DNA from: Prosthecobacter debontii
GTDB taxonomy: Bacteria > Verrucomicrobiota > Verrucomicrobiia > Verrucomicrobiales > Verrucomicrobiaceae
Direction of reading: 5' to 3'
DNA: 64,000 nucleotides
Assembly: GCA_945860295.1 (NCBI GenBank)
Contig: CAMAQH010000009.1
Location: forward strand, 1 to 64,000
Part shown: positions 1 through 64,000 of the stretch, piece after piece
Numbering within the stretch: the first letter of the stretch is position 1
Layout: each line of letters begins with the position of its first letter
Made by a program: the position numbers and the translations under genes
Notes under the pieces: generated by a model
What the model saw: only the letters and a program-made list of their open reading frames with translations
Databases searched by the model: none
What the model was told of the DNA's origin: nothing

Positions 1-3000
1 TGGTGGTGAGGCTGGCCGCAGTGTAGTTACCACCGAGGGTGGAACCGAGCATGACATTGGCTCCACCAAAGGCGGTGAGGTCGAGAGCCGTGCTGAAACC
101 AGCGGCATCGACGGCGAGGATACCGCCGAAGCTAGCACCGGTCGTGCCGGCGAAGGTGGTGTTCGCGGGAATCGCTCCGTTGTAGGCCAAAGCGAGAACG
201 CCGAGGCCTTCGCTGTTGGTGTTGACCGTGACCGTGGCAGCCCCTTGTACGTTCGCAGTGCTGGCAAGGCGAAGGATACCCGCCGAATTGACCGTGAAGT
301 TACCCGATCCGAACGGCGTGCCGCCGCTGGTGGAGGCGAGGATGCCTTGGTCCACGATGTAATTGCCGGTGCGGTTCGATCCGGTGCCGGCCACGAAGAG
401 CGCGCCGGTGCCAACTTTGGTCACATCCGTGGAAGTGGCACCCATGAGAGCGCCAGAGACCAGGGCATTGTTGGTGGTGAAGATCGTCGTGGCACCGGAC
501 CCGTTCAGGGTGAGCGCGCCGGCGATGTTGGTCTGCTGACCGCCACCGAAACCAACGGCCCTTGGGGTGGTCACCGTCACCGCACCGATCATGGAGTTGG
601 CCGCCAGCGCGTTGATGTAGGCGTCGCCGGTCACGTTGACGGCATTCTGGGTGAAGATGTTGTTGATGTTCTGAGCGTAAGCACCGCCGGCGAGGGTGAC
701 CGCCGGACCGGCGGTGTAGTTGGAGCCGCCCAGCGCATACTGGTTGCCTGCCGCCAAAGTGCCGCTGTTGACGGTCACGCCCACAGTGATGGTGGAGTTG
801 ACGCCATTCAGATCAAGGCGACCGAGGCCGGACTTGGTCAGGGTCGTGAGGCCCGCGATGTTGGCACCGAGCGCGAGGGTATTGTTCGGGCTTTCCACAT
901 TGATGGCTGACGCCGCTGTGGAGAACGTCACCACCCCATTGAGAGTGAGGTTGTTGGGGGAGGTACCCATGATCAGGTCGCCGCTGGCGGTGATGGCATT
1001 GATCACGGTGCGGTTGCCATTGACGGCCATCAGTTTGGTGCCGTTGGCCATGACGAGGGTGCCCAGACCCAACGGGCCAGCAGTGATGGTGCCGCCGACA
1101 GTGTTAGGAGTGCTGTCGGTGCCCAACAGGATCGAACCCGCCGAGAGGGTGACGCCAGTAGAGCCAATCGCACCAAAGGTGCTGGCAGCTGAAAGCAGGA
1201 GTCCACCGGTTCCATTCTTCAGAATTTGGTTGGTTGCCCCAGCACCGGTGATCGGAGCATAGATGTTGAGTGAGTTCGGGGACAGGCCGTTGGTGGTGAT
1301 GGTGCGGGTTGCACCTCCAAGGTCGAGCGTGCCTCCTGTCGTTGCAGCACCGATGGTCGGGGTGAGACCCAAATTGTCATTGGTCACCGTGATGTTGCTG
1401 TTGAGAGACAACACACCGCTGGTCACGATCGAGGGCGAGGCGTTGGTCACGACGACGCTGTTGTCTCCGCCAGCCGCATTCGCAGCCTGCGACATGGTGA
1501 ACTGGGTGGCACTGAGGATGCTCGTGATCATGCCACCAATGTTTCTGCCGCTACTGATGTTCATTCCAGACCACAGGCCAGCGGTAGAACTAACCGTGAC
1601 TGTGGCGCTTTGGTTGACCGAAGTGGAATTGGCGAGAGTCACCACAGCCAGGGGGACAGGATTGGTGCCACCGATGTTATTGAAGGTGATGCCACCGGAG
1701 ATCGTGTTGGCTCCGGAGTAGGACAGAGTGCCGGCGCCGTTGATGACGATGGCTGACGCAGCAGCGATCTGGCCCGCATTGGTGGCTCCCACGTTGGCAT
1801 TGTTGATGGTGAGCGCGCCGGGCACTTGAACGATGCCCGCTGTGCCGCCCAGGGTCAGGGTGCCTTGGTTGACGATGGTTCCGCCCCCGAACGTGTTGGC
1901 CACGGTGCCAGCCAAAGTCAGCACGCTGGGTCCCGATTTCACCAATGCTGTGCTGACTCCGGTGATGCGGCTGCTGATGGTGGCGGTGTTGTTGGCGTAA
2001 ACGAAGAGTTCGTTACCAGCACCTGCCGTGAGGTTACCACCCGTGATGACGCTGGCCAAACCGTTGAGGAGCACGCCGCCGGTATCGACCGTGAGTGTGT
2101 TCGCGGCGGTGAGGGTGATCGTCGAAGCGACGCTGACGCGGAGGGAGTTGATGTTGCGTGTGGTGACACCCGAGACGCTGGCCGCTACGGTGATATTATC
2201 AGCCGCAACACCTGCGGTGAGCAGGGTAGCCGTGCCTGTGGCCACGCCGGCGTAGTTGCCAAAGCCATTGGTGCCGAGTGCGCCGACGCCGCCCTGGTTG
2301 CCCGCCGGAGCCACATAGGTCGCGAAGTCAGTGCCAGCCACCGTAGCCCAACCACCGATGATGCCGTCGTCGAGAGCCGGCGCAACTCCATTGAGGGCAG
2401 TGAGGATCACCTGCGACGTGCCAACGCCATTCTGGCCAAGAGTGGTGCCGGTGAAGTTCAAAGTGGCACCGGCTCCGCCGCGCACCAGGTTGGAAATAGT
2501 CAGGGTGTTGGTCGCCACGCCGAGTGGAGTCACGTTGATGGTATTGATCCCGCCGGGGCTGGCACCCCCCGTAAGAGTGACGGTACTGGTCGAAGCACCG
2601 GTCTGAGCGCCCAGGTAGGACAAGGTGCCACCCGTCATGCTGATCGCCGTTGCCCCTGTGCGATTTACGCCCAGTTCGGTGGCGGTGTAGAGACCGGTGT
2701 CGTCCAGGATGAGGCCGCCGTGGTTGAGCGTGATGCTGGACGTGCCGGAAAGCCTGCCTTGATCACGCAAGGTGACCGTGCCGCCACGGATGATGGTCGC
2801 GCCTCCGTAGGTGTTGTTGCTGGTCAGAGTCGTGTTTGAAGTGGCCGCATTGACCGCACTGCGGGTGTAGCCAAGTCCGGCCCCTGCGAGGACGCCGGCA
2901 AATGTAGCGGCACCCGTGATGGAGGTGAGTGTGGCCGCGCCGGTGCTGGTTATAGTTCCGCCCGTACCCGCCAGGACGCTGATGCTGCTGAGGGTGCCGA

Positions 3001-6000
3001 TGGCCTGATTCTGGCCGTTGAGATCCAGCGTGCCACCATTGACCGCGATGTTTATGGCCTGCGGATTGCCTGCACCAGGAAGTAGCACCATGGTGTTAGC
3101 CGCACCGCTGTTGAGTGTCAGGGTGCCTTGGTTGATTGTGTAGTTCGAACTAGTGGTGATGAAGGACTGTCTGTTGAGACTGACGGCACCTGCACCGGTC
3201 TTGATGAAACCGTTGGAGCCGGTCAGGACGCTGTCGATGACCAAGGTGTTCACCGCATCTGTCTGGTGGATGATGAGCTGATTGCCACCTCCATTGACGA
3301 TACCGCCGCTGAAGGACTTGCCTGCACCGGTCGGAAGAACGAGAAGACCACCAGAGCCGGTGGTGAGAGTCGCGGTGTCGCCGATGCCGGTGAGGGTGGC
3401 GGTGTTGTTGAAGGTGAAGGTGTTCACCTGTTGGGTGCCGAAGGTCTGGTTGCCGGAGAAGGCGACGTTGGCGTTGGTGGCGATGGCGCGGTAGAGGCTG
3501 GTGGCCAGCTCAGCCGTGGTGAGGGGACGCAGACCGGTGGCTGCGGAGTAAGTGGCAAAGCCGGTGCCGGTGCCTGTAGCACTGCTGTCAGCGATGATGT
3601 CCGCACGGATGCTCATGGTGGTCGCGCCGTCCAGTCCGGCACCGCCCGTGAGCGAGCCGATGGTGGAGAAGTTGGGCAGCGGCAGGTTCAAGGATGGGCC
3701 GCCAACATAGAAGTTGGCGGTGCCAGCTCCGGGAGTGCCACCGAGATTGGAACCACGAAAGAGGGCACTACCGCCACCGGAAAGGCCTTGCATGATGCCG
3801 ACGCTAAAGGTGAGCGGCTGGGCGGCGTTCGCGGTGAGGGTGATGGTGCTTCCGCCGTTGTTGGTGTTCAACTGTCCGATCGGGCCGGTGCCGAGGGTTT
3901 CGATGGTCGGGGCACCGCTGTTGCCGATGATGTTGAAGTTACCGCCGTTCAACTGGAGGCCGTGGGTGGGGACGCCGCCGCCGAGGCGGTCGTTGCGATT
4001 GGCAGCCGAATTGTCGAGCGTCAGGCTACCGGTCGTATTGAGCGTGTATTGTGCAAAACCAACGGTGCCATTCGCTCCATTAAGTTTCAATTCGCCCTGG
4101 CTCACGGTAAGGGTGCCAAGAGCTGTGGAAGTCTGAGATCCGCCGGTCACGCGGGTATTGCTGTCGATCGTCATTACCCCAGTGCCGAGTTTCAGGAGAT
4201 TGAAGGTGTTGCTGTTCTGATTACCGCTGCCGAAGAGACCGGAGAAGGTGAAGTTGCTGTTGTTGAAGCCGGTGGAGAGAGTGGAGGCCGCCGCATTGTT
4301 GGTCACCAAGCCGGTGCCGGTGATGGACTTGGTGACGAAGTTGGCGTTGTTCAGGTCGAGCGTGGCGCCTGCGGCGAGAGCGACTTCAGAGAAGCGGGAG
4401 AAGCCGCTGGTCGCGCCGGGGCGGATGGTGCCGCCGCTGACCGTGGTCACTCCGGTGTAGGTGTTGGCGATGTTGGAGAGGGCGAGGATGCCGTTGCCAG
4501 TTTTTGTGAGGGCAAAGGCACCGGTGTAGGCTGCACCAAGGGTCGTGACCGTCCCGATGCTCTCGGTGTTGATGGTCGGTGTGCCGGAGAAGGAAATCAG
4601 CCCGTTGAGGGTGAGGTTGTTGCCACCGGTCAGCCCGTTGATGGTCAGCGTCTGGCTCGGATTGGTGACGCTGATCGCATTGAAGATGGTCGAGTTGGTG
4701 CCGGTGAGTTTCGTGGCGTCCGCATTGACGGTTAGGGTGCCAGTGCCGAGCGGGCCGTTGATGAACACACCCTGCTGGAGGGTGGTGGTGCCCAAGATCA
4801 GCGAACCGGCCGAAAGGGTGGTTCCGCCCGCGTAGTTGCTCAGACCGTTCATGGTGAGGGAGCCCGTGCCGGTCTTGACAATCGAACCGTTGGTGAGCAC
4901 ACCGGTGATGACAAGTCCAGCCGAGGAAATACCGGAAGTGTTGATTGTCGTGGCGGCACCATTGAGATTCAAACCACCGGTCATCGTCGGAGTCGTGCCG
5001 AAGCTGTCATTGACGGAGGTGATGTTGCCGCCCGAGAGAGTCAAGGCTCCGAAGTTCAGAGTGTTGCCCGTGGTGGTGGCAATAGCGTTGCTCGAAAGGG
5101 TGATGCCAGTGGTGCTGATCAGAGAGGCGATGGTCGTGCCAGCCGGGATACCTGCGCCAGTGACCTGCATTCCGACAGCTAGACCCGCGTTGGCAACAAT
5201 CACCGTGTTGCTTCCGGACACAGTCGCGGAACTCACCGCATTACCGGTGGCGTTGAGGGCTGGTGTGCCTGTGCCACCTTGGTTGTTAAAGTTGATCGTT
5301 CCAGCGGCCGTGTTGTTGCCGATGTAGGTGAGCGTGCCGCCGCCGTTGATAACGAGGTTGTTGTTCGCACCGATCTGGCCCGCATTGGTGGACATCGAGA
5401 CCGCAGCGTTGTTGATGGTCAGCGTCGCACCGCCGGGTGCGCCTGGGTTCGGAATGGTGACCACGCCTGGACCACCGCCGAGAGTCAGGGCGGAATTGAC
5501 GACCGTGCCGCCGGTGTAGGTATTGTTGGCCGCCAGAGACACCGTTCCCGCACCGGCGATCACCAATCGGGTGGAGGCTCCAACTGTGCCGCTGTCCTGG
5601 ATGATGGAGTTCACCGTGAGGGTGTTCTGGTTGTTCATGATGAACAACTCGCTCAGGGCGGCTACGGTGCCGCCGGAGGTCAGTCTGCCGCTGCCGACCG
5701 TCGCACCAATCGTGTTGGCGTTGTTGCCGCTCTTGAGCAAGCCGCCTGACACAAGGTTCAGTGTGTCAGTGCCAGCGGTGAAGGTGATGTTGGCATCACC
5801 GACGATGTTCAAACTGTTCAGGCTGTAGCCTGCCACGGTTGGGACGGCACCGGCGGCGGTGAGGCGGATGTTCTGCGTGGGTTGCGTGGCACCCGGCATT
5901 GTCGTGCCGGAGTAACCTGCGTAGCCAGCGTTGTTGAGCGGACCGACGCCCTTGGCGGCGGTCCAGGATGCGAACTCGGTGCCGTTGGTCGTGGCCCATC

Positions 6001-9000
6001 CACCAAGGATGTTGTTGGACGCTGTGAGGATCGCTGGGGTCAGAGCGACTCCATTCAGATTGGTCAGCAAGACCTGCGAGCTGCCGACATCCGGGAAGCC
6101 GAGATTGACGCCGGTGAAGTTCACACGCGAACCGTTGCCAGCCGCGCGGACCAAATCAGTGATCGTCAAGACCGCCCTACCTGTATTGCCTGGGGTAGCA
6201 GTGACCGTGCTGAAGCCGCCTTGAGTCGTAACGGTGCCAAGTGTTTCGGTGACCGTCTGACCCTGGACACCGTTGAGGGTGATCGTGCCGCCACGGGTGC
6301 TGATGGCGTTGGTGTCGGCCACGCGATTGGCGAGGTTGGCGAGGGCTGAGTTGTCGATGTTCAGGATGCCGAATTCCAGATTCAATCCAGTGGTGCTGGC
6401 CAGAGTGGCGCTGTCACGAAGCTGGAGTGTGCCGCCGCGGACTGTGGTGGTGCCGCTGTAGGTCTGCGGACTGGTGAGGGTCGTTGTTGTGTTACCAGCG
6501 CGCGTGAGATTGAGGTTACCTGCAATTACGCCACCAAAGGTACCTGTGCCCGTGGTAGTCAGGGTCGCTGCGGTGCCGCTGGTATTGGTGACGGTGCCGC
6601 CAGTGCTAGGCAGCGGGTTATTGTTGGTCAGCACCCCAACGAGCTGGTTCTTGCCGAATAGATCAAACGTGCCTGCATTGACCGTGAGTGCCGGAGCGGT
6701 CGGGACCGTGGTGGTGGGTACCACGGCGATGGTGTTGTCATTGCCGCTGTTGAGCTTCAGGATGCCGTTATTGACGGTGGTGGTGCCGGTGTAATACTGC
6801 TGCTTGGTGATGTCCAAGGTGCCGTTGCCAGCCTTGACGATGCCGCCTGTAGTGGTCGGATTGAACGATGAGTTCAAGGTCAGGGTGCTGCCATTGAGCG
6901 TGTGAATGTAACCTTGAGTCACGGCAAGCTGGCCACCTGTAATGGTCGCATTGGCTGTGGTGATAAGTCCGCCTGAGGCAGCGAAATTGAGGATGCTGCC
7001 CGCGTTAAATGCCGTCAGGCCACCACCGGCATTGATGGTGAGGGAGTTGAAGGCATTGGTGGTGAAGGTCTGGTTGCTGGAGAGGGCAACGTTGGAGTTG
7101 CTGAGCGAGTTGGCGAGCGTGCTCGACATTTCTGTCGAGGGATTGAGGAGGCGGAAGCCGACGCCTGGGAAGTAAGTCACAAAGCCTGCTCCGTTACCAG
7201 TAGCGGAGGTGTCACCGATGATGTCAGCACGGACACTCATGTTGTTGAAGCCGGGAAGACCAGCACCACCTGCGATGTTAGGAGTAGATGAATAAACATT
7301 GGCCACGCCATTGCCCGGAGTTGATCCAAGGCTGGTCCCGCGAAGGATCAGGGTCATACCGGAGTTCGAAGCACCAGCAGCAGTAGTCGCCATGTTCAGG
7401 ATGGTGGACTGGCCTGCATTAGGAGCCAGTGTCACGAATCCCTGACCGGAACCAAGGTTCAATTGGTTGATGGATTCAAAGGTCGCCGCACCGGAATTAC
7501 CAATGATCTTGAACTCACCGCCTGCGACTTGGACGTTCTTGAGCAGGCCACCCAAGCGGAAATTTTCGTTGGTGGTGCTGTTGTCGAGAACGAGCGAGCC
7601 GGTCTGATTCACCACATAAGTTCCGAAAGCCGAGCTGGCGGTGCCGCTGTAGGTGACCGCGCCGCCGTTGACGGTGAAGGTGCCGATGGAGGTGCTGTCA
7701 CCGCCAGTCAGACCGAAGGAGCCAGAACCGATCTTCTGAACGTTGACGTTGGGGAGGGTGACGTCGTTGTAACCGAGGAAGCGACCGTTGAAGCTGGTGG
7801 CGGCGTTGTTCAAGCCGAAGGTCAGCGTTCCAGCGGCTCCGTTGTTGGTGATGTCACCCGAGCCGGACAACTGGCTGAGAGTCTGGCTCAAGGCGTTCAG
7901 ATCCAGGCGGCTGGTGCCAGCCATGGTGAAGGTCGAGGCATACGGGATGGTATTGGCCACTCCGAGGAAGAGCGTGCCAGCGCTGAGAGTGGTGGCTCCA
8001 GTATAGTAGTTGAAACCGTCCAGACGGAGACCGGAGTTGCCAAGCTTGGTGATGCCGCCGGTGGTGCCGATCATGGTCGGCAGGACGAGGCCCAGCGGGG
8101 AATCGCTGGTGCCGTTCACGGTGATGTTGTGATTGGTGGCGCCGATGTTGATCAGGCCGCTGGTGCTGACCGAGAAGCTCGGGGCGGAGCTCGGGGTATT
8201 GGTCGTCGCGACGATGTTGCCGGTGAGGGTGAGCGTGCTGCCGAAGGTGACGGTGGTGTTCGTGGCAGCAGCCGTGGCGGGCTGTGACATGGTGACCACC
8301 GATCCCGCGATCGCGACGATGGTCGTGCCAGCGGGGATGTTCGTGCCGGTGATCGGCATGCCGACCACGAGGCCATCCGCGGCATTGGTTCCTGCAATGG
8401 TCAATGTGGTGCTATTAGCGACGGTCGTCGTAGTATTGGCGGTGACACTGGCGGTGCGGACGAGGGAACCGGCGGCGTTGCCGTCGTGGGTGAAGGTGAA
8501 GTCGTTGAAGCTGGTATTTCCCCAGAGGTTCAGAACGCCGCCGCCGTTGATAGTGAGGTTAGCCCCCGTGGCGATCTTGCCGCTCTGCCCGATGATGTAG
8601 GCGAGGGTGGCGTTGTTGATGGTGATGCCACCTGCGGAAGGCAGAACCGCCTGGGCATTGGTGCCGGCGAGGGTGGTGGTGCCGCCGTTGATCACGGTGC
8701 CGCCGGTGTGGGTGTTCGGGGCGGTCAGGGTGAAGGTGCCGCCGTTGACTCCCGAAGTGAGGATGAGCCGAGTATTGCCACCGCCGGAGTTGTCCACAAT
8801 GCGAGAATTCACGGTCAGGGCGTTCTGGTCGTTGGTGATGAAGAGTTCCTTCACCCCGGCAGTGAGGGCACCGGCACTGATGCGCCCGCTATCAGCGGCG
8901 GCACCGATGGTGTTGACGTTGTTGGCACTCTTGAGCAAGCCGCCCGAAACGAGGTTCACTGAGTCGGTGGCGAGGGTAAAAGCAAGGTTGAAGTTGCCGA

Positions 9001-12000
9001 CGATATTGAGACTATTCAATTGGTAACCCGCCACGGTCGGAATCGTTCCAGCAGCAACGATACGGATGTTTTGCGTCGGCTGGGTGCCGGCTGGGATAGT
9101 TGTCCCACTATAACCAGGGAAGCCAGTCTGATTGAGTGTACCAATACCCGTGCCCGGGAGGTAGCTGGCAAATTCGTTGCCGTTCACAATGGCCCAACCG
9201 CCGATGAGATTGCTGGCGAGTGTAAGTGCCGTACCAAACTTGATCTCGGCATTGCCTGCATTGAGGGAAATACCCAAGTTGGAACCACCAAAGTTAACCA
9301 CGGAATCGGTGTTCCGGGTGAGGCTGGTGAAGTTCAGAAGGGCAGATCCACCTGAACCGACGGTGGAGTTCACAAAGGACGTGCCACCATTAAGAGTTAG
9401 AGCACCGAGGTTCTGGACGGAATCCGTGCCGTTACCGCTGAAGTAGTTCAAGCTGGCACCGGTCAGACCGACCGGAATGACACCAAGGCGAGTTACGTTA
9501 TCAACTAGGCCGCGGTTATCGATATTCAGGGTGGTGCCGAGCGAAGCCGCCACTGAGGTGGTATTGGCCAGGGTGCCGCTGTCGATGAGGGTCAGGACGC
9601 CGCCACGAATGATCGTGGTGCCGGTGAAGGTGTTGGCATTGGTGAAGGTGGCGGTGTTGTTGCCGGTCTTCACGAGGTCGATGTTGCCATTGATGGAACC
9701 GCTGAAGCCCGCGCCATTGGCGGGAGTAGCTGTGCCGCCAGTGACGGTGAATACGGCCTGGGCACCTGTATTGGTGATCGTGCCACCAGTGCCAGCGAGA
9801 TTGTTGGCGCTGCCGAGCGTGGAAACGGACTGATTGTTGCCATTGAGGTTCACTGTGCCCGAGTTGACCTGAAGGATATTGGCGACGCCGATTGCGCTGA
9901 CGAACAGGGTGTTGGCTCCGCCGTTTAAGGTCAGGATGCCGTTGTTCACCGTGGTTGCTCCCGTATAGAGCTGCGCACGATTAAGGTTCATCGTGCCCGT
10001 GCCGCCTTTCGCGACGCCAGCCGTGCCAGTGAAAGCAGCACTGACAGCTAGGTCACCGTTGGCGTAAACAAAACCAGGGGTTCCACCGAAAGCGATGAGA
10101 CCGCCGTTAAGTCCTCGGTTTCCTGTCTGGGCGAGGATACCACCGCTCGTGACTGTCAGCGTGGTGTTCTGCGGAAGTGGACCAGCGGCAAGGGTATTGC
10201 CATTGCCTGTCAAGGTCAGGCTGTTGATGGTGGTGGCAGCGATGAATGCTCCGCCCTGTGGGAGAGAAAGCCCAACGTTACCAGTGTTGACCGGTGCGGT
10301 CACAGTCGTCATAAATGGCGCATACTCCGCCGCAGTCAGTGCGCGGAAGCCGGGGCCTCCAACGGTATTCGCGCCATCCGCGCCAATGTAAGTAGCAAAG
10401 GAGGTACCTGCACCGGTCAACGAGGTATCCACGAGGATGTCAGGGCGGATGGACATGTTGACTGTGCCAGCGGCTGTTGCGCCACCGATCTGAGCTGGTG
10501 CCGTGCCAGTCAGAGTAAAGTTAGCAACTCCGGCTCCGGCTGTGGAGCCAAGGTTCGGACCGCGCAGCAAGAGTGAGCTACCGGTGGTGACGGCACCAAG
10601 AACGCCAGCATTGAGAATAGTTCCCTGGCCTGCCGTTGGCGTGAGATTGATGATGCTGTTACCAGAGGCCATCGTGACCTGACCGCCTTGAGTCGTGAGG
10701 GCTGAGGCTGCAGGGACTGTGGCGTTCTGACTCAAGGTGAGTGTGGCCTGATTGATTGCTATGATGGTTGTATTGGCAGCGATACCAGCACCCGAGATAC
10801 CCATGCCGACGACCAAGTTATCGACATTGGTAACAAGGAGCGCCGTCGATGCGGACGAAGCAACACCCGAGGTCTTTGGAATGACGATGCCGAGCGACTC
10901 CGTGGTGGAGGCAGCGCTGTTGCCTCGGATGGTAAGTGTGCCGCCGTTCAGGGTGAGGCCGACGCTGTCGGTGGCGGTGTCAACTTGCCCGCCGAGGCGG
11001 CTGTTGACGTTGGTGCCGGAATTGTCGAGGACGAGGGTGCCACCATCAAGGACGTTGTTGGTGCCGAAGAGGCTGTTGGCCGTGCCGCTGTAGGTGAGGG
11101 TGCCCTGGGCGGCGATGAGAGTGCCGGTGCTGGTGCTGGTGCCGCCAAGAGTGAGATTGCCGCTGCCGATCTTGGTGACATTCAGCGTGTTCGGCGCTGC
11201 CGCGCTGAAACGGGCGAAGGAACCGGCGAAGGTGGAGTTGGTGTTGTCAAAGCCAACCAACAAGGCACCCGCCGTGCTGGCTGCGTTGGTGACGACACCG
11301 GTGCCGGTGATGGAACCGAAGAGCGCGCTGGCGCCGTTCAGATTGAGGTAGGAAGTGCCGCTGGCGAGGTCGAGGCGGGAATTGCGCGCACCGGCGAAGG
11401 CGCCCGCCGGGTTGGCGCTGATGGCGATGGTGCCCGCACTGACGGTGGTGTTGCCGGTGTAGGGGTTCTGGGCCTGGAGACCGAGGACGCCCGCGCCGCT
11501 CTTCGTGAGCCCGGCGGTGCCGATCATGGCGGCCTGGACGTTCACAGCGGGCTGGAGGGCCGAAACATCCTGACCATTGAAGAGGGTGGAAGCGACGTTG
11601 AAGGTGCGGTTGCTGGCCCCGAGATCGACTCGTCCGATGATCTGCGCGATGGAACCCGGGTTGCTGGAGGTAACGGTGACACCGCCATTCAAGGTGAGTG
11701 TACCGCCCAAGGCATTGCCACCTCCAATAACGGAACCGCCGCCAGCGGAGTTGACGGTCGGGTTTGTAGCACCCCCCCCGTTGTTATTGAACTCTAGGCC
11801 CGCGAGAGTGTTGGCACCAGTGAGATTCAGGACTCCGGGACCATTGATCACCACGGTATTGCCAGCCGCGATCTGTCCACCATTGGCATTCATGTTGACG
11901 GTACCGCCGTTGATGACGAGGCCAGTCGCCGGGATCGCTGCGAGAGGAACCGTGATCACGCCAACACCGCCATCAAGGCGTAGCGGGCCCTGGTTGACAA

Positions 12001-15000
12001 TGGTTCCGCCAGTGTAGGTGTTATTGGCGGTCAGGGCGAGGGTAGCGGCACCGGACTTCACAAGGGAAACGGTCGATGTGCCCAAACCAGTGTTGGCGAT
12101 GACCGAGTTGATCGAGAACGTGTTTTGATTGTGATAAACAATCAATTCCGTGTTGCCGGCGACAGCCGAGCCGCCAGCGGTAAGGACACCGCGTAGCGCG
12201 GTGGTGCCGATGTTGGTCGCGTTATTGTCATTCGACCGTAGCAAACCGCCCAATGCGAGGTTTAGCGTTTCCGTGCCGAGCGTGAAGGTGATATTGCGTG
12301 TGGCAGCACCCGAAAGGCGCAGGCTGCCGATGGTTGTGGCTGCGCCGATGACCACATCCCCGCCTGTATTGGAAATGTTGGTCGGGAGATTATTTCCGCT
12401 GGCGAGGGCTGCCGCATAGGTCGGGAAACCGGCGACTCCGAGAGCACCGAGGCCGTTGCCTTCAGCATAGGCGGCGTAGTCGCCGCTGTTAATGATCAAC
12501 CACGGAGCGAATGAAGCCGTGTTGGTCTGACCGGTGATGAGAACGCGCGGGGCATTTCCGATCAGCCCGAGGCTGGTGCCAGTCACGTTCAAGGTGGCAC
12601 CGGAGGCGGCAGTGCGAGCAAGGCTGGTCAGGGTGAGGTCAGCAGAGTTAATGCCCGTGCCGCCAGTGGCGACGGTGATTGTGGAGGCACCCTGGTCTGC
12701 GTTCACGGCACCAAGGGTTTCCGTCGAGGCGGTCTGCGCGCGCCCGATGTAGCTGATCGTGCCGCCGCGCAGGTCAATGGCCGCTGCATTATTGATGCGG
12801 CCCTGCACATCACTGATGTCGATGGTGCCGACGTTATTGTCGAGAGTCAACGTGCCGTAGTTGATGTCGAGGTTGGTGGTGCCGGAGAAACGGGCGGAAT
12901 CGCGCAGCAGCGTGGTGCCGCCGGAGATGAGGGTGTCACCCGTGGTGTTGCTGTCGGAGAAGAGCGTCAACGTGTTCTGACCCGTCCTCTGGAAGGCGAC
13001 CGAGCCGTTGATGCTGCCGGAGAAGTTTCTGGCCGTGTTGTCGAGGTTCTGGACAAAGGTCGAACCGGCAGAGCCGATGATGGTGCCGCCACCGTTAAAA
13101 GTGGAGCCGCCATCGAACAGACGGGAGGTCTGGGCAGTGCCATTCAAGTCCAGGGTGCCACCGATGAGGCTGAGGAAGTTGTTGAAGTAGAGCGTGTTGT
13201 TGCCACCAGCGAGTTTGAGGGTGCCCTGGTTGATTTCGGTCTGACCGCCCGCGACGTTGCCGGCCACGCCAGTGATGACGCTGGCCGTCGGTGCAAGGGT
13301 CAGGATGCCGTCACCCGCCTTGATGAAGCCGATGTTGCCGCCACCCTGGCTTTGACCACCTTGGAGCAGGCTGGTGACGGTGGTGTTATCCGTGGCAAGA
13401 CCGACGGTGTGGAAAATCAACGGGACATTGCCTGCGACGTAGGATAGCACACCGCCGCTGATGCCGGTATTGCCAGCCTTGGTGAGGATACCACCGCTCT
13501 GGATGGTGAGGAGGTCGAGCGACTTCATGGTCACACCACCGCCGCTTTCAAGCGTGAGGGAGTTGAGCCTGCGGGTGTCGATGGCGGCTGGGGCCGTGGT
13601 GAGGCGGACGTTGGTGTCCACGGTGAGGGCAGCGGCCATTTCTGTGCCGGTATTGAGGGGGCGGAGAATGGCGGTGATGTTGGCGGCGGCAGCGACGGTA
13701 TCGCCAGTGGCGAAGGAAGTGCCGGTGCCGGTGTTGGTCGGATCAACCAAGGCCCAGGGGATGATGGACTTGTTGGGCGTGGCGGTCGCGCCGGTCTGAC
13801 CGACCACTACAAAACCGGTCGTGGTGGCGGCGATGGTGGCGACATTCGGGCCAGCGACAGTGCCGAGGCCGAGGCCGCGGAAGAGGGCGGTGGCACCGGT
13901 GGGGGCAGTCGCGGCTGCGGCATTGTTCGCCGTCGAAGGATTGTTCGGAGCACCGAAGACCAAGCCAGCGGTCTGACCGGCCCCCGGAGTGACCGTGATG
14001 ATGCTCTGGCCGCGGGCGAAGGTCGGCGCGGCGAAGGTCTGGGTGGTCGTCCCGGCAGCGCTACCAATGACATTGAGATTGCCGCCACTTAGTGTGATGA
14101 GGCGGGTGGTGCCGAGACGGTTGTTGGTGTTGGTGCCGCTGTTGTCGAGGGTCAGGGTAGCACCGGGATTGACGAGAATCGGAATGGCAGCGCCGCCCAG
14201 AATCGTGCCCAAGCCATTCAAACTCATGGTGCCCTGGAGCACGGTGATGTCCGCCGTGGGAACCACCGCGTTGGCCGTGGTGATGTTCAGTGTGCCGGTG
14301 CCGTATTTTCTGATGCCGACCCATTGGTTCACCGTGGCAGTGGCCGCCGTCATGTTGCTGTTCAGGTTGATGACGCTTGATCCCTGGGCATTAAACGCAA
14401 AGGTGCGCGCCGTGACGGTGTTGTTGTTGATGGTGCCGTCGATGTTCAGGATGCCAGCATTCGCACCGATCGCCGCGTCAAAAGCCGCCGTGATCACACC
14501 CGTCGTGGTGTTGGTCCCTGAAACACTCTGCAACTGGCCACCGAAGTTGATGCCGCCAAGGAAGACGTTGTTGGCACCCTGGAGGTTGATGGCATTGCCA
14601 AAGGAGGCAGATGTGGAACTGAACAACTGCAGGGCCGAACCGGTGACTGCAGCCGGTGAGACCGTGATCGCACTCGTGCCGAGGGCCGTGGCGTTGCTCA
14701 GGCGGATGGCACCGGCATTGATGGTGACCGCGCCGGCATAAGCGCCATTGGTAACTGTGATGTCCATGATGCCGTTATCAGCTTTCACGAAACCGTTGGC
14801 ACCGCCGAATGCGGAGTTCAGGGTCAACGTTTTGCCCTGCACGACTTCGATGACGTTATTGGCGGCGGTGGCGTTGCTCAGGGTGATGGTGCGCGTGGCA
14901 GCAAGGTTGATGTTATCCGCCGCACGGAAGGTCGCGACGGCTCCGGCACCCGCGGCGTTGAGGTTGATGCCGTTGGCCGTATCGCCCAAAGCGCCATCGC

Positions 15001-17038
15001 TGGTCGCGGCAAGAACACCACGAACCACATTCATGGTGCCGACGAAATTATTGGTCGCATTCGATAGCAAAAGAGTGCCGCCGATGCCGCCGTCAGCCGC
15101 CACGCCGCCGCCAGTGCCTAGATTCAATCCGCTCGCACCCGTGACCTGACCGCTGAGTTCGAGGCCCGCGACGATGTTAGACGTGTTGGCGGTGATTGGG
15201 TTGAGGACGATGAAGGTCGGGGTGGCCGCGCTCAGAGTGGTGGTGCCAGTGAACTCAAGGCCGTAACCATTCAGGTTGTTTGTGGTCAGGCTGTTGGCAC
15301 CGATGGAGAGGGTATTGAGCTGGATTGTCTTATTAAGAGCGGTAGCCCCCGGAAAACCAGCCACACCGGTGCGATCCACGGAAATGGTGCTGTTGCCGGT
15401 GACGGTCACATCATCGCCAAACACAATGTCCTGCTTATTGCCGTAGCCGGAGCCGTCATCGCGGAGATCTAAGGAACCACCACTGAGAGTGATAGCATTG
15501 GCAGCGCCTGTATTCATCGCCGCTCTGGAAACCAACAGGTTACCACCGGAGACACTGACTCCACCAGTAAAGGTATTGGTAGCACCGAGAATCCAGCGGC
15601 CAATGCCGGTTTTGGCAATCGAAGTGGCGCCACCCGCACCATCGCCAATGATCGCAAGCAGGGTGTTGTTACCATTGCTGGCTCCCGCCAGCGTGAGTGT
15701 GCGCGCGCCAGAGCCGGACAGCCCCATGGTCCCCACATTGGAGAAGGTCAGCGCCGCATTGGCCGCACCCGAGGCGTCAAGCGTACCGCCGTTGTTAGTC
15801 AGGGTGAAGAGGCGATCCGTCGAGATGACTGCCCCAGTATATTGAAGGCCACCGCCATCAAGCACGAGGTTGGTGTCCGCATTGGCAGAAGAGCCGATGC
15901 CGCTATTAACTCCTCCAGCAGCAAGAGAGTTCGTGGAGAAAGTACCGCCACTGAGGGTGGTGACGCCGTTGTAGCTGCTGGCGTTGATGTTGGTCAACTG
16001 GCCTGCGCCGGTCTTGGTAACAGCATTGGCACCCGAGATGGCTCCGGTGGTGAGGAGTGCATTAGATTGCACGTCGAAAGTTGCCCCACCAGTAAGAGTG
16101 ACCGCACCGACGGTGACGCCTCCAGTGCCCGTGGTAGCATTGGGACCGCGTGCTATAGAGAGGGTATTTGCACCAATGGAGAGGGCACCGAGGGTGTGCG
16201 TGACGCCAGGACTTGCAGCAGTCACACGATCAGAGGTGATCGTGGCGTTACCGCTCACTGTGGTGCTGCGATTGAAGGCGAGAGCCGTGTCGTTGGCCAA
16301 CTGTAGATCGCCCCCTGAAAGAGCCAGCGCTCCAGCGCCAAGCGCAGAGGCTGTGGTGGTGGCGCGAAGGACACCAGAACTGACCGTGGTCGTTCCGCTA
16401 TAAGTGTTAATACCCGAGAGTGTCACTCTACCAGCGCCCGACTGAGTCAAGCCACCAGCGCCAGCACCGATGATGCCAGTGATCGAGGTATTGCCCGCGC
16501 CATTAAGCGTCAGAAGGTTGGCTCCTATGTTGACTCCTCCGCTGATGGTCAGCGTCTTAGTGGTCGCCGTGGTCCAGTTTTGCGCCCCGCCCAAAATCGT
16601 GTTGGCAGATATAGTCGCTGAGTCGTTAGCATTGATGCCGCCATTGATGGTGAGAGAATTGCCACCACCGGCGATGGTGTAATTGCCCGAACCTGCCGCA
16701 TTGAAAGTCAGGATGCCTGCCGTGATGGGGGAACCAAGGGTGATCGTCCCTGCTGCGCCATCGCCAAATCCGAAAATGGCATCGTCGGGGGTAGCATTGT
16801 TCCAGTTCACAATTCCCGCGTTGTCCCAGTTTCCCGCCCCATTAATCCAAGTACCTCCGCCGTCGCGGACCCCCAGTGCACCGCTGGAATCCCATGTCAG
16901 AGTGGCACCTTTGACCTGAACACTCCAGAGGGCAAACTGCACCAGGAGAATGGCGGAGATCGACGTGTTCCACGCGGGGCGGCGCAGGCAACGGATCAAG
17001 CGCTCGGGGAGTGAGACGGTTTGGTTGGGAGTGTTCAT
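1..17038 (-). CDS. Giant autotransporter-associated beta-strand-repeat protein (N-terminal part, runs off the left edge)
   Basis: One reading frame stays open from the ATG at 17038 down to base 2, at least 5,679 codons, with the C-terminus outside the window. The first ~45 residues form a long signal peptide: an Arg-rich n-region, a hydrophobic stretch near residues 27-40, and a likely cleavage after VKGA. The rest is Gly/Thr/Asn/Ser-rich and almost free of Cys, built from short repeats such as 'TGANTYTGGTTVNAGTL'-type units typical of passenger-associated transport repeats (TIGR02601/PF12951). Larger cassettes recur: type A with RADI..D.S.TG.G..FATY near residues 1106, 2209, 3281 and 4489, and type B with GWA..NG.EFASY near 1519, 2619, 3686 and 4899. 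This is known for secreted surface adhesin-like proteins; function and any C-terminal beta-barrel or sorting domain cannot be seen. No Shine-Dalgarno precedes the ATG, where the leader is pyrimidine-rich. Confidence 0.93.
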   Translation of the reverse strand, partial: MNTPNQTVSLPERLIRCLRRPAWNTSISAILLVQFALWSVQVKGATLTWDSSGALGVRDGGGTWINGAGNWDNAGIVNWNNATPDDAIFGFGDGAAGTITLGSPITAGILTFNAAGSGNYTIAGGGNSLTINGGINANDSATISANTILGGAQNWTTATTKTLTISGGVNIGANLLTLNGAGNTSITGIIGAGAGGLTQSGAGRVTLSGINTYSGTTTVSSGVLRATTTASALGAGALALSGGDLQLANDTALAFNRSTTVSGNATITSDRVTAASPGVTHTLGALSIGANTLSIARGPNATTGTGGVTVGAVTLTGGATFDVQSNALLTTGAISGANAVTKTGAGQLTNINASSYNGVTTLSGGTFSTNSLAAGGVNSGIGSSANADTNLVLDGGGLQYTGAVISTDRLFTLTNNGGTLDASGAANAALTFSNVGTMGLSGSGARTLTLAGASNGNNTLLAIIGDGAGGATSIAKTGIGRWILGATNTFTGGVSVSGGNLLVSRAAMNTGAANAITLSGGSLDLRDDGSGYGNKQDIVFGDDVTVTGNSTISVDRTGVAGFPGATALNKTIQLNTLSIGANSLTTNNLNGYGLEFTGTTTLSAATPTFIVLNPITANTSNIVAGLELSGQVTGASGLNLGTGGGVAADGGIGGTLLLSNATNNFVGTMNVVRGVLAATSDGALGDTANGINLNAAGAGAVATFRAADNINLAATRTITLSNATAANNVIEVVQGKTLTLNSAFGGANGFVKADNGIMDITVTNGAYAGAVTINAGAIRLSNATALGTSAITVSPAAVTGSALQLFSSTSASFGNAINLQGANNVFLGGINFGGQLQSVSGTNTTTGVITAAFDAAIGANAGILNIDGTINNNTVTARTFAFNAQGSSVINLNSNMTAATATVNQWVGIRKYGTGTLNITTANAVVPTADITVLQGTMSLNGLGTILGGAAIPILVNPGATLTLDNSGTNTNNRLGTTRLITLSGGNLNVIGSAAGTTTQTFAAPTFARGQSIITVTPGAGQTAGLVFGAPNNPSTANNAAAATAPTGATALFRGLGLGTVAGPNVATIAATTTGFVVVGQTGATATPNKSIIPWALVDPTNTGTGTSFATGDTVAAAANITAILRPLNTGTEMAAALTVDTNVRLTTAPAAIDTRRLNSLTLESGGGVTMKSLDLLTIQSGGILTKAGNTGISGGVLSYVAGNVPLIFHTVGLATDNTTVTSLLQGGQSQGGGNIGFIKAGDGILTLAPTASVITGVAGNVAGGQTEINQGTLKLAGGNNTLYFNNFLSLIGGTLDLNGTAQTSRLFDGGSTFNGGGTIIGSAGSTFVQNLDNTARNFSGSINGSVAFQRTGQNTLTLFSDSNTTGDTLISGGTTLLRDSARFSGTTNLDINYGTLTLDNNVGTIDISDVQGRINNAAAIDLRGGTISYIGRAQTASTETLGAVNADQGASTITVATGGTGINSADLTLTSLARTAASGATLNVTGTSLGLIGNAPRVLITGQTNTASFAPWLIINSGDYAAYAEGNGLGALGVAGFPTYAAALASGNNLPTNISNTGGDVVIGAATTIGSLRLSGAATRNITFTLGTETLNLALGGLLRSNDNNATNIGTTALRGVLTAGGSAVAGNTELIVYHNQNTFSINSVIANTGLGTSTVSLVKSGAATLALTANNTYTGGTIVNQGPLRLDGGVGVITVPLAAIPATGLVINGGTVNMNANGGQIAAGNTVVINGPGVLNLTGANTLAGLEFNNNGGGATNPTVNSAGGGSVIGGGNALGGTLTLNGGVTVTSSNPGSIAQIIGRVDLGASNRTFNVASTLFNGQDVSALQPAVNVQAAMIGTAGLTKSGAGVLGLQAQNPYTGNTTVSAGTIAISANPAGAFAGARNSRLDLASGTSYLNLNGASALFGSITGTGVVTNAASTAGALLVGFDNTNSTFAGSFARFSAAAPNTLNVTKIGSGNLTLGGTSTSTGTLIAAQGTLTYSGTANSLFGTNNVLDGGTLVLDNSGTNVNSRLGGQVDTATDSVGLTLNGGTLTIRGNSAASTTESLGIVIPKTSGVASSASTALLVTNVDNLVVGMGISGAGIAANTTIIAINQATLTLSQNATVPAASALTTQGGQVTMASGNSIINLTPTAGQGTILNAGVLGAVTTGSSLLLRGPNLGSTAGAGVANFTLTGTAPAQIGGATAAGTVNMSIRPDILVDTSLTGAGTSFATYIGADGANTVGGPGFRALTAAEYAPFMTTVTAPVNTGNVGLSLPQGGAFIAATTINSLTLTGNGNTLAAGPLPQNTTLTVTSGGILAQTGNRGLNGGLIAFGGTPGFVYANGDLAVSAAFTGTAGVAKGGTGTMNLNRAQLYTGATTVNNGILTLNGGANTLFVSAIGVANILQVNSGTVNLNGNNQSVSTLGSANNLAGTGGTITNTGAQAVFTVTGGTATPANGAGFSGSINGNIDLVKTGNNTATFTNANTFTGTTIIRGGVLTLIDSGTLANTTSVAASLGTTLNIDNRGLVDNVTRLGVIPVGLTGASLNYFSGNGTDSVQNLGALTLNGGTSFVNSTVGSGGSALLNFTSLTRNTDSVVNFGGSNLGISLNAGNAEIKFGTALTLASNLIGGWAIVNGNEFASYLPGTGIGTLNQTGFPGYSGTTIPAGTQPTQNIRIVAAGTIPTVAGYQLNSLNIVGNFNLAFTLATDSVNLVSGGLLKSANNVNTIGAAADSGRISAGALTAGVKELFITNDQNALTVNSRIVDNSGGGNTRLILTSGVNGGTFTLTAPNTHTGGTVINGGTTTLAGTNAQAVLPSAGGITINNATLAYIIGQSGKIATGANLTINGGGVLNLWGNTSFNDFTFTHDGNAAGSLVRTASVTANTTTTVANSTTLTIAGTNAADGLVVGMPITGTNIPAGTTIVAIAGSVVTMSQPATAAATNTTVTFGSTLTLTGNIVATTNTPSSAPSFSVSTSGLINIGATNHNITVNGTSDSPLGLVLPTMIGTTGGITKLGNSGLRLDGFNYYTGATTLSAGTLFLGVANTIPYASTFTMAGTSRLDLNALSQTLSQLSGSGDITNNGAAGTLTFGLNNAATSFNGRFLGYNDVTLPNVNVQKIGSGSFGLTGGDSTSIGTFTVNGGAVTYSGTASSAFGTYVVNQTGSLVLDNSTTNENFRLGGLLKNVQVAGGEFKIIGNSGAATFESINQLNLGSGQGFVTLAPNAGQSTILNMATTAAGASNSGMTLILRGTSLGSTPGNGVANVYSSTPNIAGGAGLPGFNNMSVRADIIGDTSATGNGAGFVTYFPGVGFRLLNPSTEMSSTLANSLSNSNVALSSNQTFTTNAFNSLTINAGGGLTAFNAGSILNFAASGGLITTANATITGGQLAVTQGYIHTLNGSTLTLNSSFNPTTTGGIVKAGNGTLDITKQQYYTGTTTVNNGILKLNSGNDNTIAVVPTTTVPTAPALTVNAGTFDLFGKNQLVGVLTNNNPLPSTGGTVTNTSGTAATLTTTGTGTFGGVIAGNLNLTRAGNTTTTLTSPQTYSGTTTVRGGTLQLRDSATLASTTGLNLEFGILNIDNSALANLANRVADTNAISTRGGTITLNGVQGQTVTETLGTVTTQGGFSTVTATPGNTGRAVLTITDLVRAAGNGSRVNFTGVNLGFPDVGSSQVLLTNLNGVALTPAILTASNNILGGWATTNGTEFASWTAAKGVGPLNNAGYAGYSGTTMPGATQPTQNIRLTAAGAVPTVAGYSLNSLNIVGDANITFTAGTDTLNLVSGGLLKSGNNANTIGATVGSGRLTSGGTVAALSELFIMNNQNTLTVNSIIQDSGTVGASTRLVIAGAGTVSLAANNTYTGGTVVNSALTLGGGPGVVTIPNPGAPGGATLTINNAAVSMSTNAGQIGANNNLVINGGGTLTYIGNNTAAGTINFNNQGGTGTPALNATGNAVSSATVSGSNTVIVANAGLAVGMQVTGAGIPAGTTIASLISTTGITLSSNAIATTTGNTLNFGALTLSGGNITSVNDSFGTTPTMTGGLNLNGAATTINTSGISSAGLVITGVLTNGSIVKTGTGSLTMNGLSNYAGGTTLSAGSLILGTTTLQQGVFINGPLGTGTLTVNADATKLTGTNSTIFNAISVTNPSQTLTINGLTGGNNLTLNGLISFSGTPTINTESIGTVTTLGAAYTGAFALTKTGNGILALSNIANTYTGVTTVSGGTIRPGATSGFSRFSEVALAAGATLDLNNANFVTKSITGTGLVTNNAAASTLSTGFNNSNFTFSGLFGSGNQNSNTFNLLKLGTGVMTIDSNTRVTGGSQTSTALGTLTVSQGELKLNGANGTVGFAQYTLNTTGSLTLDNSAANRNDRLGGGVPTHGLQLNGGNFNIIGNSGAPTIETLGTGPIGQLNTNNGGSTITLTANAAQPLTFSVGIMQGLSGGGSALFRGSNLGGTPGAGTANFYVGGPSLNLPLPNFSTIGSLTGGAGLDGATTMSIRADIIADSSATGTGTGFATYSAATGLRPLTTAELATSLYRAIATNANVAFSGNQTFGTQQVNTFTFNNTATLTGIGDTATLTTGSGGLLVLPTGAGKSFSGGIVNGGGNQLIIHQTDAVNTLVIDSVLTGSNGFIKTGAGAVSLNRQSFITTSSNYTINQGTLTLNSGAANTMVLLPGAGNPQAINIAVNGGTLDLNGQNQAIGTLSSISVLAGTGGTITSTGAATLTSITGAATFAGVLAGAGLGYTRSAVNAATSNTTLTSNNTYGGATIIRGGTVTLRDQGRLSGTSSITLNHGGLILDDTGLYTATELGVNRTGATAISMTGGTLSYLGAQTGASTSTVTLTGGASPGGINTINVTPLGVATNTLTISNLVRGGAGATLNFTGTTLGQNGVGTSQVILTALNGVAPALDDGIIGGWATVAGTDFATYVAPAGNQGGVGALGTNGFGNYAGVATGTATLLTAGVAADNITVAASVSGVTTRNINSLRVSVASTITLTAANTLTVDTGGVLLNGLASVITGGNLTAGAGNELFVYANNTATISSRITGVSTALVKSGPSVLTLAGTVANTFGGGTIVNQGTLTLGGTAGIVQVPGALTINNANVGATNAGQIAAASAIVINGAGTLSYSGANTISGGITFNNIGGTNPVPLAVVTLANSTSVNQSATVTVSSTAGLWSGMNISSGRNIGGMITSILSATQFTMSQAANAAGGDNSVVVTNASPSIVTSGVLSLNSNITVTNDNLGLTPTIGAATTGGTLDLGGATRTITTNGLSPNSLNIYAPITGAGATNQILKNGTGGLLLSAASTFGAIGSTGVTLSAGSILLGTDSTPNTVGGTITAGPLGLGTLVMANGTKLMAVNGNRTVINAITASGDLIMGTSPNNLTLNGVVTFSTAASAINVESPNNTLALGANIAGLTTLTKSGLGRLDLNGVNSTITVGVTVNSGTLAAGNQYALGGSNYTAGPAVTLAGGAYAQNINNIFTQNAVNVTGDAYINALAANSMIGAVTVTTPRAVGFGGGQQTNIAGALTLNGSGATTIFTTNNALVSGALMGATSTDVTKVGTGALFVAGTGSNRTGNYIVDQGILASTSGGTPFGSGNFTVNSAGILRLASTANVQGAATVTVNTNSEGLGVLALAYNGAIPANTTFAGTTGASFGGILAVDAAGFSTALDLTAFGGANVMLGSTLGGNYTAASLTT

Positions 17039-17177
17039 AAAAGTTTAAGGGACGAGTTAAAAAGAGGCAGCAAAAGACGAAAAAGAGGTCAGGCGAGACG
17101 AGGCAAGGTGCTAAAAAGAATAAAAACCGATTTGATCGAAAAATAGACAAAGCAAGAAATCACCGAACCACGAGTGC

Positions 17178-17193
17178 TGGCACGATGCTTGCT
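17178..17193 (+). promoter_or_regulatory. Sigma-54 (RpoN) type -24/-12 promoter
   Basis: The sequence TGGCACG-ATGC-TTGCT matches the sigma-54 consensus TGGCACG-N4-TTGCW at every defined position with the correct spacing. It lies in an AT-rich gene-free region and points rightwards, away from the giant repeat protein. Transcription would start near 17204. No plus-strand gene lies downstream before 18809, so the product would be a non-coding RNA or an antisense transcript. The match is seen directly; activity is inferred. Confidence 0.6.
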
Positions 17194-17235
17194 TTGGAAA
17201 TTTAGAAATTGGTTAGACACGCTGTAAAAGCTCGG

Positions 17236-17266
17236 TTTTCCAATGCCTAACGGAAGGCATGGAAAA
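17236..17266. terminator. Strong A/T-flanked hairpin, candidate terminator of a short RNA
   Basis: A 12-bp stem with one bulged A pairs 17236-17248 with 17255-17266; the loop is AACGGA. The outer four pairs are T-A, so the hairpin is nearly symmetric and could act on either strand. On the plus strand it is followed by TAATTT, a weak U-tract. It lies about 30 bases after the predicted start of the sigma-54 promoter, giving a candidate RNA of about 65-70 nt. Confidence 0.45.
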
Positions 17267-17621
17267 TAATTTGGTTTGAACTATAAATGAAAAGTGTGAC
17301 TCTGCTGAGTGTGACTTAGGACGGTTGGCTAGAATATAAAAGGTAACAATTTTCATGTAATCACAGGGAGCCTACATCCGCCAAGCCTTTTATTTTCATT
17401 TTTAGCGCAGAATAGCTATCACTTAACACACTGCGATTATCTGCATTTCAGTAATTTAGGCGGCATCTGCATGTCTTATTAGATTATGTGAAAAGTCACT
17501 GGAATGAGTGCTTTAAGAAATGAAAATTGGGGGTGACGGGACAGACGATTTCCAGCCCGGAAAACTGGGGATTTTCATCAGATGGCTGTGGGGTTTGGGG
17601 TTTGAAAATCTATTCTACCAC
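17267..17621. other. AT-rich intergenic stretch without a recognised gene
   Basis: This stretch is markedly richer in A and T than its surroundings and has no open frame with coding character on either strand. It separates the giant repeat-protein gene from the RNA-binding protein gene, both on the minus strand, so it probably contains the promoter of the giant gene. No clear sigma-70 boxes were assigned. Confidence 0.5.
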
Positions 17622-17655
17622 AAAAAAGCCCGCTCTCCGGCGTGGAGGCGGGCTT
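17622..17655 (-). terminator. Rho-independent terminator of the RRM gene
   Basis: On the minus strand AAGCCCGC (17655-17648) pairs with GCGGGCTT (17633-17626) around a 14-base loop and is followed by a run of T. It begins 22 bases after the stop codon of the RNA-binding protein gene, which fixes its role. Confidence 0.85.
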
Positions 17656-17677
17656 AATAAAAATCTTTACCGAAGAA

Positions 17678-18295
17678 CTAGGAGTCCGATTCGTCGTTGT
17701 GATCAGAGCGGTCATCACTGCCGATAGGCTTGGCGCCGCTGAGCTGAAGAGGGCGCCCCATGAAGTCTTTGTTGCTTAGTTCGGCAACGGCGCGGCGGGC
17801 TTCTTCGACTGAACCCATGGTGACAAAGGCGAAACCTTTGGAGCGCTGGGTGCGGTTGTTCACCACAACTTCGGCATTGCGGACGCTACCCAGACCACTG
17901 AAGAGCTCGAAGAGATCGCTCTCGGAGGCATCGTAGGAGAGATTGCCGACATAAAGACGATCTGTGGAGATGCTCGCTGGATCGACGGGCGTGGAGTCAC
18001 GACGCGGGCGCGGCTCACGTGGTGGACGGGAGGAATCCGAGCGATCTGAGCGAGGGCCACGATCAGAGGATGTGGAAGAGCCAGAACGCTGAGCTTTGGG
18101 TAGCGTGGCAGGCTTGCCGAGCAGACCAAAGGTGATGGCGCTCAAGAATTTCTGAAAGCCGGTCGGTTTGGGAACGCCGCCGCGTGGGGTGGAGGTGCGG
18201 CGGTCGGAGAAGCCTCCGCTTTGGCCACCCTGAGCGCCATTAGGACGGCGGGTGCGACGGCGGCGGGTGCCTTGTTGAGTTGAATTGTCTGACAT
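17678..18295 (-). CDS. RRM-type RNA-binding protein with basic, disordered N-terminus
   Basis: This 205-residue protein binds single-stranded RNA through one C-terminal RNA recognition motif. The RNP2 box LYVGNL is at residues 114-119 and RNP1 KGFAFVTM at 153-160, with the aromatic positions intact. The first ~110 residues are low complexity and rich in Arg, Ser, Pro and Gly, including an RRRRTRR cluster at 11-17; they look disordered. The last ~15 residues are acidic. Single-RRM proteins of this kind in bacteria are usually about 80-120 residues, so the long tail is unusual. It is preceded by more than 500 bases without a gene and followed by a clear terminator, so it is probably monocistronic. 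The exact RNA targets are unknown. Confidence 0.9.
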   Translation of the reverse strand: MSDNSTQQGTRRRRTRRPNGAQGGQSGGFSDRRTSTPRGGVPKPTGFQKFLSAITFGLLGKPATLPKAQRSGSSTSSDRGPRSDRSDSSRPPREPRPRRDSTPVDPASISTDRLYVGNLSYDASESDLFELFSGLGSVRNAEVVVNNRTQRSKGFAFVTMGSVEEARRAVAELSNKDFMGRPLQLSGAKPIGSDDRSDHNDESDS

Positions 18296-18808
18296 GAGGT
18301 GTTCGTTCTTGGGTGCTGTGGGGTTGGAGGCACCACGCTATGGGGCGTGCTAAAGGCCGGTGCCGAGGAAGGACGACTGGTCACATCCTGTGGGACGGGT
18401 GGTGTGATAAACCGCTCAGGCGATTCATCGCAGCCCCATCGGGTGCCGCAATGGCTGGAGAGGGACCGGGTGGGTCCAATGTGCTCATGACCTGAATGGG
18501 TCACGAAGAGGCGTCCCGGCGAATAAATCGCAGGTCCAGTCAAAGCATTTGGCGCAGTCAGTGGGCTGGCGTGGCGCATTTCAGCAGTTCGGTGGGGTGG
18601 ACGTTAGCCTCAGAGCACAGCGCTCTAGACAGTTGCGGGATGAGACTAGACGGAGGGTGAGTCGGGGTCAATAGGTGAATTCTGGGTCGACTGGCAAGTG
18701 GCTCAACGCAGCTTGGTCAGGGCGAAACTTTGGAGACTGAGTCGGGTTTGCTCTGGTTGGGTTCGGGAGATGAGTCCTGAGTTGCGATTTTGAGGCTTCC
18801 CGCCCACA
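18296..18808. other. Intergenic stretch between divergent genes, no gene seen
   Basis: About 510 bases separate the minus-strand RRM gene from the plus-strand secreted protein gene. Short open frames exist on both strands but none has a recognisable product, and they overlap one another. The region should contain both promoters; I could not assign them. Confidence 0.4.
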
Positions 18809-19522
18809 TTGATTGCGATGACGCGCCCCCAGGTCTCTTATCTTGCCAGTCTGCTTTTACCTCTGCTCCAAGCAGTGGCACAAACGCCCTCTCCGGTCTC
18901 ACCCGTGGTGAATCCGAAACCGATGGCTGGCACACTGCCGAGTCAGCGCCCCGGAGATAGACGCGGCATGATGCCGAGTTTTGGGCGGCCTCCAATGCGC
19001 TCGGAAGACTTCGACAAAATACCTGAAGAGGAAAAGAAGCGTGTGCGGGAGGCTTTGGATAAAGTCTGGGGTAGACCTGAGGTGATCGAGGCGCGAGATC
19101 AGGCGATGAAGGCCAATGAGGAGATGCGCGACACGATCCGTCGTTCGCTAGAAAAAATTGACCCTGGAGCTGCGGCAATCTTAGCCAAGATCGGACCGAA
19201 AGACCATTTTGATCCACGGCAAATGCCAGCGATGCCGGAAGCCGACTCAGCGGAGTTTCCAAAGGCCCTCGTGCTGCGGCTAGGAATGGAGATGATGGCC
19301 TTTGCCAAACCTGAGCGCCGTGAGGAGACAAAGAAATTTCACGAGCGCATCATGGCCACGTCTCTTGTTCAGGCGGCGCTGAGCGAACTGGAGATCAAAC
19401 GCGGAGAAAAGCGTATCCAAGCCGCCCAGAAACTGCGGCAGACTTATCGAGAAGCCGCGATGCATGAGTTTCAGCAATTGCGTGAAAAACGTGCCGCCAG
19501 CGAAACGCCAGTGAAGCCGTAA
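18809..19522 (+). CDS. Secreted helical protein of unknown function
   Basis: The 237-residue product starts with a short hydrophobic stretch (residues ~9-24, ending AVAQ), consistent with a signal peptide; a second Met at residue 4 could be the true start. A Pro-rich linker with GDRRGMMPSFGRPP follows (about 30-65), then a long, strongly charged alpha-helical region (about 65-230) with many Glu, Lys and Arg and no Cys. I do not recognise a family. The composition resembles periplasmic heavy-metal-sensor or Spy/CpxP-like helical proteins, but I see no LTxxQ motif, so that remains speculation. It stands alone between non-coding stretches. Confidence 0.7.
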   Translation: MIAMTRPQVSYLASLLLPLLQAVAQTPSPVSPVVNPKPMAGTLPSQRPGDRRGMMPSFGRPPMRSEDFDKIPEEEKKRVREALDKVWGRPEVIEARDQAMKANEEMRDTIRRSLEKIDPGAAAILAKIGPKDHFDPRQMPAMPEADSAEFPKALVLRLGMEMMAFAKPERREETKKFHERIMATSLVQAALSELEIKRGEKRIQAAQKLRQTYREAAMHEFQQLREKRAASETPVKP

Positions 19523-19649
19523 CCCAGGATGACAACGACGATCAGATTATTCGTCAGCACCATCAACCCACGAATCGAGTTTTAGGAATCAAGTCTCACA
19601 GCCTGATTGCATGTAGTGAGCATAGGCATTACCCATGAATTATTGAATT

Positions 19650-21053
19650 ATGGAAGGCGTGTCTCAAGAATCCCACCCAAGCCTATTGGAACTCCCAGAG
19701 GAGCTTTTGCCAATTGGCCGTCTTCTGGTCAAAGCGCTGAGTGAAGAAACAGGTGTGGAGCAGGCCTTTGCTGACTTTTGTGGGAAAGCTTATGTGAAAC
19801 GTGATTGGGCAGGCGGGGCCAGCGAATTCCTGGTAACTCTTTTTGAAAATCATCAAGACCTGCTGGCGGAAATGGCACGCATTCCCGATCTCATTATTGA
19901 GCTAGGCAGTGGTCATCTCTCCCTCACCTGCATGGTGGCCTACCGTTGGGCCGCTCAATCAGACACGACTCGGCTTTCTAAACTCGCGGAGGCACTCGGC
20001 GCAACTCAGTCCAAAATGAGCGACCCAGAGATCGTTCACATCATGCTGGCTCTGGTGACCTCACTCGCCATCACCCGCTACTCGCGAGCGGAGCAAATGT
20101 TGTCCGTGGCCGAGCCAAAGGCAGCAGAGGAACATCAGGAAAGCCTGCAAGAAGCACGTCTCTGGCTGGCGGCTGGGCGCATCGTTTGCAGCTGTAGTCA
20201 AGAGTCCCGCGATCTCTGGGACCACCGTCTGCGCCGCAAGCGCACTGCCTGGACTTGGGATAAACCAGCGGAGCAGACGGCGTTAGCCGAGCTTGAGGAG
20301 CACCTCACTCCAGATCAGGACGGGTCGAGTCTTTTTCAAGAGGTCACGCCAGCGATTTGGTGGAGTTTGGCAAACCAAAGAATCACTGATAGAATCGAGT
20401 GCCCAGTCGAACCCGCTCCATCGCCACAGACTCCGAGACAGTCTTCGCTGGAGCCGCGCTCTCAGCCACAAGCGCCACAGGAGCCAGTCATCATCGTCTG
20501 GAATGCTTGGCCTTTTTTTGCGGGTGGCCTCGTCGGAGCCGCTGCCCTCGCATTGATGATATGGATCACGCCCTATGAATTAACACGACCAGCGCCCGCT
20601 AAACCCGTGCCAATAGCCGTGAAAGCCGAGACACCAACTCAAGTGGCGTCAGCAGATGAGCTTTGGCGTCATGAAGAGGCATCTAAGATGGCTAGTGAGG
20701 CCACAGATCTAAAACCGCATTTCGATAAAGTCCATTCTGGCACCTGGACTGAACACGAACTTTTACTCTCAGGAAATAGCCTCGATCTACCCACTGCCGA
20801 TCCACGCTATACCAAGCTACTCACCTGGCTACACCTCGATCCACCAATGGATGAAGACATCCGTTCACACTTGCCTAGCCTGCTCGCGACGGCTCAGGCC
20901 AATAGCGATACTCTCGCGCTGTGGGTGAAACTTTTTCATGAGGGATCGCCCATGAAATCCTCGATCCAGTCCGCTGCGCGCCGTCAGCTTCACGACAACA
21001 AAGAAGCTTGGTCCGCCAGCCAAGAACAGGATCTCAGTCGGCTTGCTTGGTGA
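19650..21053 (+). CDS. Single-pass membrane protein of unknown function
   Basis: A 467-residue protein with a largely helical, charged N-terminal region (1-250), a Pro/Gln-rich linker (about 253-280), one membrane segment at about 287-307 (containing FFAGGLVGAAALALMIWI) and a ~160-residue C-terminal region likely outside the cytoplasm. This architecture resembles anti-sigma-factor-like or regulatory anchor proteins, but no zinc-binding HxxxCxxC motif is present. I do not recognise the family. Its 3' end overlaps the 3' end of the convergent metal ATPase gene by 20 bases. No Shine-Dalgarno is visible before the ATG. Confidence 0.75.
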   Translation: MEGVSQESHPSLLELPEELLPIGRLLVKALSEETGVEQAFADFCGKAYVKRDWAGGASEFLVTLFENHQDLLAEMARIPDLIIELGSGHLSLTCMVAYRWAAQSDTTRLSKLAEALGATQSKMSDPEIVHIMLALVTSLAITRYSRAEQMLSVAEPKAAEEHQESLQEARLWLAAGRIVCSCSQESRDLWDHRLRRKRTAWTWDKPAEQTALAELEEHLTPDQDGSSLFQEVTPAIWWSLANQRITDRIECPVEPAPSPQTPRQSSLEPRSQPQAPQEPVIIVWNAWPFFAGGLVGAAALALMIWITPYELTRPAPAKPVPIAVKAETPTQVASADELWRHEEASKMASEATDLKPHFDKVHSGTWTEHELLLSGNSLDLPTADPRYTKLLTWLHLDPPMDEDIRSHLPSLLATAQANSDTLALWVKLFHEGSPMKSSIQSAARRQLHDNKEAWSASQEQDLSRLAW

Positions 21054-23298
21054 TCAAATTGGCTTCCTTCACGAAGAGCAGCCGCAGACTATTCAGGCAC
21101 ACCAGCACCGTGCTACCCTCATGCGTCAGCACACCCAGCGTCAGCGGCACGATGGCGAAAAGAGAAGCCACCGCCATGATGATCACCGACCCCAGTGATA
21201 TCGCCAAATTCTGCCGAATGATCCGCCGCGCCGTCTGACTGATGTGACGCGCAGAAAGCAGTTTTTCGATCTTATCCTGCATCAGCACCACGTCTGCTTG
21301 CTCCAGCGCCGCATCACTGCCGCGCGCGCCCATAGCCACACTCACATAGGCAGCAGCCAAACTCGGCGCATCATTCACACCATCACCGACCATCGCCACC
21401 TTGTGACCTTTGTCCGTGAACTCCTTTATTGCTGCCACCTTGTCTTCCGGGTGCAATCCCGCGCGCACATCCGTCACACCCAACTCCTGTGCGATCTGCG
21501 TCGCAGCAGCGCGGCGGTCGCCTGTGAGCATCACCGTGATGACATGCTCAGCGGCGAGTTGCGCCAGCACCGCCTTACTGCCATTGCGGATCTCATCCTT
21601 CAGCAGCACACGCCCCATCGTCCCGGCATTCAGCACCCAGACTTCAGAGAAGCCCAGTGGCGCATCCGGCACATCCTTCAGCCATTGCGCAAAATCACCC
21701 TGATCCATCAGCTCACGCCGGCCCACATACGTCACACCATCCGCCGTGCGACCGCGCAGACCTTGTCCTGGGATGGATTGAAATTCGAGCAACTCGCTCG
21801 GCTCGATCCCCTGCTCTTTCGCGTGGCGCGTGATCGCTAAAGCAATCGGGTGATTCGAGTTCGTATCCAGCGTCACCGCCAAACGCAGCACCTCTTTCTC
21901 ACGACCCGGCGGGAAACTCTCCACAAGTGCGACACGAAGATTCCCCTCTGTCAGCGTGCCCGTCTTATCCATCGCCACCAAGTCCACCTCTGCCAGTTTT
22001 TCGATCGCCGCACCGCCACGGAAAAGAATGCCACGCCGCGCACCCCACGCAATCGCCGCTAGGATTGCTGAGGGAATCGACAGCACCAGCGCGCAGGGAC
22101 TCATCACCACCAGCAGCGTCATCGCCCGATAGAAAGCCGACCGAATTTCAGCAGTGGATTCAAAGGGCGGAATGCCCAGCGCCAGCCACCAAACCAAAAA
22201 CATAACCAAAACCGCACTCAATGTCAGCAGCGTGTACGTCGTTCCAAAACGATCCGTGAAGCGCTGACTCGGCGCGCGCATGTGCTGCGCCGTTTGGATC
22301 ATCGTGATGATCTTCGCCAGTGCGCTTTGTGTCGCCGGGCGGTCCACATGCGCCTGCACCAGACCCCACAGATTCAGTGTGCCGCCATACACCACCGCGC
22401 CCTTCGTCTTATCAATTGGCAGCGCCTCACCCGTCAGCGTCGATTCATCCGCCGCCGTCTCACCGCTCACCACCGTCGCATCCACCGGGAAGAGTTCCGC
22501 AGGCCGCACCTGCACCACATCACCCACACGCAGCAGCGACACCGCGCGCTCCTGCACACTGCCATCTGGCAAAATCACCCGCGCCATCTTTGGCACCACC
22601 TTCATCAGCGCATTGATCTCACGGTGCGTGCGGTGCAGCACGAAATGCTCAAGCGCTCCCGACGTGGAAAACAGGAACAGCAGCAGCGCCCCCTCCTCCC
22701 AGGCACCGATCGCCACTGCCCCAGTCGCCACCGCCAACATCAGGAAATGCACGTCCAAGCGGCGCTCCTTCAAATTTTCCCACGCATCCTTCGCTGCATC
22801 CCAGCCGCCGCTCACAAGCGCCACGCCTAACAGCGAATGCCGAACCCACTCCGGCGCACCGAAGGCGTTACCGGCCACATAAGCAGCCACCTGCATCAAG
22901 CCGCAAATCGTCGCCTGCACAGCCATCACCCGCCATTCCTCATCACTCTGCTTCTCGATCTCTTCCGCCTCAGGCCATTCAAAATCACGCCACTTCCAGA
23001 AACGCGGTGCCGTCAGGCAAGTCGGCTTTTGCAGCAGCACCTCCCCTTCCCTGCGCGTCAGTTGCAGACCCTCCAGATCATCCGTCTTCGTCGGCGCAGC
23101 GAGTAGTCGCTCATCCAGCGACTTCAGCAGCTCACTGACCTGCGTTTGCAGCGCCGCCAGATCCACCTGACCCAGAGTCGCCACCTGCACACTCCGGTCC
23201 GTCGTATTCAGCCGGATCGCCTCAACCCCGTTTTGACTCGCGAGAAAATCAGAGAGAGCATCGATCCAGGTAATATCTGCGGGGGGCTTGTCGGGCAT
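21034..23298 (-). CDS. Heavy-metal-transporting P1B-4-type ATPase
   Basis: This 754-residue pump exports transition metal ions across the inner membrane using ATP. Visible landmarks are the actuator TGEA (289-292), the phosphorylation motif DKTGTLT (444-450), the MVGDGVNDAPSL hinge motif, and the ion-site SPC at 400-402 in place of CPC. The C-terminal membrane segment carries HEGSTVLVCLNSLRLL. SPC plus this HEGxT segment marks subgroup P1B-4, whose known members export Co2+, Fe2+ or Zn2+ (CoaT, CtpD, PfeT). The first ~70 residues look like an HMA fold but lack the metal-binding CxxC. No metalloregulator gene lies nearby. The exact metal is not deducible from the sequence. Confidence 0.93.
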   Translation of the reverse strand: MPDKPPADITWIDALSDFLASQNGVEAIRLNTTDRSVQVATLGQVDLAALQTQVSELLKSLDERLLAAPTKTDDLEGLQLTRREGEVLLQKPTCLTAPRFWKWRDFEWPEAEEIEKQSDEEWRVMAVQATICGLMQVAAYVAGNAFGAPEWVRHSLLGVALVSGGWDAAKDAWENLKERRLDVHFLMLAVATGAVAIGAWEEGALLLFLFSTSGALEHFVLHRTHREINALMKVVPKMARVILPDGSVQERAVSLLRVGDVVQVRPAELFPVDATVVSGETAADESTLTGEALPIDKTKGAVVYGGTLNLWGLVQAHVDRPATQSALAKIITMIQTAQHMRAPSQRFTDRFGTTYTLLTLSAVLVMFLVWWLALGIPPFESTAEIRSAFYRAMTLLVVMSPCALVLSIPSAILAAIAWGARRGILFRGGAAIEKLAEVDLVAMDKTGTLTEGNLRVALVESFPPGREKEVLRLAVTLDTNSNHPIALAITRHAKEQGIEPSELLEFQSIPGQGLRGRTADGVTYVGRRELMDQGDFAQWLKDVPDAPLGFSEVWVLNAGTMGRVLLKDEIRNGSKAVLAQLAAEHVITVMLTGDRRAAATQIAQELGVTDVRAGLHPEDKVAAIKEFTDKGHKVAMVGDGVNDAPSLAAAYVSVAMGARGSDAALEQADVVLMQDKIEKLLSARHISQTARRIIRQNLAISLGSVIIMAVASLFAIVPLTLGVLTHEGSTVLVCLNSLRLLFVKEANLITKQAD

Positions 23299-23596
23299 GA
23301 GCCTTCATTATAGCCGCAGCTTTCATTCGTGCCCGTCCTTTTTCTCATTCCAAAACCTCCCTTAAGCCCGCAGGGCTAGCCTGTGAATAGCCGGGGATTG
23401 AGGCACGAACTCATTCTCAAAAAGCGTGGTCTAAATAGCTTGAACTTCTCAGTCATGTTCCATTACCTCGATGGTCTGTTCAGTCTCTGTCATTCTCTGT
23501 GCGCTGCACTGAACGCCACACATGCATATTTCGATTCGATTGAACGGATAAACAACCGACTTCACCATGTTCGTGGTGCTGGTTCCGTGGAAATAT
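23299..23596. other. Intergenic stretch with a possible REP-like palindrome
   Basis: About 300 bases lie between the ATPase start and the broken antitoxin. Near 23367-23400 there is a GC-rich segment with GGCTAGCC and CCGGGG that resembles dispersed repeat text in other PVC genomes; only one copy occurs here. No gene was recognised. Confidence 0.3.
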
Positions 23597-23839
23597 CCAA
23601 TCAGGAAAGTCCAGCCCTATAAACACGCCGCTGGAAAAGCACTTTACCAAGGTAATGGCACCGATAGCGGTGTCTGGCGTGATGCCGCGACGGCCTTGGA
23701 TAAGATCATTCACGCGGCTGACGCTGAGTCCGGTGGCCAGCGCGAGCTTGTTTTGGCTGATGCCAGCGGGCTAGAGGAATTCGAGTAGCAGGATCTCTCC
23801 GGGATGTGCGGGTGGGATTCGTTTGGTTTTTGCTTTCAT
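23597..23839 (-). pseudogene. Broken HigA/VapI-like antitoxin (XRE helix-turn-helix)
   Basis: From an ATG at 23839 the frame reads MKAKTKRIPPAHPGEILLLE, matching the HPGEIL...EFL start of HigA-family antitoxins. A TAG at 23773-23771 interrupts it after EFL. In the same frame the helix-turn-helix continues as AGISQNKLALATGLSVSRVN and DLIQGRRGITPDTAI, which are the family's conserved DNA-binding segments. Beyond that the match to the usual ARYFGTS region degrades. Intact members autoregulate a toxin-antitoxin operon and neutralise a HigB RNase. No HigB-like gene lies upstream; that position is occupied by a sulfatase. It is best read as a decayed orphan antitoxin, unless the TAG is a sequencing error. 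Confidence 0.75.
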
Positions 23840-23855
23840 CGGTTTCGGATTGCCC

Positions 23856-25271
23856 CTATTTCTTCTTCCCCTTCCCCACTCCCTCCAAGGACTTCTCGGG
23901 ATCATAGTCTTGATTCAGGGTGGGTTCTTGAGCGCCGACTTCCTTGCGCCAGGCGTGGAGTTTTTCGGTGAGGGCGGCGGCGACGTCGGCATCCACGTCG
24001 GCGACGTTTTCGAGTTCGCCGGGATCGCGGCGGAGGTTGTACAACTCGACGTGACTGGTTTCGAAGAACTCGATGAGCTTCCAGTCGCCCTCACGCACGG
24101 CGCTGTAGGGGGTGGCGCTGCCGGGATGATAATGCGGGTAGTGCCAGTAGATGGCATCGCGCTTCAGTGAACCCTTTTGGGTGAGCAGGGGCATGAGGGA
24201 TTCGCCATCGACGATCTGCCCGTCCTTCACAGGTGTGCCGGTGGCCGCTAGCAGCGTGGGCACATGATCGTAGCTGATGACGGGCGCGTCGCACTCTTCA
24301 CCGGCGGGGATCGTGCCGGGCCAGGAAACGATGAGCGGGATGTGGACGCCGCCGTCATAGGCGCTGCCTTTGCCGAGGCGCGCGGGGCTATTATCCGTGG
24401 GGCCGCGTGACCAGCCTTTGGCGCTGACGGTGCCGCTGAGGCCGCCGTTGTCACTGGTGAAGACGAAGATGGTGTTGTCACTGAGGTCGAGCTTTTTCAA
24501 GGTGGCGCGCAGACGGCCCACGCTGTCGTCCACGCTTTCGACCAGGGCGGCATAGACGGGATTGGAGTGGCCGCCCGCACCGCGCTTCTTCTGATACTTC
24601 GCCACGACATCGGGCTTGCCCATGATGGGGGTGTGGACGGCGAAATGCGGCATGTAGATGTAGAAGGGCTGCGCTTTGTTTTTCTCGATGAAACCGATGG
24701 CCTCCGTGGTGAGGCGGTCGGTGAGGAACTCGTCCTTGGGGCCGTCATTCAGGGTGTCGATGCCATAGGGTGAGAAGTAGCTCGGCGGCTGGCCGCGATC
24801 CGTGCCGCCGATGTTCACATCGAAGCCCTGCTTCTCCGGGTAGAAATCCGGCCCGCCGAGATGCCACTTGCCGATGCTGGCGGTGGCGTAGCCGCGTGTC
24901 TTCAGCCGCTCGGCCAGCGTCTCTTCTTCCAATGGCAGATGCTTCGTCCATTCAGGAATTTTTAACCGCGCATGAGGGCGGTCATGACCGGCGATCCAGT
25001 CGGTGATGTGCAGACGTGCCGGGGACTTACCGGTCGGCACCGCCGCGCGAGTCGGCGAGCAGACGGTGCAGGCGGAGTAGGCATTGGTGAAACGCATTCC
25101 GTCCTTCGCGAGTTGGTCGATGCTCGGTGTCTCGTAATACTTGCTGCCGTAGCAGCCCAGATCCGTCCAGCCCATGTCGTCGATCAGCATGAAGATGATG
25201 TTTGGCGGGCGATCCTGTGCCGGCAAAGACGCAGTGACAAAAACCAGGGCGATGAAGAGAGGGCGGAGCAT
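23856..25271 (-). CDS. Secreted sulfatase (arylsulfatase A-like)
   Basis: A ~471-residue exported enzyme that hydrolyses sulfate esters, probably on sulfated polysaccharides. The chosen ATG at 25271 gives a signal peptide (MLRPLFIALVFVTASLPA); a TTG 12 codons upstream is less likely. Metal-ligand Asp residues lie in LIDDMGWTD, and the sulfatase signature CSPTR (Cys ~71) supplies the Cys that is converted to formylglycine; GKWHLGG and the DNGG segment are also present. The substrate cannot be told from sequence. A TauE/SafE exporter is transcribed divergently 136 bases away, which may handle sulfur anions. A formylglycine-generating enzyme is not in the window. Confidence 0.93.
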   Translation of the reverse strand: MLRPLFIALVFVTASLPAQDRPPNIIFMLIDDMGWTDLGCYGSKYYETPSIDQLAKDGMRFTNAYSACTVCSPTRAAVPTGKSPARLHITDWIAGHDRPHARLKIPEWTKHLPLEEETLAERLKTRGYATASIGKWHLGGPDFYPEKQGFDVNIGGTDRGQPPSYFSPYGIDTLNDGPKDEFLTDRLTTEAIGFIEKNKAQPFYIYMPHFAVHTPIMGKPDVVAKYQKKRGAGGHSNPVYAALVESVDDSVGRLRATLKKLDLSDNTIFVFTSDNGGLSGTVSAKGWSRGPTDNSPARLGKGSAYDGGVHIPLIVSWPGTIPAGEECDAPVISYDHVPTLLAATGTPVKDGQIVDGESLMPLLTQKGSLKRDAIYWHYPHYHPGSATPYSAVREGDWKLIEFFETSHVELYNLRRDPGELENVADVDADVAAALTEKLHAWRKEVGAQEPTLNQDYDPEKSLEGVGKGKKK

Positions 25272-25380
25272 GAGGGCCGAACGTGACCGAGCATCGCGAG
25301 TTATCAACCGCTCTGAGGCATTCTCCTGATTCCAATTTTCGCTTGAACTCTACCCCCTGACAGCCGACAGCCTGCGCCCC

Positions 25381-25399
25381 CCGCCAGCGGCGGTTTTTT
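25381..25399 (+). terminator. Intrinsic-terminator hairpin immediately upstream of the TauE/SafE start
   Basis: CCGCC-AGC-GGCGG followed by six T forms a compact rho-independent terminator on the plus strand. It ends directly before the AGGA Shine-Dalgarno of the exporter gene that starts at 25408. No plus-strand gene precedes it, since the upstream neighbour is divergent, so it can only affect the exporter's own leader, as an attenuator or as an insulator against antisense read-through. Confidence 0.6.
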
Positions 25400-25407
25400 A
25401 GGACACC

Positions 25408-26163
25408 ATGACCCACGACTTCTTCGTCTATATCCTGGCAGGCTTCTTGGCGCAGATCATCGATGGTGCGCTAGGGATGGCCTATGGGGTCACGGCATCC
25501 AGCTTGCTGATGGGCTGGGGCGTGTCGCCAGCAGTGGTCAGTAGCACCGTCCATGCGGCGGAGTGCTTCACCACGGGTGCCTCGGCGCTCTCCCATCACG
25601 CTTTTGGAAACATCAGCCGCGATCTTTTCCGCCGACTGCTAATCCCTGGCATCATCGGTGCCGCCGTGGGTGCGTATGTGCTCAGCTCCATCAATGGCGA
25701 CATGATCAAGCCCTACATCTCAGGCTATCTCATGATCATGGGCGTGATCATCATCACCAAAGCCTTTTTGCCTTTCCCGCCGCGTGAAGTGACGACCAAA
25801 CTGACGCCACTAGCTCTCGTCGGCTCGTTTCTCGATGCCGTCGGTGGTGGTGGCTGGGGTCCGATCGTGGCGACCAATCTGATCGTCCGTGGCAATGGCT
25901 TCCGCGAGACTGTGGGCAGTGTGAATGCGGTGGAGTTCTTCGTGACATTGTCTGCCTCGATCACCTTTTTCCTGAGCATCGGACTCGGCCACTGGCAGGT
26001 CATCGCAGGCTTAGCGCTGGGCGGTGTAATCGCGGCACCATTCGGCGCTTATCTGACGAAAAGAGTGCCGCATCGGCCCATGATGGTCGTCGTGGGAGTG
26101 CTGGTGATTGCGATGAGTCTGCGCACGCTGCTAAAGGCGCTGGGCTACACGACGTGGTTTTGA
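25408..26163 (+). CDS. TauE/SafE (TSUP) family membrane exporter
   Basis: A 251-residue polytopic inner-membrane protein with about seven to eight hydrophobic segments and the two-fold TSUP pattern: GxxxQxxxGxxxG-like segment at the N-terminus (AGFLAQIIDGALG) and the GGGGWGP segment at the middle. Family members export sulfite, sulfoacetate or related anions. The start is supported by AGGA eight bases upstream. The gene is divergent from a sulfatase, so a role in exporting sulfur anions is plausible but inferred. Its leader contains a terminator hairpin, suggesting transcript-level control. Confidence 0.9.
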   Translation: MTHDFFVYILAGFLAQIIDGALGMAYGVTASSLLMGWGVSPAVVSSTVHAAECFTTGASALSHHAFGNISRDLFRRLLIPGIIGAAVGAYVLSSINGDMIKPYISGYLMIMGVIIITKAFLPFPPREVTTKLTPLALVGSFLDAVGGGGWGPIVATNLIVRGNGFRETVGSVNAVEFFVTLSASITFFLSIGLGHWQVIAGLALGGVIAAPFGAYLTKRVPHRPMMVVVGVLVIAMSLRTLLKALGYTTWF

Positions 26164-26218
26164 TCCTTGCTAGAAGCGCCGATCTGCTAGAGCATCGGCC
26201 CTCACCCCAATCATTCCT

Positions 26219-26602
26219 ATGTTGAAAAAGAACTGGTATCTCTTCACCCCACTGCTGCTCGCAGGCATTCCCGCACTGCTGTTGTTTTATTACATCCTGA
26301 GCTTTGGCTATCCGGTCAATGAAGCTGTGGAGGCCGTCAGCCACTTCCTGCAATCCAGCACGCGCTACTCGATGAAGTATGATGACCACCGTTTCTCCCG
26401 CGTCAGGCCGGGCATGGGCGGGCGAGATGTTTTTGAGCTGATCGGCGTGCCCTTTGAGCGTCGCAACAATGATGAAGAGTGGCTCTATGCGCTGCCTCAA
26501 GGCACGACCAGATATTATCACGAGCGCAAAGTCATTTTTGTCCGTGACAAGAACAACGTGCCTCTGGTGAAAGAGACTGTGAAGGCCTTCCATGCCAACT
26601 GA
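26219..26602 (+). CDS. Small membrane-anchored protein, BamE/SmpA-like fold possible
   Basis: The 127-residue product has an N-terminal membrane anchor or uncleaved signal (residues ~8-30) and a ~90-residue outside domain. The segment VRPGMGGRDVFELIGVPFER resembles the 'GMs..qV..llG.P' start of SmpA/BamE-type domains, but no lipobox Cys is present, so identity with BamE is not claimed. Its last codons overlap the start of rlmN by 11 bases, suggesting co-transcription and coupling. Confidence 0.7.
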   Translation: MLKKNWYLFTPLLLAGIPALLLFYYILSFGYPVNEAVEAVSHFLQSSTRYSMKYDDHRFSRVRPGMGGRDVFELIGVPFERRNNDEEWLYALPQGTTRYYHERKVIFVRDKNNVPLVKETVKAFHAN

Positions 26603-27737
26603 GTCACTCGCGGCGCCAGCACGCGCGCTGCCATCTCTTCTCGGCACCACGCCGCAGGAGATCACGGATTTAGTCGCATCACTCGGCGAGCCGGGCTTTC
26701 GTGCGAAGCAAATCATCGAGTGGACCTATGCCAAAAGGGCCACCAGCATCGAGGCCATGTCGAGCCTGTCCAAGCCGCTGCGTCAGGCCCTGGCCGAGCG
26801 CTACGTCGCCCGAAGCATGAGCATCGCGAAAGTGACGGGCTCCGAGGACACCACGCGCAAGTTTTTGCTCAAGCTCAATGACGGGCGCTACATCGAGACT
26901 GTCCTCATCCCTGCCAATCCAGCGCTGTATGGTGGCGACTCCGACCGCCGAACGCTCTGTGTTTCCAGCCAAGTCGGCTGCGCGTATGACTGCAAATTCT
27001 GCGCCAGTGGTCTGGCCGGATTCACACGCAATCTCACCGCTGCGGAGATCGTGGAGCAGATTGTTTTGGTTGAAGCCCACGTCGGTGAGCGTGTGGACAA
27101 TCTGGTCTTTATGGGCATGGGCGAGCCTCTGGCAAATTACAGCAACCTTATCAAAGCCATCGAGATCCTGAATGCCGAATGGGGCATCGGCATCGGTGCC
27201 CGGCACATGACCGTGAGTACCAGTGGTCTGGCTCCGCAGATCAAAAAGCTCGCCGACTTTCCGCTGCAAATCCGCCTCGCGATTTCTCTGCATGGAGCCA
27301 GCGACGATGTGCGCAGTAAGATCATGCCAGTGAACCAAAAGCATGACCTGGCCGAGTTGTTTGATGCATTGCAAACCTGGCGCTCAAAGCGCAAGCAGCA
27401 CATGACGCTGGAGTACATCCTCATCAAAGATGTGAACGACATGATCGCCCAAGCGCATCTGCTGGCCAAGCGTGCACGCAGCATCCACGCCAAGGTCAAT
27501 CTCATCCCCTACAACACTGTCGAAGGCCTGGACTGGGAGCGCCCAAGCGAAGCCCAGCAGGATGCGTTCCGCGATGTCCTGCTTGCTGCCGGAGTCACCG
27601 CCACGCTGCGTCGAGAAAAGGGTCACGACATCGCCGCCGCCTGCGGCCAGCTACGCCTCATGCAGGAGACCTCTGAAGGCATCATCCAATCCCCAGTTCC
27701 CGCGAAGCGGATCACGATTGGGGCTGGGGCATTGTAG
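26592..27737 (+). CDS. rlmN: RlmN, dual-specificity 23S rRNA A2503/tRNA A37 C2-methyltransferase
   Basis: A 381-residue radical-SAM enzyme that methylates C2 of adenosine 2503 in 23S rRNA and A37 in some tRNAs. The [4Fe-4S]-binding motif is CAYDCKFC with Cys130, Cys134 and Cys137; the methyl-carrying Cys lies near residue 351 in AAACGQL. GMGEPL and the SLHG.. segment characteristic of the family are present. Length is normal. The start overlaps the upstream small membrane protein gene; a later start would lose only a poorly conserved tail. Confidence 0.95.
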   Translation: MPTESLAAPARALPSLLGTTPQEITDLVASLGEPGFRAKQIIEWTYAKRATSIEAMSSLSKPLRQALAERYVARSMSIAKVTGSEDTTRKFLLKLNDGRYIETVLIPANPALYGGDSDRRTLCVSSQVGCAYDCKFCASGLAGFTRNLTAAEIVEQIVLVEAHVGERVDNLVFMGMGEPLANYSNLIKAIEILNAEWGIGIGARHMTVSTSGLAPQIKKLADFPLQIRLAISLHGASDDVRSKIMPVNQKHDLAELFDALQTWRSKRKQHMTLEYILIKDVNDMIAQAHLLAKRARSIHAKVNLIPYNTVEGLDWERPSEAQQDAFRDVLLAAGVTATLRREKGHDIAAACGQLRLMQETSEGIIQSPVPAKRITIGAGAL

Positions 27738-27749
27738 TCGCTCAGCGCC

Positions 27750-28598
27750 TCACCATTTCAGATTCTTCAGGAACGAAAGGCTGGAGGGAATCTGCTCTTC
27801 TGAGGTCGGGGATTCGTCCTCAATGAAGTAGTGCTTCACGCCGATCTTTTGGGCGGCAGCTAGGATGGATGGCCAGTTCATCTGACCTGTGCCGATGGTG
27901 ACGTCGTTCTTCACATCGGTGCCACCACTGAGAGAGCCAGTGGCCACGTCTTTGCGCAGATCTTTGAGGTGCATCAGCTTCCAGCGATCAGGATATTTAT
28001 TGAGCAGGGCAGCCGGATCTTGGCCGGGGAAGACGACCCAGAACACATCCATCTCATAGCTCACATGCTTAGCTTTGGTGCCGGTGATCAGCACGTCCAT
28101 TAGAGTGCCATCACCCTGCTTTTCAAATTCATAGCCATGACAGTGATAGAAGAATCTGATCCCAGCAGCGGCCAAGGCTTCACCGGCTTTATTAAACGTG
28201 GCGATAGCGTCTTGGCACTCGGCTTCATCAAAGCTGCCCTTGTGGTCGATCCAGGCACAGCCAGCGTATTGAAGCCCCAGCGTTTTCGCCTCAGCCACCA
28301 CGGCTTCGAGATCAGTCTTGTAGCGACCATAGGGGAAGTGGCCGCTGATCGCCTTCAGGCCGCGTTGTTCCAGCTCGGCTTTGAACTGTTCAGGTTTCAA
28401 ATCGTAGGTGCCAGCCAGTTCGACTTCAGTGATTCCGAAGGATTTCACACGATCTAGGGTCCACGGCACTCCGCGCAGTTTGAACTGGCCGCGCAGGCTG
28501 TAGAGCTGGAGACCCGTCACTCCGGTGAAGGATTGATCAGCGGCCTGCGAGATGGAGGCCAAACAAAAGATAAACACGGTAAGGAATCTGCTTTTCAT
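27750..28598 (-). CDS. Secreted sugar-phosphate isomerase/epimerase-like TIM-barrel protein
   Basis: About 282 residues. The ATG at 28598 gives a clean signal peptide (MKSRFLTVFIFCLASISQA), so the barrel is exported; another ATG lies four codons upstream. The remainder matches the xylose-isomerase-like TIM barrel (AP_endonuc_2 family): acidic metal ligands can be proposed in the ITEVELAGTY, YHCHGYEF, SYEMDVFWV and HYFIEDESP segments. PVC bacteria carry many exported members of this family, thought to act on sugars or cyclitols, but the substrate is unknown. It converges on rlmN with 12 bases between the two stop codons. Confidence 0.88.
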   Translation of the reverse strand: MKSRFLTVFIFCLASISQAADQSFTGVTGLQLYSLRGQFKLRGVPWTLDRVKSFGITEVELAGTYDLKPEQFKAELEQRGLKAISGHFPYGRYKTDLEAVVAEAKTLGLQYAGCAWIDHKGSFDEAECQDAIATFNKAGEALAAAGIRFFYHCHGYEFEKQGDGTLMDVLITGTKAKHVSYEMDVFWVVFPGQDPAALLNKYPDRWKLMHLKDLRKDVATGSLSGGTDVKNDVTIGTGQMNWPSILAAAQKIGVKHYFIEDESPTSEEQIPSSLSFLKNLKW

Positions 28599-28716
28599 AG
28601 GAACCACCATCTTTGATGGAAACTATGTTCAGAGGCAATCTCGAAGAACCTTCTAGCCTATTTTCCCACTTGCTAGCAACCCAGCGGGTGGTTAACCATC
28701 TTCCCTCTTTAAAGTC

Positions 28717-29703
28717 ATGTCTGTCACCTCACAATCCCTCATTCGCTCCATCATTACGCTGATCACTCTGGCCGTGGGGGCACAGCTACAGGCTCAGTCC
28801 TCCAGCAATGGCATCGCAGCCATCGTGAATGGTAATGTCGTCACCAAGTCCGAGGTGCGTGACGCCGTGAATGCTCAGGAGCAGATGTTGCGCTTCCAAT
28901 TTCAAAATGATCCTGGTGCCCTACAGCGCGAACTAAACAACCTACACGCCACGGCATTGGACAGCCTCATCGACCGTGAACTGGTGCTGGCCGAGTTCAA
29001 GCGCCTGGGCGCTGCCATCAAGAGCCAGTGGGTGGATGATGATGTCAATGGGATCATCCGCGACAGCTTCAAGGGTAACCGCGATGCTTTTGTCAAAGAG
29101 CTGGCTGGCACAGGAATGACGGTGAAAAAGTTTCGTGATCTGCGTGAGAAGATGATGATTGTGAATGCCATGCGCGGTAAGCAGGCGGCCCAGCAATCGC
29201 CAGCCACGCCGAAAGAGGTAGATGACTATTATAAAAAGAATCAGGATAAGTGGCGTGAAGGCGGAATGATCAAAATCAGCACCATCACAATTCCCAAATT
29301 CAGCACAGAAACGTCGGTGACCGTCGAAAGTCAGGGCAAGTTAGCCAACGAGCTTCGCACCAAGCTGGTCAATGGAGCTGACTTTGCCACAACTGCCAAA
29401 GCCTACTCACAGGACAGCTACGCTGAATCCGGTGGAGCTAGAGAGTGGGTGGACAGAGATCAGATGCCACCCGCCATCGCCAATGTTGCCTTTGGCCTGA
29501 AAACCGGAGGCATCAGCGAGGTCATCAACGAGCAACAGGCCTACATCATCATCACCTGTGACGCCATCAAGTACGGAGACGTAAAATCCATGCAGGAACT
29601 ACGCCCCGAAATCGAGCGCTCCATCTCCTCTGAGAAATCCAAGGGCGTGATCGACAAGTGGATGGAAGGCCTGCGCAAGCGGTCCGTGATCAAGAAGCTT
29701 TAA
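28717..29703 (+). CDS. Periplasmic SurA-like peptidyl-prolyl isomerase (parvulin)
   Basis: A 328-residue exported protein: signal peptide (residues 1 to ~26, ending LQAQ), a SurA-type N-terminal chaperone region starting IAAIVNGNVVTKSEV (about 30-165), and a rotamase/PpiC parvulin domain (about 185-290) with the SQDSYAESGGAREWVDR and MPPAIANVAFGLKTGGISEV segments. Known relatives assist folding of outer-membrane proteins; that fits a cell that exports a giant beta-rich surface protein, though no direct link is shown. Only one parvulin domain is present, as opposed to two in E. coli SurA. Confidence 0.92.
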   Translation: MSVTSQSLIRSIITLITLAVGAQLQAQSSSNGIAAIVNGNVVTKSEVRDAVNAQEQMLRFQFQNDPGALQRELNNLHATALDSLIDRELVLAEFKRLGAAIKSQWVDDDVNGIIRDSFKGNRDAFVKELAGTGMTVKKFRDLREKMMIVNAMRGKQAAQQSPATPKEVDDYYKKNQDKWREGGMIKISTITIPKFSTETSVTVESQGKLANELRTKLVNGADFATTAKAYSQDSYAESGGAREWVDRDQMPPAIANVAFGLKTGGISEVINEQQAYIIITCDAIKYGDVKSMQELRPEIERSISSEKSKGVIDKWMEGLRKRSVIKKL

Positions 29704-29716
29704 TGCCTGAAGTGGG

Positions 29717-29830
29717 AGTTGAGAGTGAATGGTTGAGAGTTGAGTGAACTGGAGTAATTCAGCCGAAAAGTGAGTCTTTGTTCTAATTTAAATGGTTTTG
29801 ATTCAGGCTCTCAATCTTCAACTCTTAACT
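29717..29830. repeat. Imperfect inverted repeat, MITE-like element
   Basis: A 23-base arm at 29717-29739 (AGTTGAGAGTGAATGG...) is matched by its reverse complement at 29808-29830 with about 18 of 23 positions identical. The 68 bases between are AT-rich and non-coding. The element fills most of the gap between the PpiC gene and the following small membrane protein gene. GTTGAGAG-type arms are common in dispersed intergenic repeats, but only this copy is in the window. Confidence 0.5.
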
Positions 29831-29892
29831 TCTCCGCGCTTAGTAAGTGCATCGTTGCTTGTGAGTCAGACGTACAATAACAATATCCTCTT

Positions 29893-30234
29893 ATGCCCCT
29901 CGCCATTTATCACATCGCCCACATCATCGGACTGACCTTCGTTTTCATCGGATTCGGTGCCCTGCTTTCCTCTGATTCAGCTCGCAGTGCCATGAAGTGG
30001 CATGGCACAGGCCTCGTCATCAGTTTGATCTCCGGCTTTGGACTCTTGGCCAAGCTGCAAATCTTTGCGACCATGCCCACCTGGGTCTGGATCAAGATCG
30101 CTCTCTGGCTGGTGCTCGGCTTCCTGCCCGTGCTTGCTCGCCGCCGCGTGCTTACACCCCATGCCGTCATCTTACTCGCTGTCATCGTTGCCGGATTCAT
30201 GGGCTACTTGGGCTACATGAAGCCAGCTTTTTAA
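29893..30234 (+). CDS. Small integral membrane protein, four predicted segments
   Basis: A 113-residue hydrophobic protein with about four membrane segments near residues 8-25, 38-58, 62-80 and 92-108, joined by short loops. His6, His10 and His37 are in or near membrane segments. No family was recognised with certainty; the pattern is similar to small conserved proteins of the inner membrane such as SirB-like ones. Stop codon is six bases from the stop of the convergent sulfatase. Confidence 0.75.
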   Translation: MPLAIYHIAHIIGLTFVFIGFGALLSSDSARSAMKWHGTGLVISLISGFGLLAKLQIFATMPTWVWIKIALWLVLGFLPVLARRRVLTPHAVILLAVIVAGFMGYLGYMKPAF

Positions 30235-30239
30235 TGGGC

Positions 30240-31751
30240 TTACGGGTCCGTGAGATTCGGTGCCCACATGCCCGTCTCTTTCACGGCGGGCGTCACGCCA
30301 TCCACTGGAAAAGACGCTTTCGCGGCTTCACGAATTTTCGCTGATATCTCGGTCACGATTGCTGCGTGATCGACCTTGTCTGCCAGGTTTATCTGTTCCT
30401 TGGGATCAGCCTCATGATCGTAGAGTTCGTGGCCTTCTTTCCCTTCGTCCCATTCGGTGTAACGCCAGCGCGGAGTGCGGAGCGAGTAACCACAGATACG
30501 TTTTCCGTCATCGCCACGCGCAGCGCTAGCACCACGGCGATTAAAGCCGCCGCCGCGCACGACTTGGCTCAGCACCCAGCCGCGTCCCATCTGTGTCGTG
30601 TCCTTCAGGATCGGTGCCATGTTCTGGCCTTGCAGATTCGCAGGAGCTTCCACGCCGCACATCGCTGCTAAAGTTGGGTAGAGATCGATCAAGCCCACCG
30701 GAGCCTGCGCCACCGCACTCTTCGTTACACCCGGACCCGCCATGATTAGTGGCACACGCGCGCTTTCCTCAAACAGACTCTGCTTCTGCCACAGCCCATG
30801 CTCGCCGAGGTGATAGCCATGATCGCTGGTGAAAACAACAATCGTATTCTCCGCCAGCCCGAGTCGATCGAGTGCATCCAGCACACGTCCCGCCTGCGCA
30901 TCCATGAAACTGATTGCTGAATAATAGGCCTGCACCGCCTGCCGGCGCAGATCATCCGTTAACTTTTCCTGCTCCTTCTTCTGGCTGCCCAGCGCGTGGA
31001 TTGGCAGATCTTTCTGATCTTCCTCCACGCCACTCACCACTGGCATCTGATCCACCGGGTAGCCGTCGAACCACTTTTTCGGCGACACATACGGCGTGTG
31101 TGGGCGGAAGAAACCCAGCGCCAAAAAGAACGGACGGTCTTTTTCACGAGCACAGCGCTCCAGGACCCACTCCGCCTCTTTCGCTATCATCCCATCTGTG
31201 TGTTTTTCATCACTGCTGGGAGAAGCATACCAACTCAGCGTGCCGCCAAAATTCCCTGGAAGCAGGCTGGAAATATTCGGCTGATCGATCATCCGATCTG
31301 CCCCGGCCGGATTGATCTCCATCTCCCACGATCCAGGATCATCATGCCCATCCGTGCCTATCGAGTTCGGCACATTGTAATGATACAGCTTACCGATCCG
31401 CGCCGCGAAGTAACCATGGAGTCGAAATGCTTGCGGCAGACAAATATGAGCAGGAATCGTCTGCCGGAAAAGCTGCCCGTTTGTCAGAATGCCCGAGCTG
31501 TTTGGGTAAAGTCCCGTCAGCATTGAGTTTCGGCTCGGCCCGCATAGCGGAAACTGACACCCTGCTTTATCAAAGCGCACCCCGCGTGCTGCCAGCTTAT
31601 CCAGATTCGGCGTCTTCACCTGTGTATGGCCGTAGCAGCCCAAACTGTTATTTAAATCATCCGCCATCATGAACAGCACATTCGGCGTCGATGCTGCGTG
31701 CAGTGAATCCACTGAAATAACGGTCAGGAAAAGAAGAGAACGCATCATCAT
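30240..31751 (-). CDS. Secreted sulfatase (iduronate-2-sulfatase-like)
   Basis: A 503-residue exported sulfatase with a signal peptide (residues 1 to ~20, three adjacent Met codons as possible starts). Metal-binding Asp31-Asp32 are in MMADDLNNSLGCYG, and the signature CGPSR (Cys70-Arg74) provides the formylglycine Cys. GCQFPLCGPSRNSMLTG, the ARIGKLYH segment and SDHGYHLGEHGLW match the choline-/iduronate-sulfatase branch rather than the arylsulfatase A branch of the other sulfatase in this window. The likely role is removing sulfate from polysaccharides such as algal or animal glycans; the substrate is an inference. Confidence 0.94.
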   Translation of the reverse strand: MMMRSLLFLTVISVDSLHAASTPNVLFMMADDLNNSLGCYGHTQVKTPNLDKLAARGVRFDKAGCQFPLCGPSRNSMLTGLYPNSSGILTNGQLFRQTIPAHICLPQAFRLHGYFAARIGKLYHYNVPNSIGTDGHDDPGSWEMEINPAGADRMIDQPNISSLLPGNFGGTLSWYASPSSDEKHTDGMIAKEAEWVLERCAREKDRPFFLALGFFRPHTPYVSPKKWFDGYPVDQMPVVSGVEEDQKDLPIHALGSQKKEQEKLTDDLRRQAVQAYYSAISFMDAQAGRVLDALDRLGLAENTIVVFTSDHGYHLGEHGLWQKQSLFEESARVPLIMAGPGVTKSAVAQAPVGLIDLYPTLAAMCGVEAPANLQGQNMAPILKDTTQMGRGWVLSQVVRGGGFNRRGASAARGDDGKRICGYSLRTPRWRYTEWDEGKEGHELYDHEADPKEQINLADKVDHAAIVTEISAKIREAAKASFPVDGVTPAVKETGMWAPNLTDP

Positions 31752-31921
31752 AAGAGCCAGTCTGAACGAAGCCCGGTCAATGACATTTCGCTAAACTTGG
31801 CATCAACTGCTGCGCGCTGCGCGTTTGGAGCTCCGCCTTCAGACGGTTTCTTTGAATGCTGATCGCGGACAGAAGCTCAACGAACGCACCGCTACAGCAT
31901 GAGTTTTTCGATGCCGCCGAT

Positions 31922-32926
31922 TTAACGACTGAGTTTCTTGAACAGCCGCGCCACGCCATCCGCAGAGCGGCAGGCGATGGCGGCCTCGGCGAGGATCATG
32001 GCGACATCCAAGCGAGTGATCTTGATGCCGAACTGCAATTCCTCCCATGAGGCCGACTGCATTCGAGTGAGGGTTTTGGCTCCCAGTAGCAGGGGCAAGG
32101 AAGTGGCGTAACGCAGCTTCCCGTCGGCGACATGCTGGACGTAGTGCAGCCCGCTGTCGAGATGCTGGCGGCAGGTGGCTAACCAATCATGCCATAGGGG
32201 CTGCAAGACACGAGTGTTTGCCTGAACCTCCGCAGGATTCGCACCTGGAAGATAGCAGCGGCCATCACGGACATCTTCTCCGATGTCTCTCAAGATGTTG
32301 ATGAGCTGAAGGCCTTTGCCGAGGCTGGCTCCCCATGTTTTCATCTGCTCCAGGCTCACACTCGAATCAAGAGACGCGGGCTTCTCGATCCCGCACATCT
32401 CTGTCCAAAACTCACCCACACAGCCCGCGACGAGCCAGGTGTATTCATCGAGCTCATCAGCGCTCTTCAGACAGCGCAATTCGCCGTCCGATGGAAAGCG
32501 CTGAATGTCGAGTCGCTGCCCGTGAATAATGCGCTCCAGCACGTGCTGAATGGCGCTGAGCGGTGCGCCGCTCATGGCTCGCAGCCATGCAAGACCATCG
32601 GTGAAACGCTCCATGAGTCTGCGCTCTGCCTCATCTTTTTGCTGGGGCACGAAGTCCTGGGCGATGCGCGCTGCCAAGGCTTGCTGCGTGGTTTCAACTG
32701 GCTGCTGAATCAGCGCCTGATACTGCTGCAAACAATCGATTCGGACACTGGCGCTGACACTGGCTGTATCGGCGATGGTGTCAGCCGTCCGAGCCAGTAA
32801 GTAAGCAAGTGAGATGGGTTCACGCAGCTCACGTGGGAGAGCTTTCAACGTCAGATAAAAGGAACGCGAAACAGAGGCGAGAAGCTGGCCGCCTAGTTCG
32901 CGTTCGTGATGTGATTCGTCGGACAT
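31922..32926 (-). CDS. Squalene/phytoene synthase family protein
   Basis: A 334-residue trans-isoprenyl diphosphate synthase (head-to-head condensation of two prenyl diphosphates) of the SQS/PSY family. The two Asp-rich Mg2+-binding motifs are DTIAD (49-53, in LLARTADTIADT) and DIGED (215-219, in INILRDIGEDVRDGRCYLP); YTWLVAGCVGEFW is the usual middle segment. It may make squalene or a dehydrosqualene precursor for hopanoids or carotenoids, but no other hpn/crt gene accompanies it, so the product is not decided. An M48 protease gene lies 35 bases upstream on the same strand, suggesting joint transcription. Confidence 0.9.
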   Translation of the reverse strand: MSDESHHERELGGQLLASVSRSFYLTLKALPRELREPISLAYLLARTADTIADTASVSASVRIDCLQQYQALIQQPVETTQQALAARIAQDFVPQQKDEAERRLMERFTDGLAWLRAMSGAPLSAIQHVLERIIHGQRLDIQRFPSDGELRCLKSADELDEYTWLVAGCVGEFWTEMCGIEKPASLDSSVSLEQMKTWGASLGKGLQLINILRDIGEDVRDGRCYLPGANPAEVQANTRVLQPLWHDWLATCRQHLDSGLHYVQHVADGKLRYATSLPLLLGAKTLTRMQSASWEELQFGIKITRLDVAMILAEAAIACRSADGVARLFKKLSR

Positions 32927-32961
32927 GTAGAGTTCTTAACGGCTGATGAACACTAACAAAA

Positions 32962-33822
32962 TCAATACTTGCCAGCGCGCTGCTGAGCAATGAGTTCGCG
33001 AATCTTTTCCGCGCGGTTTTCGGGGTTCGGATGTGAGCTGAGCATCTCAGGCTGGCGGCTGCCACTGGCGGCTTTGGCCAGGATCTCCATGACGCCGATC
33101 ATGGCTTCGGGGTTGTAGCCGGCTTCAATGAGGAAGCGTACGCCGAGCGCATCTGACTCGAGTTCATCATCACGGCCATATTTCATGACGCGGAAGCTTG
33201 CCACGGCCTGAGCAATCTGTGAGCCCACATTGCTTTGACCATCCGAGAGCAGGATGCCAGCGCCCTGTGCGAGTCCGCTCCAGAGCTTGGTCGTGGCCAT
33301 CTGCTCATTCGAGTGGCGACCGACGACGTGACCGATTTCATGTCCGAGCACACCCGCGAGTTGGTCTTCATTTTTTAGCAACCGCAACAGCGCCTCGGTG
33401 ATGAAAATCTGGCCACCGGGCAGGGCAAAGGCGTTGATAGTCTGCGTATCGCCAAGCAGGTGGAAGTCGAAGTTGTAGTCGGTCTTCCGGGCGAGTGTGC
33501 TCTGTACGAGTTTTGATCCCACGCGATCCACCAAGGCTTGGCTTTTAGCATCACGCGATTCACCACCCATCTGGCGAATCATGGTGGGTGCGGATTGCAG
33601 ACCTAAAGCGACTTCTTCCTGCGCGCTGGCATAGGCGAGGCGCTGCGTGCGGCCAGTGAATTCATTCTGATGAGCTGTCGTGCCGAGGTAGTGGTAGGCC
33701 AGCGTGCCGCCGATGACGAGCACGGCCATCATGAGGCGTGGATTACAGCCGATGCCCGGCCTGCGCCCTTCAGCGTATGGAAGTGCGAAACCGTTGAGTA
33801 GGCGGGTAAAAAGGGCGCGCAT
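32962..33822 (-). CDS. M48-family zinc metalloprotease, membrane anchored
   Basis: A 286-residue peptidase with an N-terminal membrane segment (about residues 30-47, MMAVLVIGGTLAYHYLG) and the zinc site HEIGH at 161-165 (VLGHEIGHVVGRHS). The third ligand is a Glu in DDELESDALGVRFL. The region NAFALPGGQIFITEALL is typical of the periplasmic BepA/YfgC and Oma1-like branch, whose known members handle quality control of envelope proteins. No TPR domain follows, so it is a short, protease-only form. It is the upstream gene of a pair with the squalene synthase-like gene. Confidence 0.92.
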   Translation of the reverse strand: MRALFTRLLNGFALPYAEGRRPGIGCNPRLMMAVLVIGGTLAYHYLGTTAHQNEFTGRTQRLAYASAQEEVALGLQSAPTMIRQMGGESRDAKSQALVDRVGSKLVQSTLARKTDYNFDFHLLGDTQTINAFALPGGQIFITEALLRLLKNEDQLAGVLGHEIGHVVGRHSNEQMATTKLWSGLAQGAGILLSDGQSNVGSQIAQAVASFRVMKYGRDDELESDALGVRFLIEAGYNPEAMIGVMEILAKAASGSRQPEMLSSHPNPENRAEKIRELIAQQRAGKY

Positions 33823-33933
33823 TAGGACGATAGTATGTGGTCTTCACCGTCAGGCAAGCAGGACCACCGCCGTGAATTGACCGTGCATCAACTTGCGGCT
33901 TGAACTCTACGTTTTGAGCCGCGACGGACTCAT

Positions 33934-34554
33934 ATGAAACCACGGCTAATACTTCTCTGGGTACTGACTCTCGTTGGCTGCAATACGCTTCAGACCAGCA
34001 GCAATACGGCCTTCAACTACGGTCACCTATTTGTCACTGGGGACATCCCTCGCGTCTCACGCTTTCTCACGGACAAGATCAAAGGGCTGACTCGCAATGA
34101 CGGCTCTTTTTGGAATGCAGATGATGTCGAGGGCCGACCCAGCATCATGATTTCTCTGGGTATGCAGATGGTGTACCTTTTCAAAGGCGGTCAGCTCGCA
34201 GGCGGCTCGCCCATTTCATCGGGTGCCGAAGGGTATTATACCCGCCCAGGTCGCTATCATATCACGGAGAAGGACATCGATCACAAATCCTCCATCTACG
34301 GCGACTACGAGGACCGCGATGGGAACGTCATCAGCCTAAACATCGACAACCGCAAAGACCCGCGCCCACCTGGAACACGCTTTGAGGGAGCCAAGATGTA
34401 TTACTTCATGCGTGTCTATGGCGGAGTCGGCATGCATCAGGGCTACCTTCCTGGCTATGCGGCCTCTCACGGTTGCATCCGCATGCCAGGCCGCATGGCG
34501 GAGAGATTCTTCCATGAGGTCAAAATCGGCACGCCTGTCGAGATCGTGCCTTGA
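33934..34554 (+). CDS. L,D-transpeptidase (YkuD), predicted lipoprotein
   Basis: A 206-residue envelope protein with a lipoprotein signal (MKPRLILLWVLTLVGC, lipid-modified Cys16). The catalytic motif SHGCIRMP has His179 and Cys181; an upstream His in MHQGYLPGY completes the family pattern. Such enzymes form 3-3 peptidoglycan cross-links or attach proteins to peptidoglycan. This suggests an ordinary peptidoglycan wall. It is divergent from the M48 protease and converges on the NHL-repeat gene. Confidence 0.92.
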   Translation: MKPRLILLWVLTLVGCNTLQTSSNTAFNYGHLFVTGDIPRVSRFLTDKIKGLTRNDGSFWNADDVEGRPSIMISLGMQMVYLFKGGQLAGGSPISSGAEGYYTRPGRYHITEKDIDHKSSIYGDYEDRDGNVISLNIDNRKDPRPPGTRFEGAKMYYFMRVYGGVGMHQGYLPGYAASHGCIRMPGRMAERFFHEVKIGTPVEIVP

Positions 34555-34565
34555 GATCTTTGAGG

Positions 34566-35639
34566 TCACTTTCTCAGCACGCGCACTTTGTGCGACTCGC
34601 TGTCGCCGATGAAAATGGAACCGTCGGTATCAAAGAAGACGCCGTGCGGACGGCCCATTTCACACTTGAGGGGATCGCCGTCACCACCGTTGCCTTTTTG
34701 ACCGGTGCCTGCGATGAGATGAATCAGACCACTCTTCGCCTCGACCATGCGGATAGTGTGGCTTTCGCAATCGGCAAGCCAGGCGTTGCCTTCAGCATCC
34801 ACGGCGATGCCTTTGGGGCCACTGAGTGTGGCTTCTTTGGCTGGCCCTTCATTGCCAGTGAGTCCTTTTTTTCCACTGCCTGCGATGTGATGAATCTTAC
34901 CTGCCGCGAGGTCAAATTTGAAGACCTGATTGCCCTCTCTCATGCAAAGCCAAAGATTGCCCTGCTTATCAAAATCAAGTGAACGTGGACCATTCAATGG
35001 AGTGCCGACGATGGGCGATCCATCGGCTGTGGGTCCGGCTTTACCGATGCCGGCGAAGGTGCTGATGGAGCCGCTTTTCATATCGATCTTGCGGATGACA
35101 TGGTTGCCGATGTCACACACATAGAGCGAGCCATCAGGACCAAATTGCAGACTGTGCGGCTGCTTGAATTGAGCCTGTGCGGCGGGGCCTCCATAGCCGC
35201 TGTAGCCTGCCATGCCGTTACCCGCGAGTGTGGTGATGATACCTGACTTCATGTCCACTTTTCGTATGGCATGATTGGTCATATCGACGATGTAGAGATC
35301 GCCCGCAGCATCAAAGCGCAGCTCATGTGGCAGATTGAAGGTGGCCTGCAAAGCTGGACCGCCATCGCCACTGTAGCCCTTTTGGCCTGAGCCTGCGACG
35401 GTGTGGATGATGCCATCCGGAGTGACTTTGCGGATCCGCTGGCCAGTGTACTCGCAGAAGTAAAGCGCACCATCTGGTCCGCGTGTGAGGCCGAATGGAT
35501 TATCGATCTGCGCCTTTGTGGCAGGGCCACCATCACCACTGCCGCCTTTTTCGCCTGTGCCGGCAAAGGTGGAGATTTTCCATTCAGCAGCAGATGCTGA
35601 AAGGCTGACTAGGAGAGCAAAAGTCGTGAGGAAGCGCAT
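34566..35639 (-). CDS. Secreted NHL-repeat beta-propeller protein
   Basis: The ATG at 35639 gives a signal peptide (MRFLTTFALLVSLSASAA) and a ~357-residue product; the open frame extends further upstream but without a signal. It contains about six NHL repeats, each with the pattern GxxG..GDGGPA....l..P.gl..d..G.lYi.D..n..IRkv, seen at about 12-60, 67-115, 122-170, 176-226, 232-280 and 287-335. A beta-propeller fold results. Members serve as extracellular or periplasmic enzymes or binding proteins; no catalytic residues are evident. The stop lies 12 bases from the stop of the L,D-transpeptidase gene. Confidence 0.9.
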   Translation of the reverse strand: MRFLTTFALLVSLSASAAEWKISTFAGTGEKGGSGDGGPATKAQIDNPFGLTRGPDGALYFCEYTGQRIRKVTPDGIIHTVAGSGQKGYSGDGGPALQATFNLPHELRFDAAGDLYIVDMTNHAIRKVDMKSGIITTLAGNGMAGYSGYGGPAAQAQFKQPHSLQFGPDGSLYVCDIGNHVIRKIDMKSGSISTFAGIGKAGPTADGSPIVGTPLNGPRSLDFDKQGNLWLCMREGNQVFKFDLAAGKIHHIAGSGKKGLTGNEGPAKEATLSGPKGIAVDAEGNAWLADCESHTIRMVEAKSGLIHLIAGTGQKGNGGDGDPLKCEMGRPHGVFFDTDGSIFIGDSESHKVRVLRK

Positions 35640-35760
35640 GGGAGTATGGGGTAAGGCAGTGAAAGAAACGTATTGGACATAAAAGTCCTGCAAAAGGCGA
35701 GCACGGATGTGTTGCGGCATGAAATGTCTTGTTCAAACGAGCCTGCGAGATAGCATTGAA

Positions 35761-36477
35761 GTGCGTTTTATTTTGAAGACTTTTTCGATCATCTGGAGTT
35801 GTCTTGGGCTGGCTGTCATGGCAGCCAGCGCGCGACTTTCTGCGGCAGACAGTCCACCACAGCACACCCTGGAGATAGCGCGCATTCAGTTCGAGCGGTC
35901 GATGATCGAGGTCAGTCTAGCACCGATGAAAAAAAGTCTCTTGGAGCTAACGACTCTGGAGAAACAACGTGCTGATGCCCGCGACTACAAATGGGCAATT
36001 TCCATCAGGGAGCAGCGACGGAAGATCGAGCATGAACTGGAGCGACTGGATAAAGAACTGCTGCTGCTGCAAACGCGCGAGCAGTCACTGAAAGCCAGCC
36101 TGCTGCCAGACCGCATCCCTTTGCCGCTGGATCAGGCAGAACTCAGCGGCGTGCGGCTAGAGGGCGGCGCGCTCACCGGCTGGAGCAAACCCGGAGCAAG
36201 CGCCAAGTGGCAGCTCCCCGCTTTGCCCCCAGGCGGTTACGAAGTCATTCTCCGCTACCGCTGCGGCGCGCTGGATGGTGGTGAGCTACAAATTAAGGAG
36301 TCACACTTCAGCCTTAAGGGGCAGATCGACACCGCGCTCCAAGGCCCCCAGGAAAAAAACCTCGGCACACTGAAAATCACAGATGGTTCCGGCCCATTAA
36401 CGCTCACGGCTATGACGCTCGTGAAAGACAATTTGATGGACCTGATGTCCCTGCATCTGGTGCCTGCTTCGCGCTAA
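35761..36477 (+). CDS. Secreted coiled-coil protein with a carbohydrate-binding-like C-terminus
   Basis: The GTG at 35761 gives a plausible signal peptide (residues 1 to ~28); an ATG 18 codons upstream would put it too far from the N-terminus. A charged coiled coil follows (about residues 35-115), rich in Glu, Lys, Arg and Leu. The last ~110 residues have LTGWSKPGASAKWQLPALPPGGYEVILRYRC-like beta-strand text seen in carbohydrate-binding modules appended to PVC secreted proteins. I recognise no specific family; function unknown. Confidence 0.68.
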   Translation: MRFILKTFSIIWSCLGLAVMAASARLSAADSPPQHTLEIARIQFERSMIEVSLAPMKKSLLELTTLEKQRADARDYKWAISIREQRRKIEHELERLDKELLLLQTREQSLKASLLPDRIPLPLDQAELSGVRLEGGALTGWSKPGASAKWQLPALPPGGYEVILRYRCGALDGGELQIKESHFSLKGQIDTALQGPQEKNLGTLKITDGSGPLTLTAMTLVKDNLMDLMSLHLVPASR

Positions 36478-36650
36478 AAGAGAACCCACCTTAGCTGGAT
36501 ATCTAAACGATCTCAGACTGAGCTGATCCACCTGGCCTATTTATGGCCCCTTATGCAGACCAAATTTCCCGCTTGCCAGACTCGCATCACCCACTACTGT
36601 CGCCCCCCCTTACCCAGATAATCTGGATATATAAAGACCGTACCAAGCCG

Positions 36651-36851
36651 ATGAAAGCCGAACTCGTTGAACAAGCTGCCCTAGTCGTCAAAGACACGCC
36701 GATCCTCATCAACATGGTTTCCAAGCGCGTCAAACAACTCACATCTGGCCGTGCCCCGCTCGTCGAGCGCCGCCCAGGTATGCGTGAGGCTGACATCGCC
36801 CTCCTGGAAATCATCCAGGGCAAGATCAAGGCTCAGTTCCTCGACGCTTAA
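36651..36851 (+). CDS. rpoZ: RNA polymerase omega subunit
   Basis: The 66-residue protein from the ATG at 36651 matches the omega subunit: MVSKRVKQLTSGRAPLVE and ADIALLEIIQGKI are the conserved helices that wrap the beta' C-terminus and aid polymerase assembly. The open frame starts 36 codons upstream, but those codons show no omega homology. smpB follows after 55 bases on the same strand, suggesting a shared transcript. Confidence 0.88.
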   Translation: MKAELVEQAALVVKDTPILINMVSKRVKQLTSGRAPLVERRPGMREADIALLEIIQGKIKAQFLDA

Positions 36852-36906
36852 CGCCTCAGCGGGCGGCCCCTAGCTCCTGAGCGGGCGGCATAAAGATCGC
36901 CGCTTC

Positions 36907-37371
36907 ATGACTGAAGAAATCGCCACCAACCGTAAAGCGCTCCGGGACTATCATATCCTTGAAAGATACGAATGCGGCGTCGAACTCCGAGGCACGGAGG
37001 TCAAATCCATCCGCCAAGGCAAGCTCAATATAAGTGATGCCTTTGCACGCGTCGAGCGTGGTCAAGTCTGGCTCTACAACATGGACATCCAGACTTATGA
37101 CAAAGCCAGCTACGATCAGCACGAACCACGCCGCACCCGCCGCCTGCTTTTGCACAAGCGTGAGATCTTGAAGCTCTTCGGTTTCACCCAGATCAAAGGC
37201 CACTCGCTACCCATCCTGCGTGCTTACTGGAAGGGCGCTCACATCAAGATGGAACTCGGTGTCGGCAAAGGCAAAAACGTCGGTGACCAGCGTGAGGCCC
37301 TGAAGGAAAAAGCCGTCAAACGAGAGGCTCAGCGCGTCGTAGCCAGTTTTAACAAGCGCGCTCGCGTTTGA
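36907..37371 (+). CDS. smpB: SsrA-binding protein SmpB
   Basis: A 154-residue protein that carries tmRNA to stalled ribosomes in trans-translation. The conserved core includes NRKALRDYHILERYECGVEL and LRGTEVKSIRQG, the NMDIQTYD.A loop and the LLLHKREI helix; the basic C-terminal tail (GKNVGDQREALKEKAVKRE) is the segment that becomes ordered in the mRNA channel. Length is normal for the family. No tmRNA gene was found in the window. Confidence 0.95.
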   Translation: MTEEIATNRKALRDYHILERYECGVELRGTEVKSIRQGKLNISDAFARVERGQVWLYNMDIQTYDKASYDQHEPRRTRRLLLHKREILKLFGFTQIKGHSLPILRAYWKGAHIKMELGVGKGKNVGDQREALKEKAVKREAQRVVASFNKRARV

Positions 37372-37428
37372 ATTTCCGTATTTTTTGCTCGCCGTCTTTG
37401 TGGTGATCTGGCTAAAACCATCACCGAC

Positions 37429-37680
37429 ATGATCGAACTCGAAGTCTATGCCAAAGGTCTGCGCACAGAACCCATGCTCAAAGAGCTCCACAGCCAGATG
37501 GATAGCCTGCCGCAAATTCGTTACAAGATCGATACCCACCACGACCTCGTCTACTTCGAAGTCGATACTGATTCAGACGCGTCTCTGCGGCAATTGACCA
37601 CCATCTTCACCGACATCGGCCTCATCCCTCGCATCGTTGGCCAGCCCCCAGATGGCTTCGCTGCAGACAGCGACCACTAG
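37429..37680 (+). CDS. Small conserved protein of unknown function
   Basis: An 83-residue soluble protein, MIELEVYAKGLRTEPMLKEL..., with a beta-alpha-beta-type pattern (strands near 2-8 and 42-48, helix near 12-26). It is acidic with no signal peptide or Cys. It lies 57 bases after smpB on the same strand and may be co-transcribed with it. I do not recognise the family; the ACT-like pattern is only a suggestion. Confidence 0.6.
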   Translation: MIELEVYAKGLRTEPMLKELHSQMDSLPQIRYKIDTHHDLVYFEVDTDSDASLRQLTTIFTDIGLIPRIVGQPPDGFAADSDH

Positions 37681-37769
37681 CATTTGATAGGCTGCGGTGC
37701 CGTCACTGTGTTCCCTGGTTGTAACAAAGCCGAGATTGATTCAAACTCAGAAACCGCATGGCTCCCTAG

Positions 37770-37844
37770 ATGTCTGAATCGATCATCGGCGGTAACTTGA
37801 AGACGCGATCTCTGAAGACTCCCGAGGGTGGCGTCCGGCCCTAA
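37770..37844 (+). pseudogene. Possible 5' remnant of an RsmD-like 16S rRNA methyltransferase gene
   Basis: An ATG at 37770 encodes 24 residues (MSESIIGGNLKTRSLKTPEG then GVRP) before a TAA. This follows the N-terminus of RsmD, MRIIxGxxKGRxLKxPxGxxVRPT, at the IIGG, K.R.LKTP.G and VRP positions. The expected TTDRVREALF continuation is absent in all three frames. It sits in the otherwise gene-free stretch 37681-38121 upstream of alaS. It may be a decayed gene fragment or a chance match. Confidence 0.35.
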
Positions 37845-38121
37845 ACCAGATTTTGAATCGTCGCCGACTCATCGTTAGGTGCGACGTAAGCCGCCCCTGC
37901 CGCCCAGCAAACGCAGTCACATTGGCGATCTCCTGGGAATACCTTTTTTACCGCAGCCCACTTAGTCCACCGTCAGAAGAACCTTTTTAAGCACCCGCCT
38001 CCACCCCTCGAGCACCCCAGAGTCGCCAGCTCGCCCGCCGAAACTTTAGCGAACCCGAGGTCAAAAAACCATCGCCACACGGAAACATCCCGCTACTCTC
38101 CGCGCTCCCATTTCCACAGCC
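37845..38121. other. Non-coding stretch upstream of alaS
   Basis: No gene was recognised. The region probably holds the alaS promoter and leader. Immediately before the ATG I see no strong Shine-Dalgarno (TTTCCACAGCC). Confidence 0.4.
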
Positions 38122-40899
38122 ATGTCCGCCGTCCCCACCGCCGCCCAGATCCGCCAGAGCTTCCTCGACTTCTTCAAGTCGAAGCAGCACACCATCGTCC
38201 CCAGTGACAACGTCGGCTACACCAGCCGCGACGGAGCGCACATTTTCACCAATGCGGGCATGAACCAGTTTGTCCCCATCTTCCTCGGCGAGCGCAGTGC
38301 GGATGTCGATACCTGGCCTGGCGTGTTGCACAAAGGATTGCCCACTCGCGCGGCGGACACGCAGAAGTGCATCCGCGCCGGCGGCAAGCACAACGACCTC
38401 GAAGACGTGGGCCTCGACACCTACCACCACACGCTCTTCGAGATGCTTGGCAATTGGTCCTTCGGCGACTACTTCAAGAAAGAAGCCATCTCCTGGGCCT
38501 GGGAACTCATCATCGAGAAGTGGAAATTCCCGCCCACCCGCGTCTTTGCCACTATCTATCAACCCGGAGCTGGCGACCCTGCTGATCGCGACGAGGAAGC
38601 CTGGGACATCTGGGCCGAGAAGTTTCGCAGCATCGGCCTCGATCCCGACATCCACATCGTTAACGGCAACAAGAAGGACAACTTCTGGATGATGGGCGAC
38701 ACCGGCCCCTGCGGCCCCTGCACCGAGATCCACATCGACCTCACGCCCGGTGCTCCGAACCTCGACGAAGACCGCCAGCGCGCCGGAGCGTTGCTCGTCA
38801 ACGGCAGCGACGCGAGCTGCATCGAAATCTGGAACAACGTCTTCATTCAATACAACGCCAACCCCGACGGCACCTTCGTCCCCCTGCCCGCGAAGCATGT
38901 GGACACCGGCATGGGCTTCGAGCGCGTGTGCTCCATCATCCAGGGCACCAAGAACTTCACCGACTTCGAGACCGCCAAGATCAGCAACTACGACACCGAC
39001 GTCTTCAAACCCATCTTCGACGAACTGACCAAGCTCAGCGGCAAACACTACCAAAGCACGCTGCCCAAAGCGAACGAGCAGTGCCACGTCATCCCCATCA
39101 CCGAACAGGAAAAGATCGACGTCGCCTTCCGCGTCATCGCCGACCATCTGCGCACGCTCAGCTTCTCCATCGCCGACGGCATCCAGCCCGGAAACTCCGA
39201 CCGCAACTACACCCTCCGCCGCATACTCCGCCGCGCCGTGAAGTATGGTCGCACGCTCAAGTTCAAAGAGCCCTTCTTCTACAAGCTCGTCGATGTTCTC
39301 GCCGCGCAGATGGCAGATGTGTTCCCTGAGCTGCGCGTGAAGAAAGAGCAGGTCAAAGCAGTACTCAAGCTGGAGGAAGAGGCGTTCAACCGGACGCTGG
39401 ATCGTGGTGTGGCACTATTTGAAGATCAGGTCGCATCGGTCGGATCAGACCGATCGCTGAGTGGCGCTTTCGCCTTCCAACTCTACGACACCTTCGGCTT
39501 CCCCATCGACCTCACCGAGCTCCTCGCTCGCGAACGCGGCCTGAACGTTGACACCGCAGGTTTTGACAAGCTCATGGACGAGCAGAAGCGACGCGCTCGT
39601 GAAGCCGGTCAGAAGAACAAGCAGGTCGTCTCCGTCAGCGAGATCGAAACCAAGGACGCCACCAAGTTCATCGGTTACGACGCGCTCGAAGCGGACGCTA
39701 AAGTCCTCGAAGTCGTCTCTATGAAAGACAAGACGGCTGTCATTCTCGACACCAGCGTTTGTTACGCCGAAATGGGCGGCCAGGTCGGTGACACGGGCGA
39801 ACTCATCATCGGAGCCAACAGCATCCCGATCACCGGCACGACCAAAGCCGGCAACACCTGGCTCCACTTCATCCCCTCTGAAGATTCGTCATTAGTCATT
39901 CCGCAATCGTCATTGTCCCTCCGCGTCGATGCCACGCGCCGTCACGCCATCGAGCGCCACCACACCGTCACGCACATCCTGCATTGGGCGCTGCACGAGG
40001 TCGTCAGCCAGGACGCCACGCAAAAAGGCTCCAACGTCACGCCGGACAAGCTCACCTTCGACTTCAACAGCGCCACTTTGACCCCCGCGCAGCTCGCCGA
40101 CATCGAAAAACTCGTCAATGAACGCATCGTGGCTAACGATGTCGTTTCCTGGACCGAAGTGCCCTACACCGAGGCCAAGGCGAACAGCAGCATCATGCAG
40201 CTCTTTGGCGAAAAATACCCCGAGAACGTCCGAGTCGTGCAGATCGGTGGCAAAGCAAATGCGCTCGATGGTTGGAGCATGGAACTCTGCGGCGGCACCC
40301 ACACCCGCCACACCGGCGAGATCGGCCTCTTCCGCCTCGTTGCTGAAGGCGCCGTCGCCGCCGGCGTGCGCCGCATCGAAGCCATCGCTGGGATGGAAGC
40401 CTACAACGCTGCCAAAGCCGATGCCGACCTCCTCAAACTCCTCGCTGGCAAAGTCAGCGCTCAAGGAGCACACGACATTGAGAAGAAACTCGAAGCCCTG
40501 ATCACCCTGCAAAAAGAACTTGAGAAGAACCTCAAAGCCGCACAACAACGTGAAGCGTCCGCTCGCGCCAAGGAACTCCTCACCACCGCGGAAAACAACG
40601 CCATCATCGTCAACCTCGGCGACGTGGATGCCGACTACGCCGTGGCCGTGAGCGACGCCTTGAAAGGCAGCTTCAACGGCATCGTAGTCCTCGCCACCAC
40701 CGGCGGCGGCAACGTCGCGTTGATCGTGAGCGTTGCCAAAGACCACCAAGCCAAGGTCCAAGCCGGCAAAATCATCCAAACTATCGCCCCCGTCGTCGGC
40801 GGCAAAGGCGGCGGCAAACCCGACTTCGCTCGTGGCGGCGGCAAGGATGTAAGCAAGGTCGATGCAGCTCTCGCGGAAGCCCGGAAGATGCTTGCCTGA
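38122..40899 (+). CDS. alaS: Alanyl-tRNA synthetase
   Basis: A 925-residue class II synthetase that charges tRNA-Ala. The catalytic N-terminal domain starts with the SAVPTAAQIRQSFLDFF segment and contains the MGDTGPCGPCTEIH motif; the editing domain has the zinc site HTVTH (614-618) and CGGTH (723-727); the C-Ala domain ends in GGKGGGKPDFARGGG. It is slightly longer than E. coli AlaS (876). Two short segments look repeat-derived: residues ~438-445 and ~589-597 (SSLVIPQSS), both in variable loops. The cognate tRNA-Ala(CGC) is in this window at 49.2 kb with the G3-U70 identity pair. Confidence 0.97.
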   Translation: MSAVPTAAQIRQSFLDFFKSKQHTIVPSDNVGYTSRDGAHIFTNAGMNQFVPIFLGERSADVDTWPGVLHKGLPTRAADTQKCIRAGGKHNDLEDVGLDTYHHTLFEMLGNWSFGDYFKKEAISWAWELIIEKWKFPPTRVFATIYQPGAGDPADRDEEAWDIWAEKFRSIGLDPDIHIVNGNKKDNFWMMGDTGPCGPCTEIHIDLTPGAPNLDEDRQRAGALLVNGSDASCIEIWNNVFIQYNANPDGTFVPLPAKHVDTGMGFERVCSIIQGTKNFTDFETAKISNYDTDVFKPIFDELTKLSGKHYQSTLPKANEQCHVIPITEQEKIDVAFRVIADHLRTLSFSIADGIQPGNSDRNYTLRRILRRAVKYGRTLKFKEPFFYKLVDVLAAQMADVFPELRVKKEQVKAVLKLEEEAFNRTLDRGVALFEDQVASVGSDRSLSGAFAFQLYDTFGFPIDLTELLARERGLNVDTAGFDKLMDEQKRRAREAGQKNKQVVSVSEIETKDATKFIGYDALEADAKVLEVVSMKDKTAVILDTSVCYAEMGGQVGDTGELIIGANSIPITGTTKAGNTWLHFIPSEDSSLVIPQSSLSLRVDATRRHAIERHHTVTHILHWALHEVVSQDATQKGSNVTPDKLTFDFNSATLTPAQLADIEKLVNERIVANDVVSWTEVPYTEAKANSSIMQLFGEKYPENVRVVQIGGKANALDGWSMELCGGTHTRHTGEIGLFRLVAEGAVAAGVRRIEAIAGMEAYNAAKADADLLKLLAGKVSAQGAHDIEKKLEALITLQKELEKNLKAAQQREASARAKELLTTAENNAIIVNLGDVDADYAVAVSDALKGSFNGIVVLATTGGGNVALIVSVAKDHQAKVQAGKIIQTIAPVVGGKGGGKPDFARGGGKDVSKVDAALAEARKMLA
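39435..39454. repeat. 20-bp palindrome inside alaS
   Basis: ATCGGTC-G-GATC-A-GACCGAT is an inverted repeat with perfect seven-base arms and a palindromic GATC centre with one flanking mismatch pair. It encodes a variable loop (VGSDRS) between the tRNA-recognition region and the editing domain, before FAFQLYDTFGFP. It resembles short palindromic interspersed repeats that insert in-frame in some genomes; no second copy was found here. Confidence 0.45.
39888..39913 (+). repeat. 26-base dispersed repeat inside alaS
   Basis: The bases GTCATTAGTCATTCCGCAAT and TCGTCAT form a half-repeat that agrees at 21 of 26 positions with 60384-60409, the right arm of the inverted repeat between yajC and secDF. 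Here it is read in-frame as part of SSLVIPQSSLS, directly before the RVDATRRHAIERHHTVTH segment of the editing domain. Confidence 0.55.
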
Positions 40900-41020
40900 A
40901 GGAGCGCGAATATGTCAAAGACTACTCGCCATTTCGGCCCAAGATACCGAACACCCAAACCACATCATTACCGCCCAATACTCCGCCTTTGTGTGGCCTC
41001 AGACACGCTGTGAAAGTTAG

Positions 41021-41044
41021 GCGAGTAGGCTACGCCATACTCGC
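41021..41044. terminator. Hairpin between convergent alaS and cytochrome/WD40 gene
   Basis: GCGAGTAGGC-TAC-GCC(A)TACTCGC forms a ten-pair stem with a three-base loop and one bulge. It lies 122 bases after the alaS stop and 16 bases before the stop of the minus-strand gene, the usual place of a bidirectional terminator. No T-run follows on either strand, so classical rho-independent function is uncertain. Confidence 0.4.
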
Positions 41045-41059
41045 GCTCGGGCTGGCGCC

Positions 41060-44000
41060 TCAATGATTAAACAAGAACGCGGATGAATTGATCAGCGCCC
41101 AGGCCAGATCCTGCGCGGCAGAGAGACGTTTGTTGCCGAGCTGTTTCGTGCTCAATTCAGCATCACGGCGGAGTTGGACGAGCTTGGGCTCGATGATGAT
41201 GGGCTTCTGTGCCTCGGTGTTATTGGCTTCCAAAGCGACCAATTGCGCGTCCACTGGCAGCGGCTTCTTGGCATTCGCGAGCAGCTTCTTCTGAGCCTGC
41301 ACGTCTTTGAACTGCGTGAGAAAGCTGGTGGCGAGTGCGGACTGCTGCTCCTTCGTGCGTTTGGCCATCGGTGTCTTCAAGGCGGCAGCGATGAGGCTGG
41401 AGGTGCCGAAGCGGACGATGGGACTGGTGGTTACCCAGATGCGGAAGTGGCCGAGGTTGTATTTACCATTCTGGAACTGCGAACTGAGCGTGACGGTGAA
41501 CTGCGCACCACCTTCATAGGCGATCGGTTTGGCAAACTCAAAAGTGGCTTCATGACGATAACCAGCCTCAGGAGACACGGCCCAGCCTTTGTCGCGATTG
41601 CGCGGCTTCAGGGCCTCGGCGAGATCGAAGTTGGCCTGCATAAAATCAGCCTTGGGATTTTTCAACGTAGCCTGCTCACCACCGCGCTTGGTGCGTTTGG
41701 CGTCCATCGGGTCAGTGCGGACGCTAAACTCACTGAGCACAAAGTTGCCATCCGGTGCGAGGCCTGGGCCGTTGCTGGGCAGGCGATCATCAGGCAGCAT
41801 TTCCAGTTTGATGGCGGTGATGTTAGTTAGGGCCGATTTGCCGACAAGAATGTAGGTGCCGGGGGTTTCGCGCCCGTCAGGCATGGCGGTGGCAAAGAGG
41901 CTTCCATCGGCTTCGACGGTCAGTTTCTCGACACCAGTGGCACGCTGCACTTTCAAATCGAGCGGCGTCCATTCGGTGGTGAGATCGACATAATGTTCCC
42001 AGCGCTGCTGCTGCGCAGGTGCGGCATCGGCGACGGTTTTCACGGCGGCTTCAGCTTTTGTGATGGCGGCGAGGCGGGCGGCTTCCTGCTTTTTCACTTC
42101 AGGGGCCATCTTCACTTTGTAGGCTTCGAGTTCAGTCTTCGTCGCGGCGATCAAAGCGACGCGCTCAGCTTCAGCTTTGTCGATGGCGGGTTTCTGCTCG
42201 GCTTCTTTGGCTTGTCGTTCAGCGGCGAGCATTTTGTTCTCGGCGTCCATGCTAGCCATGCTGGCGAGCGCGGCATTGATCTCTTCGCCGGTGGGCTTGC
42301 GATTAAGAATGCGGACAAAAATCTCTTCCACGAGCTTGGAGTCGTCCTTCACCTCAGTGGTGAGTTTGGCGATGGCGTTGGCCGGATCGCTGATGGCATC
42401 GCCGACCGTTGGGCCGGACATGAGTGCCATGACGGGGCCGAGATTGACATCGTTGCTGCGCTCGCACTCGCACACGGATTCACGCGCAGGTTTACCGAAG
42501 TTAGTTAGGAAGCCATCGGGCAGTTGCGTCTGGCCGTCGATGAGCTGGGCGGCTCTCATGCCTTTGGGCACGCCGGGGATGTTTGGCATGGAGCCGGTGA
42601 CGGCAAACACGGAGTCAAACAGCACTTCAGCAGGCAAGCGGCGGGCCTTGGAATGGCTGTAGTTGATCTTGTCATCCTCGTTCCATTTGTTGGTGGCGAG
42701 GGTGAGCTGGTAGGTGCGGCTCTGGGCGATGATCTTCATCAGGTGGCGCACGTTGAAACCGCTCTGGATGAATTCGTTCGTCAGGTATTGCAGCAGCTCA
42801 GGATTGCTGGCCGGATTGCCCGCGCGGATGTCATCCAGCGGCTCGATGACGCCTGTGCCGGTGAGATAGCCCCAGATGCGATTGGCATAGCTCATGGCGA
42901 AGTAGTCGTTGTCCGGGCTGGTCATCCAGGTGGCGAACTGCTCGCGGCGGCTGGTGGCGGTCTTGCTAACTAATTCTGCATCGAAAGGCACTTTGGGTGC
43001 GACTGGTGCATTGGTTCGGAGGTGATTCTGCTCGCCTGCTTTTTTGTCACTGACGATTTCATACAGCGGCTTCGCGCCTTCGACAGCGGTGCCGCCGATG
43101 GTCTTGCCAGAGCTGGCAGGATCGGTCTTTAGATCGACTTGAGCAAAGTAGGCGGCGGTTTGGTAATACTGGTCCCAGGTCCATTTTTCAAAGGGATGGT
43201 CGTGACACTTGTTGCAGTTGAAGCGTGTGGCCAGGAACAGATGCGTGGTGTTTTCCGCCAGCTCTTCGGGCGTGCGCACGGTTTTGAAATACGCGGCAGC
43301 CGGGTTGTCCTTGGTCGATCCGGTGGCCGTGATGATGCGGTAGGCCATGCGGTCATACGGCGTGTTTTCTGTGACCTGCTGCTTGATCCAGGCGCGCAGA
43401 GTTGTCACGCCTTCGGTGCCAAGGAACTTGCTGTTCACTTGCAGCATGTCGGCCCATTTGTTCGACCAATGATCAACGAAGTCAGGATTGCCGATGAGCT
43501 TGTCAATGACCTCGTTGCGCTTCGTGCGCATGTCGCGCGTGTCGGCGACAAAGGCGCGCACTTCTTCAGGCTTCGGCGGCAGACCGGTGAGGTCGAGATG
43601 GATGCGGCGCAGGAAGTCTTCATCACTGCACACACCACTCGGCTCGATCTTCATGCGCTCCCATTTGCGGGTCACGAGTTCGTCGATCTTGCTCCACTTC
43701 TCCGGCTCTTTCCAAGCGAAGCCGGTGCGATCACCCATCACCGTGATGGTAGTCGCGGCATACGCGCCTTCAAAGCGCGCGAGGATGGCGGCTTCGCCGC
43801 GGCGCAGGCTGGTCATGAGACCGGTTTTGTCGGCTTCGATCACGTCCATATTGCCGCTATCGACAAAGGCTTCGGCGGTGACATCACGGACATAACCATC
43901 CGCATAATGAGCGACGACACGGATCTGCTGACGATTGCCGATGCGTTCCAGCACTGGGTTTTTTGGCGACACTTCGATGCTGGTGACGCGCGGTGTTTTC

Positions 44001-46171
44001 ATGTTCAGCTTCGCGCCCTGACTGATCCAGGCTTTCAGCGTCTCATAGTAAAGCTCGCCCGGCACGGTGAGCTGGCCGCCCTCATGCGGCACAGAGCCGC
44101 TAGCTTTCAGTAGCATGAGTGAGTGCTCGGGCGAAGCCACATTGGCGCGGCGGCTGGCGAGTTCGTCAGTGAAGGCGAGGACGTCATAAATCGGATCATA
44201 ACCGCGCAGGCTGAGCTTGAAGCCAGCCTTGCCATCCTTGGCCCCGTGGCAGGTGCCCATGTTGCAACCGAGCTTGCTGGCGATTGGCATGATGTCGCGC
44301 ACATAATCAGGCTTCAGGGCAAGATTCATGCCGGTGATGGCGACAGGTACAATGGCGGCTTTGCCCATGAAGGCGATTTTGATTTCGCCTTTGCCATCGG
44401 TGGTTGGGCGCAAGAGGCCACGTTCATTGATGCTGCCGGCTTCGCTGCCGGTAAATGTGAGCTTGGCCATGCGGGTAACATCAGCCTTGGTGCCATCACT
44501 CATCGTCGCGGTGACGAGGAGCTGCGCGTATTCGGTTGGCTTGCCGATGCTGATGCTGGTGGGCTGAACTTCGATGGAAGCGACCGTCACACCGGGCACC
44601 AGCGTTTCGACCTTGATGTCCTTCTTCGCCGTAGCGCGCACGCTGTCATCGGCGATCACGTCGCTGGCAGCGAGAGCCTTGTTGGCGACGAGCGGGACGC
44701 TAACGAACTCTTTAGCAATCTTTCCTGTGGCGGCTTCGATCAAATGGATGCGGCCATCTTGTCCGGCAGCGGCCACGGTTTGACCATCGGGGCTGAAGCT
44801 GACACTGAAGACACCGCCGGTGGGCAGTGGTGTGCTGGCGATGAGCTTCACTCCTTGAGTGGTCCAGGCTTCAAGCTCGGGGCCTTTCCCGCTGACGGTC
44901 TCGACGAGCTTCTTCACGGCATCTGGTAGAGTGCTATCGTAGTCGCTGGCGTAGATGTTCACCGCGCCCGTGCCTTCAAACGAAGCGCCGGCTGCGATGC
45001 GCTTGCCATCCGGCGCGAAATCCACGCCGAAGATGCGGCCCTGCATGACGGGGAACTTGCGGATGAGGTTGGCATTGTCGCCAATGACGCGCTTGGTGAG
45101 GCGCTCCATGCGGTAGATCGCGGGCACGCCGTCAGTACCACCGATGAGGATTTCATTCCGCAAAGGATGCCGAGCGAGCACTTGCACTCCGCCTTTGAGC
45201 GCGCCGGGCGTGATGGAGGTGATGTTGTCCACAAAGCGCTGCGTGGCGACCTCCGTGAGCTTTACGCTCATGTCGCGACCGCACGAAGCGATGAGCTTGC
45301 CTTCGAGGCCCCAAACCGTGTCGAGCACCCAGTCACTGTGTCCGCCCATGAAAACGACTTCTTTGCCTGTCGCCGCTTCAAAAGCACGCAGGCCGTTGTC
45401 ACCACAACCGACGGCGATGAATTTGCCATCGGGCGACCAGCTCGCGCCATACAGCGTGTCAAAAGTGAGCGACTTGGAGAGTTCGAGCTTCTTTTTCTCA
45501 ACATCCCAAACCTGGATCTCACCCATGCGCGCCGGGCTGCCACCGGTGACAAGGATCTTTTTTCCATCGGGCGACCACGCCAGCTTTTGGATGCGCTCAG
45601 CGAGTCCGATGAGACGTGCGGCAATGCTTGAGCCATCGGCTGTATGCACCAGCACCTCATGGTATCCGGCCACCGCGATCATCTTGCCATCGGGCGAATA
45701 TTCCAGAGACGTGACCGCCGGCGCGGTGACATACACGGGCGGATGTTCCATGTCATAGTGCGCCTTCGCGGAGGCGGGCGTATCATCCTTGGCACCTTCC
45801 GTAACCCACTTCTTGATCAGCGCGACCTGAGTTTCATGCAGCGGATCACCCTTCGGTGGCATCTCGATTTTGCCTTCCGCATTCGGGCTTGCGACCTTGA
45901 TCAAATTGGATTCCGCAGGCTTGCCCGGCACGATGGCTTTGCCTTCCTCACCCCCGGCGAGCAGCTTGGCGAAGTCCGTCATGACGTAGTCGCCCTTCGC
46001 CTTCGCTGGCTGATGGCAGCCAGCGCAGTTCGCCTGGAGGATCGGGCGGATGTGCTTGTAAAACGACACCGGCTTATTCGGGTCGATCGTCTCCTCTTTC
46101 TTTGGCGAAGCCGCGTGAAGCGAGGAAGAGAGAAACGCGAGGCCCGTGAGTGTGGCGAGGGTCTTGGTCAT
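41060..46171 (-). CDS. Planctomycete-type cytochrome c / WD40 / DUF1549 / DUF1553 giant secreted protein
   Basis: The ATG at 46171 gives a signal peptide (MTKTLATLTGLAFLSSSLHA) and a ~1,703-residue product. In order: a PSCyt1-type cytochrome c domain with CAGCH (Cys49, Cys52, His53); a WD40-like propeller (about 105-500, repeated SPDGK.IAVAG units); a BIG2/Ig-like region (about 545-625); a second CxxxxCH segment (CNMGTCHGAKDGKAG); DUF1549 (PSCyt2) with CNKCHDHPFEKWTWDQYY; DUF1553 (PSD1) with PSDNDYFAMSYANRIWGYLTG-like text; an Ala/Lys/Glu coiled coil (about 1,380-1,460); and a discoidin-like C-terminus. This combination is known only from PVC bacteria, and its function is not established. The gene is monocistronic by spacing. 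Confidence 0.93.
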   Translation of the reverse strand: MTKTLATLTGLAFLSSSLHAASPKKEETIDPNKPVSFYKHIRPILQANCAGCHQPAKAKGDYVMTDFAKLLAGGEEGKAIVPGKPAESNLIKVASPNAEGKIEMPPKGDPLHETQVALIKKWVTEGAKDDTPASAKAHYDMEHPPVYVTAPAVTSLEYSPDGKMIAVAGYHEVLVHTADGSSIAARLIGLAERIQKLAWSPDGKKILVTGGSPARMGEIQVWDVEKKKLELSKSLTFDTLYGASWSPDGKFIAVGCGDNGLRAFEAATGKEVVFMGGHSDWVLDTVWGLEGKLIASCGRDMSVKLTEVATQRFVDNITSITPGALKGGVQVLARHPLRNEILIGGTDGVPAIYRMERLTKRVIGDNANLIRKFPVMQGRIFGVDFAPDGKRIAAGASFEGTGAVNIYASDYDSTLPDAVKKLVETVSGKGPELEAWTTQGVKLIASTPLPTGGVFSVSFSPDGQTVAAAGQDGRIHLIEAATGKIAKEFVSVPLVANKALAASDVIADDSVRATAKKDIKVETLVPGVTVASIEVQPTSISIGKPTEYAQLLVTATMSDGTKADVTRMAKLTFTGSEAGSINERGLLRPTTDGKGEIKIAFMGKAAIVPVAITGMNLALKPDYVRDIMPIASKLGCNMGTCHGAKDGKAGFKLSLRGYDPIYDVLAFTDELASRRANVASPEHSLMLLKASGSVPHEGGQLTVPGELYYETLKAWISQGAKLNMKTPRVTSIEVSPKNPVLERIGNRQQIRVVAHYADGYVRDVTAEAFVDSGNMDVIEADKTGLMTSLRRGEAAILARFEGAYAATTITVMGDRTGFAWKEPEKWSKIDELVTRKWERMKIEPSGVCSDEDFLRRIHLDLTGLPPKPEEVRAFVADTRDMRTKRNEVIDKLIGNPDFVDHWSNKWADMLQVNSKFLGTEGVTTLRAWIKQQVTENTPYDRMAYRIITATGSTKDNPAAAYFKTVRTPEELAENTTHLFLATRFNCNKCHDHPFEKWTWDQYYQTAAYFAQVDLKTDPASSGKTIGGTAVEGAKPLYEIVSDKKAGEQNHLRTNAPVAPKVPFDAELVSKTATSRREQFATWMTSPDNDYFAMSYANRIWGYLTGTGVIEPLDDIRAGNPASNPELLQYLTNEFIQSGFNVRHLMKIIAQSRTYQLTLATNKWNEDDKINYSHSKARRLPAEVLFDSVFAVTGSMPNIPGVPKGMRAAQLIDGQTQLPDGFLTNFGKPARESVCECERSNDVNLGPVMALMSGPTVGDAISDPANAIAKLTTEVKDDSKLVEEIFVRILNRKPTGEEINAALASMASMDAENKMLAAERQAKEAEQKPAIDKAEAERVALIAATKTELEAYKVKMAPEVKKQEAARLAAITKAEAAVKTVADAAPAQQQRWEHYVDLTTEWTPLDLKVQRATGVEKLTVEADGSLFATAMPDGRETPGTYILVGKSALTNITAIKLEMLPDDRLPSNGPGLAPDGNFVLSEFSVRTDPMDAKRTKRGGEQATLKNPKADFMQANFDLAEALKPRNRDKGWAVSPEAGYRHEATFEFAKPIAYEGGAQFTVTLSSQFQNGKYNLGHFRIWVTTSPIVRFGTSSLIAAALKTPMAKRTKEQQSALATSFLTQFKDVQAQKKLLANAKKPLPVDAQLVALEANNTEAQKPIIIEPKLVQLRRDAELSTKQLGNKRLSAAQDLAWALINSSAFLFNH

Positions 46172-46224
46172 GACTTGGAGGGAGTGTTGGTTCAGAATAA
46201 GCACGCCAAAACGCAGCAAAAGCC

Positions 46225-46584
46225 ATGTCTCTTGCGCCGCCATGCCTATGCGGCGGGATTACCTTTTAAAAATGTGTGTGAATATTCCACCGGATTTCGC
46301 TGCTATCACAGCAATCTCTTAAAGCGCATGGCCAGTGTTTATGGTGAAGACAAACTCGTCGAAGAGAGCGGCTTCGTCTGCATGCTCGAAGCGCTACTCA
46401 AGCTCCGCTCCATTGATGCGCGCTCTTGATTCCCTACACTTTACGTTATGACCTCAAGACCGGTGTTAGCAAGCTGCGCATCTGGCGCACCTTGAAACGC
46501 TACCTCGCCGTCGTGAATCGCTATCGCGACAGGAAGCCCCAAGCCATCGCTCAGACAGCCGCTGTCCTGGTCAGTCATGTTTAA
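46225..46584 (+). pseudogene. C-terminal remnant of a DPM1-like family 2 glycosyltransferase
   Basis: Two frames carry the C-terminal part of a dolichol-phosphate-mannose-synthase-like glycosyltransferase. The first (to a TGA at 46427) reads ...EYSTGFRCYHSNLL.. and EESGFVCMLEALLKLR; the second (46426-46584) reads IPYTLRYDLKTGVSKLRIWR then TLKRYLAVVNRYRD. In intact relatives these are contiguous (SGFRxYR, GFxxMxEILLKL, EIPYxLRYDLKxGxSKM). The 5' two-thirds with the nucleotide-binding DxD is missing. The junction lies in the upstream region of the divergent cytochrome/WD40 gene. Confidence 0.7.
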
Positions 46585-46596
46585 TTCTCACGTTTC

Positions 46597-46811
46597 ATGT
46601 CCTCACCTCTCATCGTTGTCCTCGGTGGCGGCATCTCTGGTCTGACTTGCGCGCTGCGACTCGCCGAGCAGGGGAAAGCCGTGACGCTCATCGAGAGGTC
46701 ATGGTCCCCGGTCGCGTCTTCCTAGCCACCACCACCCAGGTCTGTCCCGTCGTTACCAGCTGGAACAGCAGCGTCATCCAAACCGCGCGCACCTTGGAGG
46801 CGATGAATTAA
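46597..46811 (+). pseudogene. FAD-dependent oxidoreductase with internal deletion
   Basis: From the ATG at 46597 the frame reads MSSPLIVVLGGGISGLTCAL then RLAEQGKAVTLIER, a classic dinucleotide-binding start with GGGISG. It stops at TAG 46723-46725. From about 46695 a different frame reads PGRVFLATTTQVCPVVTSWN then SSVIQTARTLEAMN and stops at 46811; this looks like the C-terminal end of the same family. About 350 or more residues between them are missing. It follows the glycosyltransferase remnant on the same strand by 12 bases, suggesting a former two-gene operon. Confidence 0.72.
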
Positions 46812-46832
46812 CGAAGATTTTATTAGGCTACC

Positions 46833-48986
46833 TCATTTCAGCATGCCCATCTGCCAGAGGATGAAGGTGGCTTCCTCGGCATTTTCGCGCAGTTGCTCGA
46901 AGCGGCCAGACTTTCCGCCGTGGCCTGCCCCCATGTTGGTCTTGAGCAGAAGTATATTCGAGTCGGTCTTGGTTGCGCGTAGTTTGGCCACCATTTTTGC
47001 AGGTTCCCAGTAGGTCACGCGCGGGTCATTGAGGCCACCGGTGAAAAGCATCGGCGGGTAGGCCTTTGCTTGGATGTTATCATAGGGGCTGTAGCTGCGG
47101 ATGAGGTCAAATGCGGCCTTGTCGGTGATGGGATTGCCCCACTCAGGCCACTCGCCTGGCGTCAGCGGAAGTGACTCGTCGAGCATGGTGTTCAGCACAT
47201 CGACAAACGGCACATGAGCGACCACAGCACCAAACAGCTCAGGCGCTTGGTTGACCACAGCGCCCATCAGCTCACCACCTGCTGATCTGCCTGATGCGGT
47301 GATTCGTCCCTGAGCGGCATAGCCCCGCTCGATCAGACCCTTGGCGGCATCGACAAAATCATTGAAGGCATTCGTGCGCTTCATCAGCTTGCCGTCGAGA
47401 TACCACTGGTAGCCGAGATCATCACCACCACGGATGTGGGCGATGGCATAGGCAAAGCCACGGTCCACCATCGACAGCCGATTGGCACTAAAATCAGGCG
47501 GCATGGCGATGCCATAAGCACCGTAGGCATAGAGGTGGAGCGCCTGGCTGCCATCCTTTGGAAAGCCCTTGAGATAAAGAATCGAGACGGGCACCTGCAC
47601 GCCATCACGCGCCGCGATCATGAGTCGTTCGGTCTCATACTTGCTGGCATCATAGCCCGAGGGCATCTCCTGGACCTTCAGCACCTCCAGCCGCTTTTCA
47701 ACGAGGTGAAAATCGTAGACCGTCTCAGGTGTGACCATAGACTCATAATCAATGCGTAGCTTCGACACTGCATACTCGGGGTTATCTCCGAGACCCGCTG
47801 CATAGCTTGATTCGGGGAAAGGGACATTCTCGATCTTCGTCACGTCGGCATAATCGCGGATCTCGATTTGATCGAGTCCGTCGATGCGACCTTCGATGAC
47901 ATAGAAGTCCTTAAACAAGGCCAGATCAGTCAGATAATGCCTGTCTGAGCCAGGGATGAGCATCTGCCATTCATCTGGCTTCTCCAGTGATGCCGTAGCG
48001 ACACGGAAGTTCACATGATCGTCATTGGTTAGGATATAGACTTGCTGATCACGCACATCCACGGAGTAGTTCCGGCCCACTTTGCGTGGGCTGACCAGGA
48101 TCGGCTTGGCGGTGGGGTCACTGGCTGGCACGAGCCGGATCTCAGTCGTTACCTGATCGCCTGTCTCGATGATGATCCAGTCCTCTTGCGCGCTTAGGTT
48201 CACATCGACACTAAAGCCAATGTCAGGCTCCTGGTAGAGTCGTTTGGCATTCTTCGGATCATCACCCAGCCGATGAAAATGCATGTTATCCGTGCGCCAG
48301 TTTTCATTGGCTAGGCCATAGACGAGGCCCTTGCTGTCAGCGGACCAAACGATGTTTGAAAGAGTGCCTTCAATGACATCGGGCAAGTCTTTGCCGATTG
48401 TCAGATCGCAGAAATGCAGAGCGAAACGCTCGGAACCATCGTCATCATAAGCATAGGCCATCAGCCTGCCGTTTGGGCTGATCACTAGCTCCTCAAGCAG
48501 GAAGTAATCCTTGCCATCAGCGAGCTTGTTTTCATCAAGGATTAGCTGCTCCGACCCGCCCTCTGCGTGCTTACGATAGTGCTGACGATACTGCGCGCCT
48601 GGCTCAAACTTTGACCAATAGATCCAATCGCCGTCTTTCTGCGGGACGGTGCTGTCATCCTCTTTGATCCGAGCCTTCATCTCCTCGAAGATTTTTTCAA
48701 CCCACGGCTTTTGTTCCGCCATCTGGGTTTCAAAGTAGCCATTTTCAGCCTTCAAATACGCCAGCACATCCCTGTCCTTGATCTTGGGGTAACTCGGGTC
48801 CTTCAGCCAGTGCCAGGGATCTTCCATCGCCACGCCGTGGTAGCTGTATGGATGCGGCCGCTGTTCGGCGACGGGAGATTTCACGGTATCATTCATCATG
48901 GTTGGGCGGTTCTTGTCCTGATCAGCCGCATTCGAGAGCATAGCAAACATCGCCAAGCTGAAACAGAAAGTGACCAGTGATTTCAT
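46833..48986 (-). CDS. Oligopeptidase B-like S9A prolyl oligopeptidase, with signal peptide
   Basis: The ATG at 48986 gives a signal peptide (MKSLVTFCFSLAMFAMLSNA) and a ~717-residue serine peptidase. An N-terminal beta-propeller domain (about 60-450) precedes the alpha/beta hydrolase. The nucleophile is in GRSAGGELMG (Ser568), with Asp654 in TGGLNDPRV and His689 in MGAGHGGKSG. The HPYSYHGVAMEDPWHWL-like start is typical. Known oligopeptidase B enzymes cleave small peptides after Arg or Lys and are mostly cytoplasmic; the predicted export here is a departure. A later start would remove the signal. Confidence 0.94.
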   Translation of the reverse strand: MKSLVTFCFSLAMFAMLSNAADQDKNRPTMMNDTVKSPVAEQRPHPYSYHGVAMEDPWHWLKDPSYPKIKDRDVLAYLKAENGYFETQMAEQKPWVEKIFEEMKARIKEDDSTVPQKDGDWIYWSKFEPGAQYRQHYRKHAEGGSEQLILDENKLADGKDYFLLEELVISPNGRLMAYAYDDDGSERFALHFCDLTIGKDLPDVIEGTLSNIVWSADSKGLVYGLANENWRTDNMHFHRLGDDPKNAKRLYQEPDIGFSVDVNLSAQEDWIIIETGDQVTTEIRLVPASDPTAKPILVSPRKVGRNYSVDVRDQQVYILTNDDHVNFRVATASLEKPDEWQMLIPGSDRHYLTDLALFKDFYVIEGRIDGLDQIEIRDYADVTKIENVPFPESSYAAGLGDNPEYAVSKLRIDYESMVTPETVYDFHLVEKRLEVLKVQEMPSGYDASKYETERLMIAARDGVQVPVSILYLKGFPKDGSQALHLYAYGAYGIAMPPDFSANRLSMVDRGFAYAIAHIRGGDDLGYQWYLDGKLMKRTNAFNDFVDAAKGLIERGYAAQGRITASGRSAGGELMGAVVNQAPELFGAVVAHVPFVDVLNTMLDESLPLTPGEWPEWGNPITDKAAFDLIRSYSPYDNIQAKAYPPMLFTGGLNDPRVTYWEPAKMVAKLRATKTDSNILLLKTNMGAGHGGKSGRFEQLRENAEEATFILWQMGMLK

Positions 48987-49200
48987 AAGAGAGTAGGATG
49001 CGGCAGGCAATGTTCGATGGCTGTCGAAAATCTCGAGAAATCAGGAATTCGGGGTGTTGCCATTTCTGCCACAGCCATAGACCGATCATCAGTCCGCCCA
49101 GTCAGCAAAGCAGTCCAACAGTTTGACCAGAGGAGGTGTGATACATCACGAATTTATCATGGACGCCATCTGCGAAAGGATTCAGAATTAGCCAAGTTTA

Positions 49201-49273
49201 GGGGCTATAGCTCAGTTGGTAAAGCGTCTCGTTCGCAATGAGATCAGAGGTTCGAATCCCCTTAGCTCCACCA
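49201..49273 (+). tRNA. tRNA-Ala (anticodon CGC)
   Basis: The 73 bases fold as a standard cloverleaf: acceptor GGGGCTA pairs with TAGCTCC and includes the G3-U70 wobble that is the alanine identity element; the anticodon loop TTCGCAA presents CGC, reading GCG; the T-arm has GTTCGAATC; the 3' end ACCA is encoded. The D-stem contains one C-A mismatch (GCTC with AAGC), a small departure. Confidence 0.95.
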
Positions 49274-49294
49274 GTTCTGGTGATGACTCGCAAA

Positions 49295-49819
49295 TCAGCG
49301 CTTGGCTTTCACGTAAGACAGCACCTTTTGATCATCGTCACCAGCAGCCCAAACGACGCGGAGGAAGTCGGCGGGATGAATATCGTATTTGGAAAGGAAG
49401 GCGCGATCACCTCCGCAGCCGAACATGGTGTCGGGATTCATTTCGCCTCGTAGTTTGGCACGTGCTTTGACAAGGATGCGTGGTAGCCAGATGATGCCGT
49501 CGAGTTCGGTAGTCTTGGAAGGAAGGTCTGCTGGCGCAACGATTTTTGTGCTCGACACGCTTTTCTGGATGGTGAGGAAGTAGTCACGTCGCACGGCGGC
49601 GATGAGCAGCGCGGCGATAGCGGTGGGGTCCTCACCACCGGATGTGACATTGTCTTCGATGAAGTCAAAGAACTCGCGCTCGCGGCAGCCAATAGATTTG
49701 AGGAAGTCTTGGTCCTCATCGCTGAACCATTCCTCGAAGTCGTGATTGCCTTCATCATATTCGTTCACGCATGAGTCGAAAAGCTCGACGAAATAGGAGT
49801 CCCAGATGTAGTTTTTCAT
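49295..49819 (-). CDS. DUF5069 domain protein
   Basis: A 174-residue cytoplasmic protein. The C-terminal ~75 residues match DUF5069: GIIWLPRILVKARAKLRGEM then MFGCGGDRAFLSKYDIHPAD, with the family's LPRxxxKARA and G.D.aLL signatures. The N-terminal ~95 residues are acidic (FEEWFSDEDQDFLKSIG) and may be a second copy or a helical extension. Its function is not known. It begins 14 bases before the end of the downstream-lying glycogen synthase gene's upstream side and is on the same strand, so it may be co-transcribed with it. Confidence 0.82.
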   Translation of the reverse strand: MKNYIWDSYFVELFDSCVNEYDEGNHDFEEWFSDEDQDFLKSIGCREREFFDFIEDNVTSGGEDPTAIAALLIAAVRRDYFLTIQKSVSSTKIVAPADLPSKTTELDGIIWLPRILVKARAKLRGEMNPDTMFGCGGDRAFLSKYDIHPADFLRVVWAAGDDDQKVLSYVKAKR

Positions 49820-49834
49820 AAGGTTAGCTGTGAT

Positions 49835-51043
49835 TCAGTTTTTCTTCACGAGAGTCTCGTAGAGAGACTTGGTGCGCTGAGCGATGCTGGTCCAGCTAAA
49901 GCGTTCGACGGCGCGTTTGCGGCCAGCCAGGCCCATGAGTCGGCACTTTTCAGGGTCGGCCATAAGACTGTTGATGCCGTCAGCGAGATCTTTGGCAAAG
50001 CGTGCTGGATCAGTGGCTTCAAAGGGGCTCTCTGTTTGCTGATCAAGCTGGACGAGAATGCCTGTCTCATAGGGGACGACGACTTCTTTGATGCCGCCGA
50101 CGGCGCTTGCCACCACGGCGGTCTCACAGGCCATAGCTTCAAGATTGATGATGCCAAAGGGCTCGTAGATCGAAGGGCAACAGAAGACGCTGGCATGGGA
50201 GTACATGGCGATCTTTTCTTGCACGGGCAGCATGGCTTGAATCCAGATGATGCCGCCACGCTTGAGCTGAGCGGCAGTTACGGCTGCTTCCATTTCAACT
50301 AGGATTTCTGGGGTGTCGGGGGCACCAGCACAGAGCACGATTTGGAAGCCTGGGTCCATTTGCTCAATGGCGCGCACGAGATGGATGATGCCCTTCTGCC
50401 GCGTGATGCGCCCGACAAAGAGGACGTAGGGGACATTGGGATTCACGCCATTTTTTCGCAGCACGTCAGGCGCCTCTACTCGGTGGTACTCGACGGGGTC
50501 GATACCGTTGTGGATGACGTGGATTTTGTGTGGGTCCACCTGAAAGAGCCGCATGATGTCCACCTTGGTTTCTTCAGAAACCGCGATGACTGCGTCGGCC
50601 ATCTCAATGGCGGTCTTTTCCAGCCAGACAGTGAAGTCATAGCCGCCGCCGAGCTGCTCGCGTTTCCAAGGGCGCAGGGGTTCTAGCGAATGCACGGTTA
50701 ACACCATCGGCACGCCGTAGTTAAACTTTGCTAAAATGCCGCCGAAGTGAGCATACCAAGTGTGTAGGTGGACGATTTGCGCATCAATGTTCCGCGTGTT
50801 GAAGTCTAGACTGCGCTGCAAGGCACCGAAGACGGATTTTAGTTTCCCTGGGCTAGTCCATTTCAACATATCCAGCCCAGCGCCATGCACCGTGATACCA
50901 CCATCGCTGCTATTTTGATCACCGAAGCAGCGCACTTCCACCTCCATGAGCTTGGCGAGCTCTCTCGTGAGATATTCGACATGCACGCCCGCGCCACCAT
51001 AAATGTAAGGTGGGTATTCGTTGGTGAGGAAAAGAGACTTCAT
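49835..51043 (-). CDS. GT4-family glycogen synthase (actinobacterial GlgA/GlgM type)
   Basis: A ~402-residue glycosyltransferase from the ATG at 51043 (a TTG two codons upstream is less likely). It starts KSLFLTNEYPPYIYGGAGVH, the donor-binding loop of the GT4 glycogen synthase branch, and has FVGRITRQKGIIHLVRA and the EPFGIINLEAMACETAVVAS acceptor region with the E-x7-E motif. Close relatives extend alpha-1,4-glucan from ADP-glucose or form maltose-1-phosphate (GlgM). It is the upstream gene of a minus-strand pair with the DUF5069 gene. No branching enzyme or GlgC is in the window. Confidence 0.9.
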   Translation of the reverse strand: MKSLFLTNEYPPYIYGGAGVHVEYLTRELAKLMEVEVRCFGDQNSSDGGITVHGAGLDMLKWTSPGKLKSVFGALQRSLDFNTRNIDAQIVHLHTWYAHFGGILAKFNYGVPMVLTVHSLEPLRPWKREQLGGGYDFTVWLEKTAIEMADAVIAVSEETKVDIMRLFQVDPHKIHVIHNGIDPVEYHRVEAPDVLRKNGVNPNVPYVLFVGRITRQKGIIHLVRAIEQMDPGFQIVLCAGAPDTPEILVEMEAAVTAAQLKRGGIIWIQAMLPVQEKIAMYSHASVFCCPSIYEPFGIINLEAMACETAVVASAVGGIKEVVVPYETGILVQLDQQTESPFEATDPARFAKDLADGINSLMADPEKCRLMGLAGRKRAVERFSWTSIAQRTKSLYETLVKKN

Positions 51044-51275
51044 GGGCAAGTCATGTCTATGGTGATAGTCATGAGATAGGCAAGCTCAAAGCCACGGTCT
51101 AGAGTAGCCAGAAAAATGTCTCGGTTGCCTTTACGATGACTCAATTGGGTCGGTATTGGCATGAATGTTTCCATCCAAGCATGCCTGTTTTTGGAGTTGT
51201 CATCATTTGTACATTAAATTTCCCCTTTGCACGCTGCCAAAGCCCGCTACTCTGTGCGCCCTTTTTCCCCTGCTG

Positions 51276-52160
51276 ATGGCTGAACCCAAAAACATCCTCC
51301 GACTCGGTCTGCCCAGTGGCAGCCTCCAGGAGCCGACCCTTGAACTCCTCAAGCGCGCCGGATTCAACATCGTTGTTCCCTCCCGCTCCTACCGCCCGAC
51401 GGTGGACGACGATCAACTCGAACTGCGTCTGCTGCGCGCCCAGGAGATCGGTCGTTATGTGGATCACGGATTTCTCGACTGCGGCATCACAGGTCGTGAT
51501 TGGATCGCTGAAAATAATGCTGATGTGGAGGTGCTGACGGACCTGCGTTACTCCAAGGCCACATCCAAGCCTACTCGCTGGGTGCTAGTCGTTCCTGACG
51601 ATTCACCTGTGAAGTCAGTCAAAGATCTCGAAGGTAAGCGCATCGCTACTGAAGCAGTGGACATGACGAAGGCTTATCTCGCTAAGCATGGCGTAAAGGC
51701 TGAAGTGGAATTTAGCTGGGGCGCTACTGAGGTGAAGGTGCCGGAACTCGTCGATGCGATCGTGGACATCACGGAGACGGGCAGTTCGCTACGCGCGAAT
51801 AAGCTACGTATAGTGGACACGTTGATGGAGAGCTACCCGCAGTTCATTTCCAGCAAAGCTGCCTACCAGGATGCCTGGAAGCGCGAGAAAATGGAGACGC
51901 TCGTCCTGCTCATCAAAGGCGCGTTGGAGGCTCGCGACAAGGTCGGCCTCAAGATGAACGTCCCAGCTAAATCACTCGAGCAGGTCGTTGCGACGCTCCC
52001 AAGTGAGCGCTCACCTACGATTTCCCAACTTGCTTCGCAGGATTGGGTCGCCGTCGAGACAGTCATTGCGGAATCGGTCGTGCGGGAGATAATCCCCCGA
52101 CTCAAATCTCTCGGTGCCGAAGGCATCGTGGAATACCCGCTGAACAAAGTCGTCCCTTAA
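51276..52160 (+). CDS. hisG: ATP phosphoribosyltransferase, long form
   Basis: The ATG at 51276 gives a 294-residue HisG, the first enzyme of histidine synthesis (ATP + PRPP). Recognisable segments are [20 protein letters not shown], the [12 protein letters not shown] segment and [20 protein letters not shown], the PRPP-binding loop. The C-terminal ~75 residues form the ACT-like regulatory domain of the long form ([20 protein letters not shown]), so feedback inhibition by histidine is expected. An upstream in-frame ATG would add 37 residues without homology. It is not in a his operon. Confidence 0.94.
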
Positions 52161-52197
52161 CCGGAGCCGACACAAGAAAACAGGAGAACACACCACC

Positions 52198-52302
52198 ATG
52201 GGATCGCTGAAAAAGCGCAGAAAGACGAAGATCAATAAGCACAAGCGCAAGAAGCGCATGCGCGCCAACCGTCATAAGAAGCGTTTGCGCTATAAGTCGT
52301 AA
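52198..52302 (+). CDS. 34-residue very basic mS38/AURKAIP1-like ribosomal protein
   Basis: The short gene encodes MGSLKKRRKTKINKHKRKKR followed by MRANRHKKRLRYKS. KxRKxKMxKHKxKKRxKxxR is the conserved core of the AURKAIP1/COX24 (mS38) domain, small ribosome-associated proteins found in some bacteria and in mitochondria. A clear Shine-Dalgarno AGGAG lies 11 bases upstream. It sits between hisG (37 bases upstream) and the TPR gene on the same strand. The strongly basic composition indicates rRNA binding. Confidence 0.85.
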   Translation: MGSLKKRRKTKINKHKRKKRMRANRHKKRLRYKS

Positions 52303-52382
52303 CCGTTAGCCTTGTCCGCATGATTTGCCTCCGTCCCGCGAAAAGAATGACTCGATTCGCTGACGGAGGCTTATCGTCGCGG

Positions 52383-54185
52383 ATGCGGATTTTTAAGCTC
52401 AGTGATCCCGCTTCAGATCGGCTGAAGTCGGGAAGTTTGAACCTAGCCATTTTGGCGGGTTCCTTCGTGTTTAGTTGGTCGGCTTTGAGCATGGCTCTAG
52501 TGCCGTTGGAGAAGCCAGCGATGGCAGATCTTTCCCTGCCAAAGATCACCACACAGGTTTCTCCAGACCTGCAAATTCATGCATCTGGTGAACGGATTGC
52601 TGAAACGCTCGCCCACTATTCGGCTGCGTTGCAGTTTGAGAAATCAGGCAAGATGCGCGAAGCGCTCACGCAATTCTTAGCCGTGCTTGAGGTGGACCCC
52701 GCAAATCCCGAACTTGCAGCTCACACAGCCGAGTTGGCCTATCATTACCAGGGAAGGAAGGAGGCGGTTGCGCTCTTAAACAAGGCCATCGCGACAAGGC
52801 CAGACGAACCAGCCGCGTATCTAAATCTGGTCCGCTTTCTCAACACCTACATCTCAGAGGAACCCTTTGAAGCAAATCGTGCGAAACAGGTCTTGGCTGA
52901 TGTCGTGAAACGTTTTCCGAAGCGGGCGGACGTGTGCGCCTTTGCGAGTCTTAGTTTTCTGAGTCAGAACATGCGGTCAGAGGCCATTGCCGTCATGGAC
53001 CAGGCCGCGAAACAAGAGGTCAAAGAATCCGCCTATTGGCTAGAGCTGGGTCGCGCAGCCCAGGAGATCTGGCCACTCGCTCAGATCGAGAAGAAGGCGG
53101 ATCACACCAGCCGGGTAAATGCTTATTTTGAGAAGGCACTCAGCCATGCAGCAACGGGAAAGAAGGGCGAAACCACACGGATCGAGGTGGCACAATACTA
53201 CCTGCTAACAAACCAACTCGATGCCGCGCGAGCCTTGTGTGAGTTGGTCGCTACTCAAACAGGAAATCTTCAGGCTAGAAAAATTTTATTCCGCCTTTAC
53301 GAAGCGGCGGAGGAAAAAGATAAGGCATTGTCCACACTCGAAAAGATCGTCCGTGACGCACCGACGGATGTGGAGCAGCAACATCTTCTCGTGACTGCCT
53401 ATGAATCGCGCGAAATGTATGCCAAGGCTGTGCCGCATCTCGAAGCTACCATCCAGATCGGTGGTGGGGATGCAGGAGATTATCAGGCACTTGGCGAGCT
53501 GCTGCTGCGCTCCCAACTTTATGACAAACTCATCCAGCTCAGTGAGCGCTGCGTGAAGCTCTATCCTGACAATCCAGTCTTTCATCTCCATGCCGCATTG
53601 GCACAACGCTCATTATTACGCTGGGAGAAAGCCATTCAATCCTTTGAGCGTGCCGCAGAGCAGGCAGAGAGCACGCAGGCGGAGCTGGTGAATCACCGTT
53701 TTTTCTTTCAGTATGGCCTGACTCTGGAGCGTGGAGGCAGGCATGATGAGGCGGCGAAGATGTTTGAAAAGTCCATCACACTCACTCCGAAAGAGGAACT
53801 CGAAGACGCCGCAAATACATTGAACTATCTCGGCTACATGTGGCTAAATTTAGAGCGCAATCTCGACAAAGCTGGCGAGTTGATTCGCAAGGCCAATGAA
53901 CTCCAGCCAGAAAAGTCAGCCTATGTGGACAGCCTAGGCTGGTGGCATTTCAAAAAGGGCGACTACCCGAATGCACTCAAGGAACTGCAACGTGCCTTTG
54001 CACTGCTCAAGAATCCAGAGCCCGATGATGCCGAAATCATCGAGCACATCGCCCAAGTCTATCTCAAGATGGACGACCAGCCCAAAGCGCGTAAGTTCTT
54101 TGAAAAAGCCAGCGCGCTTCAGCCGACCGATCCCAAGCTGCTCAAGCGCATTGAAGATGGGCTGAAAAGACTACCAAAGCCCTGA
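52383..54185 (+). CDS. TPR-repeat protein with N-terminal membrane anchor
   Basis: A ~600-residue protein from the ATG at 52383 (GGAGG 14 bases upstream). A hydrophobic stretch at about residues 20-40 (LNLAILAGSFVFSWSALSMA) is a signal or anchor, so the rest is probably periplasmic. The body is made of 34-residue tetratricopeptide repeats, seen around 75-140, 195-240, 265-330, 360-420, 455-510 and 510-590, with the W..LG..Y..A..Y..A....P pattern. Such proteins scaffold complexes or handle assembly of outer-membrane proteins; the partner is unknown. Confidence 0.85.
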   Translation: MRIFKLSDPASDRLKSGSLNLAILAGSFVFSWSALSMALVPLEKPAMADLSLPKITTQVSPDLQIHASGERIAETLAHYSAALQFEKSGKMREALTQFLAVLEVDPANPELAAHTAELAYHYQGRKEAVALLNKAIATRPDEPAAYLNLVRFLNTYISEEPFEANRAKQVLADVVKRFPKRADVCAFASLSFLSQNMRSEAIAVMDQAAKQEVKESAYWLELGRAAQEIWPLAQIEKKADHTSRVNAYFEKALSHAATGKKGETTRIEVAQYYLLTNQLDAARALCELVATQTGNLQARKILFRLYEAAEEKDKALSTLEKIVRDAPTDVEQQHLLVTAYESREMYAKAVPHLEATIQIGGGDAGDYQALGELLLRSQLYDKLIQLSERCVKLYPDNPVFHLHAALAQRSLLRWEKAIQSFERAAEQAESTQAELVNHRFFFQYGLTLERGGRHDEAAKMFEKSITLTPKEELEDAANTLNYLGYMWLNLERNLDKAGELIRKANELQPEKSAYVDSLGWWHFKKGDYPNALKELQRAFALLKNPEPDDAEIIEHIAQVYLKMDDQPKARKFFEKASALQPTDPKLLKRIEDGLKRLPKP

Positions 54186-54528
54186 CGCCGCTACAGCGTT
54201 CAGTCCGAATGTTTTTGTCCGCAAGTTGTGGTGCCGAAGGCTAAATAATTGGTTCCATAAAGCGTTTATTGTGAACAAGACAGAGGATGATCATATTAGA
54301 TTTAAAACATTTAGACCGGTTTGTTGCCGTGATGTTTTGTGTCTCCTGACTTGGTATCTTCTTTCAGGTTGTTGTGCCTTGGCAGACGCAATAGAGACCA
54401 CAAGCAGCGACGGGCCGGGGACAGATCCTTGACAGGATTGACCCAGCTGTGAGAGCCGACACCTACAGCTCGGAGGAATTTTCATTCGTCATCTCACGAC
54501 TCCTGCCCATGATCCGCGCGCTCGCCTT
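54186..54528. other. Gene-free stretch between TPR and transporter genes
   Basis: No convincing gene lies here. A short open frame (54226-54432) has a Cys-rich hydrophobic segment but no Shine-Dalgarno and no recognised homology. Near 54408-54440 the sequence GACGGGCCGGGGACAGATCC resembles text found beside REP-associated transposases, but no palindromic unit was confirmed. Confidence 0.35.
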
Positions 54529-56292
54529 ATGGAAGCCGCCATTGTCATTGGATTGCTCATCATCGCCGTCATCTTCTTCGCCACGGAGAAGGTTTCGGTG
54601 GACCTAGTCACGCTTGGGCTTCTGTGTGTGCTCGTGCTGAGCGGCATTCTCACGGTGAGTCAGGCTTTTGCGGGCTTTGGAAATGAGGTGATCATCATGC
54701 TCGGTTCGATCTTTGTCATCGGGGCCGCGCTGCGTGAAACGGGTGTGCTCGATCAACTCGGTCATGTCTTGGCGCGGGCGACGGGTGGGCATCCTGGGCG
54801 AGTAGTCGCGGGTATGATGACCACCGTGGGCGCGGTCTCTGCTTTCATGAACAACACGACCGTCACTGCCATGTTCCTGGGCCCGGTGATTGGTCTGGCC
54901 AGAAGGCTTGGCATCTCGCCTTCACGCCTGCTGATGCCGCTGGCTTTTTCCTCGCTGCTGGGTGGCACCTGCACACTCATCGGCACGAGCACAAACGTCG
55001 CTGTCAGTGCGGCGATGGTGAAAATGGGCATGCCTGCTGTCGGCATGTTTGAGATCACGCCTGTCGGCATTGTGCTTCTGTGTGTGGGGCTTGTTTACAT
55101 GATCCTCATCGGCATGAGATGGGTGCCAGAGCGTGACCGTGCTGATGGCCAAACAGACGCTGCACCGATGCGTGAATATTTGGCTGAAGTGGTCATCAGA
55201 CCTGGTTCACCTCTGATCGGCCAGGAGGTGTATGCATCAGACTTTTCGGTGCTGGAGTTTCAGGTCGTGAAACTCCGGCGCGCGACAGAGGAGATGGATG
55301 TCAGTCCACATGTGCGCTTTGAACTGGGTGATGTCGTGCTCGTCGCGGGTAAGGTACAAAATCTCATCAAGGTGAAGAAGATCGAAGGCATCGATATCGT
55401 CGAAGATCTAGACCTAGTTCATTCGGGTGTGGATATGAAGGACGCCAGCATCGCTGAAGTAGTGCTGACTCCGCGCTCCAGTCTCGTCGGGCAAACGCTG
55501 CGTCACAGCAATTTCCGCCGCCGCTCTGGGCTGTCTGTCCTTGCCCTACTGCGCGGCGACCGCACGCTCAACGACCATATGGCCGACGTGCCGCTGCAGG
55601 CGGGCGATATGATGCTGTTGCAGGGGCCTTTTGATCGGATGCGTCAGTTTGAAGCGGCCTCTGAGATGGTCGTCATCACAGAGCACAGTGTCAGTGAGAA
55701 TGCGCAAAAACGCGGAGTCGCTGTGCTCATCGCATTCGCCATGGCGGTGATCTTGAGCAGCTTCAATTTGCTACCTCCATCCATCGCCTTTTTACTCGTC
55801 GCTCTGCTGGCGTTAGCCACGCGTTGCATCACTTTGGACACAGCTTATGAAAATGTGGACTGGAGGCTGCTCATCCTGATCGGTGGCATGACTGCCTTTG
55901 GTGCGGCGATGGCTAAATCGGGTGCTGATCTTTTGATCGCTCAAACCATCACGGGTTGGTTGCAGCCTTATGGCTTTATCGCGGTGCTGGCTGGCTTCAC
56001 CATTCTCACGGTCCTATTGACCCAGCCCATGTCGAACGCCGCTGCGGCACTCGTGGTGCTGCCCATCGCGATCAAAGCGGCTGAGAGCATGGGTGCAAAT
56101 CCGCGCGCCTTTGCCATTGCGATCATGCTGAGTGCCAGCATCTCGGTGCTCACGCCCTTTGAGCCAAGCTGCATTCTCGTTTATGGCCCTGGCAAATACC
56201 GCTTCAGTGACTTCATCAAAGTCGGCGGTGGACTGACGCTGATCTCGGTGATTTTAATTCTGCTTCTGGTGCCGCTTTTCTGGCCTCTGTGA
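54529..56292 (+). CDS. SLC13-type anion permease with two TrkA-C domains
   Basis: A 587-residue inner-membrane transporter. Membrane segments lie at about 2-20, 27-45, 55-75, 90-110, 135-180 and, after the insertion, 390-585. The pieces FMNNTTVTAMFLGPVIGLAR and TQPMSNAAAALVVLPIAIKA carry the SNT-type signature of the divalent anion/sodium symporters. Between the two membrane halves sit two TrkA-C (RCK_C) domains (about 208-285 and 300-380), known to bind nucleotides or ions and regulate transport. The substrate could be sulfate, dicarboxylate or phosphate; not decided. Its stop codon coincides with the truncated end of a histidine kinase pseudogene. Confidence 0.9.
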   Translation: MEAAIVIGLLIIAVIFFATEKVSVDLVTLGLLCVLVLSGILTVSQAFAGFGNEVIIMLGSIFVIGAALRETGVLDQLGHVLARATGGHPGRVVAGMMTTVGAVSAFMNNTTVTAMFLGPVIGLARRLGISPSRLLMPLAFSSLLGGTCTLIGTSTNVAVSAAMVKMGMPAVGMFEITPVGIVLLCVGLVYMILIGMRWVPERDRADGQTDAAPMREYLAEVVIRPGSPLIGQEVYASDFSVLEFQVVKLRRATEEMDVSPHVRFELGDVVLVAGKVQNLIKVKKIEGIDIVEDLDLVHSGVDMKDASIAEVVLTPRSSLVGQTLRHSNFRRRSGLSVLALLRGDRTLNDHMADVPLQAGDMMLLQGPFDRMRQFEAASEMVVITEHSVSENAQKRGVAVLIAFAMAVILSSFNLLPPSIAFLLVALLALATRCITLDTAYENVDWRLLILIGGMTAFGAAMAKSGADLLIAQTITGWLQPYGFIAVLAGFTILTVLLTQPMSNAAAALVVLPIAIKAAESMGANPRAFAIAIMLSASISVLTPFEPSCILVYGPGKYRFSDFIKVGGGLTLISVILILLLVPLFWPL

Positions 56293-57678
56293 ACTGGTCC
56301 ACGTTGGAGAGTAGATTGCCGATGATCTGCTCGATAGCGTCGGAGTCGGCTTTCATCTCGGCTGGGCCGTGGAGGGATGTTTCGACGATGAATCTCTTGC
56401 CTTCTAGCAATAGACGCCAATTGCCGACAGCGCGGCTGATGACTTCATCCAACACGATGGGGCGTGGTTGGACCGTGAGTTTGTCGCGCTGCTGTCGGGC
56501 GTAGTTGAGGACGTTCTGGATGAGCCGATCAAGCTGCGCGGTCTCCGTTTCGACGACACGAAGATGACGCTGCGCGATGGTGTCACCCCTTTCTTCGACT
56601 CGGCTCCCCGCCATCTCGGTGTAGAGGCTGATGTTGGTCAACGGCGTCTTCAATTCATGCGAAATCTGGTTTACGAAACTGACCCGCTGTTGGGCCAAGC
56701 GCAGCTCGCGGGCATTTTCGCGGAAGAAGGTCCAAGCCAGCGCCAGCACAAGAATGAAGCCGGAGCCGACACCGAGAAGGATGGGGAATAGGTAGCTTCG
56801 GAAATTCCGTCGCCGCTGGTGTGTAGGCTAACTCCCATTGAGTGAGGGGGGGGCTGAGCAGCGCTTCCACGCCACGGGAATGCTCTGGAGGCCAAATCTT
56901 TTAGTTCCCCACTCATGCAGAGGAATGCTGGAAAGAGTGGTGAGTGTGAGCCGACCCAGATAGGCATCCATGCCCTGGATGGGTAGCCTTTTAATAAGTG
57001 CCTCTCCCAGCAGGTGGCCGTCGATTCGGGCGCAGATGAGCTTATCACTAATCAGCCGCCAGCAGATTAAATCGCCCTCGGTGACATGCCAGCCGCTGGG
57101 GAAACTTTGGTTGGACTCCTTGGTAAAGACCGCATCGAGATGGTAGTTCTCAGATTTCACCGCAGTCTGCCAGATGGCATTTTTCCCACGGAGCTTAGCG
57201 GTCTCTGGCGAGTTGCCCAAGAGCGCAAAGGGCTGGCTTTTGATGGAAATGTGCGGGCGCAAGATGCCGCTGAATTACAGGCGCTCGCGCAGTGCTGCCG
57301 AGCGTGGGCTGGCGAGTGCATCGGTGAGTGGCGCGAGCGTTTTTTGTCGGCGGCGATGACGACTTGGCCTTGGGCATCTGCTGTCCACGTTTCACCCACC
57401 CATGGATGCTGCGCTAGCTGCTCAGCCGTCATTAGAGCGGTCGTTCCGGGGGTGATAGCCATCGGGTCCAGATAGTCAGTGAACTGCCGCAGATCATGCA
57501 GAAGCTGATTATCGGCGACGAGCAGGCTCTCCTCTAGCACGGCCTGCTGTGCCCCATCCGTGCTGCGCGCGGCATCGCGGATCAAATAAGTGCCCAGCCA
57601 AGTCCGTAGCGCCAAAGGCGTGATGACGAGGAGGATGAGCAGGAGGATGAGCAGGAGGTTGAAGCGGCGGGGTTCCAT
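56290..57678 (-). pseudogene. Sensor histidine kinase, broken by frame changes and truncated in the ATPase domain
   Basis: The N-terminal part (from ATG 57678) has one membrane segment (LLLILLLILLVITPLALR) and an extracytoplasmic sensor start. After ~57340, at a run of six T, the coding sense passes to another frame (RPHISIKSQPFALLGNSPE...), which contains a TAA at 57277-57275. After a run of eight G (56847-56854) and near 56820 it passes to further frames: the second membrane segment (YLFPILLGVGSGFILVLALA), then the kinase core with the H-box ISHELKTPLTNISLY and the N-box IGNLLSN. Homology stops at about 56290, exactly where the neighbouring transporter ends; the G boxes are missing. Confidence 0.85.
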
Positions 57679-57812
57679 CGGGGCGTTTCGGCCTGAAAGT
57701 TAATGCCTCCGAATGATAAGGTATTAAAAATATCATAAATTTAATAATTAATTGCATTGGGCTTACCTCTGGGCTCAGCAGCCAACTCAACAGCAAACTT
57801 CTGGCTAGAAAC

Positions 57813-57845
57813 AAAAAGGGCCTCGCTGTTGAGTGAGGCCCTTTT
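57813..57845 (-). terminator. Rho-independent terminator of the tgt-yajC-secDF operon
   Basis: On the minus strand AAAAGGGCCTC (57845-57835) pairs with GAGGCCCTTTT (57824-57814) around a ten-base loop, with T following. It lies 27 bases after the secDF stop codon. Confidence 0.9.
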
Positions 57846-57871
57846 GGGTGGGATGGACTGAAATACCAGTG

Positions 57872-60268
57872 TTAGACGGTCTTGGCGGCGGCCACAGCGG
57901 CGGCGGCTTTTTGAGCCTGCTCTTGGGTGTCGAGCACTTTGCGCTTGAGGCTCTGGCCGGTCTTCGTGGCATACCAGAGCACGAGCGGGCTGGCGATGAA
58001 GATGGAGGAATAGGTGCCGAGGACGACGCCGATCGTGATCGGCAGGGCGAACTCAAGCATGGCTGGATTGCCCAGGAAGAGGAGCACGATCATCGGAGCC
58101 AGAGCAGTCGGGCCAGTGAGGAGTGTGCGGCTCAGGGTCTTGCAGATGGCCTCGTTCATCAAGTCACGGATCGAGCCGCTGCCTCCGCGCTGGATGGTTT
58201 CGCGGATTCGGTCGAAGACGACGATGGTGTCATTGATCGAGTAACCAGCGATGGTCAGCATGGCTCCGACGTGGATGAGGCTCAGCTCTTGTCCGAGCAG
58301 AACGCAGAGGCCAGGAACCATGAGAACGTCATGGGCCAGGGCGACGACGGCACCGAGGGCAAAGGCGAACTCATAGCGGACGAGCAAGTAAAGGAAGATG
58401 AAGATCAGCGCGACTCCGAGAGCGATTAGCGAAGTCTTCGCGGACTCCGAGCCAATGACTGCGCCGACTCGTGATGTTTGCGTTCCTTGGATCGCATCCG
58501 CGAACTTGGTCTTCACGGCCTGCTCGATGGCTGGGCCTGCCTCAAATTCACTGCGAATGGCGATCACGTCACCACCAGTGGCGTTACCCTTACGCTGCGG
58601 ATAGAAGCTGCCGATTGGCTGCCCATTTTCCAGCTTCAGACCTTTGAGCAATGCATCCAGCTCCGTGTCTGCGATGTTCTTGCCCTTCTTCAATTCAACG
58701 TGTACCAGACCACCGCCGCGGAAGTCGATACCGAGGCTGGCTTTTCCATAATAACCGAGTGCCGAGAACGAGATGGCGGTAACAACGAGTGATGCAATGA
58801 TAAAGCCCTTCGCATTGGAAAGAACGTCGAAAATCTTATCTGAAATGATCTTCGTGGTGGTGATCTTCTTCAGGATACCTTTGTCGATCACCCACATGAA
58901 GATGACGCGAGTCACGATCAGCGCACCGACCATGGAGGAGAGCAAACCAATCATCAGGGTGATGGCGAAGCCTTTCACCAGACCACCAGAGATAACGAAT
59001 AGGATGACGGCTGAAATCAGTGTGGTGATGTTTGAGTCAGCGATGGCGGAGAAGGCTTTTTCATAGGCGGCCTCCAATGCACTGGCGAGAGTGCGGCCAG
59101 CTTCCATTTCTTCACGCAGACGTTCGTAGATCAGGACGTTCGCATCAACAGCCATGCCGATCGTGAGCACGATCCCGGCGATACCGGGCATGGTCAGAGT
59201 GAACTGGAAGAGTGACATGCCACCAAAGAGGATGGCCAAGTTGATCACGAGACCGATGATGGCGATGAGGCCCGCGAGGCGATAGATGAAAAGCATGAAC
59301 AAAGTGGTGATCGCCAGACCAGCGATACAAACCCACTTACCCTGATCGATGGAAGACTGCCCGTAGGAGGAGGACACTGCGCTTTCGGAGAGAATCGTCA
59401 TCGGGTTCTCCAGCGGATTTTCCAAAAGGGTAGCTAGCTGAAAGGCGCTCTTTTGATTGAAGTTACCCGAGATCAAGGCCGTGCCGCCGAAGTGATCCGT
59501 TAGCAGCGTAGGAGCAGAGATGATCTCTCCATCCACAATGATTGCGAGCTGACGCCCCTTGTTCACGGCGGCGATGTCGTCAAAGAGCTTCGAGCCAGCG
59601 CTGTCGAGATTCAGATACACTTTCCAGCCTTCTGCATCGGTATTGGCAAAGGCACTTTTCACATACTTGCCTTCCATATCGGAACGATTGCGGACAAGTT
59701 CGCTACCGCGGTTTGGAATTTCTTTACCGTTCTTGTCCGTCTCGTTCTTATATTTGAATTCTTCCCAGCCCGGCTCTTTGATGCCGCCGTTGGTTTTGAT
59801 CTCCTGCAGCTTTGAAGAGCTGCTCTCATGGACGATGCGGAACTCTAAATGCGCGACTTGCTGAATCTTGGTGCGCACATCGGCGAACTCCTCTGCCTTC
59901 ACACCTGGCATTTGGATCAGGATGCGGTCCGTGCCCTGCGGCAGTAAAGTCAGGTCTTTGTTGCCGTCAGGGTTCAAACGCTTTTCCAGGATGGCGATGG
60001 CTTGCTGCACGGATTCTGCCGTCACTGGCTTTTCGGTGCCGTCATCTGCTTTGCCCTTTTGAAGCTCGACGACAAATTCACTGCCGCCCTTCAAATCGAT
60101 GCCCAATGCGATGTTCATGTTCTTCACCGTGATGACGGAGAAGGCGGTCATGAGTAAAATCAGTGCGGAGCCGATGAGGCGCTTGCTCTTATGAACGACG
60201 GTGCCGATGTAAAACAGAAGCATCAGCAGAATGGCTGCGCCTATCAGGAAGGTGACGATTGGGGACAT
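57872..60268 (-). CDS. secDF: Fused protein translocase subunit SecDF
   Basis: A 798-residue inner-membrane protein that uses the proton gradient to pull exported proteins through SecYEG. SecD and SecF are joined in one chain, with twelve membrane segments expected. The SecD half starts after the first segment with LGIDLKGGSEFVVEL and carries the P1 periplasmic region (about 60-290); the SecF half begins near residue 480 with SLGIDFRGGGLVHVELKKGK. The membrane motifs GMAVDANVLIYERLREE (SecD) and YSINDTIVVFDRIRE (SecF) contain the proton-path Asp and Arg residues. It is last in the tgt-yajC-secDF operon, with a terminator downstream. Confidence 0.96.
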   Translation of the reverse strand: MSPIVTFLIGAAILLMLLFYIGTVVHKSKRLIGSALILLMTAFSVITVKNMNIALGIDLKGGSEFVVELQKGKADDGTEKPVTAESVQQAIAILEKRLNPDGNKDLTLLPQGTDRILIQMPGVKAEEFADVRTKIQQVAHLEFRIVHESSSSKLQEIKTNGGIKEPGWEEFKYKNETDKNGKEIPNRGSELVRNRSDMEGKYVKSAFANTDAEGWKVYLNLDSAGSKLFDDIAAVNKGRQLAIIVDGEIISAPTLLTDHFGGTALISGNFNQKSAFQLATLLENPLENPMTILSESAVSSSYGQSSIDQGKWVCIAGLAITTLFMLFIYRLAGLIAIIGLVINLAILFGGMSLFQFTLTMPGIAGIVLTIGMAVDANVLIYERLREEMEAGRTLASALEAAYEKAFSAIADSNITTLISAVILFVISGGLVKGFAITLMIGLLSSMVGALIVTRVIFMWVIDKGILKKITTTKIISDKIFDVLSNAKGFIIASLVVTAISFSALGYYGKASLGIDFRGGGLVHVELKKGKNIADTELDALLKGLKLENGQPIGSFYPQRKGNATGGDVIAIRSEFEAGPAIEQAVKTKFADAIQGTQTSRVGAVIGSESAKTSLIALGVALIFIFLYLLVRYEFAFALGAVVALAHDVLMVPGLCVLLGQELSLIHVGAMLTIAGYSINDTIVVFDRIRETIQRGGSGSIRDLMNEAICKTLSRTLLTGPTALAPMIVLLFLGNPAMLEFALPITIGVVLGTYSSIFIASPLVLWYATKTGQSLKRKVLDTQEQAQKAAAAVAAAKTV

Positions 60269-60313
60269 GTAGGTGGGTTGGTTTTGGAAAATGTATCTGG
60301 GAGAGGGAGGGAA

Positions 60314-60409
60314 ATGACAAATGCAGAATGTCGGATGACTAACTTTAGAGCTTCATCTCGGATTCAATCTGCGGATCGGTTTCGTCATTAATCATTCGGA
60401 TTTCGTCAT
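60314..60409. repeat. Inverted repeat between yajC and secDF
   Basis: A 26-base arm at 60314-60339 (ATGACAAATGCAGAATGTCG...) pairs with its reverse complement at 60384-60409, agreeing at about 18 of 26 positions. The right arm also matches 39888-39913 in alaS at 21 of 26 positions. The element fills most of the gap between yajC (ends 60415) and secDF and would fold as a large hairpin in the operon mRNA. Confidence 0.5.
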
Positions 60410-60414
60410 AGCGG

Positions 60415-60765
60415 CTATGCCGCCGTGGCTTCGACGACATCAGACTTTTTGCTCACGGAGCCGATGGCGCTGCGCTCGTATTCGATCTTCATATTGTCAG
60501 CCACCTTCACCATCACGGTCCGGTCTTTCACGCTGGTGATCATGCCGTGCTCACCACCATTCATGATGACATGGTCGCCGACCTTGACGCTGCTGATCAG
60601 CTTCTCCAGTTCCTTTTGCTTCTGACGCTGTGGGCGGATGAGGAGGAAGTACATCATCACAAACATCAGCACCATGAACACCATGGGATTACCCAGAAGA
60701 CCGCCGGGAGCGGCAGCGCCAGCAGGGGCTTGAGCGAGGATAGAAGAGAGGGCGGTAAGTGTCAT
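60415..60765 (-). CDS. yajC: Preprotein translocase accessory subunit YajC
   Basis: A 116-residue inner-membrane protein with one segment (about 25-43, NPMVFMVLMFVMMYFLLI) and the family motif FLLIRPQRQKQKELEKLISS followed by the VKVGDHVIMNGGEHGMITSV beta region. It associates with SecDF. The ATG overlaps the tgt stop codon (ATGA), indicating translational coupling. The last gene of the operon, secDF, follows after 146 bases containing an inverted repeat. Confidence 0.95.
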   Translation of the reverse strand: MTLTALSSILAQAPAGAAAPGGLLGNPMVFMVLMFVMMYFLLIRPQRQKQKELEKLISSVKVGDHVIMNGGEHGMITSVKDRTVMVKVADNMKIEYERSAIGSVSKKSDVVEATAA

Positions 60766-61901
60766 GGGTCAGTGGGTTCGGAGCGGGTCTGGTAGCGTGA
60801 AATAACCTCTGCACGGAATTCGGCGAAGCTACCTTGTTCGATGGCTAAGCGTGCTCTGGACGCGAGGGACGCGTAGAAATGCAGATTGTGAAGGGAAATC
60901 AACCTCAAACCCAGCACCTCTTGGGTATTGATGAGATGCCGGATGTAGGCCCTGGAAAAGCCCTGACACATGGGATGAGTGTCCTCAGCGAGTGGGCTGA
61001 AGTCCTTAGCATACTTGGCATTGCGCAGATTCATCATGCCCTCATGCGTGTATGCCGTGCCGTTGCGCGCGAGCCGCGTCGGTAGCACGCAGTCAAACAT
61101 GTCGATGCCGCGCGCGATCAGCTCAACCATCTGCGGCGGTGTGCCGAGGCCCATGGCATAGCGTGGTTTGTTGGCTGGCAGGATCGGGCAAGTCCACTCG
61201 GCGATCCGCATCATGTCTGCCTCTGGTTCGCCCACACTCAGGCCACCGACGGCATAACCGGGGAAGTCCATAGCCACGAGTTCACGCGCACAGCGTTCAC
61301 GCAGATCCTGAAACGTACTGCCCTGGACAATCGGGAAATGAAGCTGCGCACCACCGCCAGTTTGAGGTCGGTTTTGATCCACCCAGTCGCGGCATCTTTG
61401 TGCCCAGCGCAGGGTTAGCTCCATGCTCTTCTTGGCCTCATCATGCGTGCAGGGCCAGGGCGTGCATTCATCAAAAAGCATGGCGATGTCGCTGCCCAGA
61501 GTCGCCTGGATTTCCATGGCCGTTTCCGGTCCCAGGAACATCGGTGTGCCATCCACATGATTGTTAAAGTAGCAGCCCTCTTCTTTGATCTTCCGCAGCT
61601 TCGCCAATGAGAACACCTGATAGCCGCCGCTGTCCGTGAGGATGGGCCGATCCCAGTTCATGAATTTGTGCAGGCCACCTGCTTCCTTGATGATCTCCGT
61701 CCCGGGCCGCACCCAGAGATGATAGGTGTTACTCAAAATGATCTGCGCGCCCAGTGACCGCAGCTCATCGGGATGCACCGCCTTCACCGTCGCCTGCGTG
61801 CCGACGGGCATGAAGATCGGCGTCTCCACCACCCCATGCGGCGTCGTCAACCGTCCGCGACGCGCGGAGGAGCTGGGGTCAGTGGCGAGCAGTTCAAACA
61901 T
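60762..61901 (-). CDS. tgt: Queuine/preQ1 tRNA-ribosyltransferase
   Basis: The ATG at 61901 gives a 379-residue TGT that swaps guanine 34 of GUN-anticodon tRNAs for preQ1. The conserved DSGGYQVFSL (Asp90, base recognition/catalysis) and FDCVLPTRLARNG (Asp270, nucleophile) are present. The zinc site is unusual: the standard C-x-C-x2-C...H is D-x-H-x2-C...H here (Asp307, His309, Cys312, His338, with the normal 26-residue spacing). The open frame extends 16 codons upstream without homology. It is the first gene of tgt-yajC-secDF and is preceded by a ~440-base leader. Confidence 0.94.
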   Translation of the reverse strand: MFELLATDPSSSARRGRLTTPHGVVETPIFMPVGTQATVKAVHPDELRSLGAQIILSNTYHLWVRPGTEIIKEAGGLHKFMNWDRPILTDSGGYQVFSLAKLRKIKEEGCYFNNHVDGTPMFLGPETAMEIQATLGSDIAMLFDECTPWPCTHDEAKKSMELTLRWAQRCRDWVDQNRPQTGGGAQLHFPIVQGSTFQDLRERCARELVAMDFPGYAVGGLSVGEPEADMMRIAEWTCPILPANKPRYAMGLGTPPQMVELIARGIDMFDCVLPTRLARNGTAYTHEGMMNLRNAKYAKDFSPLAEDTHPMCQGFSRAYIRHLINTQEVLGLRLISLHNLHFYASLASRARLAIEQGSFAEFRAEVISRYQTRSEPTDP

Positions 61902-62344
61902 TGAGTTGGCGCAGAAAAAGGACGCGGAGTGTGGAGTCGATGCCCCCACCTGTCAAAAGACACTTATCGTCAGCCAGTTGCCCCCTCATTCCTTCATGAC
62001 ATCATGCATTCAGGTGACTCAGCCGTGACCATGCAGCAGCGCAACGCATTCGACCGCACGGTCACCGCTTCGAGTTCGGAGCACCGCCTTAAAGCGGCTC
62101 AATGACGGTGATTTGTCTCCTAGTTTCCGCCTACTGGCAGCGCCTCTGAAAAGCAGTGCTGCAAGGGTTCACCTGATAACGGCTAAGGTGCAACTGGCTG
62201 ACAAATAAAAGGGAGCGACTGCGTCTGCTCATTCAGCCACGCAGTTGCCTGCCCCCAGTTACTCCTTACCCGGGTCACTGACGGTCTTCCAGGTCGATGT
62301 CGTTAAAAGGGCCAAAAGCCCCTAGCAGCGGTAGCTACCCTATG
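61902..62344 (-). other. Long, structured, gene-free region upstream of tgt
   Basis: No protein gene is seen in this 440-base stretch. It contains nested complementary segments: TAAGG (62184-62188) with CCTTA (62264-62268), AACTGG (62192-62197) with CCAGTT (62255-62260), and an inner ten-pair stem (62215-62224 with 62239-62248) that uses a G-U pair on the plus strand. A further hairpin lies at 62079-62100. It could be a leader regulating the operon or an independent small RNA; I match it to no known RNA family. The operon promoter should also lie here. Confidence 0.45.
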
Positions 62345-62371
62345 AAAAAGGGCGGACTGAGTGGTCCGCCC
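62345..62371 (-). terminator. Rho-independent terminator of the GreA-like gene
   Basis: On the minus strand GGGCGGAC (62371-62364) pairs with GTCCGCCC (62357-62350) around a six-base loop and is followed by TTTTT. It lies 45 bases after the stop codon and separates the gene from the tgt operon. Confidence 0.9.
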
Positions 62372-62415
62372 CAAGCTTTTTCAGGGATGAGCTGGAATTT
62401 CCAGCTTCAACGAAG

Positions 62416-64000
62416 TTATGCCGCTGGATTGAAGGCGCGAATGGCTACGACCTTCACCGAGCGAGTGGCACCAGTGTCTGTCGGGAGATCGGCATCATCA
62501 CCCACCTTCTTACCGATGAGCGCCTTGGCGATCTCGGAAAGGTAGGAAACGATGTTCTTCTCGGTATCGCCATCCCAGGCTCCAAGGATGCTGTAAGTCT
62601 CAGCCACGCCAGTGTCTGTGTAAGTGAAGTCCACCACTGTGCCGATGCCGACTTTCTTGGTCGCCACTTTGGCGAAGTCGGTGCCGCGAGCATGGCCGAC
62701 TTCACGTTCCAATTGCTCCTTCATGCGGTTAAGCACGGCTTGCTGGTCACGGGCTGCTTTGTAGCCGCCGTTTTCTCGAAGGTCGCCTTCATCACGAGCG
62801 ATCTGGATCTCGCTCTTGTTGTGCGGGATCTTCACGTTCACGAGTTCATCAAGTTCAGCTTTTTTCTTTTCCAGGCTGTCCCACGAGACGATCAGGCTTT
62901 TGTCCTCACGCGCTTCGGAGCTTTCTTCCGTCATGGCTTCAATCTCAGGCCGTGCTTTGATCACACGCGCCAGCAGAGAGCGGCGGGTGAGTTCATCGAG
63001 AACGGATGAAGTGAGCAGGCGCTTGGCAAAGAGGCGGAGCGACTCATCGTCCGTGTCCTGCACGAGCTCATGAATGAGTGTTTTGTCGTCGGAAAGCTGC
63101 ACGCTGAGACGACCGGCACGCTTTGGTCCGCCTTGGACTTGATCGTCTTCGACAGCATCGAGAATGGCATTGCCGAGATCGATGCTGAACACGGACTTGG
63201 CTAGTCCGCCGCGCTCTTTGCAGATCCAGATCAGCAGATCGGAACTGAGGGTGCGGTTGCGGACAGCTTTCTTGAGGAACTCAGAGAGAACTTCAAGTTC
63301 GCCGTTGGCATCCAAGACGACTGCGATCTCAGCCACGGCGCGACCACCTGTGCGCGTGAGATGATTGAGGATTTCAGGCACCCAGACACGTTCTGGAAAG
63401 GCTGCCGGGAAGGAGCGATACATGCGCCCGAGCATGGCCACTGGCAGGCCGCCGATGTTTTCAGCCAGCAAAGGACGCGCCTCACAGACGAGATCCGAAA
63501 CCTTCATGGAACCCAGCGGTGCAGTGCCTTCTGGAATGGTTTCAATGATTTCATCACGAGCCAGGAGCAATTGCAGACTCTCTTTCAAATGCAGTCTCCA
63601 AGCTTTACGAACGGTGTCTGAGATGTCCTGAAAGACGGGCTTGAGTTCGTTCAGGGCATCTTCAAAGAGATCGAGATCCTTTGAGATCAGGCCCAGTGCG
63701 GTCAGTTTGCCTTTGAGATCGCGTTTGGCCAGGAAGCCCTGCACCATGCCGCCGCCTGGCTTTTCTTTGGAGTCACGCAGCACGAGTGGGTCCTGACGTT
63801 TGCTCGGCACCACGATGTGGCGTGCGGCTTTGAGGGTCTTTTTTGCCGACTCCCACCACTTCTTGTAGTCGGCTTCAGCAATGATCAGAGGCTTCAGAAG
63901 CGCCTCAAGACGGTCGAGCGACATCTGGCTGCCAGAGGAGGTAAGCGCGAGCTCAACCAACTCTGTTGGATTCTTTTTCGACATCTCTTTCAGGCCAGCC
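62416..64000 (-). CDS. GreA/GreB-like transcription elongation factor with long N-terminal region (5' end outside window)
   Basis: At least 522 residues from the ATG at 63984, but the frame stays open to the edge (GLKEM precedes), so the true start is probably outside. The last ~145 residues match Gre factors: a coiled coil containing ARDEGDLRENGGYKAARDQQ with the two tip acids (Asp401 and Glu404 in this numbering) that activate RNA cleavage, then a C-terminal FKBP-like domain. The preceding ~370 residues are mostly helical repeats of unknown role and are typical of PVC relatives. Classical GreA is about 158 residues. Confidence 0.85.
   Translation of the reverse strand, partial: AGLKEMSKKNPTELVELALTSSGSQMSLDRLEALLKPLIIAEADYKKWWESAKKTLKAARHIVVPSKRQDPLVLRDSKEKPGGGMVQGFLAKRDLKGKLTALGLISKDLDLFEDALNELKPVFQDISDTVRKAWRLHLKESLQLLLARDEIIETIPEGTAPLGSMKVSDLVCEARPLLAENIGGLPVAMLGRMYRSFPAAFPERVWVPEILNHLTRTGGRAVAEIAVVLDANGELEVLSEFLKKAVRNRTLSSDLLIWICKERGGLAKSVFSIDLGNAILDAVEDDQVQGGPKRAGRLSVQLSDDKTLIHELVQDTDDESLRLFAKRLLTSSVLDELTRRSLLARVIKARPEIEAMTEESSEAREDKSLIVSWDSLEKKKAELDELVNVKIPHNKSEIQIARDEGDLRENGGYKAARDQQAVLNRMKEQLEREVGHARGTDFAKVATKKVGIGTVVDFTYTDTGVAETYSILGAWDGDTEKNIVSYLSEIAKALIGKKVGDDADLPTDTGATRSVKVVAIRAFNPAA

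Follow-up and report, generated by a model that had tools for sequence, protein, structure and literature searches.

A candidate sigma-54-dependent small RNA unit divergent to giant repeat-protein genes in a verrucomicrobial genus

Results

A sigma-54 promoter and a hairpin beside a giant repeat-protein gene

The window, by which we mean the whole stretch of 64,000 nucleotides that was analysed, belongs to a genus that is probably Prosthecobacter. It begins inside a giant beta-strand-repeat gene on the minus strand, and beyond the 5′ end of that gene lies a group of short elements followed by a gene for an RNA-binding protein:

2–17038, minus strand: divergent giant beta-strand-repeat gene, with its 5′ end at 17038; the contig edge truncates it at the 3′ end
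17178–17193, plus strand: sigma-54 (-24/-12) promoter TGGCACGATGCTTGCT, an exact match, conserved in six loci
17203–17204, plus strand: predicted transcription start, placed by its spacing to the -12 GC
17208–17219, plus strand: conserved 5′ segment ATTGGTTAGACA of the predicted RNA; TTGGTTAG is invariant in 6/6 loci, 30–31 bases from the promoter start
17235–17267, plus strand: predicted hairpin with loop block CCTAACGGAAGG at 17246–17257, found by folding and in the same register in five loci
17357–17365, no strand assigned: conserved site GTAATCACA, 178–180 bases from the promoter start in 5/6 loci (GTTATCATA at 178 in locus L002)
17678–18295, minus strand: gene for an RRM RNA-binding protein, next on the other side, with a counterpart at the same place in genome G003

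The sequence TGGCACG-N4-TTGCT at 17178–17193 is a full -24/-12 match on the plus strand, and the first-pass annotation was right to call it perfect and directed away from the giant gene. Its further statement that no plus-strand gene follows for 1.6 kb holds for open reading frames of at least 100 aa, the next of which starts at 18809; the minus-strand RRM gene sits inside this gap. The predicted start, near 17203, is 12 bases past the G of the -12 GC. A 12-bp hairpin had been proposed 30–60 bases past that start, and one folds there, spanning approximately +33 to +65, with 12 Watson-Crick pairs, one G-U pair, one bulged A and a loop of 6 (−18.5 kcal/mol).

Because the motif is about as frequent as its control and the hairpin z-score is modest, neither element by itself is much above chance; their conservation in relatives is. 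The 4.68 Mb genome has 8 exact matches to TGGCAC-N5-TTGCW vs. 7 to the reversed control; seven of the eight lie inside open reading frames of at least 100 aa, and only 17178–17193 lies outside. When one mismatch was allowed, the window contained 6 matches vs. 3.9 expected, and 24 of 100 shuffles reached 6. The plus-strand fold had z = −1.98 (8/200 shuffles as good), and the minus strand of the same stretch gave −16.8 kcal/mol with z = −3.25 (0/200 shuffles as good).

The arrangement is kept at six loci in five genomes

Searched at the DNA level, 48 genus genomes gave four strong matches in addition to the window, two of them in G045 and one each in G003 and G044; two weak matches of 18–20 bases (L007 and L009) were left out. 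A covariance model built from five loci refound those five and added one in G041 (L013, E = 0.002 over the 48 genomes), with none in the other 43 under strict filters that may lose weak matches. The promoter-hairpin arrangement, whose conservation in relatives had been named as a check on the first-pass reading, is thus kept in 5 of the 48 genomes, the window's own among them (G000, G003, G041, G044 and, twice, G045), at six loci. The order of this unit is promoter, TTGGTTAG 30–31 bases on, hairpin, and GTAATCACA or a variant 178–180 bases on. In 189 sampled genomes of the order, the covariance model at E 0.01 matched only four genus genomes already known to carry it, and none outside the genus. 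A pattern of promoter plus TGGTTAG recovered the six unit loci and one further site, and the control matched nowhere in the 48 genomes; the further site, in G007, has a different spacing and is excluded from the unit count. Scanning the named collection for a pattern recovered four unit loci, one in a Prosthecobacter debontii MAG and three in two Verrucomicrobiaceae MAGs.

Between the window and the four close loci, 20-column windows of the flanks are mostly 20–65% identical, vs. 75–91% at the promoter, TTGGTTAG and the loop. In the alignment of unit loci, 13 of 16 promoter columns are invariant over six rows (14 of 16 over three lineages), as are 8 of 8 columns of TTGGTTAG over six rows, vs. 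84 of 366 columns outside the promoter (108 of 366 over three lineages), a set that takes in TTGGTTAG and the hairpin. The Fisher p for this contrast is ~3e-6, which is indicative only, the rows being related. The -24 GG and -12 GC, ten bases apart, are retained at 6/6 loci. At the sixth, L013, CTGC replaces TTGC at -12 and leaves GG and GC intact; this substitution, the model E of 0.002 and a different hairpin, predicted at about the same place, count against the reading as a noncoding RNA unit.

In the five other loci the hairpin is in register, with 96.4% of cells paired. Covariation is weak: both sides change in 2 of 11 pairs, which 113 of 500 shuffles reach, and the pair changes do not discriminate the plus from the minus strand. 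That some hairpin is kept can fairly be said; the particular stem is not proven. RNAalifold also proposed a structure of ~190 nt closed by TTGG/CCAAG, which we do not claim, its covariation term being unfavourable (+2.04). The GTTAG/CTAAC complementarity between the 5′ segment and the loop shows no variation in the five closely aligned loci. GTTAGAC and GCCTAAC resemble integron-type core sites (GTTRRRY / RYYYAAC); by eye they stand in the wrong order for attC, and we rejected this reading.

The distance from promoter start to GTAATCACA is 178, 178, 178, 179 or 180 in five loci, unlike that from promoter to gene start, which varies by 15 (136–151). When three of these 330-base regions were shuffled, 1 of 500 trials yielded a 9-mer present in all three and 17 of 500 such an 8-mer, vs. 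one 9-mer and three 8-mers observed. Given this near-fixed distance and these shuffle counts, the GTAATCACA site probably belongs to the sigma-54 unit, where it may be a candidate activator or enhancer site or a (3′) part of the RNA.

The 3′ end of the predicted RNA

No intrinsic terminator was called at the hairpin, and no U-tract follows it, so that the RNA length of 65–70 nt suggested in the first-pass annotation is unsupported; a further conserved element, which reaches ~+163 at fixed distance, also speaks against it. The terminator scan gave a single weak 5-pair site at 17556–17569, with 1.9 expected. The 3′ end may be of the Rho type or arise by processing. Rfam had no match to the unit at the gathering score, where only a tRNA elsewhere was found; with the limit relaxed to an E of 1, nothing but a sub-threshold Trp_leader match appeared, on the minus strand at 17620–17680.

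RpoN and the occurrence of its consensus in the genus

RpoN is present in the genome of the window as a 471 aa frame with the RpoN box ARRTVAKYR. The genome has 11 activator-domain matches, two with GSFTGA and nine without a GAFTGA-type loop. Among the nine is an NtrC-like response regulator (L029, 1036–2403); since no GAFTGA-type loop was found in it, it is probably unable to activate sigma-54. A PrsR-type regulator was sought with TIGR02915 and rejected: the best of the three activators scanned reached 405.5 bits vs. a cut-off of 502.6, and no PEP-CTERM-specific activator was identified among the three.

In the 48 genus genomes, TGGCACG-N4-TTGCW occurs 88 times vs. 69 for the control, a mild excess. 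Six of the 88, the window's included, could be the unit, and five are. We read the surroundings of 32 non-unit sites (L085, L086, L088–L113, L020, L026, the second site in L114, and L115; L116 and L117 are repeats of L101 and L108). Eight of the 32 were intergenic, defined as outside any open reading frame of at least 120 aa in six frames, a definition that misjudges some sites. Five of these eight adjoin ammonium transporters, three in sense orientation 53–93 nt upstream of amt genes and two divergently; another intergenic site lies 64 nt upstream of an Hsp20 gene, and the last two have an ambiguous setting. One study places glnK-amtB among predicted sigma-54 operons, 3.6-fold up (PMC3844500). 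The presence of the consensus before amt genes is indirect evidence that the RpoN of this genus reads it.

One such site, at 1501–1516 of L101 (plus strand, G042), is conserved; its counterpart in L110 (G002) is on the minus strand. The site faces away from the gene of an ammonium transporter, towards DNA that is partly conserved and has no evident common gene, and is a candidate for a second divergent RpoN RNA.

Pairing with possible targets

The first-pass annotation had suggested that the RNA might regulate the divergent gene. Base pairing with the giant-gene leader, taken as the 140 nt that precede the start codon and the 90 nt that follow it, was not supported: predicted pairing was within the range of shuffles in 5 of 6 loci, and in L013 15 of 300 shuffles did as well. 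Perfect 10-base complements TGTCTAACCA outside the unit numbered 2 in G000, 6 in G003 and 7 in G044, vs. 2, 3 and 10 for the reversed control, and none of the perfect sites of G000 was common to G003 or G044. Two orthologous regions of G003 and G044 (L080/L084 and L082/L069) each contain a perfect 10-base complement of the RNA 5′ segment. No match to Hfq was found in the genome.

The neighbouring giant genes

At all six loci the unit lies 136–151 bp from the start codon of a repeat gene and is oriented away from it. Since every copy found stands at the front of such a gene, we rejected a repeat or mobile element as the source of the copies. The open frame of the giant gene has 5681 codons in the window, where the contig edge cuts it and the protein has at least 5679 aa, and 4478, 8110 and 4541 codons in others; contig edges cut two frames early (866 codons on contig C96 of G045 and at least 972 in G041). 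Four of the six giant genes match beta-strand-repeat families (window, G044, G041 and the C96 gene), and the other two were assigned from frame length and a common signal peptide. The G044 relative ends in a PEP-CTERM sorting domain; the end of the window's own gene is beyond the contig edge.

A search with the giant-gene front end gave 19 matches, of which five have the unit, six are strong matches without it (E 3e-29 to 9e-18) and eight are weak (E over 1e-4) and were set aside; the G041 giant gene has another signal peptide and falls outside the 19. Since six strong relatives lack the unit and the covariance model matched nothing in 43 genus genomes, it does not generally accompany such genes.

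In G044 and G045, giant genes have the same signal peptide and the same first stretch of the mature protein (ETWTQTGAGPFTWTTAANW); L040 has the unit upstream, and L054/L056 have quite different upstream DNA. L006 and L008 have both front end and unit in common, and their mature parts differ. Front ends and passengers of the giant genes thus seem to be shuffled.

Discussion

We propose that 17178–17365 is a small, sigma-54-dependent transcription unit for a noncoding RNA, and we give this reading a probability of roughly 0.55. That the RNA is transcribed, and its start, length, activator and way of acting, are all inferred from sequence.

The conserved elements could instead be DNA control circuitry for the giant gene. 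A sigma-54 polymerase parked at the promoter, or firing divergently, would alter access or supercoiling at the giant-gene promoter; the dyad and GTAATCACA would be protein sites, and the RNA a by-product. The short and narrowly varying distance from unit to repeat-gene start codon at all six loci is consistent with this, as is some conservation upstream of the promoter too, at 17120–17150. Elsewhere, a PEP-CTERM gene is under RpoN control, there in sense orientation (PMC9850573), which also favours this reading. However, TTGGTTAG (6/6 loci) and the hairpin loop (5/6), both within the predicted transcript, are about as conserved as the promoter, the promoter is directed away from the giant gene, and GTAATCACA holds its distance to the sigma-54 promoter rather than to the gene start. 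We regard this alternative as unlikely.

The hairpin might also act on the minus strand: the giant mRNA would then start beyond 17270 and contain the hairpin in its long leader, with the sigma-54 RNA as antisense partner and the loops making first contact. The stronger minus-strand fold (z = −3.25, 0/200 shuffles) points this way, the pair changes fit either strand, and two sigma-70-like sites lie on the minus strand at 17361–17333 and 17228–17199, with 0.8 expected in the 2 kb scanned. By eye, however, neither of these sites is at the same place in relatives, and a conserved giant-gene promoter was not identified, which leaves such a leader doubtful.

That the promoter look-alike and the hairpin are chance features, retained by recent common ancestry, seems very improbable. 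The genomic motif count near its control (8 vs. 7), the modest hairpin z of −1.98 and the closeness to one another of the four loci other than the window and L013 would all suit it. Against it stand the identity of promoter, TTGGTTAG and loop windows relative to the flanks, and the distant L013, which retains TGGCACGATG, the -12 GC and TTGGTTAG amid poorly alignable flanks. A short peptide can be dismissed almost outright: a 22-codon frame ATGGATGATTGG...TAA is open in L002, L005, L006 and L008, but with 0 synonymous and 1–6 nonsynonymous codon differences per pair, and, by eye, the frame is broken in the window (no start codon, an in-frame TAA) and absent from L013. In the open reading frame lists, read by eye, no longer plus-strand frame was common to the loci, and the predicted transcript bears no sign of a conserved protein.

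If the unit does make a sigma-54-dependent RNA, sigma-54 RNA polymerase would dock at TGGCACGATGCTTGCT and wait there until an NtrC-type enhancer-binding protein, possibly bound at the phased GTAATCACA site, opened the promoter upon some starvation or surface signal. The RNA would run from ~17203, with a conserved start AUUGGUUAGACA and a hairpin displaying CCUAACGGAAGG, and would most likely work by base pairing through these two segments, like other sigma-54 small RNAs. The RNA unit would be inherited together with one kind of giant repeat-protein gene. A bolder idea is that giant repeat genes carry the module along and exchange it among themselves. A conserved front end made up of promoter, RNA and signal peptide would then stand before different passengers, and an RpoN signal would set, through an RNA made in the opposite direction, which giant surface protein the cell shows; we think this unlikely.

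If transcribed, the RNA would connect giant surface-type proteins of Verrucomicrobiota with control by RpoN; the unit supplies an exact start site, strand and promoter that can be tested. The open-licence PMC literature yielded no paper joining Prosthecobacter with RpoN, or PEP-CTERM with small RNA in Verrucomicrobia; by title, the papers it returned for Prosthecobacter with small RNA and for sigma-54 with small RNA and Verrucomicrobia concern other subjects.

Known small RNAs offer several comparisons. NrsZ, CrcZ and Qrr are NtrC- or RpoN-driven small RNAs, intergenic and made from activator-dependent -24/-12 promoters. The present unit resembles them in having a -24/-12 promoter that feeds a (here predicted) intergenic noncoding RNA. 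It differs in belonging to another phylum, with homology not shown, and in that no terminator or Hfq was found. GlmY and GlmZ of enterobacteria are small RNAs with sigma-54 promoters that serve the building of the cell envelope (PMC3844500, PMC3162934); the likeness lies in a small RNA on a sigma-54 promoter, here a candidate known from its sequence, whereas there the target and activator are known and here the unit has no Rfam match. In pepA of Aquincola tertiaricarbonis, an RpoN-dependent PEP-CTERM gene, a sigma-54 promoter of the form TGGCAC / CTGCTT is connected with a surface protein of the PEP-CTERM type (PMC9850573). That promoter drives the PEP-CTERM gene itself, whereas ours points away from the repeat gene. 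As a sigma-54 small RNA the unit would thus be ordinary in kind and new as a member, a clade-restricted candidate.
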